Origin: a virus
Reading direction: 5' to 3' (one strand)
Length of the DNA: 63,950 nucleotides
IMG/VR virus record: IMGVR_UViG_3300009158_002119
Coordinates: 1 to 63,950 of that record
The translations under genes were made by a program, and so were the position numbers. A model generated the notes under the pieces. It was not told where the DNA came from. It was given only the letters and a program-made list of their open reading frames with translations, and searched no databases. Of this stretch, positions 1-63,950 are shown piece after piece (position 1 is the stretch's first letter; the number at the start of each line of letters is the position of its first letter).

Positions 1-2
1 CA

Positions 3-3000
3 GGAACAAGAGGAACTAGCGGAACAAATGGTACAAATGGTACCAACGGAACTAGCGGTACAAATGGTACTTCGGGAACAAATGGAACAAACGGAACTTC
101 AGGTACAAATGGTACTAACGGAACTTCAGGTACAAATGGAACATCTGGGACAAACGGTACAAATGGTACTAACGGAACATCAGGAACAAATGGTACAAAT
201 GGAACTTCAGGAACGAATGGTACAAACGGAACTAGCGGGACTAATGGAACTTCAGGAACGAATGGTACAAACGGAACTAATGGAACAAATGGAACGAATG
301 GAACCTCAGGTACTAACGGAACGAACGGAACATCAGGAACTAATGGAACCAATGGTACAAATGGAACAAATGGCTCAAGTGGTACAAACGGAACTTCAGG
401 TACTAACGGAACATCGGGTACAAACGGAACTAACGGCACTTCAGGTACTAATGGAACTAGCGGTACTAACGGAACAAATGGAACTTCAGGAACAAATGGT
501 ACTAACGGAACGAATGGTACGAGCGGGACCAATGGTACATCAGGGACAAACGGAACGAATGGAACTAATGGCACTAGCGGTACAAATGGAACAAATGGTA
601 CTAACGGGACAAATGGTTCAAGTGGAACTAATGGAACTTCGGGCACTAACGGAACAAACGGTACTAGCGGAACGAATGGTACTAGCGGAACGAATGGAAC
701 AAATGGAACGTCAGGAACTAATGGTACGAACGGAACAAATGGTACATCAGGTACTAATGGAACTAGCGGAACGAATGGTACAAATGGAACTAGCGGTACC
801 AACGGGACTAATGGTACAAACGGAACTTCAGGTACCAACGGAACTAATGGTACTAGCGGAACTAATGGTACTAACGGAACATCGGGAACGAATGGGACAA
901 ATGGAACTTCAGGTACAAACGGAACATCAGGGACTAATGGAACAAATGGAACTAGCGGTACGAATGGAACCAATGGTACAAATGGTACTTCAGGAACTAA
1001 TGGTACTAATGGAACGAACGGAACCAATGGTACGTCAGGGACAAATGGAACTTCAGGCACAAACGGGACTAACGGATCATCAGGGACCAATGGAACGAAT
1101 GGTACAAGCGGTACTAACGGAACTAGTGGGACAAACGGAACAAATGGTTCAAGTGGTACCAACGGTACTAATGGTACTAGCGGTACGAATGGAACTAGCG
1201 GTACAAACGGAACATCGGGAACGAATGGTACTAACGGTACAAATGGTACTTCAGGGACAAACGGAACAAATGGTACTAGTGGAACTAATGGAACCAACGG
1301 TACTAGCGGAACAAACGGAACTAGCGGAACAAACGGAACCTCAGGAACAAATGGAACAAATGGTACTAGCGGAACTAATGGAACGTCAGGAACTAACGGA
1401 ACAAATGGTTCAAGTGGAACCAACGGTACGAATGGTACTTCAGGTACAAATGGAACTAGCGGCACAAATGGAACTAACGGAACTAGCGGTACTAATGGTA
1501 CTTCAGGAACAAATGGCACAAACGGAACTAATGGAACAAATGGTTCAAGTGGTACCAACGGTACAAATGGAACATCCGGAACTAATGGTACTTCAGGGAC
1601 AAACGGAACAAACGGTACGAATGGTACTAACGGAACAAGTGGAACTAACGGAACAAGTGGGACGAATGGTACTAATGGAACATCAGGAACCAACGGAACT
1701 TCTGGAACTAATGGAACAAATGGTACTAGTGGAACTAACGGTACTAATGGTTCAAGTGGAACGAATGGTACTAATGGAACTTCAGGTACTAACGGTACTA
1801 ATGGAACATCAGGAACAAACGGAACTTCGGGAACCAATGGAACAAACGGTACATCAGGTACTAACGGAACAAGTGGGACGAATGGTACTAATGGAACTAG
1901 CGGAACGAATGGAACATCAGGTACGAATGGTACAAACGGAACTTCGGGTACAAACGGAACATCGGGTACGAATGGAACGTCAGGAACGAACGGAACCAAT
2001 GGCACATCGGGAACTAATGGTACTAATGGTACATCAGGGACGAATGGAACAAATGGTACTAACGGAACTAGCGGAACAAACGGAACTAGCGGAACGAATG
2101 GTACGAACGGATCTTCAGGCACTAATGGTACATCGGGGACAAATGGAACCAACGGTACAAATGGAACTAATGGAACCAACGGGACTTCAGGCACAAATGG
2201 GACTAGCGGAACGAATGGAACTAACGGAACGTCAGGTACAAATGGAACAAACGGAACTAATGGTACTAACGGTACAAGTGGTACAAATGGAACCTCAGGT
2301 ACAAATGGAACAAACGGAACTAATGGTACTAACGGTACAAGTGGTACAAATGGGACTTCAGGTACAAACGGTACGAATGGTACTAACGGAACATCAGGTA
2401 CAAACGGTACTAATGGTACTAGCGGTACGAATGGAACTAACGGCACATCAGGGACTAACGGAACTTCAGGTACGAATGGAACAAATGGTACGAGCGGGAC
2501 CAATGGAACTAACGGAACTTCAGGTACGAATGGAACATCAGGAACTAACGGAACTAGCGGAACGAATGGTACAAATGGAACTAGCGGAACAAATGGAACA
2601 TCAGGTACAAATGGTACCTCAGGAACAAGAGGAACTAGCGGAACAAATGGTACAAACGGAACCAATGGTACGAGCGGAACAAATGGAACTAATGGAACAT
2701 CAGGAACTAACGGAACATCCGGTACGAATGGAACAAATGGTTCAAGCGGAACTAACGGAACTAACGGATCATCAGGTACAAACGGAACTTCGGGAACCAA
2801 TGGTACAAACGGTACATCAGGAACTAATGGAACTTCAGGTACAAATGGAACTAACGGTACTAATGGTACGTCAGGTACAAATGGAACCAATGGTACATCA
2901 GGTACTAACGGAACTTCAGGTACTAATGGAACTAATGGTACTAATGGAACAAACGGTACTTCAGGAACAAATGGAACGAATGGTACTAACGGAACTAGTG

Positions 3001-3743
3001 GAACAAATGGTACTAACGGAACAAACGGTACGAATGGGACTTCAGGAACTAACGGCACAAGCGGGACAAATGGTACTAACGGTACAAGCGGGACAAATGG
3101 AACGTCAGGAACTAATGGTACGAACGGAACAAATGGTACATCAGGTACTAATGGAACTAGCGGAACGAATGGTACAAATGGATCTTCAGGAACAAATGGA
3201 ACAAATGGATCTTCAGGAACAAATGGAACAAATGGATCTTCAGGAACAAATGGAACAAATGGAACAAATGGATCTTCAGGAACAAATGGAACAAATGGAT
3301 CTTCAGGTACGAACGGCACATCAGGAACTAATGGTACAAATGGTACTTCAGGAACAAATGGTACTTCAGGAACAAATGGTACGAGCGGGACCAATGGAAC
3401 AAATGGAACCAATGGAACCAATGGAACATCAGGTACTAATGGCACTTCAGGTACCAACGGTACAAATGGTACCAACGGAACTAGCGGCACAAATGGTACT
3501 AATGGATCATCAGGTACTAACGGAACTTCAGGGACAAATGGCACTAACGGAACATCAGGAACCAACGGTACAAATGGAACTTCAGGTACAAATGGCACTA
3601 ATGGTACTAGCGGAACAAACGGTACAAATGGATCATCAGGTACGAATGGAACTTCAGGTGTTAGTGGAGCGTCAGGTACTTCAGGTACTAATGGTACAAA
3701 TGGATCATCAGGAACTAACGGAACATCGGATACTAATGGAACA
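3..3743 (+). repeat. Gly-Thr-Asn/Ser collagen-like coding repeat
   Basis: Degenerate 9-base units of the type GGN-ACN-AAY or GGN-ACN-TCN/AGY. Synonymous positions vary widely while the amino-acid pattern is kept, which indicates selection on protein sequence rather than recent DNA slippage. A locally homogeneous patch at about 3178-3305 (repeats of GGATCTTCAGGAACAAAT) looks like recent tandem duplication. Confidence 0.95.
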
Positions 3744-4343
3744 GGATTTAATTCAATATCACCAACAACAGATAATAATGTGTTAACTGCTAATGGAACC
3801 GCAAATTCAGCGAACTCAGAACCAAACTTAACATTCAATGCTTCAACAAACTTATTAACAGTAACGGGTAATGAAACTGTTAGTGGTATTTTAACTAGTC
3901 AATCTTCGGGATCATTAGTTGCAAATGGTAAATGGTCTTTAATGGGTAACCCTACAACTTTGTTAACCTCAAATAGTTATTATGGTGAAGTCGTAACATT
4001 TGGGGGGGCAGGTGCAACCACCCAATTTTATATGTATTATTGGTCTAGTGGAAGTACGTGGGAACTTACTGACGCCAACGCGGCGGCAACATCAAGGGGG
4101 TTAATATCAATGGCAATAGATACTAGTTTCAGTGGAGGGATGATGTTAAGAGGATATGTATATAATTCAACATGGAACTGGACACCAGGAGCAACATTAT
4201 ATTTAAGTGCCTCTGGCGCTGCCGGGGTTATAACATCAACACAACCTTCAGGTAGTGCGGATATTGTAAGAGTTGTTGGATATGCCATTAGTGCCGATTT
4301 AATTTACTTTAATCCTTCGCAAGATTGGATTGAGTTAGCATAA
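3..4343 (+). CDS. collagen-like tail fibre protein (5' end outside window)
   Basis: The correct frame begins at base 3 and reads an almost unbroken series of Gly-Thr-Asn and Gly-Thr-Ser triplets (about 415 in the window, with rare GTR, GSS and GAS). It then leaves the repeat ([12 protein letters not shown]) and ends in a non-repetitive domain of about 190 residues containing [15 protein letters not shown], a head often seen at the start of phage fibre tips, and finishing in [12 protein letters not shown]. The repeat has no usable start codon in this frame, so the gene starts upstream. At least 1446 residues are visible. Gly-X-Y repeats suggest a trimeric rod, and the C-terminal domain a trimerising or receptor-binding tip. 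Each triplet carries a Thr, so the rod is a dense O-glycosylation candidate (inference). The frame +1 reading of the same DNA is also open, but it is an artefact of the 9-base periodicity. Confidence 0.9.
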
Positions 4344-4354
4344 TACTTATAGTA

Positions 4355-5194
4355 ATGGCAATAATAACTAAATTAAATGACGTTTTATGTGTTAACATTT
4401 CAAAAATTGATAATGTTTTAAAAAGTAATGCGAAATTTTTTGATGATAATACTTTTTGCCCAACACCAACACCTACACCAACAACTCCAGTTGGGACACC
4501 AACACCAACACCTACAAGAACATTAACTCCAACACCAACATTAACAAGAACATTAACTCCAACACCAACAAATACACCTACATTAACTCAGACATTAACT
4601 CCAACACCAACAAATACACCTACATTAACTCAGACATTAACTCCAACTCCAACAAATACACCAACATTAACTCAGACATTAACTCCAACTCCAACAAATA
4701 CACCAACATTAACAAGAACATTAACTCCAACTCCAACAAATACACCTACATTAACAAGAACATTAACACCAACGCCAACAAATACTCCTACATTAACAAG
4801 AACATTAACTCCAACACCAACAAATACTCCTACATTATCACAAACATTAACTCCAACTCCAACAAATACGCCAACACCAACACAAAGATTAAGTTCAACG
4901 CCAACACCAACACCAACTCCAACTCTAACACCAACTACACCATGTGGTAAAGATTGTTGTTATATAGAACTTTGTTATAGTACAATTGACTGTACGGACG
5001 CTTGTCAATGTAATCAAACTGTTAATGTATACCTATCTATTTGTAAATATACCGCATGTAGATTATCAAACGCATTTGGAATATTTGTAGATGACTCATG
5101 TACAACACCTGCGGCAGATGGTTACTATTCTAATACTGTTGATTGTTATTATTGGGATGGGTCTTCCTCTTTAACATATCAAGGTCCTTGTTAA
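4355..5194 (+). CDS. Thr/Pro-repeat virion protein with Cys-rich C-terminus
   Basis: 279 residues in three parts. A 35-residue N-terminal segment ([20 protein letters not shown]) may be an attachment module. It is followed by about 160 residues of mucin-like repeats ([14 protein letters not shown] and TLTRTL variants). The C-terminal 85 residues are Cys-rich ([13 protein letters not shown] onward), with about a dozen Cys that may form disulfides outside the cell. It starts 11 bases after the collagen-like gene. No enzymatic motif is visible. It is probably a stalk or fibre component on the virion, with the Thr/Pro tract acting as an extended, possibly glycosylated linker (inference). The +1 frame across the repeat (Asn/Thr-rich) is a shadow. 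Confidence 0.75.
4460..4942 (+). repeat. Thr/Pro-rich coding repeat
   Basis: Tandem 42-base units encoding variants of [15 protein letters not shown]. Adjacent units are nearly identical at DNA level around 4570-4700, so copy number could change by slippage. Confidence 0.9.
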
Positions 5195-5199
5195 TAAAA

Positions 5200-5224
5200 A
5201 ACCCCCACTTTAAAGGTGAGGGTT
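5200..5224. terminator. bidirectional hairpin terminator
   Basis: AACCCCCACTTT / AAAGGTGAGGGTT stem with one mismatch and one wobble, lying between two convergent genes (plus gene ends 5194, minus gene ends 5230). An A-run on the 5' side and a T-rich flank on the 3' side let it serve both strands. Confidence 0.7.
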
Positions 5225-5229
5225 AAGAT

Positions 5230-8200
5230 TTATTTTCTGTTATCTATATAGAGGATTACTTCACTGTAGTACTCAATAAAATGGTCATTCCACAGATCCC
5301 ATTTAATATTAACTCCATCCACAGAGAAAACTTGTATGTTATCAAACTGAGTTAAGATATTATCTCTAAAGTTTCTAAATTCTACTTTATGTTCTGGTGT
5401 TCTTAAATGCCATTCACCAACAATTTTTTTAACATTTTTTTTAATGAAATCTAAATTTTCGGGTTTAAACATTTCGTATTCACCACCCTCACAATCTGTT
5501 TTAACAAAATCAATTCTATTTAATCCGTAAAGTTTAATAAACTTATCAAATGTAATAGACTCCATATGTGTTTCACCTCCAAATAATTGGTCGTGTTCAA
5601 TCACACCATTAAAATTTGAAAGTCCTTTATTAATGTGAGTTACAGGATGACCCAATGTATTTCTAATTAATGTTGTGAATTCACTTTCACTTGGTTCAAT
5701 ACAAAATACGTGTTTTGGTTTTTTATGTAGGATTGAATATGTAAAAGGACCAACACTTGATCCAATATCTAAAACGATATCCCCTTCTTCTACTTCAAAG
5801 AATTGTTCGTATAATCTCTGTTCAAATATTTCATTATACATTGCGTGTTTGTGATAATTACCATTATCGTCACCATTATTCATCCATCCCCAATCAAACT
5901 TAGGTAATGGATTACTATTGAGTAATTTATTGATTTCACCAATAACGACTTCCGAAGTAATTTCTTTTGTACATTCAAACATCCGATCCGTATTCTTATG
6001 TAGTGGACACCAATTCCAATCACCGGCATCTAATCTATCTGAGTTAAAACATCCGTGACAAACACTTTCATTAATAACTCTATATGTATCTAATGTTGTT
6101 TCCGCCCATTTTTCACTAAATCCTGAAATCAAAACGACAGGTAATTTACAAGCCCAAGCCAACCAAGATAATCCTGATCCGAGACCAATAAAGAACTCAC
6201 ATTCGGATAGGTCGTCAATTACTTCTTGTAAGTTACCTCCTTTAAAAATGGTTACACCTTTAGGGTAATGGTTATTCATGTATCCGTCACCTTCTTTAGA
6301 GTAGATCATACATTCATAACCTAAAGTATTAAGGTGGTCAACAACTGCTTGCCATCCGTCAGGGTTGTTCCAATATTTTGATTGTGCGGTTGAGTGAAAC
6401 CCAATACCAACTTTTTTCTTTTTAGGTGTGTTAGGTAATTTTAATAGTGGTCTAACTTCTTCATAATCTAAACCTAAGATATCCGTTGCCGTTTTTTGTA
6501 ATGGCATTTTCTTAAAATCAAATGGGTGTTTGTTATTATCGTAAACCCCTTCACTTGTATAATGCCAACCTAACCTATATTGTGCGTGTATATTAGTTAC
6601 CAATTCACCAGGTTCAACAAACTCAATATCAGGGTATTGATCTTTAAATAAACTATTAAGGAAGGTTGATACTATAAGTTGGCAACCATGTTTTTTTCTA
6701 AATACCTCACAATAAGGAACCCAAGCCATTGTGTCACCTAATGATTTTGATCCAAAAGAAATATATACTCTCTTATCTTTTAGATCTAATGTCTCATCAT
6801 AAATTACTTCACCATTTTCTTCTACGGTTGTTCTCCATTTAATAAAGTATTCTTTATTTAATTTAACCCAACTATTGATTGGTAATTCATTTTGATATGA
6901 TATTTCATTTTTATCATCATAATATTTAATATTCAATTTGTTTTCTGTTGTCCCTTGTACTTCAAAATAAGGTTGGGTAACATAATGTCTAACAAAAGTA
7001 TAATCTTTGGTTAATGGTTTGTTTTGGGTAATGTTAAGATTTGTAACTGCGTTATAAAAATTCAATAAATCTTCACCAAATGTATTATCGGGTAATATTT
7101 TATAAACATCTTTATTTTCAATAAGTTCAACCAATTGTTTTGATATGGTTTTAACATCACCTTCTATTGGTGTTATATATCCATTAAACATACCCATGTA
7201 TTGTGGTAAATCTCTTGTAAGGATTTTCATTCCATAATTGATAGATTCTCTAACAACCAACGGATTACATTCCCAAGTTGAGTTAAACATTAATACATCA
7301 CAAGCCATCATGAATTTTTCAACGTCATTACGCTCACCCCATACTTTTACGTTTGATGGTAAATTATTCATTATTGGACCCCAATAGTCTTCAAAGTTTG
7401 GAGCTTGGTTCCCAATAAAATGAAATTGGATGTCAGGGTTTGATTCAATTAATTCTCTTGCAACCTCAACCCCTTCACCTTGATTTTTACCACTTGTCCA
7501 TAACCCAACATTAAGTACGTGAGTTTTAAACATATCCAAACCAAGTTCTTCTCTTACTACAGTTTTTTTAATTAATGGGACTTGATTAAAATCACCATAT
7601 ATTTCATACTCCTCTAAAATTTTAGTTACCTTATTCTCAATTGGGTATAACGATAAAAACTTCATTGGTGTTTCATTTAAAAACGTTTCCTTTAAATGAT
7701 AAGGGGTGACAAAACAATATGATTCAGGATTGAACTTTTTATGTGTTTGCGGGTTAAACCAAACATTATGACAAGTCTCAACCATTTTCCAAGTCCTATC
7801 ATTTGAATAAAGTTGATTTAACAATGGTAGTGGGATTTTATTAAAACTTTCAAATCCTTCTAACATTTCTTCCGAATGAACAATATCAATATTATTGTTT
7901 TTAATAATATCAATTAACTCATATTTTCTTTTTGTGTCAGTTGTATCACCTAAACTAAAAAAATGACCTTCACCCAATAGATCAATTATTTTATCTCTTT
8001 GAACAACATATGTATTACTAAACTGAGAAAACTCAACCAAAAATATTTCAATTTGGTCTTTGAATTTTTGAAGTTCTTGAATTCTTTTTAATACGAATTG
8101 AGGCATTCCACCTGTTGATAGGTGCGGTGTAAGGTACAATAATTTAATTTTTTTATTCATTTCTTTGTTGTGATTTTTTTTTATTATTTCTTTAGATTTT

Positions 8201-8889
8201 AATAAATTATATTTTCTTTTTTCATCATCTTCACCCGAAAATATTCCTTTATTATGTATTCGGTATATACCTCCAGGAAAATTTAAATACTTTATTTTTC
8301 CATAACAAGATATACGGTAGTTAATCCCCCAATCAAGATATGGTAATTCATACATCCACGGTTCAAATAAATTTTCTATTTTTTTAAAAACTTTACCAAA
8401 ACCAACATAATTTTTTTCTAAAAGATTATCAGTAGTGACACAATCTTTAATATCTAATGAAATTCCCCTCCACTCATCTATTTTAGGTGGTTCTATATGA
8501 TTTTTATGTTTTAACCATTTTTCTCTATGTCCACAAAACACCATGGTAGTATCAATATTATTATCTAAATAATCAACACTTTTTTGTAGAAGATCCATAT
8601 TATCCCAATAGTCATCACCATCCAATATCGCAATATATTCACCCTTAGCTTTTGAGTATAAAAATTCAAAATTTTTGGTGGGACCTAAATTTTTATCAGG
8701 TTCAAAAAATTTAATCTTTTTATTTAGTTCGGCAATTCTCCTTATATGTTGCATGCTTTTATCTGAGGAAAAATCATCTCTAACTAAAATCTCATAATCA
8801 AAATTTGTTTTTTGACCTAACGCAGAGATTAAAGCCTGTTCTATATATTCCTCAAACATATATGAAACTATAATAACACTAACTTTCAT
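5230..8889 (-). CDS. four-domain glycosyltransferase / FkbM methyltransferase fusion
   Basis: 1219 residues with four catalytic modules. Residues 1-235 are a GT2 GT-A domain (MKVSVIIVSYMFEEYI, acidic motif ILDGDDYW at 88-95). Residues 245-610 are a GT-B domain of GT4 type (HLSTGGMPQFVL, LNVGLWTSGKNQ, and late NSTWECNPLVVRE). Residues 630-990 resemble the TibC/Aah (BAHT) protein O-heptosyltransferase family, including its small N-terminal beta domain, the SFGSKSLGDTMAW loop and a C-x2-C-x13-C-x11-C finger (C944, C947, C961, C973), which in TibC binds iron. Residues 1015-1215 are an FkbM-type SAM methyltransferase (DIGSSVGPFTYS, KTDCEGGEYEMF). It overlaps the upstream minus gene by 11 bases. 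The likely role is stepwise building and capping of a glycan, possibly on Ser/Thr-rich phage proteins. The domain families are clear; the substrate is inferred. Confidence 0.85.
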   Translation of the reverse strand: MKVSVIIVSYMFEEYIEQALISALGQKTNFDYEILVRDDFSSDKSMQHIRRIAELNKKIKFFEPDKNLGPTKNFEFLYSKAKGEYIAILDGDDYWDNMDLLQKSVDYLDNNIDTTMVFCGHREKWLKHKNHIEPPKIDEWRGISLDIKDCVTTDNLLEKNYVGFGKVFKKIENLFEPWMYELPYLDWGINYRISCYGKIKYLNFPGGIYRIHNKGIFSGEDDEKRKYNLLKSKEIIKKNHNKEMNKKIKLLYLTPHLSTGGMPQFVLKRIQELQKFKDQIEIFLVEFSQFSNTYVVQRDKIIDLLGEGHFFSLGDTTDTKRKYELIDIIKNNNIDIVHSEEMLEGFESFNKIPLPLLNQLYSNDRTWKMVETCHNVWFNPQTHKKFNPESYCFVTPYHLKETFLNETPMKFLSLYPIENKVTKILEEYEIYGDFNQVPLIKKTVVREELGLDMFKTHVLNVGLWTSGKNQGEGVEVARELIESNPDIQFHFIGNQAPNFEDYWGPIMNNLPSNVKVWGERNDVEKFMMACDVLMFNSTWECNPLVVRESINYGMKILTRDLPQYMGMFNGYITPIEGDVKTISKQLVELIENKDVYKILPDNTFGEDLLNFYNAVTNLNITQNKPLTKDYTFVRHYVTQPYFEVQGTTENKLNIKYYDDKNEISYQNELPINSWVKLNKEYFIKWRTTVEENGEVIYDETLDLKDKRVYISFGSKSLGDTMAWVPYCEVFRKKHGCQLIVSTFLNSLFKDQYPDIEFVEPGELVTNIHAQYRLGWHYTSEGVYDNNKHPFDFKKMPLQKTATDILGLDYEEVRPLLKLPNTPKKKKVGIGFHSTAQSKYWNNPDGWQAVVDHLNTLGYECMIYSKEGDGYMNNHYPKGVTIFKGGNLQEVIDDLSECEFFIGLGSGLSWLAWACKLPVVLISGFSEKWAETTLDTYRVINESVCHGCFNSDRLDAGDWNWCPLHKNTDRMFECTKEITSEVVIGEINKLLNSNPLPKFDWGWMNNGDDNGNYHKHAMYNEIFEQRLYEQFFEVEEGDIVLDIGSSVGPFTYSILHKKPKHVFCIEPSESEFTTLIRNTLGHPVTHINKGLSNFNGVIEHDQLFGGETHMESITFDKFIKLYGLNRIDFVKTDCEGGEYEMFKPENLDFIKKNVKKIVGEWHLRTPEHKVEFRNFRDNILTQFDNIQVFSVDGVNIKWDLWNDHFIEYYSEVILYIDNRK

Positions 8890-9835
8890 TTAATAATTTT
8901 ATTTCTATAACATTGTGTATGATATTTTTTATTTTTTCTGTTATATCCGATGATATTCCATCATAAGATATTACCACATTTTTTATATTGTATGGTTTAA
9001 ACCCTAAATTAACAATATCCCTATTGGATATATCATAAGAGGTCTCAACACCATCTACGTTAATTAAAACATTTATTTTTTCTTTGTTATTGTAAAAATA
9101 TAAACAAACCTCATCATTGTGTACGACATCTTTAACTATAAAAAAAACTAAACCATTAATGTCGGAGTAGTCAAATAAATTATCGTCTTTATGGAATAAT
9201 ATTAAATCCTCAATTTTTTCTAATTCAATTTTATAATCCATATTACTCGTAATTAAAGTATCGTAAAGCCAGTTCTCAACTATACAATTAAATTTAAGGT
9301 AACTATCAAAAGTGATCAGATTTGAAAATTTCAATAGGTTTTCTCTATCTAACGCAATTAAATGTAAACTAACTTTGTGTTCGTGAAATGGATAAAAGTT
9401 ACATTTTTTATCTGATAAAAAAGTAGAAACCACCGTATTATCAATTTCCGTATCATATATAATATGATAATATCTGTCATAGTCATAAGTTAAAGCATAT
9501 TCAGATAATTTTTTGGTTTGGTAAAGTGCCGCCCACCCATAATCAATTAAGGCTCTTTTAATTACAATTTCTTTACCTTTATCCGTATTTTTTACCCATG
9601 ACATAACAGATTTTTGGGGCCAATAAAGTAATGGATTTTCTTTTGTTTGTACATAAAAATCACACATATTTATCACATCGGAAGGTAAAGGTAAAGGACT
9701 ATTTACCATTACATCTAAATTGTGACTTTTAATGGTTTTGATGGTATTTATCAGAATGTCAATTTTTTCTTTGGTATCACAATAAGAACTTATTAAAACT
9801 ATCCTCTTATCTTGTAAATTATTTATATTTTCCAT
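8879..9835 (-). CDS. putative glycosyltransferase-like protein
   Basis: 318 residues. The N-terminal half looks like an alpha/beta nucleotide-sugar fold (RIVLISSYCDTKEKIDIL, and RYYHIIYDTEIDN as a possible acidic metal-binding motif near residue 150). The C-terminal hundred residues are beta-rich with no motif I recognise. It is the first gene of a two-gene minus operon and overlaps the four-domain transferase by 11 bases, so translational coupling is likely. The assignment rests mainly on context and the weak GT-A resemblance; it could be a sugar-modifying or scaffold protein instead. Confidence 0.5.
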   Translation of the reverse strand: MENINNLQDKRIVLISSYCDTKEKIDILINTIKTIKSHNLDVMVNSPLPLPSDVINMCDFYVQTKENPLLYWPQKSVMSWVKNTDKGKEIVIKRALIDYGWAALYQTKKLSEYALTYDYDRYYHIIYDTEIDNTVVSTFLSDKKCNFYPFHEHKVSLHLIALDRENLLKFSNLITFDSYLKFNCIVENWLYDTLITSNMDYKIELEKIEDLILFHKDDNLFDYSDINGLVFFIVKDVVHNDEVCLYFYNNKEKINVLINVDGVETSYDISNRDIVNLGFKPYNIKNVVISYDGISSDITEKIKNIIHNVIEIKLLNES

Positions 9836-9872
9836 ACCATTAAAAATAGGGGTTTAATTATTAAAATTAAAG

Positions 9873-9879
9873 TATTTAT
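9873..9879 (+). promoter_or_regulatory. TATTTAT element, candidate phage promoter
   Basis: AAGTATTTATAACATAAAG, 14 bases before the ATG of the LamG fibre gene, in a 58-base divergent intergenic region. Confidence 0.5.
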
Positions 9880-9893
9880 AACATAAAGAATAG

Positions 9894-10865
9894 ATGCCAA
9901 TACCAAATGTTATAAAATACTCTACAACTCCTGACTCAAAATCTTTAAAGGTTGGTAATTTTTCTTTGGGTGTGTCTGATAGTGCTTACGGGGATACTAA
10001 TTCAACAGGATATTGGAATGGATATGACATTCAATCCAATAAACTAGTTATTTATCAAAATAAAGCATTAAATGGTCCATCAATTAGAGTTTTTGATATA
10101 GCATCTTTTGATTTCCTTGATTGGGTAAATAATACATTCAATCAAAATTTCACAATTGGTGAAATTGAATTAACATATGTTTATATCAATAGTTTAGGAT
10201 CCACAATACTTGTTGATAAAAGTTATCCTGTAATATCTACAAGTGGTTTGACATTACATTTAGATGCTGGATTTATGCCATCATATCCACAATCAGGATC
10301 AACATGGACCGATTTAAGTTTTAGTGGTAATAATTCTACTTTGTTTAATAGTCCAGTTTGGGCTTCAACTTTTGGTGGTGGTTTTATTTTTGATGGAACT
10401 AATGATTATGGTACTGCCGGTTCAGGTTTAGCCATTACCGGTAACCTTACGGTAGCCGCTTGGGTTAGACCAACTACATCATTTGCAAATCAAGGTAATA
10501 TTATGGCTAAAAGTGGTAATCAAGGATATAGAATGAGATTCCAAACTGATGGTACTTTTTGGATGTCTGCCAATGGAAATACAATCACATCACCATCTGC
10601 ATATACAGTAAATAATTGGTTTTATACTGTGGGGGTATTTTCTTCTTCAGGTTTACGAATGTATATAAATGGTAGTTTAGTACAATCAAATGGTACCGCA
10701 TTTTCACCGTCCTACGATGCAGGTAATTTTTTTATTGCGGGACTTACGTCAACTCAAGAACTTTTTCGTGGTAGAATCGCGACTCTGAGTGTATACAATA
10801 GGTCTTTAGATGCGACTGAAATATTGAATAACTATAATAATCAAAAATCAAGATTCGGATTATAA
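9894..10865 (+). CDS. LamG-domain tail fibre/adhesin
   Basis: 323 residues. The N-terminal ~105 residues form a putative virion-anchoring module (KVGNFSLGV, GYWNGYDI) that resembles the start of two later fibre genes. Residues 112-323 are a concanavalin-A-like LamG/Laminin_G_3 jelly roll (GLTLHLDAGF, FDGTNDYGTAG, LTVAAWVRPT, RIATLSVYNRSL) ending in NYNNQKSRFGL. LamG domains bind glycans or protein ligands, so a receptor-binding role is likely. There is no signal peptide, as expected for a virion protein. It opens the plus-strand adhesin block. A structural protein is well supported; the ligand is unknown. Confidence 0.8.
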   Translation: MPIPNVIKYSTTPDSKSLKVGNFSLGVSDSAYGDTNSTGYWNGYDIQSNKLVIYQNKALNGPSIRVFDIASFDFLDWVNNTFNQNFTIGEIELTYVYINSLGSTILVDKSYPVISTSGLTLHLDAGFMPSYPQSGSTWTDLSFSGNNSTLFNSPVWASTFGGGFIFDGTNDYGTAGSGLAITGNLTVAAWVRPTTSFANQGNIMAKSGNQGYRMRFQTDGTFWMSANGNTITSPSAYTVNNWFYTVGVFSSSGLRMYINGSLVQSNGTAFSPSYDAGNFFIAGLTSTQELFRGRIATLSVYNRSLDATEILNNYNNQKSRFGL

Positions 10866-10866
10866 C

Positions 10867-10873
10867 TATTTAT
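10867..10873 (+). promoter_or_regulatory. TATTTAT element
   Basis: ACTATTTATATATATG, only 4 bases before the ATG at 10878, so a transcript from it would be leaderless or start inside the gene. Weaker case than the others. Confidence 0.25.
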
Positions 10874-10877
10874 ATAT

Positions 10878-11144
10878 ATGGAAACACAATTACAAGAATA
10901 CAAAAACAGAAAATTTATAATCTTTAATGTCTCAGAATTGAATCAGATTGATTTCACTCAGGTATTAGAAACATCAATTGATACTGTTAGAAAATCTGTT
11001 GATCAAACAAAAACATTTGTTAAATGGGATGGGGTAACTCCAGAGTGTGTAAATAATTTAACAACAAAAGAAGGACCTTACACTTATGATGAGATTATTC
11101 CAATTTTATTGACAACAGAATGGACGGATCAAAGTGAAATATAA
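10878..11144 (+). CDS. hypothetical protein, 88 aa
   Basis: Small acidic protein (METQLQEYKNRKFIIFNVSE) with a central Asp/Lys-rich segment (WDGVTPECVNNL) and no recognised motif. It sits 12 bases after the LamG fibre gene and before a GT9 gene. Its compact size and place inside the adhesin block fit a small accessory or assembly factor, but nothing in the sequence shows this. Confidence 0.6.
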   Translation: METQLQEYKNRKFIIFNVSELNQIDFTQVLETSIDTVRKSVDQTKTFVKWDGVTPECVNNLTTKEGPYTYDEIIPILLTTEWTDQSEI

Positions 11145-11184
11145 TTTATCTTTATTTTAATATTTCATATTTTATATTTAACAT

Positions 11185-12111
11185 ATGAAAAAAGTATGTT
11201 TAGATGTATTAGGATGTAGAGCGTTAGGTGATACTTTAGCAGTAACACCAACTTTAAGAAAACTTTATAATTCTTACGGTAAAAAAATATCTGTTGCGAC
11301 TCATCACCCTTATCTATTTTTAGATAACCCATATGTTGATAACATCTATACCGATGTAACCGATGAAATAAAAGAAACTCACGAAGTATTCGTATCGTTT
11401 AATATTGGTTATCATCCAAATGGTATTTGTTATAAACATAACGCAATGGACATTAGACAATTCCATGCGATTAATCTTGGTTTTATGTTATCCAAAGATG
11501 AGATGGAAATGGATTACATTCCAAAACCAATTGACACAATAGAAGGTTTACCTGAAAAATATGTTTTAATTCATCCCGTGCAAAATTGGGACTCAAGAAC
11601 TTGGGATGCAAAGAAATGGCAAATGTTAACCAAACTATTAAACGAAAGAGGTATTGCCGTTGTGTCTATTGGTAAAGATTCGTCTGAACTTGGTGGATCT
11701 AATGTGGATAAACCTGTATTCAATTTCAAAATTGATTTAGGATTAAACTTAATGAATAATACAGATATGGGTCAGGCTTGGTACCTCATCCAAAATAGTA
11801 TGTGTTTTATTACAATGGATTCAGGACTATTACATTTGGCGGGAACAACCGACGCAGAGATAATTCAATTAGGTAGTTCAATTAATCCTGAGTTTAGATC
11901 ACCATATAGAAAAGGTTCACAAGAATATAAATATCATTACGTGGTTGGTGGTTGTGGTTTGAATTGCGCTTCCGACATGAGGTATGGTGTTAGAGAATGG
12001 CAATCAATACAAGGTATACCATCACTAGTTAATTGTTTGGAAAGAAAAGAAACCTTTGAGTGTCACCCAACAATTTTTGCGGTTTATAATAAAGTGTTAG
12101 AAATAGTTTAG
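11185..12111 (+). CDS. GT9-family (heptosyltransferase-like) glycosyltransferase
   Basis: 308 residues with a GT-B fold of the ADP-heptose:LPS heptosyltransferase family. Visible signatures are the N-terminal loop CRALGDTLAVTPTLRKL, the central PVQNWDSRTWDAKKWQML, and the nucleotide-sugar motif MDSGLLHLAG (211-220). It is related to the third domain of the minus-strand fusion protein. Several Cys near the C-terminus (GGCGLNC at about 256-262, and ECH) may form a metal site as in BAHT enzymes, though the spacing differs. It lies among adhesin genes rather than LPS genes, so a virion-protein substrate is plausible (inference). Confidence 0.8.
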   Translation: MKKVCLDVLGCRALGDTLAVTPTLRKLYNSYGKKISVATHHPYLFLDNPYVDNIYTDVTDEIKETHEVFVSFNIGYHPNGICYKHNAMDIRQFHAINLGFMLSKDEMEMDYIPKPIDTIEGLPEKYVLIHPVQNWDSRTWDAKKWQMLTKLLNERGIAVVSIGKDSSELGGSNVDKPVFNFKIDLGLNLMNNTDMGQAWYLIQNSMCFITMDSGLLHLAGTTDAEIIQLGSSINPEFRSPYRKGSQEYKYHYVVGGCGLNCASDMRYGVREWQSIQGIPSLVNCLERKETFECHPTIFAVYNKVLEIV

Positions 12112-12118
12112 TTAATGA

Positions 12119-12125
12119 TATTTAT
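12119..12125 (+). promoter_or_regulatory. TATTTAT element, candidate phage promoter
   Basis: TGATATTTATTGTTAAAC, 15 bases before the ATG of the SPRY/fibrinogen-like adhesin. Confidence 0.55.
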
Positions 12126-12140
12126 TGTTAAACAACAATA

Positions 12141-13709
12141 ATGGCAACAACAAGACCTTTTTCGTATAATACAGGATCACCAATCTCAGGAACAATTCAG
12201 GTTGGTAATTTAGCCGTTGGTTACCCAACAACAGGATTTACAGGGATGGAATGGTGGAACGGACCTGATGAGGATTTAGGTTATGTGATTGCACAACCCG
12301 TTTCAGGAGATACCCAACCAACACCTATAACAATAAATGAAATTTTTTTAAGTTCAACTTACAGGGGTACTGATATTATCCTAAGTAATAATAATCAAAC
12401 CGCATATCAACAATTTGGGTATCAACAATCTGTTTTGGGAACCAACCCAATTGGTTCTACGGATAAAGTAATGTTTAGTATTTTATGTACCTTGGCAACA
12501 CCACCAGCATTACCAAACAGTCACTTTGTTGGTATTGGATATACTTCAATGAATTATCAAGGAAATCCTTATGGTGGTTACCCCGGTAATGATGGTAATA
12601 GTATGGGATATGGTAGCGATGGAAATATTTGGTATAACGGAAGCATATATTTAGGTGGTCTTCAAACTTGGGGTGATGGTGACATAATTGATATTATTAT
12701 CAATAATAATGTTAATACATTGTGGGTTAGAGTTAATGGTGGTAATTGGAATAATAGTCTTTCGGATAACCCTGAAACAAATGCGGGAGGACTTGAAATT
12801 ATAGGAGACCCATTTTATCCTGTGTTATGTCCAGGATATGAAGGTACAATGATAGTACAAAATTCACCAACATATAATGTTCCAAATGGATATACATTTT
12901 TAGGGTTAACATCTGCATCTGTTGGTTTTTTTAGAACAAATGGTTTTGATGATAATGAATTTATTAATATTACAAATACCCTTTTAAATTCAAATTATAC
13001 TGCAACAACCGATGCTTCAACAGGGTTAACAATAAATGGATATTGGAATTCATATACTGTAAATGGTGGGAATGGTTTAACCCCCGAAACTGCAGGAGAT
13101 AACGCTCTTCAAATAAAAACGGATTATTCCGGATCAACTGATGGTTTATATTGGATTAAAAATAATAATATAAGTGGTGGAACACCATTCCAAATATATG
13201 CTGATATGACAACAGATGGTGGTGGTTGGACATTATTGGTTACAAACCAAAACACCGATGGATGGACATATGAAAACTCTATATTATTAAATGAATTTAA
13301 CCCTGTTTCAGGTGGTTCAAACTATTCAATAGTTGCTTACGCTGATTATTTAAAAAGTTCAGGTGCGACATTCCAATATATGATAGACGCTTACCAAAGA
13401 AATCAATTTGGTGGTATATGGTCAGCCCCACAATTTTATTCATTTGTTTATACTGCTAATACACAAACATTTGTGACTATTAACACTAAATTTGGTACTT
13501 GGAATTATAATGATGGTAGTATTGAACAATATATGCCTTGGCGTAGTACTAGTAGTGGTTTATTAACCACATCATCCAATCCTGGTGGTGAATGGTGGGG
13601 AACTTTAATCACTAATGGTGGTTGGAACCCCGCACCTTGGATTAGTGGTGATTGTGGTTTAGATGGATGTATGCCTAATCCAGGAATTATATGGTATTGG
13701 GTAAGATAA
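12141..13709 (+). CDS. adhesin with SPRY-like and fibrinogen-like domains
   Basis: 522 residues. Residues 1-60 are an anchoring module nearly shared with the next gene (MATTRPFSYNTGS, WWNGPDEDLGYVI). Residues 70-255 resemble a SPRY beta-sandwich (HFVGIGYTSMNY, MGYGSDGNIWYNG, LWVRVNGGNWNN). Residues 253-305 repeat a second anchor-like segment (FINITNTLL, INGYWNSY). Residues 320-522 match the fibrinogen C-terminal domain (QIYADMTTDGGGWTLL, GGEWWGTLI) with CGLDGC near the end. Both folds are familiar from eukaryotic recognition proteins; fibrinogen-related domains often bind acetylated sugars. The likely role is host or surface-glycan recognition by the virion. Domain calls are by motif only. 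Confidence 0.75.
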   Translation: MATTRPFSYNTGSPISGTIQVGNLAVGYPTTGFTGMEWWNGPDEDLGYVIAQPVSGDTQPTPITINEIFLSSTYRGTDIILSNNNQTAYQQFGYQQSVLGTNPIGSTDKVMFSILCTLATPPALPNSHFVGIGYTSMNYQGNPYGGYPGNDGNSMGYGSDGNIWYNGSIYLGGLQTWGDGDIIDIIINNNVNTLWVRVNGGNWNNSLSDNPETNAGGLEIIGDPFYPVLCPGYEGTMIVQNSPTYNVPNGYTFLGLTSASVGFFRTNGFDDNEFINITNTLLNSNYTATTDASTGLTINGYWNSYTVNGGNGLTPETAGDNALQIKTDYSGSTDGLYWIKNNNISGGTPFQIYADMTTDGGGWTLLVTNQNTDGWTYENSILLNEFNPVSGGSNYSIVAYADYLKSSGATFQYMIDAYQRNQFGGIWSAPQFYSFVYTANTQTFVTINTKFGTWNYNDGSIEQYMPWRSTSSGLLTTSSNPGGEWWGTLITNGGWNPAPWISGDCGLDGCMPNPGIIWYWVR

Positions 13710-13726
13710 AATATAATTAAATTAGT

Positions 13727-14824
13727 ATGGCAACTGCAAGACCTTTCGCATATAACACAGGTTCAACCATAACAGGAACAATACAAATTGGTTCATTGGC
13801 CGTTGGTACGCCAACATCGGGATTTACTGGAAACCCTAGATGGTGGAATGGACCTGATGAAGATTTAGGGTATGTTATTTGTAGACCAAATACTAATGGA
13901 AATCAACCAAATCCTGATAATGTACCGGCTTATATCAGATTCTCAAGGTCAAAATTAAAAACAGACCAATCATTTATTAACTTAGTTAATTCTGTATTTA
14001 AACAAACATTTACAACGACCAGTGAGTGTACATCGTATTTAACGACAAATGGGTATTGGACTTCTTATGTTTCTCCCCCAACACCAACACCAACATTAAC
14101 TAATACGCCGACATTAACACCAACTCAAACACCAACATTAACTCAGACATTAACACCAACTAATACGCCAACATTAACAAGAACATTAACACCAACTCCA
14201 ACTAATACACCAACACCTACAAACATTAATTCACAAGGATTTAGTTATTCTAACTTTGCGTCAACTGGAGGCACTGTTTCTGTTGGTAACGTATCACTTT
14301 CATCAAACATTCTTTTTTTAACAACTGCGGCTAATGGTCAGGTTGGTAATGTTTATAGAACAACCGCAATTCAATTTAATAGAAATTTCTCGGCTCAATG
14401 GTCAACATTTATCGGAGGAGGTACAGGTGCCGATGGATACTGTATTCAATGGACACCAACTAATAACACTAACGGGACTGCAGGTGGTGGTGTAGGATAC
14501 GTTAGTTCCGCAATAAACGCAATTACATTCTTAACATATTCAAATAACAATTATACTTGGTATAAAAATAATGTTTCACAAGGTTCAACGAGTGTTACCC
14601 CAGGACTTTGGAGACAAACATTATATTTCTGGGGTGACTATAATCATTCGGCACAAACATTTGCACTTTATTGGAGCACAACAAATAGTAAACCTGGTTC
14701 GGCAAATAAAACATTTACTAGTTTCTCATTTGACACAAGTTCTTATTACATGGGATTTGGTGCGGCAACGGGAGGAGCAAATGATAACCATCAATTACTT
14801 TCTTGGGTTTTAACATTCACATAA
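13727..14824 (+). CDS. adhesin with Thr/Pro stalk and L-type-lectin-like domain
   Basis: 365 residues. The N-terminal 115 residues are paralogous to the preceding gene (MATARPFAYNTGS, WWNGPDEDLGYVI, TNGYWTSY). Residues 117-165 form a Thr/Pro stalk. Residues 168-365 look like an L-type (legume) lectin jelly roll, with GADGYCIQW, a GGGVGYV turn and a C-terminal LLSWVLTF strand. The anchor/stalk/lectin order is that of a receptor-binding protein. Immediately after its stop lies the 3' remnant of a different fibre gene, suggesting the C-terminal domain was exchanged. Confidence 0.7.
   Translation: MATARPFAYNTGSTITGTIQIGSLAVGTPTSGFTGNPRWWNGPDEDLGYVICRPNTNGNQPNPDNVPAYIRFSRSKLKTDQSFINLVNSVFKQTFTTTSECTSYLTTNGYWTSYVSPPTPTPTLTNTPTLTPTQTPTLTQTLTPTNTPTLTRTLTPTPTNTPTPTNINSQGFSYSNFASTGGTVSVGNVSLSSNILFLTTAANGQVGNVYRTTAIQFNRNFSAQWSTFIGGGTGADGYCIQWTPTNNTNGTAGGGVGYVSSAINAITFLTYSNNNYTWYKNNVSQGSTSVTPGLWRQTLYFWGDYNHSAQTFALYWSTTNSKPGSANKTFTSFSFDTSSYYMGFGAATGGANDNHQLLSWVLTFT
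14075..14221 (+). repeat. Thr/Pro-rich coding repeat (stalk)
   Basis: Encodes TPTPTLTNTPTLTPTQ-type units that share codons and wording with the repeats at 4460-4942 and 15457-17125, giving intragenomic homology for recombination. Confidence 0.85.
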
Positions 14825-14846
14825 TTTAATTAATAGTATTAATTTG

Positions 14847-14906
14847 ATATATGGATCTAATGTATTATCAAATTACAACGCAACTAAATCAAAATTTGGT
14901 TTATAA
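14847..14906 (+). pseudogene. 3' remnant of a LamG fibre gene
   Basis: Reading frame 3 of this non-coding gap gives IYGSNVLSNYNATKSKFGL and then TAA. This matches the end of the LamG fibre gene that stops at 10865 (ILNNYNNQKSRFGL-stop). No start or upstream domain remains. It appears to be the tail of a fibre gene whose body was lost or replaced. Confidence 0.6.
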
Positions 14907-14958
14907 TCATATATTTACAGTTATCTAACCTTACCTATTAATTAAATATAAAAATCTA

Positions 14959-14965
14959 TATTTAT
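14959..14965 (+). promoter_or_regulatory. TATTTAT element, candidate phage promoter
   Basis: CTATATTTATATTAAAAG, 14 bases before the ATG of the mucin-like gene. Confidence 0.55.
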
Positions 14966-14979
14966 ATTAAAAGAATTTA

Positions 14980-17145
14980 ATGCCAAATCAAATAACATTA
15001 ACGGTATCAACTGGAACACCACCATATAATATTTATGTGTGTGATATAACAAATACGTATTGTTATTTTGCAACAACTTTTGTTGGTGGAACAATAACCT
15101 TTGATTCTCCGGCACCATTAGAATATACAACACCAATTTTAATAAAAATAATTGATTCACGTAATTGTGAATCATTCCAATATTACCAATGTGTCCCTAC
15201 TCCAACACCAACATTGACACCAACATTAACACCAACCCCAACTGGTCCTTGTACTTGTTGTTGTCTTGCGGTTAGTTGTAATAATGGTAGTGGAGGATCT
15301 TTCACTTATACCGATTGTTTTGGAAACGTTATAGGTAATGTTTTGGTTGCTGGTAATTCTATTGTGTATTATTGTGGTAGTAATGTTACTAATTTAAATA
15401 ACGTTGCGGTTAATTATGGATCACCTTGTGTTAGTGGAACTTGTATATTACCTGTTCCAACTGCAACTCTTACACCAACTCAAACACCAACTCCCACTAA
15501 CACTCAGACTTTAACGCCAACACCTACATTAACACAAACTGTAACACAAACATTAACGCCAACTCAAACACCAACACCTACTAACACTCAGACTTTAACT
15601 CCAACACCTACATTAACACAAACGTTAACTCAAACTAATACTCAAACATTAACTCCAACACCAACTAATACTCAGACGTTAACACAAACATTAACACCAA
15701 CTAATACTCAGCCTTTAACTCAAACACCTACATTAACACCTACATTAACACAAACAGTTACAAGAACTTTAACCCCAACACCTACATTAACAAAAACATT
15801 AACACAAACTGTAACACAAACTTTAACACCAACCCCAACTAATACTCAGACGTTAACGCAAACTTTAACTCCAACACCTACATTAACACCTACATTAACT
15901 CAAACTAACACTCAAACATTAACGCCAACTTTAACTCCAACACCTACTAACACTCAGACTTTAACTCCAACTCCAACTAATACTCAAACTGTAACTCCAA
16001 CTAACACACAAACTTTAACTCCAACTCCAACTAATACTCAGACGTTAACGCAAACTTTAACTCCAACACCTACATTAACACCTACATTAACACAAACTAA
16101 TACACAAACTTTAACGCCAACTCCAACTAACACACAAACATTAACACAAACAGTTACGAAAACTTTAACTCCAACACCTACATTAACACAAACTAATACT
16201 CAAACTTTAACTCCAACTCCAACTAATACTCAGACGTTAACGCAAACTTTAACTCCAACACCTACATTAACACAAACAGTTACGGGAACTTTAACTCCAA
16301 CACCTACTAACACTCAAACTTTAACGCAAACTGTAACACCAACTTTAACTCCAACACCTACATTAACACAAACAGTTACAAGAACTTTAACCCCAACACC
16401 TACATTAACTCAAACTTTAACGCAAACTGTAACACCTACATTAACACAAACGTTAACTCAAACTAATACTCAAACATTAACTCCAACTCCAACTAACACA
16501 CAAACATTAACTCAAACTGTAACACAAACTTTAACTCCAACTCCAACTAATACTCAAACTCCAACTCCAACTAATACTCAAACTGTAACCCCAACTCAAA
16601 CATTAACGCAAACAGTTACGGGAACTTTAACACCAACTCCAACTAATACTCAGACATTAACTCAAACATTAACACAAACAGTTACGAAAACTTTAACTCC
16701 AACACCGACATTAACACAAACTGTAACACAAACTTTAACTCCAACTCCAACTAATACTCAGACGTTAACACAAACGGTTACGAGAACTGTAACTCCAACA
16801 CAGACGTTAACACAAACAGTTACAAAAACTTTAACTCCAACTCCTACACCAACTCAAACTTTAACACAAACATTAACACAAACAGTTACAAAAACTTTAA
16901 CTCCAACACCTACATTAACTCAAACTTTAACACAAACATTAACACAAACAGTTACGAAAACTTTAACTCCAACACCTACATTAACTCAAACATTAACACA
17001 AACAGTTACGAAAACTTTAACTCCAACACCTACATTAACTCAAACTGTAACACCAACTCTAACTAGAACCGTAACACCAACTTTAACTACAACACCAACT
17101 AAAACTCCAACACCTACATTAACAAAAACTAAACCTCTTCCATAA
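14980..17145 (+). CDS. mucin-like Thr/Pro-repeat virion protein
   Basis: 721 residues. An N-terminal beta domain (about 1-70, [20 protein letters not shown], with several Cys) is followed by a short Thr/Pro linker, a Cys-rich domain (about 90-155, [12 protein letters not shown]) and then about 560 residues of [14 protein letters not shown]-type repeats running to the C-terminus (TKTKPLP). The repeat is over 40 per cent Thr and has almost no charged residues, so it should be extended and non-globular, as in mucins. The gene directly downstream encodes a polypeptide GlcNAc-transferase-like enzyme. It probably projects from the virion as a glycan-bearing stalk (inference). Confidence 0.75.
15457..17125 (+). 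repeat. long Thr/Pro/Gln coding repeat
   Basis: Imperfect units encoding [28 protein letters not shown] and variants. Higher-order copies (for example in 16840-17040) are almost identical at DNA level, so length polymorphism and assembly collapse are both likely. Confidence 0.95.
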
Positions 17146-17207
17146 TATATTTTAATTAAACTATTGTTTTTATTTTATTTAATTATATTTTTTATTAAAA
17201 AAGAAAT

Positions 17208-18455
17208 ATGAGAATATTTGTACAAATTGCATCTTACAGAGATCCCCAATTAATCCCAACAATTAAAGATATGTTGGAAAAATCAAAAAAACCAAAAAAC
17301 ATTAGACTTGGTATCGCAAGACAATTTCACCCTGAAGACGGTTTTGACGATCTTTCAGAATATGAAAATGACAACAGATTTAGAATTTTAAATATACCTT
17401 ACACCGATTCAACAGGAGTTTGTTGGGCAAGAAACTTGACACAACAATTATATGAAGGTGAAGAATATACATTACAATTAGATTCTCACATGAGATTTGA
17501 ACAGGATTGGGATGACACCTTAATCAAAATGATTAAACAATTACAAAAGAAAGGATATAAGAAACCTTTGTTGACGGGATATGTTTCTTCATTTGATCCT
17601 GATAATGATCCACAAGGGAGAGTTAAAGAGCCATGGAGAATGGCATTTGACAGATTCACACCTGAAGGTTGTGTTTTCTTTTTACCTGAAACAATACCAG
17701 GTTGGGACAAATTAAAGTCTCCAATCCCCTCAAGATTTTATTCGGCACATTTCTGTTTTACTTTAGGTCAATTTTCAACTGAAGTACAACATGATCCTGA
17801 GTTTTATTTTCACGGAGAAGAAATTTCAATTGCGGTAAGAGCATATACTCACGGATATGATTTATTCCACCCACATAAAACGGTTATTTGGCATGAGTAT
17901 ACTCGTAAGGGTAGAACAAAACAATGGGATGATGATAAAGAATGGGGTAAACGAAATGAAAGATGTCATCAAAAGAATAGACAATTATTAGGTGTTGATG
18001 GTGAAGTTCCCGATAGTGATTTTGGGATCTATGGTTTAGGAACTGAAAGAACAATACAAGATTATGAAAAATATTCTGGTCTATTATTTTCAAAAAGAGC
18101 GGTACAACAACACACATTAGATAAACAATACCCACCAAACCCTTACACATATAGTTCTGAAGAAGAATGGAAAGAATCTTTCTCTTCAATATTTAAACAT
18201 TGTATTGATGTTAATTATGGTAGCGTACCTGAAACAGATTATGATTTTTGGGTGGTAGCATTCCATAATGCAAAAGATGAAACGTTATATAGATTAGATG
18301 CTGGAATCGATGAGATTAATAGAATGAAAAATGATCCTGATGGTTATTGTAAAGTATGGAGAGAATTTAATGCTACGGATAAACCAACCTATTGGGTTGT
18401 ATGGCCTCACTCTGTATCAAAAGGGTGGTGTGATAGATTAACAGGTAATTTATAA
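17208..18455 (+). CDS. GT60-type polypeptide alpha-GlcNAc-transferase-like protein
   Basis: 415 residues matching the GlcNAc (PF11397) family: IFVQIASYRDPQLIPTI at 3-19, TGVCWARNLTQQL at 69-81, and the metal-binding LDSHMRFEQDWD at 91-102. Known GT60 members (Dictyostelium Skp1 hydroxyproline GlcNAc-transferase, Trypanosoma mucin Thr GlcNAc-transferases) put alpha-GlcNAc on protein hydroxyls. It starts 62 bases after the mucin-like Thr/Pro gene and heads the glycosylation operon, with the next gene 3 bases away. The likely role is to start O-glycans on Thr of the neighbouring repeat proteins (inference). Confidence 0.8.
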   Translation: MRIFVQIASYRDPQLIPTIKDMLEKSKKPKNIRLGIARQFHPEDGFDDLSEYENDNRFRILNIPYTDSTGVCWARNLTQQLYEGEEYTLQLDSHMRFEQDWDDTLIKMIKQLQKKGYKKPLLTGYVSSFDPDNDPQGRVKEPWRMAFDRFTPEGCVFFLPETIPGWDKLKSPIPSRFYSAHFCFTLGQFSTEVQHDPEFYFHGEEISIAVRAYTHGYDLFHPHKTVIWHEYTRKGRTKQWDDDKEWGKRNERCHQKNRQLLGVDGEVPDSDFGIYGLGTERTIQDYEKYSGLLFSKRAVQQHTLDKQYPPNPYTYSSEEEWKESFSSIFKHCIDVNYGSVPETDYDFWVVAFHNAKDETLYRLDAGIDEINRMKNDPDGYCKVWREFNATDKPTYWVVWPHSVSKGWCDRLTGNL

Positions 18456-18458
18456 AAT

Positions 18459-19172
18459 ATGACTTTAGCAGTAATAACTCAAATTAGGAATGAATCAAAA
18501 AGATTAAAAGAGTGGGTAGAATTTCATTCTTCTTTTCATAAAATAGACCATTTTTTATTTTATTTAGATAATCCTGAAGATAATTCTGAAGAAATGTTAA
18601 ATGAATTAAAAAAAACATATAGCATTGATTATAAATTTACAAATCCTATTGGTGAATATAATGGCAATAATTGTACAATAGCAACAGAAAGACAAAAAGA
18701 ATCGTTTAAAGATGGTTTTATATTTTTAAGAGATAAATTTGATTGGGTTGCAATTTTTGACGTTGATGAATGGATTGTACCTAATAACATAGATGATTAT
18801 GATTTAAAAAAAACGTTATCTGAAGTTAGTGAAAACATTCTTTATCTTCCTATGTATAATTTTATCCCACCTTTTGATTACGATAAATCAATTACTGAAC
18901 AAAATTTTTATAGATGGTCGTGTCAAGAACGAATAGATAATGAACATTTAAGTTGTGGTAAATCAATTATTAGAGGTAAAATTTATTTAGATAGAATATT
19001 TGATGTAGATGTTCATATAGGTCCAGCTCTTGATGGATATAGAAATAATGTAGATTTTAATTCAACAAACCACACATTTAGGTTACATCAATTTCAAGGA
19101 CATATGGGACATTCTAATAAAAAATATGAAATTTTTGATGACTCAATAAAAAAAATAATAAATAAAAAATAA
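18459..19172 (+). CDS. GT2/GT92-like glycosyltransferase
   Basis: 237 residues. The N-terminus reads LAVITQIRNESKRLKEWVEFH, typical of the Glyco_tranf_2_4/GT92 group, with an acidic metal motif FDVDEWIVP (D101-V-D103-E-W). It starts 3 bases after the GT60-like gene, so it is in the same operon and probably coupled. The Lys-rich C-terminus (KKIINKK) is short. It probably adds a second sugar; donor and acceptor cannot be read from the sequence. Confidence 0.7.
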   Translation: MTLAVITQIRNESKRLKEWVEFHSSFHKIDHFLFYLDNPEDNSEEMLNELKKTYSIDYKFTNPIGEYNGNNCTIATERQKESFKDGFIFLRDKFDWVAIFDVDEWIVPNNIDDYDLKKTLSEVSENILYLPMYNFIPPFDYDKSITEQNFYRWSCQERIDNEHLSCGKSIIRGKIYLDRIFDVDVHIGPALDGYRNNVDFNSTNHTFRLHQFQGHMGHSNKKYEIFDDSIKKIINKK

Positions 19173-19178
19173 AAAAAT

Positions 19179-19721
19179 ATGAAGAAAATTTTTATAGATG
19201 GTGGAGCAAGAATTGCCGAATCATTTGACATAATTAATCGTGATATGCCTCAATACTCTAATTTTGAATTTATATTGTACGAACCTCACCCAAATCATAC
19301 TGATTTTTTAGAAAATCTTTCTAAAGAAAAAAATTTTAAATTTGTTAATGGTGCTATTTGGGATAAAACAGGATTATCCGATTTTTATCTTGCTATTGAT
19401 TTTTATGGTGATCAAGGAAGTACATTATGTGATGACAAAAAAGAAAAATTAGATTTAGAAAATCCTATTAAAGTTAACACATATGATATTGTTGATATAT
19501 TAAATGAGTTTAGTGATGATGATTATATTGTATTAAAATTAGATGTTGAGGGTGGAGAGTATGATATTATACAGAGATTAATAGATACTAATAATTTACA
19601 TAGAGTTAATGAGTATATTATAGAATGGCATGACCAATTTTATGAGGGTAAACGAAAACCAAGATGGTATTTTATTGATGAAATAAATAAATTTAGCACA
19701 CATAGAGATTGGGTGTATTAA
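19179..19721 (+). CDS. FkbM-family SAM methyltransferase
   Basis: 180 residues with the FkbM pattern: FIDGGARIAESF near the N-terminus in place of motif I, FILYEPHPNH after strand 2, and the hallmark LKLDVEGGEYDII at about 118-130. FkbM enzymes O-methylate sugars and polyketides. The gene is 6 bases after the GT92-like gene and 10 before the GT6-like gene. It probably caps or decorates the glycan. The family assignment is good; the methyl acceptor is unknown. Confidence 0.75.
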   Translation: MKKIFIDGGARIAESFDIINRDMPQYSNFEFILYEPHPNHTDFLENLSKEKNFKFVNGAIWDKTGLSDFYLAIDFYGDQGSTLCDDKKEKLDLENPIKVNTYDIVDILNEFSDDDYIVLKLDVEGGEYDIIQRLIDTNNLHRVNEYIIEWHDQFYEGKRKPRWYFIDEINKFSTHRDWVY

Positions 19722-19731
19722 AAATAAAATT

Positions 19732-20514
19732 ATGAAAAAAAAAATAGCAGTTATATCAGGTTGGTATAACTTTGGGGAAAATAACGGAATTAGTGATGAT
19801 AATAGGTTTATGACTAATTGTTTTTATGAAAGTGCAAAAAAACACTTTTTACCTCATCACGATGTTGAATTTATTTTTATGAACAATAGTGATATCACAA
19901 TAGATGGGGTAACAAATATAAATTTTGATTATCAAATTGAGGGGTTTTGGGAAATGTGTTTAATGAAAATTTTAAGTTTAAAATTTTTAAAAAACGAATA
20001 TGACTATATATTTGTTCATGATAATGATCAAGTTTACATTAAAGACGTAAATAACAAAATATTAGAATCTGATTTTACATTTGTGGACCATTTTTATCCA
20101 TCACCCGTTAAGGATATTTACGAACAAGTAACAGATATAGTAGAACTAAACTTCAACACATCTGAAGAAAAATGGACTATGGGTAATTTTTTTGGTGGAA
20201 AACAAAAAAATATGATGGAGTTATTATCAATAACTGAAGAACAAAATAAAAAATATTTTGGTTATAATTTTAATCAAAATTATTTTTATTCAAGGTATCC
20301 TGAAGAACTTTTTATTGTTAAATATGTTTATGAAAATAATATTAACCATAAAAGGCTTAATACGTGTGTACATCCATTACAATCTGAGGGGGAATATTTT
20401 TTAAGCGATTGGGGTGATGATGATTCGGTTCCTTTTGAGGTTACAAACGTAAATTTATTACACAACACTAAAAAAAATTTAAATAAATTAAGAAAATTAT
20501 ATAAACAAAATTAA
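19732..20514 (+). CDS. GT6-family (ABO/alpha-Gal type) glycosyltransferase-like protein
   Basis: 260 residues with the layout of GT6 enzymes: ESAKKHFLPHHDVEFIFM (cf. the TAEKYF region), YDYIFVHDNDQVYI with an intact acidic D97-N-D99, TMGNFFGGKQKNMMEL (cf. the AFFGG acceptor loop) and YPEELFIVKYVYEN (cf. the HDES helix). Vertebrate GT6 enzymes make blood-group A/B and alpha-Gal epitopes; bacterial members usually replace DXD by NXN, so the acidic form here is closer to the metal-dependent type. A GT6 gene is known from a marine cyanophage. It lies inside the glycosylation operon. Confidence 0.65.
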   Translation: MKKKIAVISGWYNFGENNGISDDNRFMTNCFYESAKKHFLPHHDVEFIFMNNSDITIDGVTNINFDYQIEGFWEMCLMKILSLKFLKNEYDYIFVHDNDQVYIKDVNNKILESDFTFVDHFYPSPVKDIYEQVTDIVELNFNTSEEKWTMGNFFGGKQKNMMELLSITEEQNKKYFGYNFNQNYFYSRYPEELFIVKYVYENNINHKRLNTCVHPLQSEGEYFLSDWGDDDSVPFEVTNVNLLHNTKKNLNKLRKLYKQN

Positions 20515-20523
20515 AAAAATTAT

Positions 20524-21861
20524 ATGGAAGAAAATAAAAAAATAGTTATAGCACAATTTTTTACCACTAACCTTAGTTATGGTAAATTTACAAAAGAAAT
20601 AAATAAAAAGTATTGTGATGAAAAAGGATACATATATCATTTAGAGTCCGACAATAATAAAATAAAAACTGCATTAGAAGGTAGATCCCCAACATGGTAT
20701 AAACCAAAATTTATTAATGAGGTTTTTGAGTTATATAATCCTGATTACATTCTTTTTTTAGATGCAGATGCGATAGTATGTGATTTTAGTTATAAAGTGG
20801 AAGATTTTATTGATTCAGATTATAATATTATATGTACCGAAGATTATGGACCTAGTAAATTAAATGCTGGTGTTTTCATAATGAAAAATTCAGATTGGAC
20901 AAAACGAGTAATGAATAAATGGTGGGAGACAGGTAATAATTTAGTTGGAGGACCAAATAATGAAATGGGGTTCTATAAAACGGGATTATGGCACGATCAA
21001 ACTTGTTTCGGACATTTAATGGATATTATGCCCGATTCTAAAACAAACATTAAATTAATAACTAATAAAGTATTAAACGGTAGAGAGTATAAAAATAACG
21101 TAGATAAAAATTTTATATTTCACGCCTTCTCTTATGGTATGTTACCAAATAGAACCATTGATAAATGTTATTACGACATCTTCAATATAGATATCCCTGA
21201 TGGTGAAAAATTATCTGATATTGTAGAATATTACGATACGGATAAACATTATGAACATAATTATTTAAGATTAATTTACGATGATTTATTTCTTCCCATA
21301 CGAGAAGAAGTTAAAACTTTTGTTGAGATAGGTGTGAATCATGGAGGATCTATTTTAATGTGGAGAGATTATTTTAAAAACTCAAAAGTTTTAGGGTTAG
21401 ATAATAATTTACCTTTCTGTGAAGAAAAATTAAGAGATAAAAATTTAGATCGTATTGAATTAATTAATCTTGACCAATCAATTCCTGAAATGTTAGAAAC
21501 ATTTGCAAACCAATATAGTGACATTGATGTTATATTAGAAGATGGTTCACATAGAATGCACGATCAACAAATCACATTAGCAAAATTATTTAAAACATTA
21601 AAGTCAGGGGGGATATATGTACTTGAGGACTTACATACTAGTTTAGAGGCTCCGATGCCTGAAAAGGCTTGGTGTGGGTGGGGAGACTCAACAAAAACAT
21701 TAACCTTAGATATGTTAAACAATTTCATATCAACGGGCAAAATACAATCCGATTATTTAACGGAAGATGAGATTAATTATTTAAATGATAATATTTTATC
21801 TGTAGAGATATATCAAAATAGACCCGATTGGAGTATAACAAGTGTAATAATAAAAAAATAA
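20524..21861 (+). CDS. GT34-like glycosyltransferase fused to SAM methyltransferase
   Basis: 445 residues. The N-terminal domain (1-225) has the GMA12/MNN10 (GT34) pattern: TWYKPKFINEVF, the metal motif LFLDADAIV (D80-A-D82), KLNAGVFIMKNSDW and WHDQTCFGHL. The C-terminal domain (230-445) is a class I methyltransferase of the macrocin-O-methyltransferase type (FVEIGVNHGGSILMW, VLGLDNNLPF, DVILEDGSHRMHDQQ, YVLEDLHTS). The stop codon overlaps the next start (TAATG). It is a bifunctional transfer-and-methylate enzyme in the same operon. The final sugar identity is unknown. Confidence 0.75.
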   Translation: MEENKKIVIAQFFTTNLSYGKFTKEINKKYCDEKGYIYHLESDNNKIKTALEGRSPTWYKPKFINEVFELYNPDYILFLDADAIVCDFSYKVEDFIDSDYNIICTEDYGPSKLNAGVFIMKNSDWTKRVMNKWWETGNNLVGGPNNEMGFYKTGLWHDQTCFGHLMDIMPDSKTNIKLITNKVLNGREYKNNVDKNFIFHAFSYGMLPNRTIDKCYYDIFNIDIPDGEKLSDIVEYYDTDKHYEHNYLRLIYDDLFLPIREEVKTFVEIGVNHGGSILMWRDYFKNSKVLGLDNNLPFCEEKLRDKNLDRIELINLDQSIPEMLETFANQYSDIDVILEDGSHRMHDQQITLAKLFKTLKSGGIYVLEDLHTSLEAPMPEKAWCGWGDSTKTLTLDMLNNFISTGKIQSDYLTEDEINYLNDNILSVEIYQNRPDWSITSVIIKK

Positions 21862-22823
21862 TGATAGGTATAGTTCACCACACATTTCTTACAGGTAACT
21901 GGCAAGAAATATTAAATTCCCAAATAGAAAGACTTATATCTTCTGGGTTATATGACAACGCAGATATTATATGGTTTACTTGTAATTTAAATGGAAATGA
22001 TGAAAATGTATTCACCGACTTTCTTAAAGATTACAATAAAATACAAACCGAATGTCATGTTAATAATGGAGCTGAATACCCTGGTATTCATAAAGTAAAA
22101 GAATTAGGTGATAACAATGAGGACATGAAGATCCTTTATTTTCATGGTAAAGGAGTTAGTAATACATATACAAATAACGAAACTAAAGAAGTTAATGAAG
22201 ATAAAGTAAAAAATATACAATCATGGAGAGAGTGTTTGGAATATTTTGTCATTGATAAATGGAAAGATTGTGTTGATAAATTAGACGAATATGATAATGT
22301 TGGTGTTACTTGTAATGGTGGTTGGTATTGGGGTAACTTTTGGTGGTCACAATCTAAACACATAAAAAAATGTAGACCCGTTGATTATTGGGGTAGGTGG
22401 GATTATGAAGCTTGGTTAAATTCGTATGTGGAAAATCAAACTAATTATGAATTTTTTAAATTTACGTATAACCCATATGTTACTATTATACATGAGGATT
22501 GGTATAAAAAAATAAGAACTGAAAATGACCCAATTAAAATAACGGTATTAAATGCATTTTATGGTACCCCTCCATTTGAAATTGATGAGGGTTATTCAAA
22601 TATTCCATTAAATGTTACGGAAGATGTTAAGAGTGTAATAGAAGAAAAATTGAAGGAACAGAATAATGAAAAATTTTATTTTCCCGTTAATAACGAATCT
22701 ATGGGTTGTGACCCATCACCTGGAAATAGAAAGTTTTTATTTATTGAATTTTATTTAAGTAACAGTAATAACATTTATAAATTAGGACTTCATGAAGGGA
22801 TGTTCTTTGACCAAAAATTTTAA
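21861..22823 (+). CDS. putative glycosyltransferase (RgpF-like)
   Basis: 320 residues from the ATG at 21861, which overlaps the previous stop as TAATG; a TTG 33 bases upstream in the same frame is less likely. Motifs: IGIVHHTFLTGNWQEIL, ILYFHGKGVS, a central WRECLEYFVIDKW and WYWGNFWWSQSKHIKKC. The FHxKG and GNFWW segments recur in phage and giant-virus glycosyltransferase-like proteins and resemble the rhamnan-synthesis RgpF group. Context (between a GT34-MT fusion and an FkbM-GT fusion) supports a glycan role. No DXD motif is obvious. Confidence 0.55.
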   Translation: MIGIVHHTFLTGNWQEILNSQIERLISSGLYDNADIIWFTCNLNGNDENVFTDFLKDYNKIQTECHVNNGAEYPGIHKVKELGDNNEDMKILYFHGKGVSNTYTNNETKEVNEDKVKNIQSWRECLEYFVIDKWKDCVDKLDEYDNVGVTCNGGWYWGNFWWSQSKHIKKCRPVDYWGRWDYEAWLNSYVENQTNYEFFKFTYNPYVTIIHEDWYKKIRTENDPIKITVLNAFYGTPPFEIDEGYSNIPLNVTEDVKSVIEEKLKEQNNEKFYFPVNNESMGCDPSPGNRKFLFIEFYLSNSNNIYKLGLHEGMFFDQKF

Positions 22824-22832
22824 AAAATAATT

Positions 22833-25193
22833 ATGGAAGATTTTTTTGACAAGGTTTTACACTACTATGGTAGAAAAGGTGAAAAACTATTTATGATTAA
22901 CATTGGTGCAATGGACGGTGTTTTATTTGATAGTATGAGTGGTTATGCGGATATGTATAATTCAGATGTGTTATATGTGGAACCAATGAAACCTCACTTT
23001 GACAGATTGGTTAAACATAAAGGAGGTAACCCAGCTAATAAGTTTGAGAACTCCGCAATTAGTAACTACAACGGAACTATAAACATGAAAACAATTCCAA
23101 TTGAGATTGTTGATCAAGGATTAGTTCATCAAGCATTTTATGGTATGAGCGTTATTGACCCAACAAAGAATGGTATGGGTAGTGAAGGAGATAGAGAAGT
23201 TGTTGAGAAGTATGCCGTAGATGTTGAGGTTAATTGCATTACTTGGGATACGTTAGTTAAAAAACACGATATAGATTATTTTGATGTATTATCTGTAGAT
23301 ACGGAGGGACATGACTATACAATATTCAAACAAATTGATTTAGAAAAATTTAGACCTATTTTAATACGTTTAGAATGGTGTAATATGACAGACGAAGAAA
23401 AAACTAACATCCTTAATAAATTTACCTCATCAGGATATGTTTATGAAATTTTGGATAATATGGATATTGATGCGGTTAGAGAAGATGTGTATGAAGAAAT
23501 AAAGTCAAAATTAGAACCAAAACAAATAATTGAAACCTCAAACTCAAAACTTACATTAGTGACAGGTCTTTGGGATATTGGAAGAGGTGACCTTCAAGAA
23601 GGGTGGTCTAGATCATTTCAACATTATTTAGATAAATTTCAACAACTATTACAGGTTGATGTGAATATGATAATATTTGGAGATAAAGAATTAGAAGAAT
23701 TTGTATTAAACAATAGAAGTAGTGAAAACACACAATTTGTAATCAGGGATTTATCTTGGTTTAAAAATAATGATTTTTATGATAAAATACAAAAGATAAG
23801 AACTAACCCTGATTGGTATAATCAAATTGGTTGGTTAACAAATTCTACACAAGCTAAATTAGAAATGTATAATCCTTTGGTAATGTCCAAAGTTTATCTT
23901 TTACACGATGCAAAGATTTTAGATAAGTTTGATTCAGAATATATGTTTTGGATTGATGCTGGTTTAACAAATACAATTCATCCAGGATACTTCACTCAAG
24001 ATAAAGTTTTAAATAAATTACCTCAATTGGTTAAGAATTTTCACTTTGTTTGTTTCCCTTATGAAACAAATAGTGAAATACATGGATTTAAATATCAAGA
24101 GTTGTGTGATTTAGCGGGTAAACCTGTTAATATGGTTGCTAGAGCTGGTTTCTTTGGTGGAAAAAAAGATGTTATTTCTGAAATCAATAGTATATACTAT
24201 GGATTAATGAACGATACTTTATCACAAGGGTTAATGGGAACTGAAGAGTCGTTATTTACAATTATGACCTACAAATATCCTAATTTAATAACGTATTCCG
24301 AAATAGAAAATAATGGTTTGATGGGTAAATTTTTTGAGGATTTAAAAAATATGACGGTTGAAACTAAAATTAATGATATTGGTAGTGAGATAGGATTATA
24401 TGTTATTACGTTTAATTCACCAAAACAATTTGAGACTCTAATTGAGTCAATGTTAGACTACGATCCATCATTCGTAACTAAAACTAAAAAATATTTACTT
24501 AATAACTCAACAGATTTAACGACAACCGAAAGATATATTCAACTATGTAACCAATATGGGTTTGAACATATTAAAAAAGATAATATTGGTATAACAGGTG
24601 GAAGACAATTTATTGCTGAACATTTTAATGAACAAAATAATTTAAGTCATTATTATTTTTTTGAGGATGATATGTTTTTTTATAATGGGGGAGATATAAC
24701 TTGTAAAAATGGATTTGTTAGAAAAATAAAAAACATATTTGACAACACATTAAAAATAATAAAAGAAGAAAATTTTGATTTTTTAAAGTTAAACTTTAGT
24801 GAATTTTATGGTAGTCACAATAAACAATGGGCTTGGTATAATGTTCCACAATCTTTCAGAGAATCCCATTGGGTAAACAATCCAAGATTACCCGAACATG
24901 GTTTGGATGCTAACTCACCTAATTTAGAATTTAAACACATAAAATCTTATAATGGAATACCATATGCTACAGGTGAAATTTATTTGTGTAACTGGCCAAT
25001 AGTCATGTCAAAAGAAGGTAATTACAAATGTTATCTTAAAACAAAATATGGTATGCCTTATGAACAAACTCTTATGTCCCATTGTTATCAAGAAATGGTA
25101 AAGGGTAATATAACGGGTTCTGTATTACTTTCAACACCAACTGATCACAATAGATTTGATTTTTATGATGGTAATTTGAGAAAAGAATGTTAA
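22833..25193 (+). CDS. FkbM methyltransferase / HtrL-YibB-like / GT-A fusion
   Basis: 786 residues. Residues 15-230 are FkbM-like (FMINIGAMDGVLFDS, LYVEPMKPH, DVLSVDTEGHDYTIF). Residues 235-510 resemble the HtrL/YibB family (LVTGLWDIGRGDLQ, MFWIDAGLTNTIHPG, ARAGFFGGKKDVI, GTEESLFTIM), which is linked to LPS-core glycosylation. Residues 525-786 look like a GT-A transferase (GLYVITFNSPKQFETLI, YYFFEDDMFFYNGG as the acidic motif, EQTLMSHCYQEM). It is the last gene of the glycan operon, 9 bases after the preceding gene. Its methyltransferase-first order is the reverse of the fusion at 5230-8889. Confidence 0.75.
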   Translation: MEDFFDKVLHYYGRKGEKLFMINIGAMDGVLFDSMSGYADMYNSDVLYVEPMKPHFDRLVKHKGGNPANKFENSAISNYNGTINMKTIPIEIVDQGLVHQAFYGMSVIDPTKNGMGSEGDREVVEKYAVDVEVNCITWDTLVKKHDIDYFDVLSVDTEGHDYTIFKQIDLEKFRPILIRLEWCNMTDEEKTNILNKFTSSGYVYEILDNMDIDAVREDVYEEIKSKLEPKQIIETSNSKLTLVTGLWDIGRGDLQEGWSRSFQHYLDKFQQLLQVDVNMIIFGDKELEEFVLNNRSSENTQFVIRDLSWFKNNDFYDKIQKIRTNPDWYNQIGWLTNSTQAKLEMYNPLVMSKVYLLHDAKILDKFDSEYMFWIDAGLTNTIHPGYFTQDKVLNKLPQLVKNFHFVCFPYETNSEIHGFKYQELCDLAGKPVNMVARAGFFGGKKDVISEINSIYYGLMNDTLSQGLMGTEESLFTIMTYKYPNLITYSEIENNGLMGKFFEDLKNMTVETKINDIGSEIGLYVITFNSPKQFETLIESMLDYDPSFVTKTKKYLLNNSTDLTTTERYIQLCNQYGFEHIKKDNIGITGGRQFIAEHFNEQNNLSHYYFFEDDMFFYNGGDITCKNGFVRKIKNIFDNTLKIIKEENFDFLKLNFSEFYGSHNKQWAWYNVPQSFRESHWVNNPRLPEHGLDANSPNLEFKHIKSYNGIPYATGEIYLCNWPIVMSKEGNYKCYLKTKYGMPYEQTLMSHCYQEMVKGNITGSVLLSTPTDHNRFDFYDGNLRKEC

Positions 25194-25199
25194 TTGCAA

Positions 25200-25206
25200 T
25201 ATTTAT
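25200..25206 (+). promoter_or_regulatory. TATTTAT element, candidate phage promoter
   Basis: GCAATATTTATTGTAAAATC, 14 bases before the ATG at 25221 and just after the glycan operon ends, marking return to a virion-gene unit. Confidence 0.55.
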
Positions 25207-25220
25207 TGTAAAATCAAATA

Positions 25221-25943
25221 ATGGAATTTTACATTAAGAAAAATGCTACGTTACCCGTTTTAAAGATGCAAGTCGTTAAAGACGGTAGAAGTGATTATAA
25301 TAAGATGATGGAAATGATTGAGGAATCTTCTATCTTCTTTTCAATGGTAGATACTGAGACTGGAATTCCAAGAATTGTTACAAGACCCGCAGGATTTGTT
25401 GAGAAAACATTATTGGACCCAAATGCTGAGTATGAGTATTATGTTTATTATCAGTTCACATCAAATGATACAAGAAAAGTTGGTAGATATGAAGGTCAGT
25501 TCTTATTAAGAAATTCAGATGGCACATTAATTTTACCAATCAGAGAAAAACTTTATATAAACGTACAAGAAAGTTTCATTGCGGATGATCTTCCGTATGA
25601 ATCTTGTTATGTTGTTGGTTTCCCTTGTTGTGCTAGTATACCTACAACAACTACAACCACAACAACACCTTGTCCTAGTTGTAGGGCTTGTTGCCCACCA
25701 ACTCCAACACCATTACCGACAACAACAACTACTACATATATACCAATCACAACAACAACAACAATCCACAATGATTTTGTTGTTTTAGACATACCAGAAA
25801 ATGATGTAAACTTTGGTTTAGTAATAACTAATTTAGTTCCTATAGAAATACCTGAAGATGATGTAAACTTTGATTTGGTTATTACAAATTTAGTCCCTAT
25901 AGAAATACCTGAAGATGATGTAAACTTTGATTTAATAATTTAA
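25221..25943 (+). CDS. virion/baseplate-type protein with Thr linkers and C-terminal repeats
   Basis: 240 residues. Residues 1-125 look like a beta-rich baseplate or fibre-base domain (MEFYIKKNATLPVLKMQVV, YYVYYQFTSNDTRKVGRYEG, REKLYINVQESF). A linker follows with poly-Thr and Cys (IPTTTTTTTTPCPSCRACC, PTPTPLPTTTTTT). The C-terminus is two and a half copies of a 19-residue unit (IPEDDVNFDLVITNLVPIE). No catalytic motif is seen. It is probably a structural connector, with the terminal repeats forming short beta strands. Confidence 0.65.
   Translation: MEFYIKKNATLPVLKMQVVKDGRSDYNKMMEMIEESSIFFSMVDTETGIPRIVTRPAGFVEKTLLDPNAEYEYYVYYQFTSNDTRKVGRYEGQFLLRNSDGTLILPIREKLYINVQESFIADDLPYESCYVVGFPCCASIPTTTTTTTTPCPSCRACCPPTPTPLPTTTTTTYIPITTTTTIHNDFVVLDIPENDVNFGLVITNLVPIEIPEDDVNFDLVITNLVPIEIPEDDVNFDLII
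25791..25940 (+). repeat. 57-base tandem repeat
   Basis: Two full units (25791-25847, 25848-25904) and a 36-base partial (25905-25940), in frame, with few differences. The stop codon follows the partial unit directly. Confidence 0.9.
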
Positions 25944-25953
25944 AATTATAAGA

Positions 25954-25960
25954 TATTTAT
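25954..25960 (+). promoter_or_regulatory. TATTTAT element, candidate phage promoter
   Basis: AAGATATTTATAAATAAAAAT, 29 bases before the ATG of the carbonic-anhydrase-like gene. Confidence 0.5.
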
Positions 25961-25989
25961 AAATAAAAATAAAAAGAAAAATAAAAAAA

Positions 25990-27081
25990 ATGATACAAGG
26001 AATAAGAATTACAAGTCAAAATTTATCGGGGGATACCGCTAATGTTACTTTTAACCCACAAACGGGTGGTACAATTAATTTAGGTACACAAACAATACCT
26101 TTTAATAATATCACAAATTATCCTTATGGTACTTATGAATTATTTGTACCTGAATTTAATTACACATATGATGTAATTGTCCCAGCCCCGCAAAATGGTC
26201 AGGATGCATATACGACAACAGTTAGAGACGTTACAATAGATGGTGGATTAAAACCATTCTCAGGAGCGGTATTATCTGAAGTATGGGGGACATATACAAC
26301 TGATTATATTACAAATCAAGGAATACCATCAACATCTATTGTTTTAGCTGAAGGTATTTGTTCTGATGATGTTGACGCATCAAAAGTACCATCAAATATT
26401 GGTCAATGGCCAAATAGTATTAATTCGTTTTTAGGTCCATTTATGTCAGGTGGATTAGCGGGATATCCATTTGTGGGTAGTGTTGGTTTTGGGGCATTTG
26501 CAAGTCACGTAGCAACAAGTGGTGCTACCGAAACAAATGCCACTTTATTTGTTACGAGTATGCCACATATTGGTGTGACTGAAGATGGTCGTTCAGGAAG
26601 AATGTTACGTAGAGGTAAAGCTGATAGTATAACAGATAATACTTGTGGTGCAGTTTGGGGAGCAATTAACCAAGTTGTAAATGTTTTATCAGCACCTCCA
26701 AGTCAAAGTAATCCACCATTTGATAATGGTAATTATTCTTTTTGGAAGTTAACAGATATTTTATGGCCATTTAAAAACGTATTATCAGGATTTACAGGAA
26801 CTAGTGAGGAAATATATAATAAACAAATGATTTTTGCGACAGAAACAATTAGAGATGCCGCATATGATTATATTATTGATGTTTTACCAAGTCAAGTGAC
26901 GGGTAACACACAAAACGATGTATATTTTTTAAGTGGTATTTTTATCAATACTGATGTTATTCCTGACAGTACATTACAATTTGAATCTTATGTTGTTGTT
27001 GATAAAGTTATGAAATATGAATTTGGTATTGGTTGGAGTGATATTACCATTAGTTATAACACTGGATTACCAATTGACTAA
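25990..27081 (+). CDS. virion-type protein with LCIB-like beta-carbonic anhydrase domain
   Basis: 363 residues. Residues 1-70 form a small beta domain (IRITSQNLSGDTANVTF, NYPYGTYELFVPEFNYTY) of the kind found on phage structural proteins. Residues 90-350 resemble the LCIB/C family, whose fold is that of beta-carbonic anhydrases: EGICSDDVD (C124), GGLAGYPFVGSVGFGAFASH (154-173), SMPHIGVTEDG (H193) and TCGAVWGA (C219). The Cys-His-Cys set and the Asp beside C124 correspond to the Zn ligands and catalytic Asp of LCIB proteins. Some LCIB homologues hydrate CO2, others appear inactive. The N-terminal module suggests display on the particle (inference). It ends in a gap with a weak terminator. Confidence 0.7.
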   Translation: MIQGIRITSQNLSGDTANVTFNPQTGGTINLGTQTIPFNNITNYPYGTYELFVPEFNYTYDVIVPAPQNGQDAYTTTVRDVTIDGGLKPFSGAVLSEVWGTYTTDYITNQGIPSTSIVLAEGICSDDVDASKVPSNIGQWPNSINSFLGPFMSGGLAGYPFVGSVGFGAFASHVATSGATETNATLFVTSMPHIGVTEDGRSGRMLRRGKADSITDNTCGAVWGAINQVVNVLSAPPSQSNPPFDNGNYSFWKLTDILWPFKNVLSGFTGTSEEIYNKQMIFATETIRDAAYDYIIDVLPSQVTGNTQNDVYFLSGIFINTDVIPDSTLQFESYVVVDKVMKYEFGIGWSDITISYNTGLPID

Positions 27082-27109
27082 TTAAAAAAATTAACAAATC
27101 AGTTGATAA

Positions 27110-27131
27110 GAGTAATTTTTACTCCTATATT
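27110..27131 (+). terminator. weak hairpin terminator
   Basis: GAGTAA-TTT-TTACTC stem of 6 base pairs followed by an AT-rich CTATATTTATTTT stretch, 29 bases after the carbonic-anhydrase-like gene. AT-rich, so modest strength. Confidence 0.4.
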
Positions 27132-27134
27132 TAT
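27128..27134 (+). promoter_or_regulatory. TATTTAT element
   Basis: CTATATTTATTTTACG, 60 bases before the GTG of DNA polymerase. It overlaps the 3' side of the preceding hairpin and may be chance. Confidence 0.3.
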
Positions 27135-27148
27135 TTTACGAAGGTAAA

Positions 27149-27166
27149 TGCCGACCTAATTCGGCA
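27149..27166 (+). promoter_or_regulatory. leader hairpin upstream of DNA polymerase
   Basis: TGCCGA-CCTAAT-TCGGCA: a perfect 6-bp GC-rich stem with a 6-base loop in an otherwise AT-rich leader, 28 bases before the GTG start. T4 and RB69 polymerases repress their own translation by binding a hairpin just upstream of their start, so an analogous operator is possible. Confidence 0.4.
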
Positions 27167-27194
27167 GCTAATAAACCAACTAAAATAATTTATA

Positions 27195-29978
27195 GTGATA
27201 TCACAAGAAGAAATAAAAAGTTTCCTAGAAGGGAACGATCCTGAGGAACATATTGTTTCCGTAGAGTTTGATTACGTATCAGACCACATTTTCAAAATTA
27301 AAGAAGTACCTGGTAAAGGTAAAATTATACAACAAGATTCGTTAATCGCGTTTGCTTGGGTTGGTGATCTACGTGGTCTTAACTTTTACGAAGGTTCCAA
27401 AGCATTGCAAAAACAGGCGATGGGTAAATATGGTATCCTCATAGAAAAACTCCGAACAGATGGTAATGAACGATTAGAAGAAGGATTAACCTTTATGGTT
27501 AAATCCATTAAAGGATATCGTTCTTTAACCCAATTCTTCCGTGATGGTGGAATTGATCCGTGGGGTGAAAAGGCAAAAGATAAAATCCTAATGGTTTCTC
27601 CTGTGGAACAATACCTCATCTCAAAAGAGAAAAGATTGTTCAAAGGGTTTGAGGAATACAATGATATAACGAGGTTTGTATTTGACCTTGAGACGACCGC
27701 ATTAGAACCAAAGGATGGTCGTATCTTTATGATTGGAATGAAAACAAATAAAGGATTCCAAAAAGTTATTGAATGTTCAAACGAAGATGAGGAACGAGCA
27801 GGTCTTGTGGAGTTCTTCAAAACAATAGACCAACTTAAACCATCAATCATTGCGGGGTATAACTCAGCAAACTTTGACTGGTTTTGGATATTTGAAAGAT
27901 GTAAATCACTTCATTTAGATATTAAGAAGATTGCAATCTCAATGAATGCTAAAAAGACAATATCACAAAAAGAATCAATGTTAAAGTTGGCAAATGAGGT
28001 TGAAAGATTTAATCAAGTTCAAATGTGGGGTTATAATGTAATTGATATTATTCACTCAGTTCGTAGATCACAAGCGATCAACTCAAACATTAAAGAGGCA
28101 GGTTTGAAGTATATTACCAAGTTTATTGATGCCGAAGCAAAAGATCGTATCTATATTGACCACACAAGTATTGGTCCAATGTATGCAGAAAAGGACGAAT
28201 ATTGGTTAAACGTAGAAAATGGTAATTACAAAAAAGTTGGATCCGATCCAAAGGTAGATGAGATATGTGTAAGACGAGGGGATGTATATCTTAAAACAAC
28301 GGGGGACGACATAGTTGAGCGTTATCTTGACGATGACCTTGAGGAAACGTTGATTGTGGATGACGAGTTCAACCAAGCAACGTTTCTATTAGCATCCTTG
28401 GTACCAACAACATATGAAAGAGCATCCACAATGGGAACGGCAACATTATGGAAAATGGTAATGTTGGCTTGGTCATATAAATATGGTTTGGCAATACCAC
28501 AGAAAAAAGAACGAAGAAGTTTTGTTGGTGGTTTATCACGTTTACTTAAAGTAGGTTATTCTAAGGACGTTCTTAAGCTTGACTACTCGTCACTATACCC
28601 ATCCATTCAGTTAGTTCACGACGTGTTCCCTGAGTGTGATATAACGGGAGCAATGAAGGGGTTATTAACCTACTTCCGTAACTCTCGTATTATGTATAAG
28701 AACTTGGCGGCAGAATATAAAACCATAGATAAGAAGAAATCAACATCTTTTGACCGTAAACAATTACCTATTAAGATCTTTATTAATGCGTTCTTCGGAT
28801 CGTTATCAGCACCACAGGTATTTCCGTGGGGTGATATTGACATGGGGGAACAGATTACTTGTACAGGTAGACAATACCTACGACAAATGTTAAAGTTCTT
28901 TAGTAAACGAGGATATAGTCCTTTGGTATGTGATACCGATGGTATGAACTTCTCATTACCTGATGGTGGTGTTGATGACAGAGTTTATATAGGTAAAGGA
29001 AAAAATTGGTTGGTTAAAGAGGGTAAAGAATATCGTGGTTATGATGCCGATGTTGCAGAGTTTAATGATATCTTTATGAAAGGTGAAATGGGACTTGATT
29101 GTGATGGTACTTGGGATTCTTGTATTAACTTGGCTCGTAAGAACTACGCAACAATGGAACAAAATGGTAAGGTTAAATTAACGGGTAATAGTATTAAGTC
29201 TAAGAAGATGCCAAAATACATTGAGAAGTTTTTGGATAAGGGAGTTAAACAATTACTTAGAGGTGAGGGTAAAGAATTTATTGAGTGGTATTATGAGTAT
29301 ATCCAAAAGATATTTGACCAAAGAGTTCCGTTGGCTGAGATTGCATCTAAATCAAGAGTTAAATTAAGTGTTGAGGATTACATCAAACGTAGTAAACAAA
29401 CTACTAAAGCGGGTAATCTTAATTCACGAATGGCTCATATGGAACTTCTTATTAGAGATGGGATACAATCAAATCTTGGAGATACAATCCTTTATGTTAA
29501 CAACGGAACAAAGGCATCTCATGGTGATGTTCAGAAAGTTAATGAAAAAATGACTAAGAAGGAAAAAGATGAATACTTTGAGAAACACGGTAAAATGCCA
29601 GTACTTGGTTCACACGTAGAATTAAATTGTTATCGTATTGAACCATCGGATTTAGAAAATAACCCCGAAATGTTAGGGGAATATAATATCCAAAGAGCAA
29701 TTGCAACTTTTAACAAACGAGTTGAACCTTTGATGATTGTATTTGATGATGAGGTTAGAGATACTTTATTAGTTAAGGATCCTGAAGATAGAAGTTTCTA
29801 TACATCAGACCAATGTAAATTGATTAATGGTAAACCATTTAGTCCTGGTGACCAAGATGATGTTTACGAAAACTTAATTAAAATGGAACAAGGTGAAGTA
29901 GAGTTTTGGGAATCTGTCGGTATTGATCCAAACTATATGTATGGATTGGCCGAAGAAGGTTGGGAAGAATTCGTGTGA
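27195..29978 (+). CDS. family B DNA polymerase with 3'-5' exonuclease
   Basis: 927 residues, close to T4 gp43 (898). The exonuclease domain has ExoI FVFDLETTALEP (D164, E166), ExoII GYNSANFDWF (N223, D228) and ExoIII YNVIDIIHS (Y280, D284). The polymerase domain has motif A KLDYSSLYPSIQ (D463), motif B LPIKIFINAFFGS (N531) and motif C VCDTDGMNF (D580, D582). All catalytic residues are present. The start is GTG at 27195; no in-frame ATG lies nearby and the N-terminus (MISQEEIKSFLEG) aligns with gp43-like starts. It replicates the phage genome with the SSB, helicase and RNase H encoded at the other end of the window. Confidence 0.95.
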   Translation: MISQEEIKSFLEGNDPEEHIVSVEFDYVSDHIFKIKEVPGKGKIIQQDSLIAFAWVGDLRGLNFYEGSKALQKQAMGKYGILIEKLRTDGNERLEEGLTFMVKSIKGYRSLTQFFRDGGIDPWGEKAKDKILMVSPVEQYLISKEKRLFKGFEEYNDITRFVFDLETTALEPKDGRIFMIGMKTNKGFQKVIECSNEDEERAGLVEFFKTIDQLKPSIIAGYNSANFDWFWIFERCKSLHLDIKKIAISMNAKKTISQKESMLKLANEVERFNQVQMWGYNVIDIIHSVRRSQAINSNIKEAGLKYITKFIDAEAKDRIYIDHTSIGPMYAEKDEYWLNVENGNYKKVGSDPKVDEICVRRGDVYLKTTGDDIVERYLDDDLEETLIVDDEFNQATFLLASLVPTTYERASTMGTATLWKMVMLAWSYKYGLAIPQKKERRSFVGGLSRLLKVGYSKDVLKLDYSSLYPSIQLVHDVFPECDITGAMKGLLTYFRNSRIMYKNLAAEYKTIDKKKSTSFDRKQLPIKIFINAFFGSLSAPQVFPWGDIDMGEQITCTGRQYLRQMLKFFSKRGYSPLVCDTDGMNFSLPDGGVDDRVYIGKGKNWLVKEGKEYRGYDADVAEFNDIFMKGEMGLDCDGTWDSCINLARKNYATMEQNGKVKLTGNSIKSKKMPKYIEKFLDKGVKQLLRGEGKEFIEWYYEYIQKIFDQRVPLAEIASKSRVKLSVEDYIKRSKQTTKAGNLNSRMAHMELLIRDGIQSNLGDTILYVNNGTKASHGDVQKVNEKMTKKEKDEYFEKHGKMPVLGSHVELNCYRIEPSDLENNPEMLGEYNIQRAIATFNKRVEPLMIVFDDEVRDTLLVKDPEDRSFYTSDQCKLINGKPFSPGDQDDVYENLIKMEQGEVEFWESVGIDPNYMYGLAEEGWEEFV

Positions 29979-29986
29979 TGAGGTGT

Positions 29987-30337
29987 TTATGACATCTTCA
30001 ACCCGTCTGAAGATAGGATATACCAGTTACCCTGAACAAATTGAAATTGGACACAAGCCCCCTTTTCTAACAATAGTTCATCCCACTCCTCATCAATTTT
30101 TCCTGTGTTAGGTTTAACTAAAACACTAACCAATGATTTTATAATAATACGATTGGTGGTTTCAGAGTTTAATAAAATTTCTGACCCACCGATTGTTTTA
30201 ACAATAATTAAATCCTCACCATTGGTGGTGTGATTCTTTTCTAACAAAATTAAATTATTATATTCAGTTTTGTGTTCTATTACAATATTTTGTTTCATTA
30301 CTGTTTTTCTTATTGGTATTTCTTTAATTATTGGCAT
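29987..30337 (-). CDS. hypothetical protein, 116 aa
   Basis: Mostly beta-strand sequence (MPIIKEIPIRKTVMKQNIVI, RIIIKSLVSVLVKP, CVQFQFVQGNWYILSSDG). The end looks like the small barrel tails common in phage capsid or neck decoration proteins. The first base is one base beyond the stop of the neck protein gene upstream on the minus strand, so the two are co-transcribed. It converges with DNA polymerase, 8 bases apart, with no clear terminator between them. Function unknown. Confidence 0.6.
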   Translation of the reverse strand: MPIIKEIPIRKTVMKQNIVIEHKTEYNNLILLEKNHTTNGEDLIIVKTIGGSEILLNSETTNRIIIKSLVSVLVKPNTGKIDEEWDELLLEKGACVQFQFVQGNWYILSSDGLKMS

Positions 30338-30338
30338 A

Positions 30339-31463
30339 TTAAATAACGTAAATTTGTCTTGGAAACGCTCTAAATTTCATTGCCTTATTTAAGTTTTCGG
30401 CAATTAACGCTTCACGTTCCATTACCTTTTCAGGTTTTAATCTTGTTAGACGACCTTCGGCACCAATTAATTCATCAATTAATTTTGTTTTTTCATCTTT
30501 TGCCTCAGTTGCTAATGCCGCATAATCCATAGTTAAATCACCATCAGGGGATTTAAGGTTACCACTGAATTTACCTCTTACTCTTGCCAATGTTTCTTTA
30601 CAATAAGCAATAAACCATCTTCTAACCCAAACTTGAGCTGGATTATTAAGATCCAACCAACTAATTTTATCGTATGGTACATCAGAAGGTAATTTAATAA
30701 TATCAGGATTGTTTTTTAAACATTCGTCCCTATCTTCAGGACCAACATCATAATACCAATACCAAACTCTACCTTTCATCATTGTGGAATTACCAAAGTC
30801 AAATTTACCACCAGGAGTGTTCATTAAGTGAACTGCTTTCTTACCTCCCGGTAATGCGGTTACCCTATAAGTTAAATCTCCCGAAATAATTCTTTTCTGA
30901 ATGTTGATCTCTTGCATTCTTAATAACATATCAAATGCTGGCATCATAAAATAACTTCCTGCCATGTTACCCATTTGTGCAAATCCACCTGCTCCACCAA
31001 TACCACCACCAAATTCTCCGAATCCAAATCCTGCCCCAAACATTGAATTATTTAAAGTTGCCGGTGTAAACCATAACAATTCATTAAGTTCTCTGTTTTC
31101 AGGAATTTCGTATATTTGTTGGTTATGAACTAATTGTATAAAATCTTTTTTCAATACTGAATCACCACCCGCTTGTAGACCTACAATTTTAGAATAAGCA
31201 TAAGTGTATCGTGTTTCGTAATCTAAACTTCTTGTTGTAAACGCTTTTGATAATGATTGAGTGTCCATGTTTAAGTTATACAAATTAGTCCACTGAGATT
31301 CAGTTAACCAATCTTGGACGTATTGTGAATATTCGTCAATAGAAAATTCAAGAAGAGTGTCCATTTGTTCCTCTTCCAATTCTACACTTCTAAGTGGAGC
31401 GCCTAAAACGTGTTTTACTTTTTTGTATAGGTCACTTCTTTCTGGTTCGTTAATTATTGACAT
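30339..31463 (-). CDS. T4 gp13-like neck protein
   Basis: 374 residues. The N-terminal stretch YKKVKHVLGAPLRSVELEEE followed by MDTLLEFSIDEYSQYV matches the RLGAP...D-x-x-x-x-ALxxYxxY start of T4 gp13-type neck proteins. A Gly-rich, Phe/Met-rich loop lies at about 147-175 (FGAGFGFGEFGGGIGG). The C-terminal half includes WYYDVGPEDRDECL and a Trp-rich VWVRRWFIAYCKETLARVRG. Gp13 and gp14 close the portal and receive the tail. A gp14-like gene lies on the other strand 3 kb away, so the neck genes are split by an inverted block. Confidence 0.55.
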   Translation of the reverse strand: MSIINEPERSDLYKKVKHVLGAPLRSVELEEEQMDTLLEFSIDEYSQYVQDWLTESQWTNLYNLNMDTQSLSKAFTTRSLDYETRYTYAYSKIVGLQAGGDSVLKKDFIQLVHNQQIYEIPENRELNELLWFTPATLNNSMFGAGFGFGEFGGGIGGAGGFAQMGNMAGSYFMMPAFDMLLRMQEINIQKRIISGDLTYRVTALPGGKKAVHLMNTPGGKFDFGNSTMMKGRVWYWYYDVGPEDRDECLKNNPDIIKLPSDVPYDKISWLDLNNPAQVWVRRWFIAYCKETLARVRGKFSGNLKSPDGDLTMDYAALATEAKDEKTKLIDELIGAEGRLTRLKPEKVMEREALIAENLNKAMKFRAFPRQIYVI

Positions 31464-31476
31464 ATGAGTTTTATTT

Positions 31477-31483
31477 ATAAATA
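31477..31483 (-). promoter_or_regulatory. TATTTAT element, candidate phage promoter (minus strand)
   Basis: On the minus strand AGATATTTATAAATAAAAC, 13 bases before the ATG of the neck protein gene. Confidence 0.55.
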
Positions 31484-31488
31484 TCTTA

Positions 31489-32577
31489 TTATTTTGTTCT
31501 TAACAAATATAATTCGTTAACAAATTCCCAATTAACGTGATTCCAAAAATTATTTATATATTCGTCACGTTTATTACGATATTTTAGATAGTATGCGTGT
31601 TCCCACACATCAAGTCCTAATAGTGGATACCCACCATCTTTGACTACATTCATTAATGGATTATCTTGATTAGATGTGGAAATAATTTTTAATCTATTAT
31701 TTTTAGTTAAAATTAACCAAGCCCACCCTGATCCAAATCTATCTTTAGCAACCTGATTAAATTCATCTTTTAATTTTTTAATATTTCCGTATTGTTTTGT
31801 AATTTTTTCAAATACTTCACCACTTGGTTTTTGTTTGGTTGGACTTAACATTTTCCAAAATAAAGCGTGATTAAAGGCACCACCAGCATTATTTCTAACT
31901 TTAGTATCATACTTACTAATATTTTTGATTATGTCTTCTAATTCAACATCACCTTTTTTATTTGATAACGCATCATTTAATTTCTTAACATAACCTTTAT
32001 AATGTTTGTTGTAATGGATATCCATAGTTTCAGGATCTACAAATTGTTTCATTGATGAATATGAATATGGTAATTTTTCAATACCAATTTTTTTCATTTC
32101 CATTATAAAATCTTTTTTGATATTTTGTTTTTCTGAAATTAAAATTTGTTCATTAATAAGATTAATTTTATTGTTAATCCCTTTAAACCCTTCAAAAACA
32201 TATTCATTAAATTGTGGGTATTCTTCTTCAAACATTTTAATTAGTCGGCCACCATATGCATTTGCTTCATCTTCATTCTGACCACCAATGTTTGGACCTT
32301 GTTCTCTTTTAAGAACATTTATTTGGTAAGCATGAACCCACTCATGAGCTAATGTTCTCATTATATCACGATTTAATCTACCATCAGTTAATACTTTAAT
32401 TCCATTTTTTGGGTGTTGACTACCTGTAGACATTCCACCTATTTTTTTACCCACAAATTGAATAGTGATATCCTCCTTTAATTGATAATTCTTTTGTAAG
32501 AATTTAATAAAGGTGTGAATTAACTCGTTATACTTTGAATCAAGTCCTGAATTTATACGTTTGATGCTTACTTTCAT
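31489..32577 (-). CDS. HExxH metallopeptidase fused to Mn-type superoxide dismutase
   Basis: 362 residues. Residues 1-130 carry a zinc-peptidase motif LAHEWVHAYQ (H78, E79, H82), with NEDEANAYGG (101-110) as a plausible third-ligand helix. Residues 165-362 are a complete Fe/Mn superoxide dismutase: LPYSYSSMKQF, metal ligands H188 (IHYNKHYKGYV), H237 (FNHALFW), D323 and H327 (DVWEHAYYL), plus GSGWAWLIL and VNWEFV. The Gly of GGAFNH and the Gln of SNQDNPL (Q304) follow the Mn-type pattern. Dismutation of superoxide is strongly predicted; the peptidase substrate is unknown. It lies in the minus block between SNF2 helicase and neck protein. Confidence 0.9.
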   Translation of the reverse strand: MKVSIKRINSGLDSKYNELIHTFIKFLQKNYQLKEDITIQFVGKKIGGMSTGSQHPKNGIKVLTDGRLNRDIMRTLAHEWVHAYQINVLKREQGPNIGGQNEDEANAYGGRLIKMFEEEYPQFNEYVFEGFKGINNKINLINEQILISEKQNIKKDFIMEMKKIGIEKLPYSYSSMKQFVDPETMDIHYNKHYKGYVKKLNDALSNKKGDVELEDIIKNISKYDTKVRNNAGGAFNHALFWKMLSPTKQKPSGEVFEKITKQYGNIKKLKDEFNQVAKDRFGSGWAWLILTKNNRLKIISTSNQDNPLMNVVKDGGYPLLGLDVWEHAYYLKYRNKRDEYINNFWNHVNWEFVNELYLLRTK

Positions 32578-32582
32578 TAATG

Positions 32583-32589
32583 ATAAATA
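32583..32589 (-). promoter_or_regulatory. TATTTAT element (minus strand)
   Basis: Minus strand GATAATATTTATCATTAATG, 5 bases before the ATG of the peptidase-SOD gene; itself part of the near-palindrome GATAATATTTATC. Confidence 0.4.
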
Positions 32590-32608
32590 TTATCAATAAC
32601 AAAAAGAT

Positions 32609-34378
32609 TTATCTTCTCTTGTTAATTAAACCAAGGATTTCCTCAACAACATCACCAACGTTTTCAGGTTGTTGATCACCCATAACGGTTCTAATGATTT
32701 CTTTTTTACGATTTAGTATGTCATATACCGCACCTTCTATTGTATTTTCATACAATGGGTAATAAACAAGTACGTTTGATTTTTGACCATAACGATACGC
32801 TCTATCTTCAGCCTGAGCGTGTTCAGCGGGAACAAATGATAGGTCATTCATAATAACAACCTCAGCGGCAGTTAAAGTTAAACCAACACCAGCAGCTTTT
32901 AAATTCCCCACAAATACTTTAATCTTATCGTTCTCTTGAAACTCATCAACTGCGTTTTGACGATGAGGTTTGGAACAACTACCGTCTAAATAAACTGCTT
33001 GTTTACCAAAGTGTTGGTAAATTGTTTGTAAGGTATCTGTAAAATTAGTAAAGATTATAACTTTCTTACCTTGTTCAATGATGTTTTCAGCAAATTCAAT
33101 TGTCTGTTTTGTTTTTTCATTTGCAATAACCTTCCTTACTTTCATCAATTTTGAGAACTGAACGGTAAGGGAAGAGGATTCGTCTTTTTTATTATCAAAC
33201 CAATCATAGTATTCACCCATCAGTTCTTCATACTCTTTTGATTTCAAACGAAGATATACAGGAGAAATAATTTTATCGGGAAGATCTAACACATCTTCTT
33301 TTAACCTACGAAGAATTTGTTTTGAAGTTCTATCTCTTAACTCTTCCAAATTAGATGCCCCCGTTACGTTCCAAACTTTTCTTCTACCCGCCATAAATTG
33401 GTAACCCTGACAATAACGAATAGCGTAAGCCATCCAATTTTGTGCAACAGGTGATTCAATAATATTCAGTAAGTTATAGTAGTTCATTGGACGAGAAGTC
33501 ATTGGAGTTCCCGTTAATAACCAAACTCTTTTAATATCCTTAACAAAATGATTTATGATTTTTGTTCGTTGAGCTTGGGGATTTGAAATCATATGTGCCT
33601 CATCTAAAATAACAAGATCAAAGTTTGATTGATTTAATATTGATCCATTTTTCTTTTTTGGATCAGTATCGTGGAAATTTTTTAGGATATCATAATTAAC
33701 GATAACAAAATCAGATTCAGTTGAAAATTTCTTTCCTTCTGCAATATAAACAGGTCTATCTGAATAATTTTCAATTTCACGTTGCCAGTTAATCTTTAAT
33801 GATGCAGGACAAATAATCAATATTTTCTTTGATCCTGTCTCTAAAGCGGCAATAATTGTTGCGGTTGTTTTACCAAGACCCATATCATCAGCAAGAATGA
33901 ATCGTCTTGATCCTGCCAACTTTTCTACCGCTTCTTTTTGATGTTCCAATGGAGGTCGGTGATCATATTTAGAATAATCTACCTCAACTTTTTCAACATT
34001 GTGAGTTTTTATTAATGAAGATTTAGGAACCCAAAATTCTGTTAAAGGATCCTTTTCAAAGAACTTACCCCAAATATGATATGATTTTTCTTTCTCAACT
34101 AATAATTTCTCAATGTAAATTTTTTCAGGAGTTTCCATCAAATATCTTTCTTCGGCAAACTTCTTTGCAAAATATGTATCAAGATCAACCCACTTACGAG
34201 CAACCTTAGGAACCGTATCAAAATAATTTATAATGTAATCTGATTGAGTTCTTGTTGGGTAAAACTTTTTACTAGTTTCTTTTTTTGTTTTTAGATACAA
34301 TATATGATTGTTGGCACCCGAATACGAGTCCAATAAGGACAAAGCTTTATGCTCTATTAGTGATGGGGCAACTTCCAA
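32609..34378 (-). CDS. SNF2-family DNA helicase/translocase
   Basis: About 589 residues from a TTG at 34378 (MEVAPSLIEHKALSLLD). A longer reading from a TTG at 34435 adds a hydrophobic leader that overlaps the promoter motif and is less likely. Motifs in order: Q-like PPLEHQKEAVEKL, Walker A LADDMGLGKTTATI, Ia ICPASLKINWQRE, II DEAH, III LLTGTPMTSRP, IV KVIIFTNFTDTL, V AGVGLTLTAAEVVI and VI QAEDRAYRYGQKSNV. This is the SNF2/SMARCAL1-like SF2 class. T4 uses UvsW for fork remodelling and recombination; this gene may fill that role. It diverges from the gp14-like gene. Confidence 0.9.
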   Translation of the reverse strand: MEVAPSLIEHKALSLLDSYSGANNHILYLKTKKETSKKFYPTRTQSDYIINYFDTVPKVARKWVDLDTYFAKKFAEERYLMETPEKIYIEKLLVEKEKSYHIWGKFFEKDPLTEFWVPKSSLIKTHNVEKVEVDYSKYDHRPPLEHQKEAVEKLAGSRRFILADDMGLGKTTATIIAALETGSKKILIICPASLKINWQREIENYSDRPVYIAEGKKFSTESDFVIVNYDILKNFHDTDPKKKNGSILNQSNFDLVILDEAHMISNPQAQRTKIINHFVKDIKRVWLLTGTPMTSRPMNYYNLLNIIESPVAQNWMAYAIRYCQGYQFMAGRRKVWNVTGASNLEELRDRTSKQILRRLKEDVLDLPDKIISPVYLRLKSKEYEELMGEYYDWFDNKKDESSSLTVQFSKLMKVRKVIANEKTKQTIEFAENIIEQGKKVIIFTNFTDTLQTIYQHFGKQAVYLDGSCSKPHRQNAVDEFQENDKIKVFVGNLKAAGVGLTLTAAEVVIMNDLSFVPAEHAQAEDRAYRYGQKSNVLVYYPLYENTIEGAVYDILNRKKEIIRTVMGDQQPENVGDVVEEILGLINKRR

Positions 34379-34413
34379 AATTTTGTTTTTTATAAAAATA
34401 ACAATAAAAAAGA

Positions 34414-34420
34414 TATTTAT
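34414..34420 (+). promoter_or_regulatory. TATTTAT element, plus arm of divergent pair
   Basis: AAGATATTTATCAATAAATAC, 16 bases before the ATG at 34437. Forms an inverted pair with 34423-34429. Confidence 0.6.
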
Positions 34421-34422
34421 CA

Positions 34423-34429
34423 ATAAATA
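34423..34429 (-). promoter_or_regulatory. TATTTAT element, minus arm of divergent pair
   Basis: Minus strand CGTATTTATTGATAAATATC, 44 bases before the preferred TTG start of the SNF2 helicase; two bases separate it from the plus arm. Confidence 0.55.
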
Positions 34430-34436
34430 CGACAAA

Positions 34437-34949
34437 ATGGCGAATAGAGTTCCTATAACAAGACTAGGTAAATTTTTTGGTGATAACGATTTTAACCTTG
34501 AGGTTGAGATGGGTCAAGAGTGGTTGGTTGGTGATATGAATTTCACTTGTGTACTTTATAGAGTTGATAAAGTAAAAACCAAAATTGATGATGTGTATGG
34601 TGAAACGGTTAAGGACGGTGTTAAATTTTTACCCCCTGTTGAGTTCAACGCATATATTGCAATTGCTGCACCTGAAAATAAATTCTTGGGTTCCACAAAA
34701 ATGGATCAACTTGAGCCTGGTAATATTACAATGTCGGTTTATTTAAAAACTTTAGAAGATTTAGAAATTGATATTCAGTTTGGTGATTATGTTGGTTATT
34801 ACGATACGGAAAGTTTTGTGAGATACTATACCGTGGTTAATGATGGTCGTGTCACTTCAGATATAAAACATACTTATAAAGGATATAAACCTTTTTATAG
34901 GACAATAATTGGATCACCTGTCGGACCAAACGAATTTAGAGGATTATGA
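34437..34949 (+). CDS. putative gp14-like neck protein
   Basis: 170 residues from the ATG at 34437 (MANRVPITRLGKFFGDND). An upstream in-frame start at 34308 lies inside the helicase gene and is rejected. YGETVKDGVKFLPPVEFNAY resembles the YGE-K...PPVEL segment of T4-like gp14 neck proteins, followed by a beta barrel (FGDYVGYYDTESFVRYYTVV). It is shorter than T4 gp14 (256 aa). The stop overlaps the next start (ATGA). It is the first gene of the long structural operon, consistent with neck assembly. Confidence 0.5.
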   Translation: MANRVPITRLGKFFGDNDFNLEVEMGQEWLVGDMNFTCVLYRVDKVKTKIDDVYGETVKDGVKFLPPVEFNAYIAIAAPENKFLGSTKMDQLEPGNITMSVYLKTLEDLEIDIQFGDYVGYYDTESFVRYYTVVNDGRVTSDIKHTYKGYKPFYRTIIGSPVGPNEFRGL

Positions 34950-35371
34950 AAATAATAGCTGATGAAAAAGAAGGGTTGTTAAAAAATAAAATTAACAATT
35001 TAATTGGTAAAAAAGTAATGTGTTATTATGACTTACATAGACACACATTTTCGGTAACCCATAAAGGACTTCTTATGTTAAAGGCTGACTATTTAAAATT
35101 AAATGATGTTGAGTTTAGAGTAAGACAAGGTGGAAAACAAAAAGTAAGAGACGAAAAAAGAAAAAATGTTCACGCATTTGTTATTGGTAATTTAGATGAT
35201 TATTGTGAATTTCCTTGTAGGAATATTCCAGTACCTGAATCAAATGATGTGGTTACATACAATCCTTACAAATATGATTCTTTTGTTAATAAAACAACGG
35301 AAGAACCAATTTATAAGTCAAATGAAATTGAAATGATTAACATTAAAGATAAAATATTTTTAATAAACTAA
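34946..35371 (+). CDS. conserved hypothetical protein with RKNVHAFV motif
   Basis: 141 residues. CYYDLHRHTFSVTHKGLL, EFRVRQGGKQKVRDEKRKN and NVHAFVIGNL form a conserved core that I recall from uncharacterised phage and plasmid proteins (YxxLHxxxxSV...RKNVHAFV). The His-rich and Arg-rich core could bind nucleic acid or a nucleotide, but the function is unknown. It overlaps the upstream gene by 4 bases (ATGA) and precedes the tail-completion gene by one base, so translation is likely coupled. Confidence 0.65.
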   Translation: MKIIADEKEGLLKNKINNLIGKKVMCYYDLHRHTFSVTHKGLLMLKADYLKLNDVEFRVRQGGKQKVRDEKRKNVHAFVIGNLDDYCEFPCRNIPVPESNDVVTYNPYKYDSFVNKTTEEPIYKSNEIEMINIKDKIFLIN

Positions 35372-35372
35372 T

Positions 35373-36410
35373 ATGGGGTTACCTAAAAAAATAAAAAAAG
35401 ACATATCATTAATACCTAAGAAGACACTTCTTCCTAGACGACATGAGATTGCCGATATGATTTCGGAAGATGGTACTTATTTACCTAAAAGTTTATTACA
35501 TGCTGATTTAGATAGGGGGTTTTTAGATTTTGTTAAAGACGGACTTAAAACTGTAGTTGAAGGAAAAACGGTACCAATGGTGGATGTTTTAATAACAACA
35601 CAAAATTGGGCTCAATTTGTTGAGACGTGGAACTTTGAAAATATTGATAAGAATGTTGAACCACCATTTATTACGGTAATCAGAACACCTGAAGTTAAGT
35701 ATGGTAGTAACCCAGCGGTTATGTATAATATCCCAAACAGAAGATTATATTACTACGCCAAAGTACCAACTTGGGATGGTCAACGTCATGGAATGGATAT
35801 TTACAAGATTCCACAACCTGTTCCTGTTGATATAAAATACACCGTTGCAATTGTTTGTAATAGAATGAGAGAGTTAAATAAATTCAATCAAATTGTATTA
35901 GAAAAATTTGCGTCAAGACAATCATATCAAACTATTAAAGGTCACTATATTCCAATTGTTAATGATGATATTTCTGATGAGTCAATAATGGATTTGGAAA
36001 AGAGAAAAGTATACATTCAAAAATATACTTTCACAATGATGGGATTCTTAATTGATGAAGATGAGTTTGAGGTACAACCTGCGGTTACAAGAATATTCCA
36101 AATATACGAAACTGAAAGTAAAATTAAAAAAAGAAAACCTAAAAAAGAAGTTCCTAATTCACCACAAACTGCAACCTTTACATATTCAGATATTAACACA
36201 GAAAAGGAGGAAACATTTCATTATACCGTAAATATGCGTTTTATGGGTAGTGAAAACGTGGATTCATATTCTGTTTTTATTAATGGTGATTACTATGGTG
36301 ATGATGTAGTTGTGGTATTAGTTAATAATGGGGATGTAATTAAAATAACAATTATTAAAGATAATCCTTCTGAACAATCTTCAATAGTATTTAGTGAAGA
36401 GTTACTTTAA
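35373..36410 (+). CDS. gp15-like tail completion/sheath-stabiliser protein
   Basis: 345 residues. The core (about 60-255) has the profile of T4 gp15-type tail completion proteins: FITVIRTPEVKYGS, RRLYYYAKVPTWDG, VPVDIKYTVAIVCNRMRELN and YTFTMMGFLIDEDEFEV. After a Lys-rich hinge (KIKKRKPKKEVPNSPQ) comes an Ig-like beta domain of about 80 residues (TFTYSDINTEKEETFHY...IKITIIKDNP) absent from T4 gp15. It lies just upstream of the sheath gene. Its end overlaps a minus-strand regulator gene by 4 bases. Confidence 0.55.
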   Translation: MGLPKKIKKDISLIPKKTLLPRRHEIADMISEDGTYLPKSLLHADLDRGFLDFVKDGLKTVVEGKTVPMVDVLITTQNWAQFVETWNFENIDKNVEPPFITVIRTPEVKYGSNPAVMYNIPNRRLYYYAKVPTWDGQRHGMDIYKIPQPVPVDIKYTVAIVCNRMRELNKFNQIVLEKFASRQSYQTIKGHYIPIVNDDISDESIMDLEKRKVYIQKYTFTMMGFLIDEDEFEVQPAVTRIFQIYETESKIKKRKPKKEVPNSPQTATFTYSDINTEKEETFHYTVNMRFMGSENVDSYSVFINGDYYGDDVVVVLVNNGDVIKITIIKDNPSEQSSIVFSEELL

Positions 36411-36571
36411 TCCTCCCCGTAGATATCTTTTTTTTCCTTACATTTTTCAAAAATAAGGTTCTCCAAAAACCTATACATTTTAATACCACGTTTATCGCAA
36501 TACTTCTTTAGGGTCTCGTGTGATTCAACCGAAATCTTCAGGTTTTTTATCTTCTTAGTATCTTTATCCAT
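36407..36571 (-). CDS. small ribbon-helix-helix DNA-binding protein
   Basis: 54 residues, start ATG at 36571. Reading: MDKDTKKIKNLKISVESHET at 1-20, LKKYCDKRGIKMYRFLENLI at 21-40, FEKCKEKKDIYGED at 41-54. A basic arm and a beta strand (NLKISVE) are followed by two helices joined by a GIK turn, the CopG/Arc/MetJ ribbon-helix-helix layout. It converges with the tail-completion gene (4-base overlap) and diverges from the sheath gene. A TATTTAT element on its own strand lies 37 bases upstream, the same distance as on the sheath side. It probably binds DNA, perhaps the shared intergenic region (inference). Confidence 0.7.
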   Translation of the reverse strand: MDKDTKKIKNLKISVESHETLKKYCDKRGIKMYRFLENLIFEKCKEKKDIYGED

Positions 36572-36608
36572 AGGGCAGAAAAAAGGCAGAATAAAATCTT
36601 ACCAAAAT

Positions 36609-36615
36609 ATAAATA
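36609..36615 (-). promoter_or_regulatory. TATTTAT element (minus strand)
   Basis: Minus strand AAGTATTTATATTTTGG, 37 bases before the ribbon-helix-helix gene. The leader also holds a direct repeat GGCAGA-AAAAAA-GGCAGA when read on the plus strand (36575-36592 region). Confidence 0.5.
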
Positions 36616-36651
36616 CTTTCTAATAAGTAAAGTTTTTCCTCAAATTATCAA

Positions 36652-36658
36652 TATTTAT
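36652..36658 (+). promoter_or_regulatory. TATTTAT element, sheath-gene promoter candidate
   Basis: TCAATATTTATATAATAAAT, 37 bases before the ATG of the tail sheath gene. Confidence 0.55.
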
Positions 36659-36695
36659 ATAATAAATAAAATTAAAACCAAAAATAAACTAAATT

Positions 36696-39600
36696 ATGGC
36701 AACTAACGGTAAAGTATTCGTATCACCTGGTGTTTATACTTCTGAAGTGGATTTAAGTTTTGTGGCACAAAGTGTGGGAGTTACCACATTGGGTATTGCA
36801 GGTGAAACTTTAAAAGGTCCAGCTTTTGAACCGATATTCATCAAAAACTATGAGGAATTTCAAACTTACTTCGGAGGAACATCCGCAGAAAAATTCATAA
36901 ACACACAGATCCCTAAGTATGAGGCCGCTTACATAGCAAAATCATATTTACAACAATCTAATCAATTATTTGTAACAAGAGTTTTAGGACTTTCTGGTTA
37001 TGATGCAGGACCATCTTGGTCTATTGTAACTAAAGCAAATGTTGATCCAACTACCATTGACTTTTATTGTGATACACCACAAATAGTTGATTGTTTACCT
37101 TATTGTGATCCTGCAGATTATAAGATTATACCTTATGTTGTAGAATTTACGGGGTGTTCAAACTCACAAACAACTATTAGTTATACAACTAATTTCCCTG
37201 CTGAGATTGAAACTATATTAACTACTCAGTTTGAACAATTTAATGGAGATGTATCAACATTAGAAACTCAAATCAATACTATGATTTTTGATGTACTTAC
37301 TGATGCTAACCCATTTACTGCACAAACTAACACAATAGATTATTTCGGAACAATTTATGGTCCTGATTATGATGCGTTATCAACAGTTTTCGTAAATGAA
37401 ACTAATGTTTATGGTGTACCTTCAGTATCAAGTACTGAAACTAATTATGAATCACCATATAATGACCCTTGGTATTATTCATTATTTACAAATAATGGTA
37501 ATAATAGTTATTCAGGATTCTCATTCTTTGCATATGTTGATGATTTGACTTTAATACCGGTAACTACAACAACAACAATTCCATTTACACCGACACCAAC
37601 ACCGTCGGCAGTTAATCCATGTGCTACGGCAACGCCAGCATTATCACCTACACCTACACCAACCGCAGTTAATACTAATTGTTATACAGGTACAATTAAT
37701 GGATCGGTTTATTATTATACAGGTACATCATATACTAACTTTGATGATTTAGTTGTTGGTACATTAAGATCAAGAGGTATTGCAACATACGCAGATTCAA
37801 CAAACCCATTGTTTGAAGTGACAAATATTAATAATGTAAATTTAAATATGTCAGGACAATATGTGGGAGTTCTTAAAAATCCATATTTACCATTCGTTGT
37901 TAATGTAACAAATGATGATGGAACTGCATTCTCTTTTGAGACATCATTTGCAACTTCAGATTCTCAGTACATTTCTAAAGTATTTGGATCAACTAACTTC
38001 CAAAAACCAAGAAAGAATGTTCCTTTATTCTTAGAGGAAAAATTCCAAGCTTTATTAAACTATGGATGGAACAAAGGTTTCATTAGAGGTTTGAGTTCAA
38101 ACTTAATTGAATTAGATTCCGCACAAAGTGGACAACAAGATAGTATTGGATGGTACTTAGATAGATACCAATCACCAAGTACCCCTTGGATTGTATCTGA
38201 ATTAAGAGGTACTAAAGTATTTAACTTGTTCAAGTTCTACTCAATTTCTGATGGTAACTCAGCAAACTCTGAAATTAAAGTTTCAATTATCAATATGTCA
38301 TTCTCCAATGGAACATTTGATGTAATTGTAAGAGATTTCTACGATTCAGATGCCAACCCTACAGTTTTAGAGAAATTTACAAATTGTAGTATGGATTTAA
38401 ATCAAAATAATTTCATCGGTAAAAAAATAGGTTCATTAGACGGAGAATATGCGTTGAACTCTAAATTTGTAATGGTTGAAATGAATGAGGACGCACCTAT
38501 TGATTCATTACCTTGTGGTTTTGATGGATATACATTTAGAGAATATGCTGATGTAACACCTCCATTCCCTGTTTATAAAACTAAATATGATTACCCTGGT
38601 GAAATTATTTATAATCCACCTTTCGGTTTTACAAGTGGTAACGATGATTCAATCAGATCAAATGGTGATAACGTTAGAAGAACTTATTTAGGTTTCTCTA
38701 ATAACATCGGATTTGACACAGACTTCTTCCAATACAAAGGAAAAAGAGCTCCAATTGATTTATGTAATGTTGATGGAGTTGAGTGGTCATACCAAACAAG
38801 AGGATTCCACATGGATAAAGATGCTAGTGTTATTGTAATAGGACCAGCATTTGCAACAAGTGGAACACCTAAATACTATGTTGGTGATGCTACATTCCAA
38901 CAAGAACCTACAAGTGAAACAAGTCCATATTACAGAATTTACTCAAGAAAATTCACAACAATGTTCTATGGTGGTTTTGACGGATGGGATATCTATAGAG
39001 AATACAGAACAAATTCAGACAGATTTGTACTTGGTAGAAATGGATTCTTGAACGGAGCTTGTCCTTCACCAAGATATCCATTAGCAACAGGATGGGGAGC
39101 ATTTAAACAAATCTCTATCGGTGATGGAACACAAAGTTTCGCAAATACTGACTACTACGCTTACTTATTAGGAATCCAAACATTCTCTAATCCTGAGGCG
39201 GTTAACATCAATGTATTTGTATCCCCAGGTATTGACTACGTAAACAATAGTGACTTAGTTGAAGCTACAATTGATATGATTGAAAACGACAGAGCTGACT
39301 CATTGTATATTGCAACAACACCTGACTACAATATGTTCTTACCTACTACTACAGGTGGTGATGGATTGATCTACCCACAACAAGCGGTTGACGACTTAGA
39401 ACAAACAGGAATTGACTCTAACTACACGGCAACTTATTACCCTTGGGTATTAACTCGTGATAGTGTGAACAATACTCAAATCTACATCCCAGCAACGGCT
39501 GAGGTAACAAGAAACTTGGCATTGACCGACAACATTGCATTCCCTTGGTTCGCAGCGGCAGGTTACACAAGAGGTATTGTAAACTCAATCAAAGCACGTA

Positions 39601-40037
39601 AGAAGTTGACTCAAGAAGATAGAGATACTCTTTACCAAGGAAGAATCAACCCAATTGCAACCTTCTCTGATGTTGGTACAGTAATTTGGGGTAACAAGAC
39701 TCTTCAAGTTAGAGAATCTGCTCTTGATAGAATTAACGTGAGAAGATTATTATTACAAGCTCGTAAATTGATATCTGCAGTTTCTGTGAGATTGTTATTT
39801 GACCAAAACGACGAACAAGTAAGACAAGACTTCTTAAATGCGGTTAATCCAATCTTAGATGCAATCAGAAGAGACAGAGGTTTATACGACTTTAGAGTTA
39901 CGGTTTCAAGTGACACTGAAGACTTAGACAGAAATCAAATGGTAGGTAAAATCTATATCAAACCAACTCGTTCTTTAGAGTTCATAGATATAACATTCTA
40001 CATCACTCCAACAGGAGCATCGTTTGACAATATCTAA
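36696..40037 (+). CDS. contractile tail sheath protein
   Basis: 1113 residues against 659 in T4 gp18. The N-terminal FVSPGVYTSEVDLSFVAQ and GVTTLGIAGETLKGPAFEP are the sheath start. The C-terminal 250 residues are the conserved sheath core (ADSLYIATTPDYN, YYPWVLTRDS, NIAFPWFAAAGYTRGIV, ARKKLTQEDRDTLYQGRIN, RRLLLQARKLISAVSVRLLF, NQMVGKIYIKPTRS). The extra length is in the middle, a long surface domain containing a Thr/Pro tract (residues 288-328, TTTTTIPFTPTPTPS, TPALSPTPTPTAV). Sheath subunits form the outer contractile layer, so this tract would be displayed in many copies. A strong terminator follows. Confidence 0.9.
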   Translation: MATNGKVFVSPGVYTSEVDLSFVAQSVGVTTLGIAGETLKGPAFEPIFIKNYEEFQTYFGGTSAEKFINTQIPKYEAAYIAKSYLQQSNQLFVTRVLGLSGYDAGPSWSIVTKANVDPTTIDFYCDTPQIVDCLPYCDPADYKIIPYVVEFTGCSNSQTTISYTTNFPAEIETILTTQFEQFNGDVSTLETQINTMIFDVLTDANPFTAQTNTIDYFGTIYGPDYDALSTVFVNETNVYGVPSVSSTETNYESPYNDPWYYSLFTNNGNNSYSGFSFFAYVDDLTLIPVTTTTTIPFTPTPTPSAVNPCATATPALSPTPTPTAVNTNCYTGTINGSVYYYTGTSYTNFDDLVVGTLRSRGIATYADSTNPLFEVTNINNVNLNMSGQYVGVLKNPYLPFVVNVTNDDGTAFSFETSFATSDSQYISKVFGSTNFQKPRKNVPLFLEEKFQALLNYGWNKGFIRGLSSNLIELDSAQSGQQDSIGWYLDRYQSPSTPWIVSELRGTKVFNLFKFYSISDGNSANSEIKVSIINMSFSNGTFDVIVRDFYDSDANPTVLEKFTNCSMDLNQNNFIGKKIGSLDGEYALNSKFVMVEMNEDAPIDSLPCGFDGYTFREYADVTPPFPVYKTKYDYPGEIIYNPPFGFTSGNDDSIRSNGDNVRRTYLGFSNNIGFDTDFFQYKGKRAPIDLCNVDGVEWSYQTRGFHMDKDASVIVIGPAFATSGTPKYYVGDATFQQEPTSETSPYYRIYSRKFTTMFYGGFDGWDIYREYRTNSDRFVLGRNGFLNGACPSPRYPLATGWGAFKQISIGDGTQSFANTDYYAYLLGIQTFSNPEAVNINVFVSPGIDYVNNSDLVEATIDMIENDRADSLYIATTPDYNMFLPTTTGGDGLIYPQQAVDDLEQTGIDSNYTATYYPWVLTRDSVNNTQIYIPATAEVTRNLALTDNIAFPWFAAAGYTRGIVNSIKARKKLTQEDRDTLYQGRINPIATFSDVGTVIWGNKTLQVRESALDRINVRRLLLQARKLISAVSVRLLFDQNDEQVRQDFLNAVNPILDAIRRDRGLYDFRVTVSSDTEDLDRNQMVGKIYIKPTRSLEFIDITFYITPTGASFDNI

Positions 40038-40057
40038 TCAGACAAATAAATTAAAGG

Positions 40058-40087
40058 AAAAGGGGAATTCGTTCCCCTTTTTTTATT
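40058..40087 (+). terminator. strong intrinsic terminator
   Basis: AAAAGGGGAA-TTCG-TTCCCCTTTT: perfect 10-bp stem with a UUCG tetraloop, then a T-run. It closes the sheath transcript 20 bases after the stop. Confidence 0.9.
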
Positions 40088-40094
40088 TTCCTAA

Positions 40095-40101
40095 TATTTA
40101 T
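40095..40101 (+). promoter_or_regulatory. TATTTAT element
   Basis: CTAATATTTATTAGTGTATG, 6 bases before the ATG of the HAD gene, directly after a terminator. Confidence 0.4.
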
Positions 40102-40107
40102 TAGTGT

Positions 40108-40947
40108 ATGAAAGATTACCATAAAGTTATTGTTAAAGAAATTATCAACGAAATTATTCAGGAAAAACAAACACCGGTAATGAAATATTACGCTTTTGAT
40201 TGGGATGATAATCTTATGTTTATGCCAACAAAAATATATCTTAAAGATGATAAAGGTAAAAGTGTTGGAATGTCAACTGAAGATTTTGCGGAATACAGAA
40301 CTGATATTGGTGAAGAACCTTTTGAATATAAGGGACACACCATAGTATCTTTTGATAAAGAACCTTTCAGAGATTTCAGGGTGTCAGGAGACAAACAATT
40401 TATAACGGATGCAATGTCTGCACCAACAGGACCGGCATGGGATGATTTTGTGGAGGCAGTTAACAATGGTTCAATATTCGCTATTGTTACTGCGAGAGGA
40501 CACACACCTTCCACGTTAAAAGAGGGGGTTTATAGATTAATTAAACAGAATAAATATGGTTTGGATTCAAATCAGTTAGCGAAAAATCTTTTAAAGTATA
40601 GGGATTTAGCGGATGAAGATAAATTATCTAAAGATCAACTAATACGATCTTACTTAGATATGTGTCGTTTTCACCCTGTGTCTTTCGGAGATGGTTCTGC
40701 AACTAACCCCGAACAAGGAAAAATAGATGCAATGGAAGAATTTGTGGGTTATGTAAAAAACTTATCACATTCATTACAACAAAAGGCATTTATGAAGAAC
40801 AAGATTAGTAACTACTTTACACCATTTATTGGTTTTTCAGATGACGATGTAAGAAATGTAGAAACTATGAAGAAACATTTTGATAAAAAAGAAGATAATA
40901 TATTAAAGACTTATTTAACTGCAGGAGGACAAAAGAAATTATATTAA
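40108..40947 (+). CDS. HAD-superfamily phosphatase-like protein
   Basis: 279 residues. Motif I is YAFDWDDNLMF (nucleophile D31, acid/base D33), motif II IVTARGHTP (Thr at about 132) and motif IV GFSDDDVRN near residue 245. A likely motif III Lys lies in the helical region between. Together these define a haloacid-dehalogenase-type phosphohydrolase with a cap domain after motif I. It sits alone between terminator-bounded sheath and tube genes with its own TATTTAT element. The substrate is unknown; nucleotides, sugar phosphates or protein are possible. Confidence 0.8.
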   Translation: MKDYHKVIVKEIINEIIQEKQTPVMKYYAFDWDDNLMFMPTKIYLKDDKGKSVGMSTEDFAEYRTDIGEEPFEYKGHTIVSFDKEPFRDFRVSGDKQFITDAMSAPTGPAWDDFVEAVNNGSIFAIVTARGHTPSTLKEGVYRLIKQNKYGLDSNQLAKNLLKYRDLADEDKLSKDQLIRSYLDMCRFHPVSFGDGSATNPEQGKIDAMEEFVGYVKNLSHSLQQKAFMKNKISNYFTPFIGFSDDDVRNVETMKKHFDKKEDNILKTYLTAGGQKKLY

Positions 40948-41020
40948 CTAGTTTGTCTGGTCTAGTATAAGAATATGTTCAAAAAAAATGTAAGTAAATA
41001 GAAAAAATTCATTATCGTGA

Positions 41021-41027
41021 TATTTAT
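41021..41027 (+). promoter_or_regulatory. TATTTAT element, tube-gene promoter candidate
   Basis: CGTGATATTTATAATAAAAAAC, 41 bases before the ATG of the tube gene; followed by a very A-rich leader. Confidence 0.55.
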
Positions 41028-41068
41028 AATAAAAAACTAAAATAAACTAAAAAATAAAATAAAAAATT

Positions 41069-41557
41069 ATGGCTGATTTGTTAATGAAAATGCCGATTCC
41101 TTACGAACCAAAAAGAGACAATCGTTGGATTTTAAGGTTCCCTTCATCACTTGGAATTAATGAGTGGTATGTGGAAAGTACTGCGAGACCTAAATTAAAA
41201 ATCGCTTCAGTTGAGATTCCCTTCTTAAACACTTCAACCTACGTTGCAGGTAGATTTAACTGGGAAGAAATTTCAGTTAAATTCAGAGATCCAATTGGAC
41301 CTTCAGCGTCTCAAGCGGTTATGGAATGGATTCGTCTATGTGCGGAGTCTGTAACAGGTCGTATGGGTTATGCTGCGGGATACAAGAAAAATGTGGATTT
41401 GGAAATGTTAGACCCAACAGGAGTTGTTGTTGAGAAATGGATTTTAGAAGGGGCTTGGTTAACAGGATATGATGGTGGATCGTTAGATTATTCAAGTGAT
41501 AAGATTGTGGGAATCACTTCAAGTATTCGTATGGATCGTTGTATATTAGTATACTAA
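41069..41557 (+). CDS. tail tube protein (gp19-like)
   Basis: 162 residues, the usual length for T4 gp19 (163). Pattern: RWILRFPSSLGINEWYVEST near the N-terminus, a central GRFNWEEISVKFRDPIGPSA, AVMEWIRLCAESVTGRMGYA, and the C-terminal LEMLDPTGVVVEKWILEGA. This is the standard tube fold of contractile-tail systems, forming the inner conduit under the sheath. It is monocistronic: its own promoter-like element before and a terminator after, consistent with need for very high expression. Confidence 0.85.
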   Translation: MADLLMKMPIPYEPKRDNRWILRFPSSLGINEWYVESTARPKLKIASVEIPFLNTSTYVAGRFNWEEISVKFRDPIGPSASQAVMEWIRLCAESVTGRMGYAAGYKKNVDLEMLDPTGVVVEKWILEGAWLTGYDGGSLDYSSDKIVGITSSIRMDRCILVY

Positions 41558-41577
41558 AAAAATTTACTTTTAATATT

Positions 41578-41610
41578 AACCGTGTACATTTATGATGTAT
41601 ACGGTTTTTT
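41578..41610 (+). terminator. intrinsic terminator after tube gene
   Basis: AACCGTGTACAT-TTATG-ATGTATACGGTT, 12-bp stem with one G-U wobble, then TTTT. Confidence 0.85.
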
Positions 41611-41642
41611 GTGCAAAAATAAATTAAAAAAATATAAAAAAA

Positions 41643-42407
41643 ATGGATCAAGACACGGCCTCTCATGGGCAAATGGATTTTAACTTACCACATGACGTGG
41701 TAACACTACCTTCAGGTGGTTTATTCTACAAATCAAAAAAGAAAAGTGTTAAGGTTGGTTACTTAACCGCAAGTGATGAAAATATTTTAGTTAATATTGA
41801 ATCAAGAAAATCTATTAATGAGGGTGTTGTTTTACCCTTATTAAGAAATAAACTTTATGAAAAGGACTTAAGACCTGAAGAATTAATGGAAAGTGATATT
41901 GAAGCAATCCTTTTATTTTTACGTAATACATCATTTGGTCCTGAATATAGAATCACAACTATAGACCCTAGTAATGGGCAATCATTTGAAACATCGGTTA
42001 TGTTGGATGAGTTAAATTTGACAAGACCAAAAGTACAACCTGATGAAGATGGAACATTTACGGTTAAATTACCAAAATCAAACGCGGACGTTAAACTTAA
42101 AATGTTAAGTTTATATGACACCATTGAAATTGCTAAAATAATTGACTCATACCCTGTAGGGTATACCGCACCTACAATAACGACAAGATTAAATAAAACT
42201 ATTTTGGAATTAAATGGTAGTCCAGATAGAAATGAAATAAGTGTATTTTGTCAAAATATGCCAATTGGTGATTCTAAGTTCATAAGAAATTTCCTTAAAG
42301 AAAACGAACCGAGATTGGATCTAAGGAAAACAGTTTACGCCCCATCAGGAGAAAAAGTTGATGTCATCATCAACTTTGGGGTGGAGTTTTTTCGGCCTTT
42401 CTTCTAA
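41643..42407 (+). CDS. gp26-like baseplate/tail assembly chaperone
   Basis: 254 residues of the T4 baseplate gp26 family (PF12322-like): VVTLPSGGLFYKSKKKSVKV, YLTASDENILVNIESRKS, a central IEAILLFLRNTSFGPEYRI, and KMLSLYDTIEIAKIID. It ends in VEFFRPFF. A downstream peptide in the +1 frame (42358-42549) overlaps its last 50 bases, and the sequence TTT-CGG at 42390-42395 is a plausible +1 slippage site joining the two. The gene immediately before the tape measure usually encodes such a chaperone pair in tailed phages. Confidence 0.75.
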   Translation: MDQDTASHGQMDFNLPHDVVTLPSGGLFYKSKKKSVKVGYLTASDENILVNIESRKSINEGVVLPLLRNKLYEKDLRPEELMESDIEAILLFLRNTSFGPEYRITTIDPSNGQSFETSVMLDELNLTRPKVQPDEDGTFTVKLPKSNADVKLKMLSLYDTIEIAKIIDSYPVGYTAPTITTRLNKTILELNGSPDRNEISVFCQNMPIGDSKFIRNFLKENEPRLDLRKTVYAPSGEKVDVIINFGVEFFRPFF

Positions 42408-42549
42408 CCACTCAAAATTTTTATTAGACGAATTTTATTATTTAGCAAAATTCTTGAGGATATCGTATAACGATTTCTTAAAACTTCCAACCTACATCAG
42501 AAGATATCTCTTAGATAAGATAGTTGAGGAAAATACTCCTAAAACCTAA
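42358..42549 (+). CDS. second-frame tail assembly chaperone segment (gp51-like position)
   Basis: The +1 frame reads FLLDEFYYLAKFLRISYNDF, LKLPTYIRRYLLDKIVEE, a helical sequence of the type seen in the extension of tail assembly chaperones. It could be made as a fusion by +1 frameshifting (…FGVEFF joined to GLSSNHSKF…) or from its own ATG at 42358 or 42361. It stops 29 bases before the tape measure start. The non-random, hydrophobic-helical sequence and its continuation past the upstream stop show it is real coding sequence. Confidence 0.65.
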   Translation: MMSSSTLGWSFFGLSSNHSKFLLDEFYYLAKFLRISYNDFLKLPTYIRRYLLDKIVEENTPKT

Positions 42550-42557
42550 TGATTAAA

Positions 42558-42564
42558 TATTTAT
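42558..42564 (+). promoter_or_regulatory. TATTTAT element, candidate phage promoter
   Basis: TAAATATTTATTGTAAAAAC, 14 bases before the ATG of the tape measure gene. Confidence 0.55.
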
Positions 42565-42578
42565 TGTAAAAACTATCA

Positions 42579-44531
42579 ATGGGACCAAAATTTGATTTTA
42601 AAACCACAACCAACGAACAGATAACGGAGTATATTAAAACACTTGTTGATGCCGGTTATCAAGAAGGTAAATCTGATGGGGAAGAAATTCAAACCGAAAG
42701 ATCTTATACGTCGAAGAAAGGTGATGCGGGAGATACAAACACAGCATATATAACTGATGTTACCAACCTTACCGAAGTGGGAAAGGGGTTAGAATCCGTT
42801 ATCAAAGATTTTACTGCTGCTGCTAATCCAGAAAATTTTAAAGGAGCCGATTATTTACGAGACGCATCTCAAGAAATGGCAAATTCGTTAGGTCTTGGTC
42901 AGGCTAGAATGTCTGAAATGAAAACAACAATTGCCGATGCGTTACCTGAAATGCTCAGACTTGGAATTGAAGAAAACGATGCGTTAGACGCTATGGTAAA
43001 TATACCAAAAGAGTTGGGTATTAACACTTCTTTAGGTAAAGAGGCTCTTGTTGAGATGGCGGTAGCCGCTAATGTAACGGGTGTAAATGTAGGTAAATTA
43101 GCGACAGAATTTAAGGGTGTTGGTATTTCATTATATGATGTTGGTGATAAAATGGCCGAAGTTGCAAATTATGCTAAAAGTGTTGGAGTAAACGTAAAGG
43201 CGGTTTCAAGTGAGGTTGTTACTAATTTAAAACAATTAAATTTATTCAATTTTGATAGTGGTGTTAAAGGGTTGGCTAAAATGGCGGCACAAGCGTCTAT
43301 GTTAGGTATTGATATGGCCACCACATTTGAATTGGCAGAAGATCTTATGTCACCTGAAAAGGCAATTGAGATGTCGGCAGCACTACAACGTTTAGGTGTT
43401 TCAAGTAGTGCGTTATTAGATCCATTGAAAGCGATGGATTTGGCTCAAAATGATCCTGAAGCATTACAAAAAGAAATGATTAATGTTTCTAAAGAATTTA
43501 CCAAATTAAAAGCGGATGGTTCAGGTTTTGAAATTTTACCTGGTGCAAAACGTAGGTTAAGAGAAGTTGCGGAAGCGATGGGTATGAGCGCCACTGAATT
43601 GGCAAATATGTCAATTAAAAGTGCTGATTTGGACATGAAGATGAGTAAAATTAAATTCCCAAGTTTGGCGTCATCTGAAGAGGATAAATTGTTAATTGCT
43701 AATATGGCCCAAATGAAAGGTGGCGAGGCGGTACTTCAGATTAGAAATGACAAAACAGGTGAAATGGATGACATTAATGTTAAAGATTTAACGGCAGATC
43801 AAATTACAAAATTAAAAGAACAACAATCAAATGAAAATAAAACAATTGAAGAAATTGCTTTAGATCAATTAACTGCTTTAGAAAAAATTAACACCTCGTT
43901 AAATGCGGGTAAACAGGCGGTAAATCTTGGTAAGGCATCAACACCAACAATGGATAGGTTTTATAATGTTATTAATAACGCCGGAGCAATAAGTGCAACA
44001 AATTTAACTAAAGGTATTACAACAGAAAATGTTAGGGGAGCGGCAACTGAAGTCCTTACTCCTTTAGAAGAACAAGTAGTTAAATTCTTTCAAGGTGATG
44101 CTACTTGGGCATCAGTTACGGAAACTTTAGTTGGGGTTAAAGACAGTCTTTTGGGTATTGCTGGCGATCTTACTAAAGGCGGGTCAAATGTTTTACTTAA
44201 AACAAGTACGGATGTAATTAATATGTTTACTAAAGAATATTCTTCAGCTGGTGTAAACCCAACTCAAATGACATTTGATCCAAATAATCCATTTTTAACA
44301 CAGATGACGGATTGGGTTGACCAATTAACAAAAGGTGGAGTTAAGGAAACAAAATCTACCTCTGACGTTAATCTTAATATTAAAGTAGATGGATCAAGTA
44401 CGTTACCAAACGGACTAAGTGCGGAAGTATTTAAACCTGCCTTTGAAAGATATTTAAGTGAACCAGCAAATACATCTAAAGTAAAAGAAATATTAGGATC
44501 TAATAATTCAGGACTTCTTACAAATCAATAA
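42579..44531 (+). CDS. tail tape measure protein
   Basis: 650 residues, mostly alpha-helical and Ala/Lys/Glu/Leu-rich, close in length to T4 gp29 (590). It follows the chaperone pair directly, as tape measure genes do. Helical segments such as LGINTSLGKEALVEMAVAAN, VGDKMAEVANYAKSVGVNVK and ELAEDLMSPEKAIEMSAALQ are typical. No transmembrane segment or peptidase motif stands out. The tape measure sets tail length and sits inside the tube. The call rests on position and composition. Confidence 0.7.
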   Translation: MGPKFDFKTTTNEQITEYIKTLVDAGYQEGKSDGEEIQTERSYTSKKGDAGDTNTAYITDVTNLTEVGKGLESVIKDFTAAANPENFKGADYLRDASQEMANSLGLGQARMSEMKTTIADALPEMLRLGIEENDALDAMVNIPKELGINTSLGKEALVEMAVAANVTGVNVGKLATEFKGVGISLYDVGDKMAEVANYAKSVGVNVKAVSSEVVTNLKQLNLFNFDSGVKGLAKMAAQASMLGIDMATTFELAEDLMSPEKAIEMSAALQRLGVSSSALLDPLKAMDLAQNDPEALQKEMINVSKEFTKLKADGSGFEILPGAKRRLREVAEAMGMSATELANMSIKSADLDMKMSKIKFPSLASSEEDKLLIANMAQMKGGEAVLQIRNDKTGEMDDINVKDLTADQITKLKEQQSNENKTIEEIALDQLTALEKINTSLNAGKQAVNLGKASTPTMDRFYNVINNAGAISATNLTKGITTENVRGAATEVLTPLEEQVVKFFQGDATWASVTETLVGVKDSLLGIAGDLTKGGSNVLLKTSTDVINMFTKEYSSAGVNPTQMTFDPNNPFLTQMTDWVDQLTKGGVKETKSTSDVNLNIKVDGSSTLPNGLSAEVFKPAFERYLSEPANTSKVKEILGSNNSGLLTNQ

Positions 44532-44576
44532 TAGAAAATTATCAAAATTATGTTTTCTATAAAAAAGATCTCAAGG

Positions 44577-44583
44577 TATTTAT
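44577..44583 (+). promoter_or_regulatory. TATTTAT element, candidate phage promoter
   Basis: AAGGTATTTATTAATAAAAAAG, 12 bases before the ATG at 44596. Confidence 0.55.
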
Positions 44584-44595
44584 TAATAAAAAAGT

Positions 44596-47500
44596 ATGTC
44601 GGATAGTACATTATCGTTTGCGTCCTCGTCAAATTTTAGGGATATATTATTAGCCCGTAATTTACAACCATATTCGGTACCAGGGTCTTATTCTCCTAGT
44701 AGTAATAGTGTTAATTACGAGACTAATCTTTCTGTAGCAAATGTTATTGACTCACCAAACGGATTAATTTCAACAAACCAACTTGCTAATAGTTTATATT
44801 CACTCAATGAATACGGACCCGAAGGTGGTTATGACGGGAAATATTCTGTACCTGGAGCACCACTACCCGTGGAATCAAATTCAGGGCCATACGCACCAAC
44901 AGATACAGTATTAGATTTAGTTAATGAGTTTTATATTGATGCGGCATACGTACAAAACATTTACGGACCTGAAGGTGGTTTTAAAGATTTAGTTATTATA
45001 ACCGATGTGGTTGGTAATCCTAAAATGTATACACCATATTGGGATCCCTCAACATTTGTAACCTCATCCTATTCTCCATACGAGATAGTTTTTAGTAATA
45101 ATCCAAATGGAAGTAATGGTCCTCTATCTCAAGATACTTATTTAGCAAAAATTGGTGCGGCACAACTTAAAAGTTTATTTGAAGAAAGAATTGCAAGTGA
45201 AATACTACAAGCAAGTGTTGGTAGTGTTAATTTAGATTCATTACAAGATCCGTTTAGTGCAAGTATGATTGCCACAGGTCAACAACCATTCTTTACAAAA
45301 AATTGGAGAATTACCGTACCTGAAAACCCAATAAGTGCTTCTGTAACATTGGCAAATAGATTAACAGGAACATATTTCCCTGTATCATTTATTCCTGGTG
45401 ATTATTTTGATGAATCGTTTATAGATAATCCACAAACTGAAGCTGCTTTAAATGTTGCAAATAATTTAACAGGTGGATTTTTGGGACCAATCTTAAATAA
45501 ATTTAAGAATCCCTCTGAAATATTTGTTGCAAACACAGGATTTGGACAAAGGTCAGTATTATTCTCAAGTTTAGATTATAATAAATATAGACCGGCTTAT
45601 AGTAGAGGTATCATACAAGGTGCAACAACTGCAATAGATAGATTATTCAATCAAGATAAATCACAAAGTGGTGGTTATTATGTTGGTAGTCCGAATTCTG
45701 AACCTTCTCAGATTGATTCACCGGCAAATCAAGTCCCAATTGGGAAAAATGGTAGACAAGTACAAACTATTGTTTATGGACCACAAGAACTTGGTATTCT
45801 ATATGAAGGTAATGAAGCTCAATTACAATTTGGTTTAAAAGGAAAATCATATACCGATGGTGGTGGTATTGATGGGCAATTTATTTGGACATCACCAAAA
45901 TATAAAGACAATGCAGGATTTAAAGTGGGTCCTGGTGGAGTTGTCACAAGATTAGATAATGAATTTGAAACAATTAAAAGTGATTATGGTAGATACCAAT
46001 CAACAGATATTGATTTCAAAGGTGATTCAATCTTAGATAAAACACAAAGACTTATTGAATCTGCGGATCAAGTACAAGGTCAAGCAAGATTAAAACACGT
46101 TGGTAATGCAATTAACCAAGTGTCTAAGGTATTCAACGATGGGTACAAAGAGATGACAAAGGGTTCTATGGTATTATCTTATACTGATCAAGCTGATGGG
46201 TCTCAAGCGGGTATTGAGTATTGTAGAGTGTTCCAAAAAGACACACCTTACTTTACATATGCTGACTTACAAAAGAGTGATGGTATTACAACTGAAGGTA
46301 GAAAATTCTCGTATTCAGTTTTGGATAAGACATATAATCTTAACATTGCTCCACTTAAAAATCCTGGATCAACAAATATTGTAGATAACAAAGTTAAAAA
46401 ATATATGTTCTCTATTGAAAATTTAGCGTGGAGAACTTCAGATAGACCTGGATTTACTTACGATGATTTACCTGTTTGTGAAAAAGGACCAAATGGAGGT
46501 AGAGTCATGTGGTTTCCACCATATGATATTTCATTTAGTGATGATAGTACTCCTGATTTCTCATCAACTAATTTCTTGGGTAGACCCGAACCAATATACA
46601 CTTATAAGAACACTTCAAGAAAGGGTAGTATAAGTTGGAAGATTGTTGTGGATCATCCGGCAATTATGAATACTATTATTCAGAAACAATTGGCGGGAGT
46701 TGCAAAACAAAGAGTAGATTCAATTGTTGATTCATTCTTTGCGGGGTGTACAAAATATGATATGTATGAATTAGGTATTAAATTTAACACAATACCGACA
46801 AGAGATTTATTTACATACCAACAAATATTAAATAACCCAAGATTAACCAATGAAGAGTTGGGTCAGGTTGCGTTTGAAATACCTGTTGATCCTCAAGTTA
46901 TTGTTGAAAAAACTGCGGAAGGTGGTGATAGTGGAAAAGATGGCACGGGTAGTAATAGTACCATAACAAATGCAACATCAACATTACAAAATTCGGATGA
47001 GTTAAAAGAATTTTTAAATTATGCATTTTATTTTGAAAATGATTGTCCTGAATGTTACGGTTCATATGCAACAACCTCATCAAAACCATTTGATAGTTGG
47101 TATGATTCATATATTCCTAAACAAAGTACAACATATGTAACAAAAGCTCCGGCAACAGTTTATGTTGGATCAGAACCGTTTACCAAAGAAGGTGTACAAA
47201 CATTTTTTAATAATGTAATTAAAAATAATTTTGATAAATTAAAAACTGATTTCTTAAAAAAATTAAAAGAAATAATAATAGATAAAAATGGTACGGTTGT
47301 ATTAACATTAAGAGGTTCGGCATCGGCACCTGCAAAAGTAGGGTATAACAAAAAATTATCACAAAGAAGGGTAGATAGTGTACAAAAATGGTTTAAAAAT
47401 CAAAAACTTGGGGATAAACTTATAAGTGAATTACCTGAAGATAAATTTAAAATTATAATTGAAACACAGGGTGAGGAGGAAGTCGTAACTGTTGGTAATT

Positions 47501-49245
47501 CTAGTTCTAATACCGCATCTGCAAGTGGATCCACTAGTCCTGTAAATGGTATATCTGTTAATTGTAGTACAAATATAACTACAACTCCGTCTGTGAATAC
47601 AACTGGTGGTGATATTGTGGGAGCTTCTTCTAATAGTGCAGCGCAATGGTGGTCAGTACCTGCAATGGCTTGTAGACGAGTTGCTTTAACTAAAATTGAG
47701 GCTAAGGTCCCACCCGACCCAATCCCTGTTGAAAAACCAAAAGACCCAAAAGAAAATGAGACAGGAGATGGTGACGGAACTAACACATTTAAACCTGGTG
47801 ATCCATCTAAAACAATCAAACCATCACCTAATTTAAGGATTGAACAAAAAATTAAAGAAGGTATATCTAAAAAAATATTAAGATTTTTATTCTCAGAATG
47901 TGATTACTTTGAGGTTATTAAGGAAAGTGATCCTATGATATATGATAGTATCAAACAAAAGATTAAGTACTTTAATCCTGCGTTCCACTCAACAACACCT
48001 GAGGGATTAAATGCTAGACTAACGTTTTTGAATCAATGTATGAGACCTGGTCAAACAATTCCTGTAATTGGACCTGATGGTAGACCAAAATATAATGATG
48101 CGTTAAATACGTCATTTGGAGCACCTCCAATCTTAATTTTAAGAATGGGTGACTTTTATAATAGTAAGATTGTCCCAACATCATTATCTATTGCTTATGA
48201 TCCAATAACATTTGATTTAAATCCTGAAGGTATTGGTGTACAACCAATGATTGCTAAAGTGACAATGGCGTTTAACTTTATTGGTGGTCATGGACTTAAA
48301 GAACCTGTTGAAGAATTACAAAACGCATTATCGTTTAACTATTATGCGAACACCGAAATTTATGACGAAAGAGCAACGGCAACTGAAAGTACTGAGGCAA
48401 GAGATAAATACATGGTTGAGAAGATATTGGCTAACCAACCAAAAGTAACAACTGCCAGTGTTGTAAATCAACAACCAAAAAGAGGTGGGGAAGCAATTGG
48501 AACAATATCGGGGGATACTGATATTGATTACACTAAATTCGTAAATGACTATTGGAATAGTACTAAAGAATATTTTGATGCTTATATTAATACAAATGCG
48601 ACAATTGGTAAAAACTATAACATAGGTATTTTAGATTTATTATTTACAGAAAGAGATTACTCTACAGGTACTGCAGAATTTACACCTGTAATTGAAGTTC
48701 CAATTTATGGTAAACCAAGTAATGTTGAAGACAAATTGGATAAATTATTTAATAAAGTTAATGGGGATATTTCACAAAGGAACGATCCTTTTATGCAAGT
48801 GGTTACCATAAATGATCAATCTATAACTAATGGTGACAAAAGAGAAATTGAAAATAAATTAAAAGAGTATGTAACAGGAATTAAAACAGATTTTATTACA
48901 AATGTTAGTAATAGTGTAAACGATTTAGTTTTATTACAACAGGACTATATTCAATATATAAGAAAGGCAAATTTGGTATTATCAAAAACTGACGGAATAA
49001 TGAATTCAAATAATGAACCTGATGTCTATGATATTTCAGGAGTTACAGATTCATTTACTCAGTTACAAACTTATTTGAAAAAAATAACAGATAAACATAT
49101 TGAATTTTATCTTGTAAATGAAGGAATAGTTGAAGCACAGGAATGTTTATATTTAAAAGAAGATTATTATAAAAAATTATCTTCAACTTTTACAGATGAT
49201 AGAGGTGGTCCCCCTAGTGATTATAAAACCTCTAGGAAAATTTAA
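44596..49245 (+). CDS. large baseplate protein with OmpA-like insert
   Basis: 1549 residues. Much of it is beta-rich with repeated short motifs (YGPEGGYDGKY, YGPEGGFKDL near residues 75-130). The core and C-terminal half have baseplate-type features (TYKNTSRKGSISWKIVVDHP; ILRMGDFYNSKIVPTSLSIA). Residues of about 860-970 look like an OmpA C-terminal peptidoglycan-binding domain (VLTLRGSASAPAKVGYNKKL, SQRRVDSVQKWF). It follows the tape measure and starts the baseplate series, with the next gene overlapping its stop (TAATG). It is likely a hub or wedge protein able to contact the cell wall. T4 has no single counterpart of this size. Confidence 0.7.
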   Translation: MSDSTLSFASSSNFRDILLARNLQPYSVPGSYSPSSNSVNYETNLSVANVIDSPNGLISTNQLANSLYSLNEYGPEGGYDGKYSVPGAPLPVESNSGPYAPTDTVLDLVNEFYIDAAYVQNIYGPEGGFKDLVIITDVVGNPKMYTPYWDPSTFVTSSYSPYEIVFSNNPNGSNGPLSQDTYLAKIGAAQLKSLFEERIASEILQASVGSVNLDSLQDPFSASMIATGQQPFFTKNWRITVPENPISASVTLANRLTGTYFPVSFIPGDYFDESFIDNPQTEAALNVANNLTGGFLGPILNKFKNPSEIFVANTGFGQRSVLFSSLDYNKYRPAYSRGIIQGATTAIDRLFNQDKSQSGGYYVGSPNSEPSQIDSPANQVPIGKNGRQVQTIVYGPQELGILYEGNEAQLQFGLKGKSYTDGGGIDGQFIWTSPKYKDNAGFKVGPGGVVTRLDNEFETIKSDYGRYQSTDIDFKGDSILDKTQRLIESADQVQGQARLKHVGNAINQVSKVFNDGYKEMTKGSMVLSYTDQADGSQAGIEYCRVFQKDTPYFTYADLQKSDGITTEGRKFSYSVLDKTYNLNIAPLKNPGSTNIVDNKVKKYMFSIENLAWRTSDRPGFTYDDLPVCEKGPNGGRVMWFPPYDISFSDDSTPDFSSTNFLGRPEPIYTYKNTSRKGSISWKIVVDHPAIMNTIIQKQLAGVAKQRVDSIVDSFFAGCTKYDMYELGIKFNTIPTRDLFTYQQILNNPRLTNEELGQVAFEIPVDPQVIVEKTAEGGDSGKDGTGSNSTITNATSTLQNSDELKEFLNYAFYFENDCPECYGSYATTSSKPFDSWYDSYIPKQSTTYVTKAPATVYVGSEPFTKEGVQTFFNNVIKNNFDKLKTDFLKKLKEIIIDKNGTVVLTLRGSASAPAKVGYNKKLSQRRVDSVQKWFKNQKLGDKLISELPEDKFKIIIETQGEEEVVTVGNSSSNTASASGSTSPVNGISVNCSTNITTTPSVNTTGGDIVGASSNSAAQWWSVPAMACRRVALTKIEAKVPPDPIPVEKPKDPKENETGDGDGTNTFKPGDPSKTIKPSPNLRIEQKIKEGISKKILRFLFSECDYFEVIKESDPMIYDSIKQKIKYFNPAFHSTTPEGLNARLTFLNQCMRPGQTIPVIGPDGRPKYNDALNTSFGAPPILILRMGDFYNSKIVPTSLSIAYDPITFDLNPEGIGVQPMIAKVTMAFNFIGGHGLKEPVEELQNALSFNYYANTEIYDERATATESTEARDKYMVEKILANQPKVTTASVVNQQPKRGGEAIGTISGDTDIDYTKFVNDYWNSTKEYFDAYINTNATIGKNYNIGILDLLFTERDYSTGTAEFTPVIEVPIYGKPSNVEDKLDKLFNKVNGDISQRNDPFMQVVTINDQSITNGDKREIENKLKEYVTGIKTDFITNVSNSVNDLVLLQQDYIQYIRKANLVLSKTDGIMNSNNEPDVYDISGVTDSFTQLQTYLKKITDKHIEFYLVNEGIVEAQECLYLKEDYYKKLSSTFTDDRGGPPSDYKTSRKI

Positions 49246-49637
49246 TGAATAGTGATCCTTCTAATAGATTTTATCAAGTGATGGCAAACATATTTAATGA
49301 TGAAAATAGTAAAAATGAGTTAAAAACGTTCATACTTAATGGCCAATATAGTAACATAACTTTTGTTACGGATGTTGTTGATAAAGCAATTTTAAGTTGT
49401 TCAAATAACTTTAACCCATACACTAAAGTTAATAAAGATAGTTATGACAAAATAAAGACCAATCAATTATATTTAAATTTAATGATAAGTCCAATAGAGG
49501 ATGATGTTAAATTTGGATTAACATATAAAAAAGTTAGTGGTACCTCATCACAAAAAAAGGCGGTAAAAGAATTATATTCAAATGTGAATGTGGATAATAA
49601 AGAAAAAACCTTTGATGGTAAAATTAAATTTAATTAA
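49245..49637 (+). CDS. hypothetical baseplate-module protein, 130 aa
   Basis: Start overlaps the previous stop by one base (TAATG). The sequence (MNSDPSNRFYQVMANIFND, LKTFILNGQYSNITFVTDVV) has no recognised motif. Its position between a giant baseplate protein and a gp53-like wedge gene, and a two-base gap to the latter, suggest a small structural or assembly role similar to gp25 or gp48-type components. The sequence itself does not decide this. Confidence 0.6.
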   Translation: MNSDPSNRFYQVMANIFNDENSKNELKTFILNGQYSNITFVTDVVDKAILSCSNNFNPYTKVNKDSYDKIKTNQLYLNLMISPIEDDVKFGLTYKKVSGTSSQKKAVKELYSNVNVDNKEKTFDGKIKFN

Positions 49638-49639
49638 AA

Positions 49640-49963
49640 ATGAATTTACAATATTATAACAGATATAATGAGTTTTTAATAAATGGACAACAAACAGTTG
49701 TTCCGTACATAAATTTACCTGCAAAAACAACTGATAAAAATTTCATATACAAAGTTGGACAATCAAGGTTAGATAAGGTATCATTCCAATTTTATAATAC
49801 ACCATATTTTGGTTGGTTAGTACAAATGGCAAACCCCCAATATAGTGGTATGGAATCAAACATACCCGATGGAGCAATTTTAACAATACCATTCCCCCTT
49901 GTTAAGTCATTACAGGATTATAAAAACGAATTAGAAAATTATTACTTCTATTATGGTAGATAA
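49640..49963 (+). CDS. gp53-like baseplate wedge protein
   Basis: 107 residues: LQYYNRYNEFLINGQQTVVP at the start, then a LysM-like unit (VGQSRLDKVSFQFYNTPYFG, WLVQMANPQYSG, IPDGAILTIPFPL). T4 gp53 and related wedge proteins combine such an N-terminal segment with a LysM-like fold. It overlaps the following giant gene by 11 bases. In contractile tails this protein links wedges to one another. Confidence 0.6.
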   Translation: MNLQYYNRYNEFLINGQQTVVPYINLPAKTTDKNFIYKVGQSRLDKVSFQFYNTPYFGWLVQMANPQYSGMESNIPDGAILTIPFPLVKSLQDYKNELENYYFYYGR

Positions 49964-52900
49964 AGGTGAAAATATATTAGTGGAATTTGATTATGATAAC
50001 ATTACCTTAATAGACCCAAATAAAATTGTAGATAGTGAAGGTAAAGTTAGTGATAGATTAGTTAAACATGAGAACCTTGTGTTTTATGCAAATTTAGAAT
50101 GTAATGTATTACCAAGAACTAAATTAGCCTTAGGTTCGGCATTGAATGATTCCGTTAGAACTGTTTCCGTTGGTAAGATTAATTTCTTAAATCCTGGTAA
50201 CAAAACGTTCATGGATAACAGATATACCGATGAAATCACCGGTAAAGGATCTTTACAGGGTCAAGGGGTAAATCAACCAAAATTAAACGCAGTTCAAAAC
50301 CCAAACAAATCCGATGATTTTTACCTTACACAGAGTACGTATTCAAATGGTACACCTGGTGCGGTTGACAATGGTTTATTAGGTATAACTGAGATACAGG
50401 TTGCAATTGATACAAGTTTCTTACCTACCGTAACGGTTAACTTAACAGATGTTAAAGGAAGAGCATTATTTGAAGGTGGGAACAACTCACCTTACTCTGC
50501 GTTTTTCCAATTACCATATCCTATGTTTTATTTAACATTAAAGGGATATTACGGTAAGGCAGTTAGATTACCATTAATGTTACAATCGTTTACATCAAAC
50601 TTTGATAATACAACAGGTAACTTTAAGATTGTATTAAAGTTTTTTGGGTATAAGTATACGGTGATGTCTTATGTGAATTGGGGGGCTATGATGGCGGTAC
50701 CACATATGTATAATAATTTTGTGTCAACTGCACAAGCAAGTACAAACACACCTGCGGGATCTAACCTTGATAAAATGTCAGCAAAACAAGTTAGTAGGGG
50801 GTATCAAAAAATGAAAGAATTATATTCTGAATATAAATCAAAAGGTTTAATTGACGATGATTTTCCTGAGATAACAATTACACAATTAAAGGCTCGTTTA
50901 GATAGATTTATTAATAATATATTAGAAAAATTTACCAAAGAAAATTTGGGATCAATAACAGAATTAGATAATTTTCAAACTCAGTTAACGGAATTTCAGA
51001 AAAAAGTATTTTTTTATGGTGATTCATGGTTTGAAACATACATGGATAAAACAACTTCATATAATTTAAAAGACACTAAGGAAGTTGTTTATACGTATAA
51101 GAAAGACTATTCGGATCCTAACAAACAAGCTGAGGCTGAAACTAAATTGGCGGGTATTTTTACTGAATATCAAAAATTATTACAAAGTAATAGTGTTGCG
51201 GGAAAAAATGGTAGTTATACGGTTGGTGGTAAAATCACAAAAAGTGAAGTACCTATTGATGCAACTGTAGAAAAATGTTACGCAAAAATTAATCCACTTA
51301 CGGATATTGATTTTGCAAAAACGTATGAAGAAAGAAACGGTAAACCTGCAAAGACACAAACTGAATTAGATACGTTCATTGCGACTAACTCAATTGTACC
51401 TGGAACTAAGTTCTTTGTGTTTGAGGGTACTGATCACTTTATTGATATAACAGAAAAGGCGGCCAAAGAATCGTCAAAACTTAGAAGAGAAATTGAAGAA
51501 AAAATTACCGATAATCTTAATGAACAATTAAGTAATAAAGACACTGGTGTTGGGTTTAAACCATCTATTAGAAACGTATTAGCAGTTTTCTTTGCACAAG
51601 GTGAAGCGTTTATTCGTTTAATGGATGATGTCCATTCTAAAGCTTGGGATTTAAGGGAAAATAAATACAGACGACAAGCAATTTTTGGCAGTAATAGTAG
51701 TGCATTGAGTGTGGATGTTAAATCATCTACCCAAAATAATGAACCGATTTATCCTTGGCCTCAAGTTATTAAAGAAACTTTAGGTGATGATAAACAAGAG
51801 AAATTTGAAATTGTTTATCCGGGAGACAAATCAATTTCAACCATGACAAAGGCGTATATTCCTGAAATATGGCCTGAAGTTGAATTTGTTGAGGAATTTA
51901 TTAAAGGTTATACTGATAGGGTACCTAAAAATCCTGATTATGGTGATGAGTCTAATGTGGTTACAAGACCAAATAGATTAAGTTTAAATGCTCTTGATTT
52001 CCCTGTGACAAATGAGGTATTCCAAAACAAAGAAGAGATAAAATTCTTTTATGAGATTTATGAAAGGATTATGGTTAACACTTATTATTCTAAATTAAAT
52101 AGACAATCAGGATATGATGCGAGCATCTTTATGGTTGAAGCGGAAGACGAAAAGATTAATATACTTAAGAGTTTAGGTAATGATAATCCATTTTTAACTC
52201 AAAAACTAAAACGATACTTAATTGATCAAAATAATTTCTTAACATTTTTAAGACACATTTCAAATCAAGGAGAAGGTGAAAGTTGGCAAAAATTCATAAG
52301 AGGAGAATTCACAATAAATTACCTTAAGAATAAAACTAACGTACCTTTTGAATTATTTAATCAACAAATTTTAACAAATGAAAGATCTCAACCAAATGTT
52401 TCATTAACTGATGAATCAAAAATAATAGACTACATAGGGAATCAAACCTCTAGTAATGAATTTGATTTTTCTGATATGTACCCTATTACTAATTTTAATT
52501 GGTGTAAGAATTATCTTGCGGATGGGGAAGCACTTCAAAATGTTAATTTGGCTTATAACACTAAAGACGTATTATCTTACAATACAACACATAAAACAAT
52601 TTGTAATTTTAATAACGACGATACTAACGATAAGAAAAGACCTATAACTAACTTTAACTATAAGGCTGACGTATTTAGTCAAAATATTGACACTTCTAAT
52701 TTCAAAACATTCTATAATAGTAGAAAAATTGAGGAACAATTCACAACTGAAGGTAATTTAAATTACACTAACTATGATGGATTTGTAACCGACACTCAGA
52801 CAACTTCAATATTGAACACACCTTATTTTATAAATGCAATTCAAAATGGTGTGTATAATTTTAGATATAAACCAAATGATTTATCATCTTATAAACAAGC

Positions 52901-55900
52901 TGCATATCTATTCTTAAATAGTTTACCACTAGCAAGTCTTAGAGAAAAATATAGATCATTTAACGAACCTAATGATTTAAGTTATATCTTATCAACCATT
53001 AAAAAATTTGGAGCGGTACATAAATTACCATACGCTTGGGTTGTTAAATATGGTTCCATATGGCATAGATATAAAACTTGGAATGATACTGGTGTAGATA
53101 TATTAGATGAGGTTTGGAAAGATTTTGATTATTTAGGTAATTATGATCCCGTAACATCAGCATCAACAAAAGTTTATTCTTTGAATATTGAAGGATTACA
53201 AAACAATATAGTTTTAGAAAATACAGTAAGTGCAACACCAAACTTAGTTGCATATAATTCAACAACTATGAATACAGGGTTTTTCCCTAAGTTGTATGAT
53301 GATATGAATGTATTCTTACAAGGATTACAATTATTTTCTGGAGCAACACAATTAAATGGTACTTGTAGTATTGTTGGAACAACATTAGACGTTTATACTA
53401 TTAATGATAATAACTTGGCTCCTGGCGAAATATTAGCTGGACCAACAGTAGATGTTAATACAACTATTGTATCCCAAATAAATGGAACAACAGGAGGTGT
53501 TGGTAAATATGTTGTTGATATATCTCAAAATACATCAATATTAAATGGTACGTGTAATGTTAATGGAACAACAATGGACGTTTTAACGTTTACGGGTGGT
53601 ACATTATCCGCAGGACAAATTATTTCAGGTCCAACTCTTGCTCTTGGAACTAAAATTGTTAGTCAAGTGAGTGGTACTACAGGAGGTGTTGGACAATATA
53701 TTATTGATATAACCCAAACACTTACAGGAGAAAACTTTACTGTGGTTACACCAAATATTTTTTATGTTACTAATTCAGCAACAGGGGGGTATTCACAAAC
53801 TGAAATCCAAACATTAATTAATGATGGTAAAATGGTGATGACAACAAATTCATCAGGTAAAATTATTGAAATAAGTGGTTTTGATCCTAACGATAATGAT
53901 AGATCATTAAAAATAACACCTTGGTCAACAATAGTTAAAACTACTGAAGGTGATAAATATTTTATAATGCCGTCTTTTGGTTATACAAAAAATCAAACAA
54001 AAGACGAGTGTTTTAAAAATAACAAAATGAAAGTAGAGGTTTCTAGTAATCCTGCGGTCTTTAACGGATCGGTTAGATTATTTTGGGGATCACCAAACTA
54101 TGGTTATTTTGATAATACTAAAATTACAAAACCAAACCCTGATTCATATTTGAAAGAAATATTGTCGGATAAGAAAACACAACAGAATTTTTCATTGAAT
54201 GGTGATATTACAAAATACGATAAAATATCGGAAATGTTTACAACATTTGATACGGAAATATTAGATTACTTTGAACAAGAGTTCTTAAATTTTAGTAGAT
54301 CAATTTACGATTTTAAGACATTGGTTCCAAGTGATAAAGATGTTGAAACTGAATCTGAAAGATCATACAAGAACTTTCAATTATTAATGAGAGAATTATT
54401 AGTTGTTGAAAAACCATCTACCCTTAATTCCGAGGGGATGATTAATTCTGTTATAGAAAAACAAAAAACAAATTTTCAAGGGATACTAACTAATTTCTTA
54501 GAATATAATGTTGTATTGAAAATGGGTAACCCATCTATGTTTGATAGAAGAACATTCTTAACATTCTCCACTAAATTCTTAATTGATCCTGTATCGTATC
54601 AAGGGTACAATCAAGGAACAACAGGAAGTTTACCATCAAATGGTGGAACCATTACATTGGCTCAATCTAAAACTGCAAACCCTGAAACATGGAAAACGTT
54701 GGAGAAATATGTTGGATTTTCTGAAATACCTGAGTTAGTCTATTCCGATAATGGGTCATATATTACGGATTTCTTTATTGATTTGAATGTTCAATTTACG
54801 GAAAAAAATGTTAAAGATTTTGCTCCGTTGATTATGTTATATGCAACTCAGAAACTTAATAATTTCAAAGTTCCAACAAATAACGTTGTGATACCAAATC
54901 CTGTACCTACACCCGTACCAAGTCCTCAAACACCTGGTGATTTATTAACTACAGTAACACTTAAAGATACTAAAACAATTTCCGTATACAAATTTGGACC
55001 ACAAAAATATGGTGTTTATAAAGATGCAACAGGAACAATTTTATTTACAGGACAACCTGTAAGCGCATCATTATACCCATTGAATGCTCCTATTGTTGAT
55101 GCGATTATTATAAGTCAATACCCCCCTACAGGTTTATCATCAAACCCTAATGATCCTCAATTTATTGTTAGTACTGTTAATGTAACTACTTCACAAGTAA
55201 CAACAACTACGACAACTCTTCCTATTGTACAAAATTTAGGTAATAGTGTAGATGGTGTTAAGTTTTATGGTCTTATGGATGAATACCTTGATAAATCAGA
55301 AACTTATTTAAAAAATGTTATTTCTAATTTAATGACAGGTGTACGAGCTGGCTTACCAAATATTACAATAGAAGGTGATAAAGGTAATAAGTCACAACTT
55401 GAGGGAGAACAAACAAGAGTTGAGATGTGGGAAACATTCAAAGCGTTCAATGATACATGGGTTGCCGGTGGTGACTTTAAATCAAAAACAATGTTTGAAG
55501 ATGTTTTATTATTTGATAGGGCAAGTAGAGACGTTGGACAAAAAGTTTATGTTGACATCTTCAAAATTAAAGATTTAATTGAAGGTTCATTATACAAAAA
55601 TAATATTTTAGATATTGTATCAACAATATTATCACAAAATAATTTTACTTATTTCCCATTACCAGCTTACGCTAATTTCTATAACGCACAAGACGCAGAA
55701 AAAAATCCTGTACCAAGAAGTGAAGGATCAACTGAATTTGCTAACTCATTTTGGGGTACGTTCTTAAATGTGGATTATAGAAATACATCACCTAAGTTTT
55801 TATGTTATTATGCAAACAAACCTAGTCAGTATGTGGATATGAAGGACAATGTTGATTATAGATTTAGAGACGATGCGTTTGACCTTAGACGAGCAAGTGA

Positions 55901-57086
55901 TAACCCATTAGTTGAGAGTCAATCTAACAAAAAGAATTGGGATAAATCAAATAAGGTAGTTGGATTTAATATTGATATTAGTAATCAAAATCAACAAATA
56001 TTTAAAAACTTTAGTGTTGGTCAAGATGTTGGAAAACCTACCGCAGAATCTTTGGAAATGTTAAATCAAATGGCAAATCAAAGTAGAAACAGAAGTACAG
56101 GATCTCAAAATGTATCTTTATATAACTTATATAGAAATAGAAGTTACGAATGTTCTGTTGATATGTTGGGTAATGCACTTATACAACCAATGATGTATTT
56201 TAATGTAAGAAACATACCTATGTTCTCAGGTCCATATATGATTACTTCAGTAAGTCATAATATTAGTGATGGTGAATTTAGTACAACATTTAAAGGTACA
56301 AGACAACCTTTTTATAGTTTACCTAAAATTGATAGTTTTATACAATCTTTAAGTTTGGACATAATATCTAAATTACAGGAACAAGTAAAAGCAAATGAGG
56401 AGAAATCTAAATCATCACCTGAAAACGTAATATTCCAAAAAAATAATGTGGTTTCAAATGTAACTGGTACTGATACAATAACTAAAAATCAAGATTGTTC
56501 TGATAAAATTAATAGTGGTTATGTTGGATATACACCATTAGATAATCCAACATCAACTCAAATATCATATAAGGACTTTAAAAAACTACTTGGAGATAGA
56601 ATTGTCGCAAGTGGAATACCAAAAGAAACCACAAGTAATGGGGTGACAAAACTTACGGATAATTTTATAAATTTATCTTATTATTTATTCTCATTTATTT
56701 ATTTAGACTCGGCATCATCAAGTGGAATGAAAGCTTATGAGAATAATTATAGTACAATTAATTTAACTGAAACTTATGGGGCGGTACTTGCCACAACAAC
56801 TAATAAAAAGTACTATTGTCTTTCAAGAGGTACTAATTTAAACATACCAATTGTGTCATTTATATCTGCTGAAAAATTTGTGGATTTTGCAATTTCTAAA
56901 TTTAAAGATAAATTATCTTTAATTAATACAAATCTTACTGCTCAAGAGGATATTGTTAAATTGTATGTTACAAAGTATCCAAGTACTCAACCTGATAATG
57001 TTTATACTGAAATGACAGAACAAGATAAAAATACATTACAAAATAAAGTAAAACAGGCAATAGATATATATAACTCATTAAATTAA
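49953..57086 (+). CDS. giant baseplate/tail protein
   Basis: 2377 residues. Residues 120-240 have a baseplate beta-barrel look (GITEIQVAIDTSFLPTVTVN, FFQLPYPMFYLTLKGYYGKA). Residues 1134-1259 are two copies of a 63-residue unit (LNGTCSIVGTTLDV, GTTGGVGKYVVDI / LNGTCNVNGTTMDV, GTTGGVGQYIIDI). A Pro/Thr linker lies near 1645-1660 and a poly-Thr tract near 1748 (TSQVTTTTTTLP). A hub-like element near 2085-2120 reads RNIPMFSGPYMITSVSHNIS. The C-terminal 180 residues (TSTQISYKDFKKLLGDRI…) are a separate globular domain, perhaps a cell-wall-active module, but no catalytic residue can be named. It closes the baseplate series. Confidence 0.7.
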   Translation: MVDKGENILVEFDYDNITLIDPNKIVDSEGKVSDRLVKHENLVFYANLECNVLPRTKLALGSALNDSVRTVSVGKINFLNPGNKTFMDNRYTDEITGKGSLQGQGVNQPKLNAVQNPNKSDDFYLTQSTYSNGTPGAVDNGLLGITEIQVAIDTSFLPTVTVNLTDVKGRALFEGGNNSPYSAFFQLPYPMFYLTLKGYYGKAVRLPLMLQSFTSNFDNTTGNFKIVLKFFGYKYTVMSYVNWGAMMAVPHMYNNFVSTAQASTNTPAGSNLDKMSAKQVSRGYQKMKELYSEYKSKGLIDDDFPEITITQLKARLDRFINNILEKFTKENLGSITELDNFQTQLTEFQKKVFFYGDSWFETYMDKTTSYNLKDTKEVVYTYKKDYSDPNKQAEAETKLAGIFTEYQKLLQSNSVAGKNGSYTVGGKITKSEVPIDATVEKCYAKINPLTDIDFAKTYEERNGKPAKTQTELDTFIATNSIVPGTKFFVFEGTDHFIDITEKAAKESSKLRREIEEKITDNLNEQLSNKDTGVGFKPSIRNVLAVFFAQGEAFIRLMDDVHSKAWDLRENKYRRQAIFGSNSSALSVDVKSSTQNNEPIYPWPQVIKETLGDDKQEKFEIVYPGDKSISTMTKAYIPEIWPEVEFVEEFIKGYTDRVPKNPDYGDESNVVTRPNRLSLNALDFPVTNEVFQNKEEIKFFYEIYERIMVNTYYSKLNRQSGYDASIFMVEAEDEKINILKSLGNDNPFLTQKLKRYLIDQNNFLTFLRHISNQGEGESWQKFIRGEFTINYLKNKTNVPFELFNQQILTNERSQPNVSLTDESKIIDYIGNQTSSNEFDFSDMYPITNFNWCKNYLADGEALQNVNLAYNTKDVLSYNTTHKTICNFNNDDTNDKKRPITNFNYKADVFSQNIDTSNFKTFYNSRKIEEQFTTEGNLNYTNYDGFVTDTQTTSILNTPYFINAIQNGVYNFRYKPNDLSSYKQAAYLFLNSLPLASLREKYRSFNEPNDLSYILSTIKKFGAVHKLPYAWVVKYGSIWHRYKTWNDTGVDILDEVWKDFDYLGNYDPVTSASTKVYSLNIEGLQNNIVLENTVSATPNLVAYNSTTMNTGFFPKLYDDMNVFLQGLQLFSGATQLNGTCSIVGTTLDVYTINDNNLAPGEILAGPTVDVNTTIVSQINGTTGGVGKYVVDISQNTSILNGTCNVNGTTMDVLTFTGGTLSAGQIISGPTLALGTKIVSQVSGTTGGVGQYIIDITQTLTGENFTVVTPNIFYVTNSATGGYSQTEIQTLINDGKMVMTTNSSGKIIEISGFDPNDNDRSLKITPWSTIVKTTEGDKYFIMPSFGYTKNQTKDECFKNNKMKVEVSSNPAVFNGSVRLFWGSPNYGYFDNTKITKPNPDSYLKEILSDKKTQQNFSLNGDITKYDKISEMFTTFDTEILDYFEQEFLNFSRSIYDFKTLVPSDKDVETESERSYKNFQLLMRELLVVEKPSTLNSEGMINSVIEKQKTNFQGILTNFLEYNVVLKMGNPSMFDRRTFLTFSTKFLIDPVSYQGYNQGTTGSLPSNGGTITLAQSKTANPETWKTLEKYVGFSEIPELVYSDNGSYITDFFIDLNVQFTEKNVKDFAPLIMLYATQKLNNFKVPTNNVVIPNPVPTPVPSPQTPGDLLTTVTLKDTKTISVYKFGPQKYGVYKDATGTILFTGQPVSASLYPLNAPIVDAIIISQYPPTGLSSNPNDPQFIVSTVNVTTSQVTTTTTTLPIVQNLGNSVDGVKFYGLMDEYLDKSETYLKNVISNLMTGVRAGLPNITIEGDKGNKSQLEGEQTRVEMWETFKAFNDTWVAGGDFKSKTMFEDVLLFDRASRDVGQKVYVDIFKIKDLIEGSLYKNNILDIVSTILSQNNFTYFPLPAYANFYNAQDAEKNPVPRSEGSTEFANSFWGTFLNVDYRNTSPKFLCYYANKPSQYVDMKDNVDYRFRDDAFDLRRASDNPLVESQSNKKNWDKSNKVVGFNIDISNQNQQIFKNFSVGQDVGKPTAESLEMLNQMANQSRNRSTGSQNVSLYNLYRNRSYECSVDMLGNALIQPMMYFNVRNIPMFSGPYMITSVSHNISDGEFSTTFKGTRQPFYSLPKIDSFIQSLSLDIISKLQEQVKANEEKSKSSPENVIFQKNNVVSNVTGTDTITKNQDCSDKINSGYVGYTPLDNPTSTQISYKDFKKLLGDRIVASGIPKETTSNGVTKLTDNFINLSYYLFSFIYLDSASSSGMKAYENNYSTINLTETYGAVLATTTNKKYYCLSRGTNLNIPIVSFISAEKFVDFAISKFKDKLSLINTNLTAQEDIVKLYVTKYPSTQPDNVYTEMTEQDKNTLQNKVKQAIDIYNSLN
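53352..53729 (+). repeat. 189-base direct repeat in giant baseplate gene
   Basis: Two in-frame copies starting at 53352 and 53541. The protein copies are clearly related (GGVGKYVVDISQ / GGVGQYIIDITQ) but diverged at DNA level. Confidence 0.75.
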
Positions 57087-57104
57087 TTTTATTGAATAAC
57101 TAGA

Positions 57105-57111
57105 TATTTAT
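57105..57111 (+). promoter_or_regulatory. TATTTAT element, candidate phage promoter
   Basis: CTAGATATTTATAAATAAAAAC, 14 bases before the ATG at 57126. Confidence 0.55.
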
Positions 57112-57125
57112 AAATAAAAACAATT

Positions 57126-57350
57126 ATGGATACAAAATTAATTTTAGACAACTACTTGGGTAAAAACACAAGAGTGTCAGAGAAAGATAAAGGTAATGGG
57201 TACAAAGAAGTTTGTGACTTAGATACTGGAGATTGTTATACGCTTAGAATAAAAGACGGATTAATTGAGAGAGTTGATAATACTATGAACACATTCAAAA
57301 AAATCCAAGTTGAAACTAAAACAGGAATTAAACAATTATTAAACGGATAA
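57126..57350 (+). CDS. hypothetical protein, 74 aa
   Basis: Small protein (MDTKLILDNYLGKNTRVSEK, CDLDTGDCYTLRIKDGLIER) with a compact beta-rich centre and a Lys-rich C-terminus. It shares a promoter-like element with the following Asp/Pro/Ala-rich gene, two bases away. No family recognised. Confidence 0.6.
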   Translation: MDTKLILDNYLGKNTRVSEKDKGNGYKEVCDLDTGDCYTLRIKDGLIERVDNTMNTFKKIQVETKTGIKQLLNG

Positions 57351-57352
57351 CC

Positions 57353-58042
57353 ATGGCAATAGATAAAAAAATATTAAAAGAAATAAGTAGATTTAATTCT
57401 ATTAACAAATACATAAGTGAACAAGTTGATCCTGCATTAGACCCAGCGTTGGCACCACCTGCGGATCCTGCTTTAGCACCTGATCCTGCCGCTGGAGCTC
57501 CACCTGTTGATCCTAATGCACCTGTTGATCCTAATGCTGCACCCGCAGACCCTAACGCAGTTGCTCCAATTCCACCGGCAGCACCTGTTGATATTGCAAC
57601 CGATCCTGAGGTAGAAGAACTTGGTGCTGAGGGAGAAGAAGAAGAAAACAAAGAAGAATTGGATGTTACAGATTTAGTTGCAAGTCAAAAAAATATGGAA
57701 CAAAAACAAGAAGAATATTTTGATAACCTATTCGCTCAACTAAAAACTCTTGAGGAAAAATTAGGTGAAATGGATGGTTTGGTAACAACCATAAATAACT
57801 TAGAAACTAAGTTTGATAAATTTAGACCAAAAACACCACAAGAAAAATTAGAACTAAGAAGTTTAGATTCAGGACCTTTTAACCAAAAATTATCTGATTT
57901 CTTTCAAGACAAAGAACCTGATATGGAAAAATCGGGTAAAAATGAATATGTGTTAACAACTGATGATGCTAATAATTACTCAACAAATGATGTTGAAACT
58001 TCATTTAATGATTACGACGACGAAGACACAAATATGATGTAA
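57353..58042 (+). CDS. Pro/Ala/Asp-rich and coiled-coil protein, possible head-core or structural protein
   Basis: 229 residues. Residues 24-85 are a Pro-Ala-Asp repeat (DPALDPALAPPADPALAPDP). This is followed by an acidic stretch (EELGAEGEEEENKEELDV), a coiled-coil (about 105-155, QKNMEQKQEEYFDNLFAQLK, LEEKLGEMDGLVTTINNLE) and a conserved-looking C-terminal part (ELRSLDSGPFNQKLSDFFQD). The acidic plus coiled-coil make-up is typical of scaffold or core proteins in tailed phages, but the position after the baseplate genes does not settle it. A strong terminator follows. Confidence 0.6.
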   Translation: MAIDKKILKEISRFNSINKYISEQVDPALDPALAPPADPALAPDPAAGAPPVDPNAPVDPNAAPADPNAVAPIPPAAPVDIATDPEVEELGAEGEEEENKEELDVTDLVASQKNMEQKQEEYFDNLFAQLKTLEEKLGEMDGLVTTINNLETKFDKFRPKTPQEKLELRSLDSGPFNQKLSDFFQDKEPDMEKSGKNEYVLTTDDANNYSTNDVETSFNDYDDEDTNMM

Positions 58043-58049
58043 TACTTTA

Positions 58050-58084
58050 GAGAGGGACATCAATGTCCCTCTCAAGTTTTTTTT
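58050..58084 (+). terminator. strong intrinsic terminator at end of structural region
   Basis: GAGAGGGACAT-CA-ATGTCCCTCTC stem (11 bp) followed by AAG and a run of eight T. It separates the late structural region from the replication genes. Confidence 0.9.
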
Positions 58085-58155
58085 AAATATTTTATTGACT
58101 ACCCTACTTTTTATAACTATATTTTCTACGTAAACCTTTAATAAATATATACAAA

Positions 58156-59019
58156 ATGGCGACAAACAATGTTTTAGATGCAGTTTTGGCTCAGTATGAG
58201 AGTTCAAAACAAAGTGGTTCTTCTTCCACTTCAAAATTCACACAAGAAGAAAGAATGAAAAAGTATTTCGCAGCAATCCTTAAGGATAACGAAAAACAAG
58301 GTCAACGAACAATCCGTATTTTACCTACAACTGATGGATCATCTCCTTTTAAGGAAGTTTGGTTTCACGAAATCAATGTTGATGGTAAATGGCAGAAGTT
58401 CTATGATCCAGGAAAAAATGACAACGAACGTTCACCTTTGAATGAGGTATATGACGAGTTAATGTCAACAGGTCGTGAATCCGACAAACAATTAGCAACA
58501 CAATACAAAGCACGTAAGTTTTATATTGTTAAAGTAATTGACCGTGACCACGAAGAAGATGGTGTTAAATTTTGGAGATTTAAACACAATTACAAACAAG
58601 AAGGAATCCTTGACAAAATTATTCCGATTTGGAAAGCAAAAGGTGATGTTACTGACTCTGATACTGGTCGTGACTTAATCCTTGAACTTACAAAGGCAAA
58701 GACTCCAAAAGGAGCAACGTATACGGTTATTCAAACTGTTATGTATGACGATCCAGCACCAACACATGAAGATGCTGAACAATCATCAGCATGGGTCAAC
58801 AATGAGTTGACTTGGGAGGACGTATACTCTAAGAAACCTGTTGAATATCTTGAATCAATTGCAAGAGGTGAAACTCCACGTTGGGACACTGACGCAGGAA
58901 AATACATCTACTCAAATAATCAAGAAGAAGAGATTTCTATGGGTGGAAGTGTAAAGTCTGAAGTTAAAAAGGCTGATCCTCAGTCTAATCAAGAAGTTGA
59001 CGAAGATTTACCATTCTAA
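58156..59019 (+). CDS. gp32-like single-stranded DNA-binding protein
   Basis: 287 residues (T4 gp32 is 301). The N-terminal region FTQEERMKKYFAAILKDNEK, the core RTIRILPTTDGSSPFKEVWF, and FYIVKVIDRDHEEDGVKFWR fit the gp32 OB-fold profile. It contains no cysteine, so the Zn site of T4 gp32 is absent. The C-terminus is acidic and ends NQEVDEDLPF, like the protein-binding tip of bacterial SSB (DDDIPF). No TATTTAT element precedes it, in contrast to the structural genes, suggesting a different expression class. A terminator follows. Confidence 0.85.
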   Translation: MATNNVLDAVLAQYESSKQSGSSSTSKFTQEERMKKYFAAILKDNEKQGQRTIRILPTTDGSSPFKEVWFHEINVDGKWQKFYDPGKNDNERSPLNEVYDELMSTGRESDKQLATQYKARKFYIVKVIDRDHEEDGVKFWRFKHNYKQEGILDKIIPIWKAKGDVTDSDTGRDLILELTKAKTPKGATYTVIQTVMYDDPAPTHEDAEQSSAWVNNELTWEDVYSKKPVEYLESIARGETPRWDTDAGKYIYSNNQEEEISMGGSVKSEVKKADPQSNQEVDEDLPF

Positions 59020-59031
59020 TTAAACTTTAAC

Positions 59032-59066
59032 ATGGACACTTGGAATACTGAGTGTCCATATTTTTT
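59032..59066 (+). terminator. intrinsic terminator after SSB gene
   Basis: ATGGACACT-TGGAATACTG-AGTGTCCAT, 9-bp perfect stem, followed by ATTTTTT. It probably attenuates rather than blocks, since UvsX and others lie just downstream with no obvious promoter. Confidence 0.8.
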
Positions 59067-59078
59067 AAAATCAAAAAA

Positions 59079-59309
59079 ATGAGCAAAATAGCAGAAAAAA
59101 TGTATGAGGCATTGTCCTTAAAATATCGTAGTGAAATCGCTGAGGCGGAAGCAACATTATTAGTTTATTTAACTTCACCTGTCGGTATTGGTGAACACCC
59201 ACAACATCTTGAAGAAATGGATAAGTTGGTTGAAAAATTCGCTAATGCACAAGATAAACTTGAGTCATTGGAAAAAATTCGTAAATATAATTCAGTAATT
59301 ACACAATAA
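59079..59309 (+). CDS. small helical protein upstream of uvsX
   Basis: 76 residues from the ATG at 59079 (MSKIAEKMYEALSLKYRSEI). An in-frame GTG at 59052 lies in the terminator hairpin and is rejected. The sequence is almost all helix (EAEATLLVYLTSPVGIGEHP, EEMDKLVEKFANAQDKLES), suggesting a two-helix bundle. It is one base from the uvsX start and likely co-translated. Function unknown. Confidence 0.65.
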   Translation: MSKIAEKMYEALSLKYRSEIAEAEATLLVYLTSPVGIGEHPQHLEEMDKLVEKFANAQDKLESLEKIRKYNSVITQ

Positions 59310-59310
59310 C

Positions 59311-60294
59311 ATGGCGATAAGAAAAAGAGAAATATCTTTAGAGACAATCAAAGGTAAGTACTCAACAAAAACAAAATACAAACCAGAAAGTTTTTATAAT
59401 CTTGGGGAGGCTTTTTTGGGGTCATCTGGATTACCGGGACCCATTATGGGGGGTATAAATATGTTTTTAGGTCACTCTAATACTTCAAAAACAACGGCAA
59501 TGATCCTTGCTGCAGCAGACGCTCAAAAAAAAGGACATTTACCTATTCTTATTATTACTGAGAAAAAATGGTCTTGGGAACACGCTATTGAATTAGGGTT
59601 ACAGGCAGAAAAAAACGAACTTGGTGAGTATGATGGTATGTTTATTTTTAATGATTCGTTTGATGTGATTGAACAAGCAACTGAATTTATTAATGATATT
59701 CTTGATGCCCAAGAAAAAGGTGATATTCCTTATAGTTTATTATTTTTGTGGGATAGTATCGGTAGTATACCTTGTCAGATGACTTTTGATGGTAAAGGTG
59801 GAGGAATGCACAACGCAAAAGTATTAGCGGATAAAATTGGTATGGGAATTCATTCAAGAATCTCAAAATCTAAAAAAGAAGAATATCCGTATTACAACAC
59901 TTTGGTTATTTTAAATCAACCTTGGGTGTTACTTCCTGATAATCCATTTGGTCAACCTGAAATCAAAGCTAAAGGTGGTGAAGCGGTATGGTTGGCATCA
60001 TCATTAGTGTTCTTATTTGGTAATCAGAAAAAGGCAGGTATTAGTCACATTGATGCGACTAAGAATGGTAGAAAAGTATCGTTTGCAATTAGAACTAAGA
60101 TTTCAATATTAAAGAATCACGTTAATGGTCTTGGGTATAAAGATGGTAAGATCATCGCAGTACCACAAGGTTATATTACAGACACAAAAGAATCTTTGGA
60201 TAACTATAAGAAAGAATATTCTGATTATTGGGAAACAAAATTAGGGTATTCAGATTATTCTTTGGATGAATCTGATGATGACTCTGACGAGTAA
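59311..60294 (+). CDS. uvsX: UvsX/RecA-like recombinase
   Basis: 327 residues. Walker A is GHSNTSKTT (54-62), with Ser where RecA has Gly before Lys, a departure also seen in T4 UvsX (…SFKS). Walker B is LLFLWDSIGSI, and loop features include KGGEAVWLASSLVFLF. The C-terminus is very acidic (SLDESDDDSDE). UvsX drives strand exchange for recombination-dependent replication and double-strand break repair with the gp32-like protein upstream and the helicase and RNase H downstream. It is part of a compact replication operon. Confidence 0.85.
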   Translation: MAIRKREISLETIKGKYSTKTKYKPESFYNLGEAFLGSSGLPGPIMGGINMFLGHSNTSKTTAMILAAADAQKKGHLPILIITEKKWSWEHAIELGLQAEKNELGEYDGMFIFNDSFDVIEQATEFINDILDAQEKGDIPYSLLFLWDSIGSIPCQMTFDGKGGGMHNAKVLADKIGMGIHSRISKSKKEEYPYYNTLVILNQPWVLLPDNPFGQPEIKAKGGEAVWLASSLVFLFGNQKKAGISHIDATKNGRKVSFAIRTKISILKNHVNGLGYKDGKIIAVPQGYITDTKESLDNYKKEYSDYWETKLGYSDYSLDESDDDSDE

Positions 60295-60324
60295 AAAGTA
60301 TTTCAAACGACTTAAAAATTTTAA

Positions 60325-61335
60325 ATGGTCAAAACATTAATTGTTGATGGTAACAATTTATTAAAAATAGGATTTCATGGGGTTAAGGATTTTTATAATA
60401 ATGGGGAACACATTGGTGGGACTTGGTATTTTCTTAACACAATTCGTAAATTTTTAGAAGAAACTAATTTTAATAAAGTTATGGTCTTTTGGGATAGTGA
60501 TACAAACTCATCACAAAGAAAATTAATATATCCAAAATATAAGATGAATCGTAAATCTTCTCCTAATGATGAGGAGAAGACTGATTCATTTAACAAACAA
60601 AAAACAAGGGTTAAACAATATCTTGAAGAGATGTTTATAAGACAATTAGAGGTTGAAAATTCGGAAGCGGATGATCTTATTGCCTACTATTGTCAAATCT
60701 CTTTAGATGAAGAGAAAACAATATTCTCAAGCGATAAAGACTTAACTCAATTAATTTCAGAAAAGGTATTAATCTATTCACCAAACTTAAAGTCGTATTA
60801 TAGATTTGGGGACAACATTAAATTTAAAGATTGTTCTATTCCCCATTATAATGTTATGACATTTAAGCTCCTTGCTGGTGATACTTCGGATAATATTGAC
60901 GGAATAAGTTTAATGGGTGAGAAAACTTTAATTAAGTTTTTCCCTGAAATACTTGATTCAGAGATATCTTTAACTGATATTTTAACAAAGGGTGAGTTAT
61001 TGTTAAAAGAACAACAAAAAAATGTTGTTTTAGGAAATCTACTCAGTGGAAAAACCAAAGAAGGTATTATGGGTGATGATTTTTTTAAAATCAATAAAAA
61101 ACTCGTAGATTTGTCAGAACCTTTAATTGATGAAGAGGGTAAAGAAATGGTTAGGGAATATTATTCCGAATCGATGGATCCCGATGGGAGAGGACATAGA
61201 AACCTAATTAGAATGATGATGGATGACGGATTCTTCAAATACCTACCAAAAGGTGATGACTCTTGGGTTAATTTTTTAAAACCATTTTTAAAATTATCAA
61301 GAAAAGAAAAAACAAAATTTAGAAACAAAAAGTAA
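60325..61335 (+). CDS. rnh: RNase H / 5'-3' exonuclease (FEN/PIN family)
   Basis: 336 residues (T4 RNase H is 305). Acidic metal-site motifs in order: TLIVDGNNLL (D8), MVFWDSDTNSSQRK, ENSEADDLIAYY, IFSSDKDLTQLI and LLAGDTSDNIDGI (helix-hairpin-helix region, KTLIKFFPEI). T4 RNase H removes RNA primers from Okazaki fragments. The C-terminus is Lys-rich (KLSRKEKTKFRNKK). It lies 30 bases after uvsX in the same direction. Confidence 0.85.
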   Translation: MVKTLIVDGNNLLKIGFHGVKDFYNNGEHIGGTWYFLNTIRKFLEETNFNKVMVFWDSDTNSSQRKLIYPKYKMNRKSSPNDEEKTDSFNKQKTRVKQYLEEMFIRQLEVENSEADDLIAYYCQISLDEEKTIFSSDKDLTQLISEKVLIYSPNLKSYYRFGDNIKFKDCSIPHYNVMTFKLLAGDTSDNIDGISLMGEKTLIKFFPEILDSEISLTDILTKGELLLKEQQKNVVLGNLLSGKTKEGIMGDDFFKINKKLVDLSEPLIDEEGKEMVREYYSESMDPDGRGHRNLIRMMMDDGFFKYLPKGDDSWVNFLKPFLKLSRKEKTKFRNKK

Positions 61336-61349
61336 AAACAAAAAAAAAG

Positions 61350-61799
61350 ATGAGAGATCAAGATGTAACAAAAGTTGAATTCCTATTAATGTGTAATGAT
61401 AACATTGTAGTACAACGTTTTTTTAACGTTAAAGGATTTAACAAAAACGCCCACAAATCTGAGGATTTTTATGACCATATGAGTATGGTATGTCGTAAAT
61501 TAGAATATGATTTGAAAATGCGATCAGTGGTCTATATGTTAGACAACAAATATGAAATTTCTGAGAACCCAGAAATTTTAAATACGTCAATTACTGACGG
61601 TGATGAAAATTTTAACCTATATATTAAGGTTGGAGACATGACAATTTGTCAGAGAAGGTTTGATGCTAAAGTCTATCCACCAAAGGTAAGATATACCGTA
61701 GACCTACGCCCAAAGCTAAAAGGTATACTAAACGACCTGACTGACATTTTTTCAGGCAAAAATTTTAATTATTTTTACCCTGAATTTATCCAAAACTAA
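61350..61799 (+). CDS. conserved hypothetical protein in replication cluster
   Basis: 149 residues: VEFLLMCNDNIVVQRFFNVK, EDFYDHMSMVCRKLEYDL, NFNLYIKVGDMTICQRRFDA, and VRYTVDLRPKLKGILNDL. A mixed alpha/beta fold, with no catalytic motif recognised. It sits 14 bases after RNase H and 32 before the helicase, so it likely works with replication proteins. It occupies a position where T4 relatives carry small replication-accessory genes, but I cannot match it to one. Confidence 0.65.
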   Translation: MRDQDVTKVEFLLMCNDNIVVQRFFNVKGFNKNAHKSEDFYDHMSMVCRKLEYDLKMRSVVYMLDNKYEISENPEILNTSITDGDENFNLYIKVGDMTICQRRFDAKVYPPKVRYTVDLRPKLKGILNDLTDIFSGKNFNYFYPEFIQN

Positions 61800-61802
61800 T
61801 AG

Positions 61803-61809
61803 TATTTAT
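61803..61809 (+). promoter_or_regulatory. TATTTAT element
   Basis: AGTATTTATCTTTACTAACAG, 22 bases before the helicase ATG. The leader also has GAAGGAAAATT, one of few purine-rich Shine-Dalgarno-like stretches here. Confidence 0.4.
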
Positions 61810-61831
61810 CTTTACTAACAGAAGGAAAATT

Positions 61832-63223
61832 ATGGCGACAAACAAAAATTTTGAGTATCTAGGAAACACATTCCAATTACAATTACTTAATCAAATTATT
61901 TTAGATAAAGATTTTTCACATTCAATTATTGATGTGATTGAAAACAATTATTTTGAAAATAAATACTTTAAAATAATTACCCAAATGATCAGAGAGTATT
62001 ATACAAAATATGATCACACACCATCATTTGAGACACTAGAACAGATTACTAAATCTGAATTACAACAAGAGATTGCATCCAAGATAGTATTGGATACAAT
62101 TAAGAAAATTAAGGACGCACCTATTGATGGTGTAGCTTTTGTACAGGAAAAGGCGTTAAAATTCTGTAAACAACAGGAACTTCAAAAGGTTATGACCAAA
62201 GCTCAAAAAATCATTGATGGTGGTGAATTTGAGAACTATGATGCCCTTGAGGAAATGGTTAGAGGAGCTTTACAAGTAGGAGCTAAAGACACAAGTTCAA
62301 TGGATGTCTTCTCCAATATTGATCAAGTCCTTGATGAAGACTACAGACACCCAATTCCAATGGGAATACCTGGTATTGATAGACTACTTAAAGGTGGTTT
62401 GGCTAAAGGTGAGATTGGGGTTATATTGGCACCAACGGGTGTGGGTAAATCTACAATCTTAACTAAAATCGCTAACCACGCATTTAACTTAGGAAACAAC
62501 GTACTTCAGATCTTTTTTGAAGATAACCCAAAGGTGATTCAAAGAAAACATTATACACTTTGGACTAAGGTTCACCCTGATGAATTGTCAGAAAAAAGAG
62601 ACGAAGTTATCAAAAAGGTTAAAGATATTGAGGAATCTATGCCAAATAAGTTAATTATGAATAAGTTACCATCTGATACGGTAACTATGTCACAAATTAA
62701 GAATCAGATTAGAAAGATGGTGGCAGATGGTAATAAGATTGATATGGTATTACTTGATTACATTGACTGTGTTGTTCCTGATAAGAATTTAGGGGATGAA
62801 TGGAAGAGTGAAGGATCTGTAATGAGAGCATTTGAAGCTATGTGTCACGAAATGGATTTAGTTGGATGGACCGCAACACAAGGTAATAGAAGTTCTATTT
62901 CTTCTGAGGTTGTAACAACTGATCAAATGGGTGGATCAATTAAAAAGGCACAAGTTGGTCACGTTATTATTACGGTTGCAAAAACACTTCAACAGAAAGA
63001 AATGAAATTAGCAACAATAGCAATTACAAAATCAAGGGTTGGTGATGACGGAGTTGTATTTGAGAATTGTAAATTTGATAATGCGATGTTAGACATTGAC
63101 ACCGATAGTTCTATGACTTTCTTAGGGTTGGAAGAACAAAAAGAAGAAAAACAACGAATGAGAGTTAAAGAGTTGTTAGAAAAAAGACAACAAAGACAAA
63201 AAGACGAAACAAAAACTAATTAA
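61832..63223 (+). CDS. DnaB-type replicative helicase (gp41-like)
   Basis: 463 residues (T4 gp41 is 475). N-terminal helical domain 1-150 with Lys/Gln-rich linker. RecA-like motor 170-430: [19 protein letters not shown], Walker [14 protein letters not shown] (lysine at 206), [14 protein letters not shown], Walker [11 protein letters not shown], and the [11 protein letters not shown] arginine-finger region. The basic C-terminal tail ([14 protein letters not shown]) is disordered. It unwinds DNA on the lagging strand ahead of the polymerase. A primase is not in the window. Confidence 0.9.
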
Positions 63224-63237
63224 TTTTAATAAAAAAA

Positions 63238-63950
63238 ATGGAAAAAATATTAAAGGAAAACCCTAACAGGTTTGTTATCTTCCCTATAGAACACAATGAC
63301 ATATGGGAATACTACAAAATGCATCAGGCGGCGTTTTGGACGGCAGAAGAAGTAGATTTAACGAATGATATTCGTGATTGGGAAAAATTAACAGATAATG
63401 AAAAATTCTTTGTAAAGAATGTATTATCATTTTTTGCAGCTTCTGATGGGATTGTAAATGAAAATTTGGCGGAGAACTTTTATCGTGAAGTACAATATCC
63501 TGAGGCTAAGTTTTTCTACGGATTTCAGTTGGCGATGGAGAATATTCACTCATTAATGTATTCGTTATTGATTGATACATACATTAGTAATCCAAAAGAA
63601 AAAGATGAGTGTTTTAATGCAATTGAGAACCTACCAGCGGTTAAGAAAAAAGCTACATGGGCTCTTGATTGGATTGATAATGGATCTTTCCAAGAAAGAT
63701 TGGTGGCATTTGCTGCGGTTGAGGGTATATTCTTTTCAGGATCATTCTGTTCAATATTTTGGATGAAATCAAGAGGAATAATGCAAGGGTTATGTAATGC
63801 AAATACACTTATCTTTAAAGATGAAAACTTACATTGTGATTTTGCAATTCACTTATTGAACAACCATTGTGAGGAAAAACCATCTGAAAAAAGAATTAAA
63901 GAGATTTTGTTATCGGCTTTAGAAATTGAAAAAGAATTCATTACCGAGTC
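63238..63950 (+). CDS. nrdB: ribonucleotide reductase class Ia small subunit (3' end outside window)
   Basis: Begins with ATG at 63238 ([20 protein letters not shown]) and stays open to the window end, 237 residues visible. The di-iron and radical residues of R2 are present: D40 in TAEEVDL, E101 and H104 in MENIHSLMY with the radical Tyr at 108, E162 in AAVEGIFF, and E196 and H199 in DENLHCDFA. It supplies electrons/radical for dNTP synthesis with a large subunit that is not in the window. A 14-base A-rich gap separates it from the helicase. A shorter open frame inside it (63572-63766) is a shadow. Confidence 0.95.

Follow-up and report, generated by a model that had tools for sequence, protein, structure and literature searches.

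Proteins of the LCIB family are known from algal CO2-concentrating mechanisms, and the locus studied here raises the question of what such a protein does in a phage. The window, a complete 63,950-base IMG/VR virus record, belongs to a contractile-tailed phage with tail sheath, tail tube, baseplate hub and head-tail adaptor genes, and it also encodes a DNA polymerase B, helicases, a UvsX-like recombinase and a DnaB-like helicase (Pfam, PHROGs). A sequence-only reading had described one of its genes as an LCIB-like beta-carbonic anhydrase joined to a phage structural module, and had suggested that the enzyme is either carried on the particle or used to alter the CO2/bicarbonate balance of the host. 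The ORF lies exactly where that reading had placed it, and the motifs and the numbering of C124, H193 and C219 were correct. The features of the locus are as follows.

25990-27081 (+): gene of the LCIB-domain phage protein, 363 aa (ORF call, Pfam, phmmer)
25990-26193 (+): N-terminal module (residues 1-68), rich in beta structure; also found on proteins of related phages that lack LCIB
26194-26250 (+): linker, residues 69-87 (alignment of viral copies)
26299-27000 (+): PF18599 LCIB_C_CA match, residues 104-337 (Pfam; fold by AlphaFold/Foldseek)
26359-26367 (+): codons of C124 (Zn), S125 and D126 (probable dyad Asp); C124 and D126 do not vary across the 46 sequences
26506-26508 (+): codon of H173, invariant; aligns with PtLCIB4 H88 (H88A mutant entry)
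26566-26568 (+): codon of H193, Zn ligand, invariant
26608-26610 (+): codon of R207, probable dyad Arg, invariant
26644-26646 (+): codon of C219, Zn ligand, invariant
27001-27078 (+): C-terminal tail (residues 338-363), a feature of viral but not of bacterial copies
25763-27090 (no strand): segment absent from the close relatives L173 and L174 (genome alignment)
25221-25943 (+): upstream gene with conserved 'FYIKKNATLPVLKMQVVKDGRSDYN' N-terminus and TTTTT linkers, flanking the exchange slot
25952-25967 (+): motif GATATTTATAAATAAA, 22 bases ahead of the LCIB start codon
L060, 9653-11983: carrier protein interrupted near residue 120 by an LCIB domain

The LCIB domain and its predicted active site

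A profile search, which the sequence-only reading had called for, gave PF18599 as the sole Pfam-A family in the protein, with an E-value of 1.7e-27 and 96.6 bits against a curated cut-off of 25. The phmmer matches in the PDB (6kfs, 9vzj, 9w05 and PtLCIB4, 5b5y; E 1e-11 to 5e-9) were all LCIB proteins, and a profile built from 19 viral copies recovered eight LCIB-family sequences, reaching as far as Chlamydomonas LCIB and LCIC. No match for the protein was found in PHROGs. In the first AlphaFold model the active-site loop was poor; when bacterial rows were added to the viral alignment the loop improved, the confidence of the N-terminal module fell, and the mean pLDDT was 77.5. The module is therefore a confident beta-sandwich in one of the two models and of low confidence in the other. 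Foldseek with the model returned LCIB structures only at E <= 1e-3 (5b5y, E 6.4e-14, TM 0.82 by target length), canonical beta-carbonic anhydrases ranking after them with weak E-values, and the viral structure library BFVD held no match to the model. Profile match and predicted fold together confirm the window protein as a member of the LCIB-type beta-carbonic anhydrase family, for which enzymatic activity is predicted.

In an alignment of 25 viral and 21 bacterial sequences, in which the relatives are 22-84% identical to the window protein, C124, D126, H173, H193, R207 and C219 are among the invariant columns. Sequence conservation and the predicted fold mark C124/H193/C219 as the predicted Cys-His-Cys zinc site, so that the ligands first marked from the sequence are all retained, and D126 and R207 probably represent the Asp/Arg dyad of beta-carbonic anhydrases. 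The register of the active site is fixed because two PtLCIB4 mutants in the PDB align with it: S47R alters the residue following the first zinc cysteine, which corresponds to S125, and H88A alters the residue aligned with H173. The LCIB/LCIC beta-carbonic anhydrases (PtLCIB4 5b5y/5b5z/5b60, CrLCIB 5k5w, CrLCIC 5b5x, 6kfs and 9vzj/9w05) have the same fold, Cys-His-Cys site and Asp/Arg/His residues, whereas the phage protein, at about 20% identity to them, adds the N-terminal module and the C-terminal tail and is exchanged as a whole-gene cassette.

Three of six homologues, including the solved Phaeodactylum protein, were reportedly active in a 2016 PNAS study. According to a review, there are LCIB-family proteins without carbonic anhydrase activity in which His162/161 and Arg194/193 are disordered, and some homologues are inactive although the site looks intact, which counts against reading the phage protein as an active enzyme (PMC5876011). 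Such inactive proteins would suit an explanation in which the LCIB fold is a stable zinc scaffold that recognises a component of the host or the particle with no relevant catalysis, as would the fibre- or adhesin-like proteins that occupy the same slot in sibling phages. Binding alone, however, would not demand that D126, R207 and H173 be invariant in the viral clade besides the zinc ligands, and we consider such a binding or structural head unlikely.

Modular architecture and cassette exchange

Every complete viral ORF examined carries 52-130 extra residues at the N-terminus, which differ by clade. The window protein has the NLSG beta module, 'GSALTLAEMDGNFEYF' and 'LKTNNIEP' modules are found in L078 and L073, a 'PYALKNPKTNTVVPG' type in many of L069-L084, and a short 'ELQNNGPIP' type in L062, L064 and L066. 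A 'ITDALNKQNTAS' module heads the LCIB protein of L068, but in the close relative L064 it heads the neighbouring gene instead. Ahead of the LCIB domain, many viral copies have a stretch of the type Q-x-x-Y-T-x-T-V. Several of the modules also head proteins of such phages that have no LCIB domain, in some cases with long TPTPT linkers, and the first ~68 residues of the window protein recur in non-LCIB proteins of related phages. The proposal that the N-terminal ~70 residues are a phage structural module gains support from this recurrence and from the swapping of modules between clades. None of the modules tested matched an annotated virion family, whether in PHROGs or in Pfam, which counts against a place on the virion.

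In L059 and L060 the LCIB domain interrupts another phage protein. An uninterrupted relative of this carrier, 499 aa long, is encoded in another LCIB-bearing phage (L164, 8154-9653, -), and its residues 1-120 and 120-499 match the two flanks of the inserted domain. The carrier matched no known family.

The genomic place of the gene also varies; the identities of protease, major head, adaptor, sheath, tube and portal are from PHROGs. In L064 and L068 the gene has a neck-type gene on one side and the tail-sheath gene on the other; in L073 and L078 it lies between the major capsid and head-tail adaptor genes, and in L069 and, by likeness, in L077 it is downstream of the portal and major head genes. 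In L060 it follows a putative baseplate gene, identified by reading only and without a PHROG match. In the window it lies between the TTTTT-linker protein and the DNA polymerase; this nearest downstream neighbour is not a morphogenesis gene, which counts against a virion role.

These observations bear on the explanation that the protein is a free or injected cytoplasmic carbonic anhydrase, an auxiliary metabolic gene product that would buffer pH or provide HCO3- for the synthesis of nucleotides or lipids. The catalytic set is conserved, the gene is sporadic among relatives, as is typical of auxiliary genes, and the carbonic anhydrase genes of giant viruses have been so interpreted (PMC13037468). 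A free enzyme, however, needs no phage N-terminal module, yet all complete viral copies have one and it varies by clade; in addition, the domain can be inserted inside a large phage protein, and genes are found within morphogenesis clusters. Because of this architecture, a cytoplasmic metabolic role is improbable, although the protein might still enter the cell along with the DNA.

The close relatives L173 and L174, whose DNA polymerase is 99% identical to that of the window, match the window as far as 25745-25762, and the alignment resumes at 27091 (about 97%). In place of the LCIB segment, L174 has a 642-aa ORF rich in proline and threonine (PT-rich), and other relatives have long fibre-like ORFs at this slot; the replacing proteins are termed fibre-like by composition and place, not by annotated family. 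In L033 and L034, at about 9900-10108, the last ~28-35 LCIB codons remain, joined in frame to the end of the upstream gene, as the deletion scar of a decayed locus.

The hypothesis that LCIB is a core gene was rejected, since the gene was absent from 16/16 large records of polymerase relatives. The controls of that search lacked the LCIB family, and the identical search was positive in all of the 19 LCIB-bearing records (90-272 kb, exactly one copy in each). The LCIB gene is accessory because none of those 16 records carries it. Given this result, the exchange in L174 and other relatives and the scar in L033/L034, the window gene appears to be an accessory cassette in a fibre-type slot, next to the DNA polymerase.

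The LCIB part gave pairwise dN/dS values (Nei-Gojobori) of 0.18-0.38, and the N-terminal module gave values of 0.02-0.28. The LCIB part is under purifying selection and therefore no chance ORF, and both parts are maintained. For most pairs, the LCIB part had about half the dS of the N-terminal module of the same gene, a pattern that separate recombination of the two parts would be expected to produce.

Distribution and origin of the viral LCIB family

Relatives found with the LCIB alignment are encoded on 125 IMG/VR stretches, which are partly redundant across assemblies and of which 80 were kept. The LCIB-bearing phages span at least two different major-head-protein families. Among isolated phages, tblastn gave no match with three diverse LCIB proteins, with three N-terminal modules, or with the LCIB-interrupted or uninterrupted carrier proteins, and plasmid records gave no LCIB match. 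A photosynthesis-linked auxiliary gene of cyanophages was considered and rejected, as 0/19 LCIB-bearing records, which are perhaps incomplete, had PF00124 (psbA/D) in a search whose cyanobacterial control was positive.

When genome contigs were scanned, a narrow alignment (A1) recovered nothing and a broader one (A2) recovered bacterial homologues, in Bacteroidota, Balneolota, Planctomycetota and others. These are stand-alone proteins of about 231 aa in which the domain lies close to the N-terminus and the extra module is missing. The bacterial proteins (Prolixibacteraceae, Balneolaceae, Planctomycetota; L085-L122) share the domain and the invariant residues with the phage protein at 25-36% identity in the best segment, but are separated from the viral copies by a fully supported branch. 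In the maximum-likelihood tree, the 25 viral rows form one side of this branch (100/100), apart from the bacterial rows and two PDB sequences, and the stem of the viral clade is long (1.49 changes per column). Because the branches are long, the root and the donor of the viral branch are unsure. The likeness to algal LCIB noted at first holds at the level of the family, but stand-alone homologues occur in bacteria as well, and the viral copies form a deep branch apart from these.

Proposed role on the particle and the probable host

The explanation that we favour, with a probability of about 0.6, is that the gene encodes an accessory virion protein. Its exchangeable N-terminal module would attach it to the particle, at the tail, the neck or a fibre appendage, and its LCIB-type beta-carbonic anhydrase domain would be displayed as an enzymatic head. 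The zinc at C124/H193/C219, aided by D126-R207 and H173, would most likely catalyse the interconversion of CO2 and HCO3-/H+ at the cell surface of the host while the phage adsorbs and enters. Speculatively, the phage might benefit from a changed pH or bicarbonate level close to the envelope, with the respiration of the live cell supplying the CO2; alternatively, the benefit could be recognition, with catalysis secondary. We infer location on the particle, activity and site of action from the modular build, the gene place, the cassette exchange and the catalytic conservation.

As in proteins of the appendage type, the N-terminal module is common to phage proteins with different distal parts, and the gene is found among morphogenesis or fibre genes in other clades and in a fibre-type exchange slot in the window. 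The domain insertion in a phage protein, the morphogenesis clusters elsewhere and the fibre-like replacement in siblings strengthen the original suggestion of a virion-type module. Of the two uses first suggested, the sequence comparisons favour carriage on the particle over alteration of the host CO2/bicarbonate balance, on which they say little. Tail-fibre and adhesin cassettes likewise have an anchor-like N-terminal module, an exchangeable distal domain and a locus common with PT-rich or fibre-like ORFs, but their distal domain is a lectin or degrades polysaccharides, whereas here a small-molecule metalloenzyme is predicted. The usual substrates of phage-fibre enzymes are surface polymers, and a zinc hydrolase of beta-carbonic anhydrase fold with another substrate, for example one that modifies the host surface, would agree with this, with the known enzymes of that fold that have other substrates and with the long viral stem, but it is very improbable given that the conserved residues are those of PtLCIB4.

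More generally, phages might display an active carbonic anhydrase as an interchangeable fibre-type head and exploit CO2/bicarbonate/proton chemistry on the surface of respiring cells in adsorption or DNA entry, a tentative proposal to which we give slightly less than even odds. In the searched literature, which mostly excludes subscription papers, we found no description of an LCIB gene in a phage or of a carbonic anhydrase on a virion; in a preprint combining carbonic anhydrase, virion and tail fiber, the enzyme was merely a size standard. Carbonic anhydrase genes of giant viruses are also virus-encoded and proposed as auxiliary, but these viruses infect eukaryotes, and the available part of the source gives no LCIB class or virion location for the enzyme (PMC13037468). 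The phage copies form a separate, well-supported viral LCIB branch in many uncultivated phages and appear to have the modular build of a virion-type protein. Confirmation of this would add a small-molecule metalloenzyme to phage particles, point towards inorganic-carbon or pH chemistry as a factor in infection, and provide phage protein catalogues with a missing family; the case also cautions against calling such genes metabolic before the architecture is checked.

Exact copies of GATATTTATAAATAAA, which includes the T4-type late-promoter core TATAAATA, occur three times in the window (25952-25967, +; 57103-57118, +; 31470-31485, -), each 6-22 bases before a start codon. This is far above chance (expected 0.05, one mismatch allowed), and a 192-kb relative has three exact copies too. 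The motif was not taken as proof of late expression, given only three exact copies and its lack upstream of many relatives.

Shine-Dalgarno-like sites precede 3/43 ORFs of the window and 4/170 ORFs of the 192-kb relative, and the leaders are A-rich. A-rich leaders without Shine-Dalgarno sites are typical of Bacteroidota, and their occurrence suggests a host of this type. Among named sequences, the sheath most closely matches those of a Microcystis phage and of Flavobacterium phages; the polymerase has distant matches in Salinibacter and Nostoc/Anabaena phages. A Bacteroidota host is probable.

Other genes of the window were also of note. A 2377-aa ORF (49953-57086, +) downstream of the tail genes had no PHROG match, and the tail sheath (36696-40037, +) is 1113 aa long, its PHROG match being best only in the C-terminal ~290 residues. 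Two ORFs 11-14 kb upstream of the LCIB gene (12141-13709 and 13727-14824, +) are likely adhesins, with weak fibrinogen-C, SPRY and legume-lectin-like matches. Glycosyltransferase and methyltransferase genes at 5230-8889 (-) and 17208-21861 (+) may form a glycan-modifying island; some are fused, as in GtrB-like plus methyltransferase at 5230-8889 and Glyco_transf_34 plus methyltransferase at 20524-21861. A 786-aa ORF (22833-25193, +) joins an FkbM methyltransferase domain to an HtrL_YibB domain.
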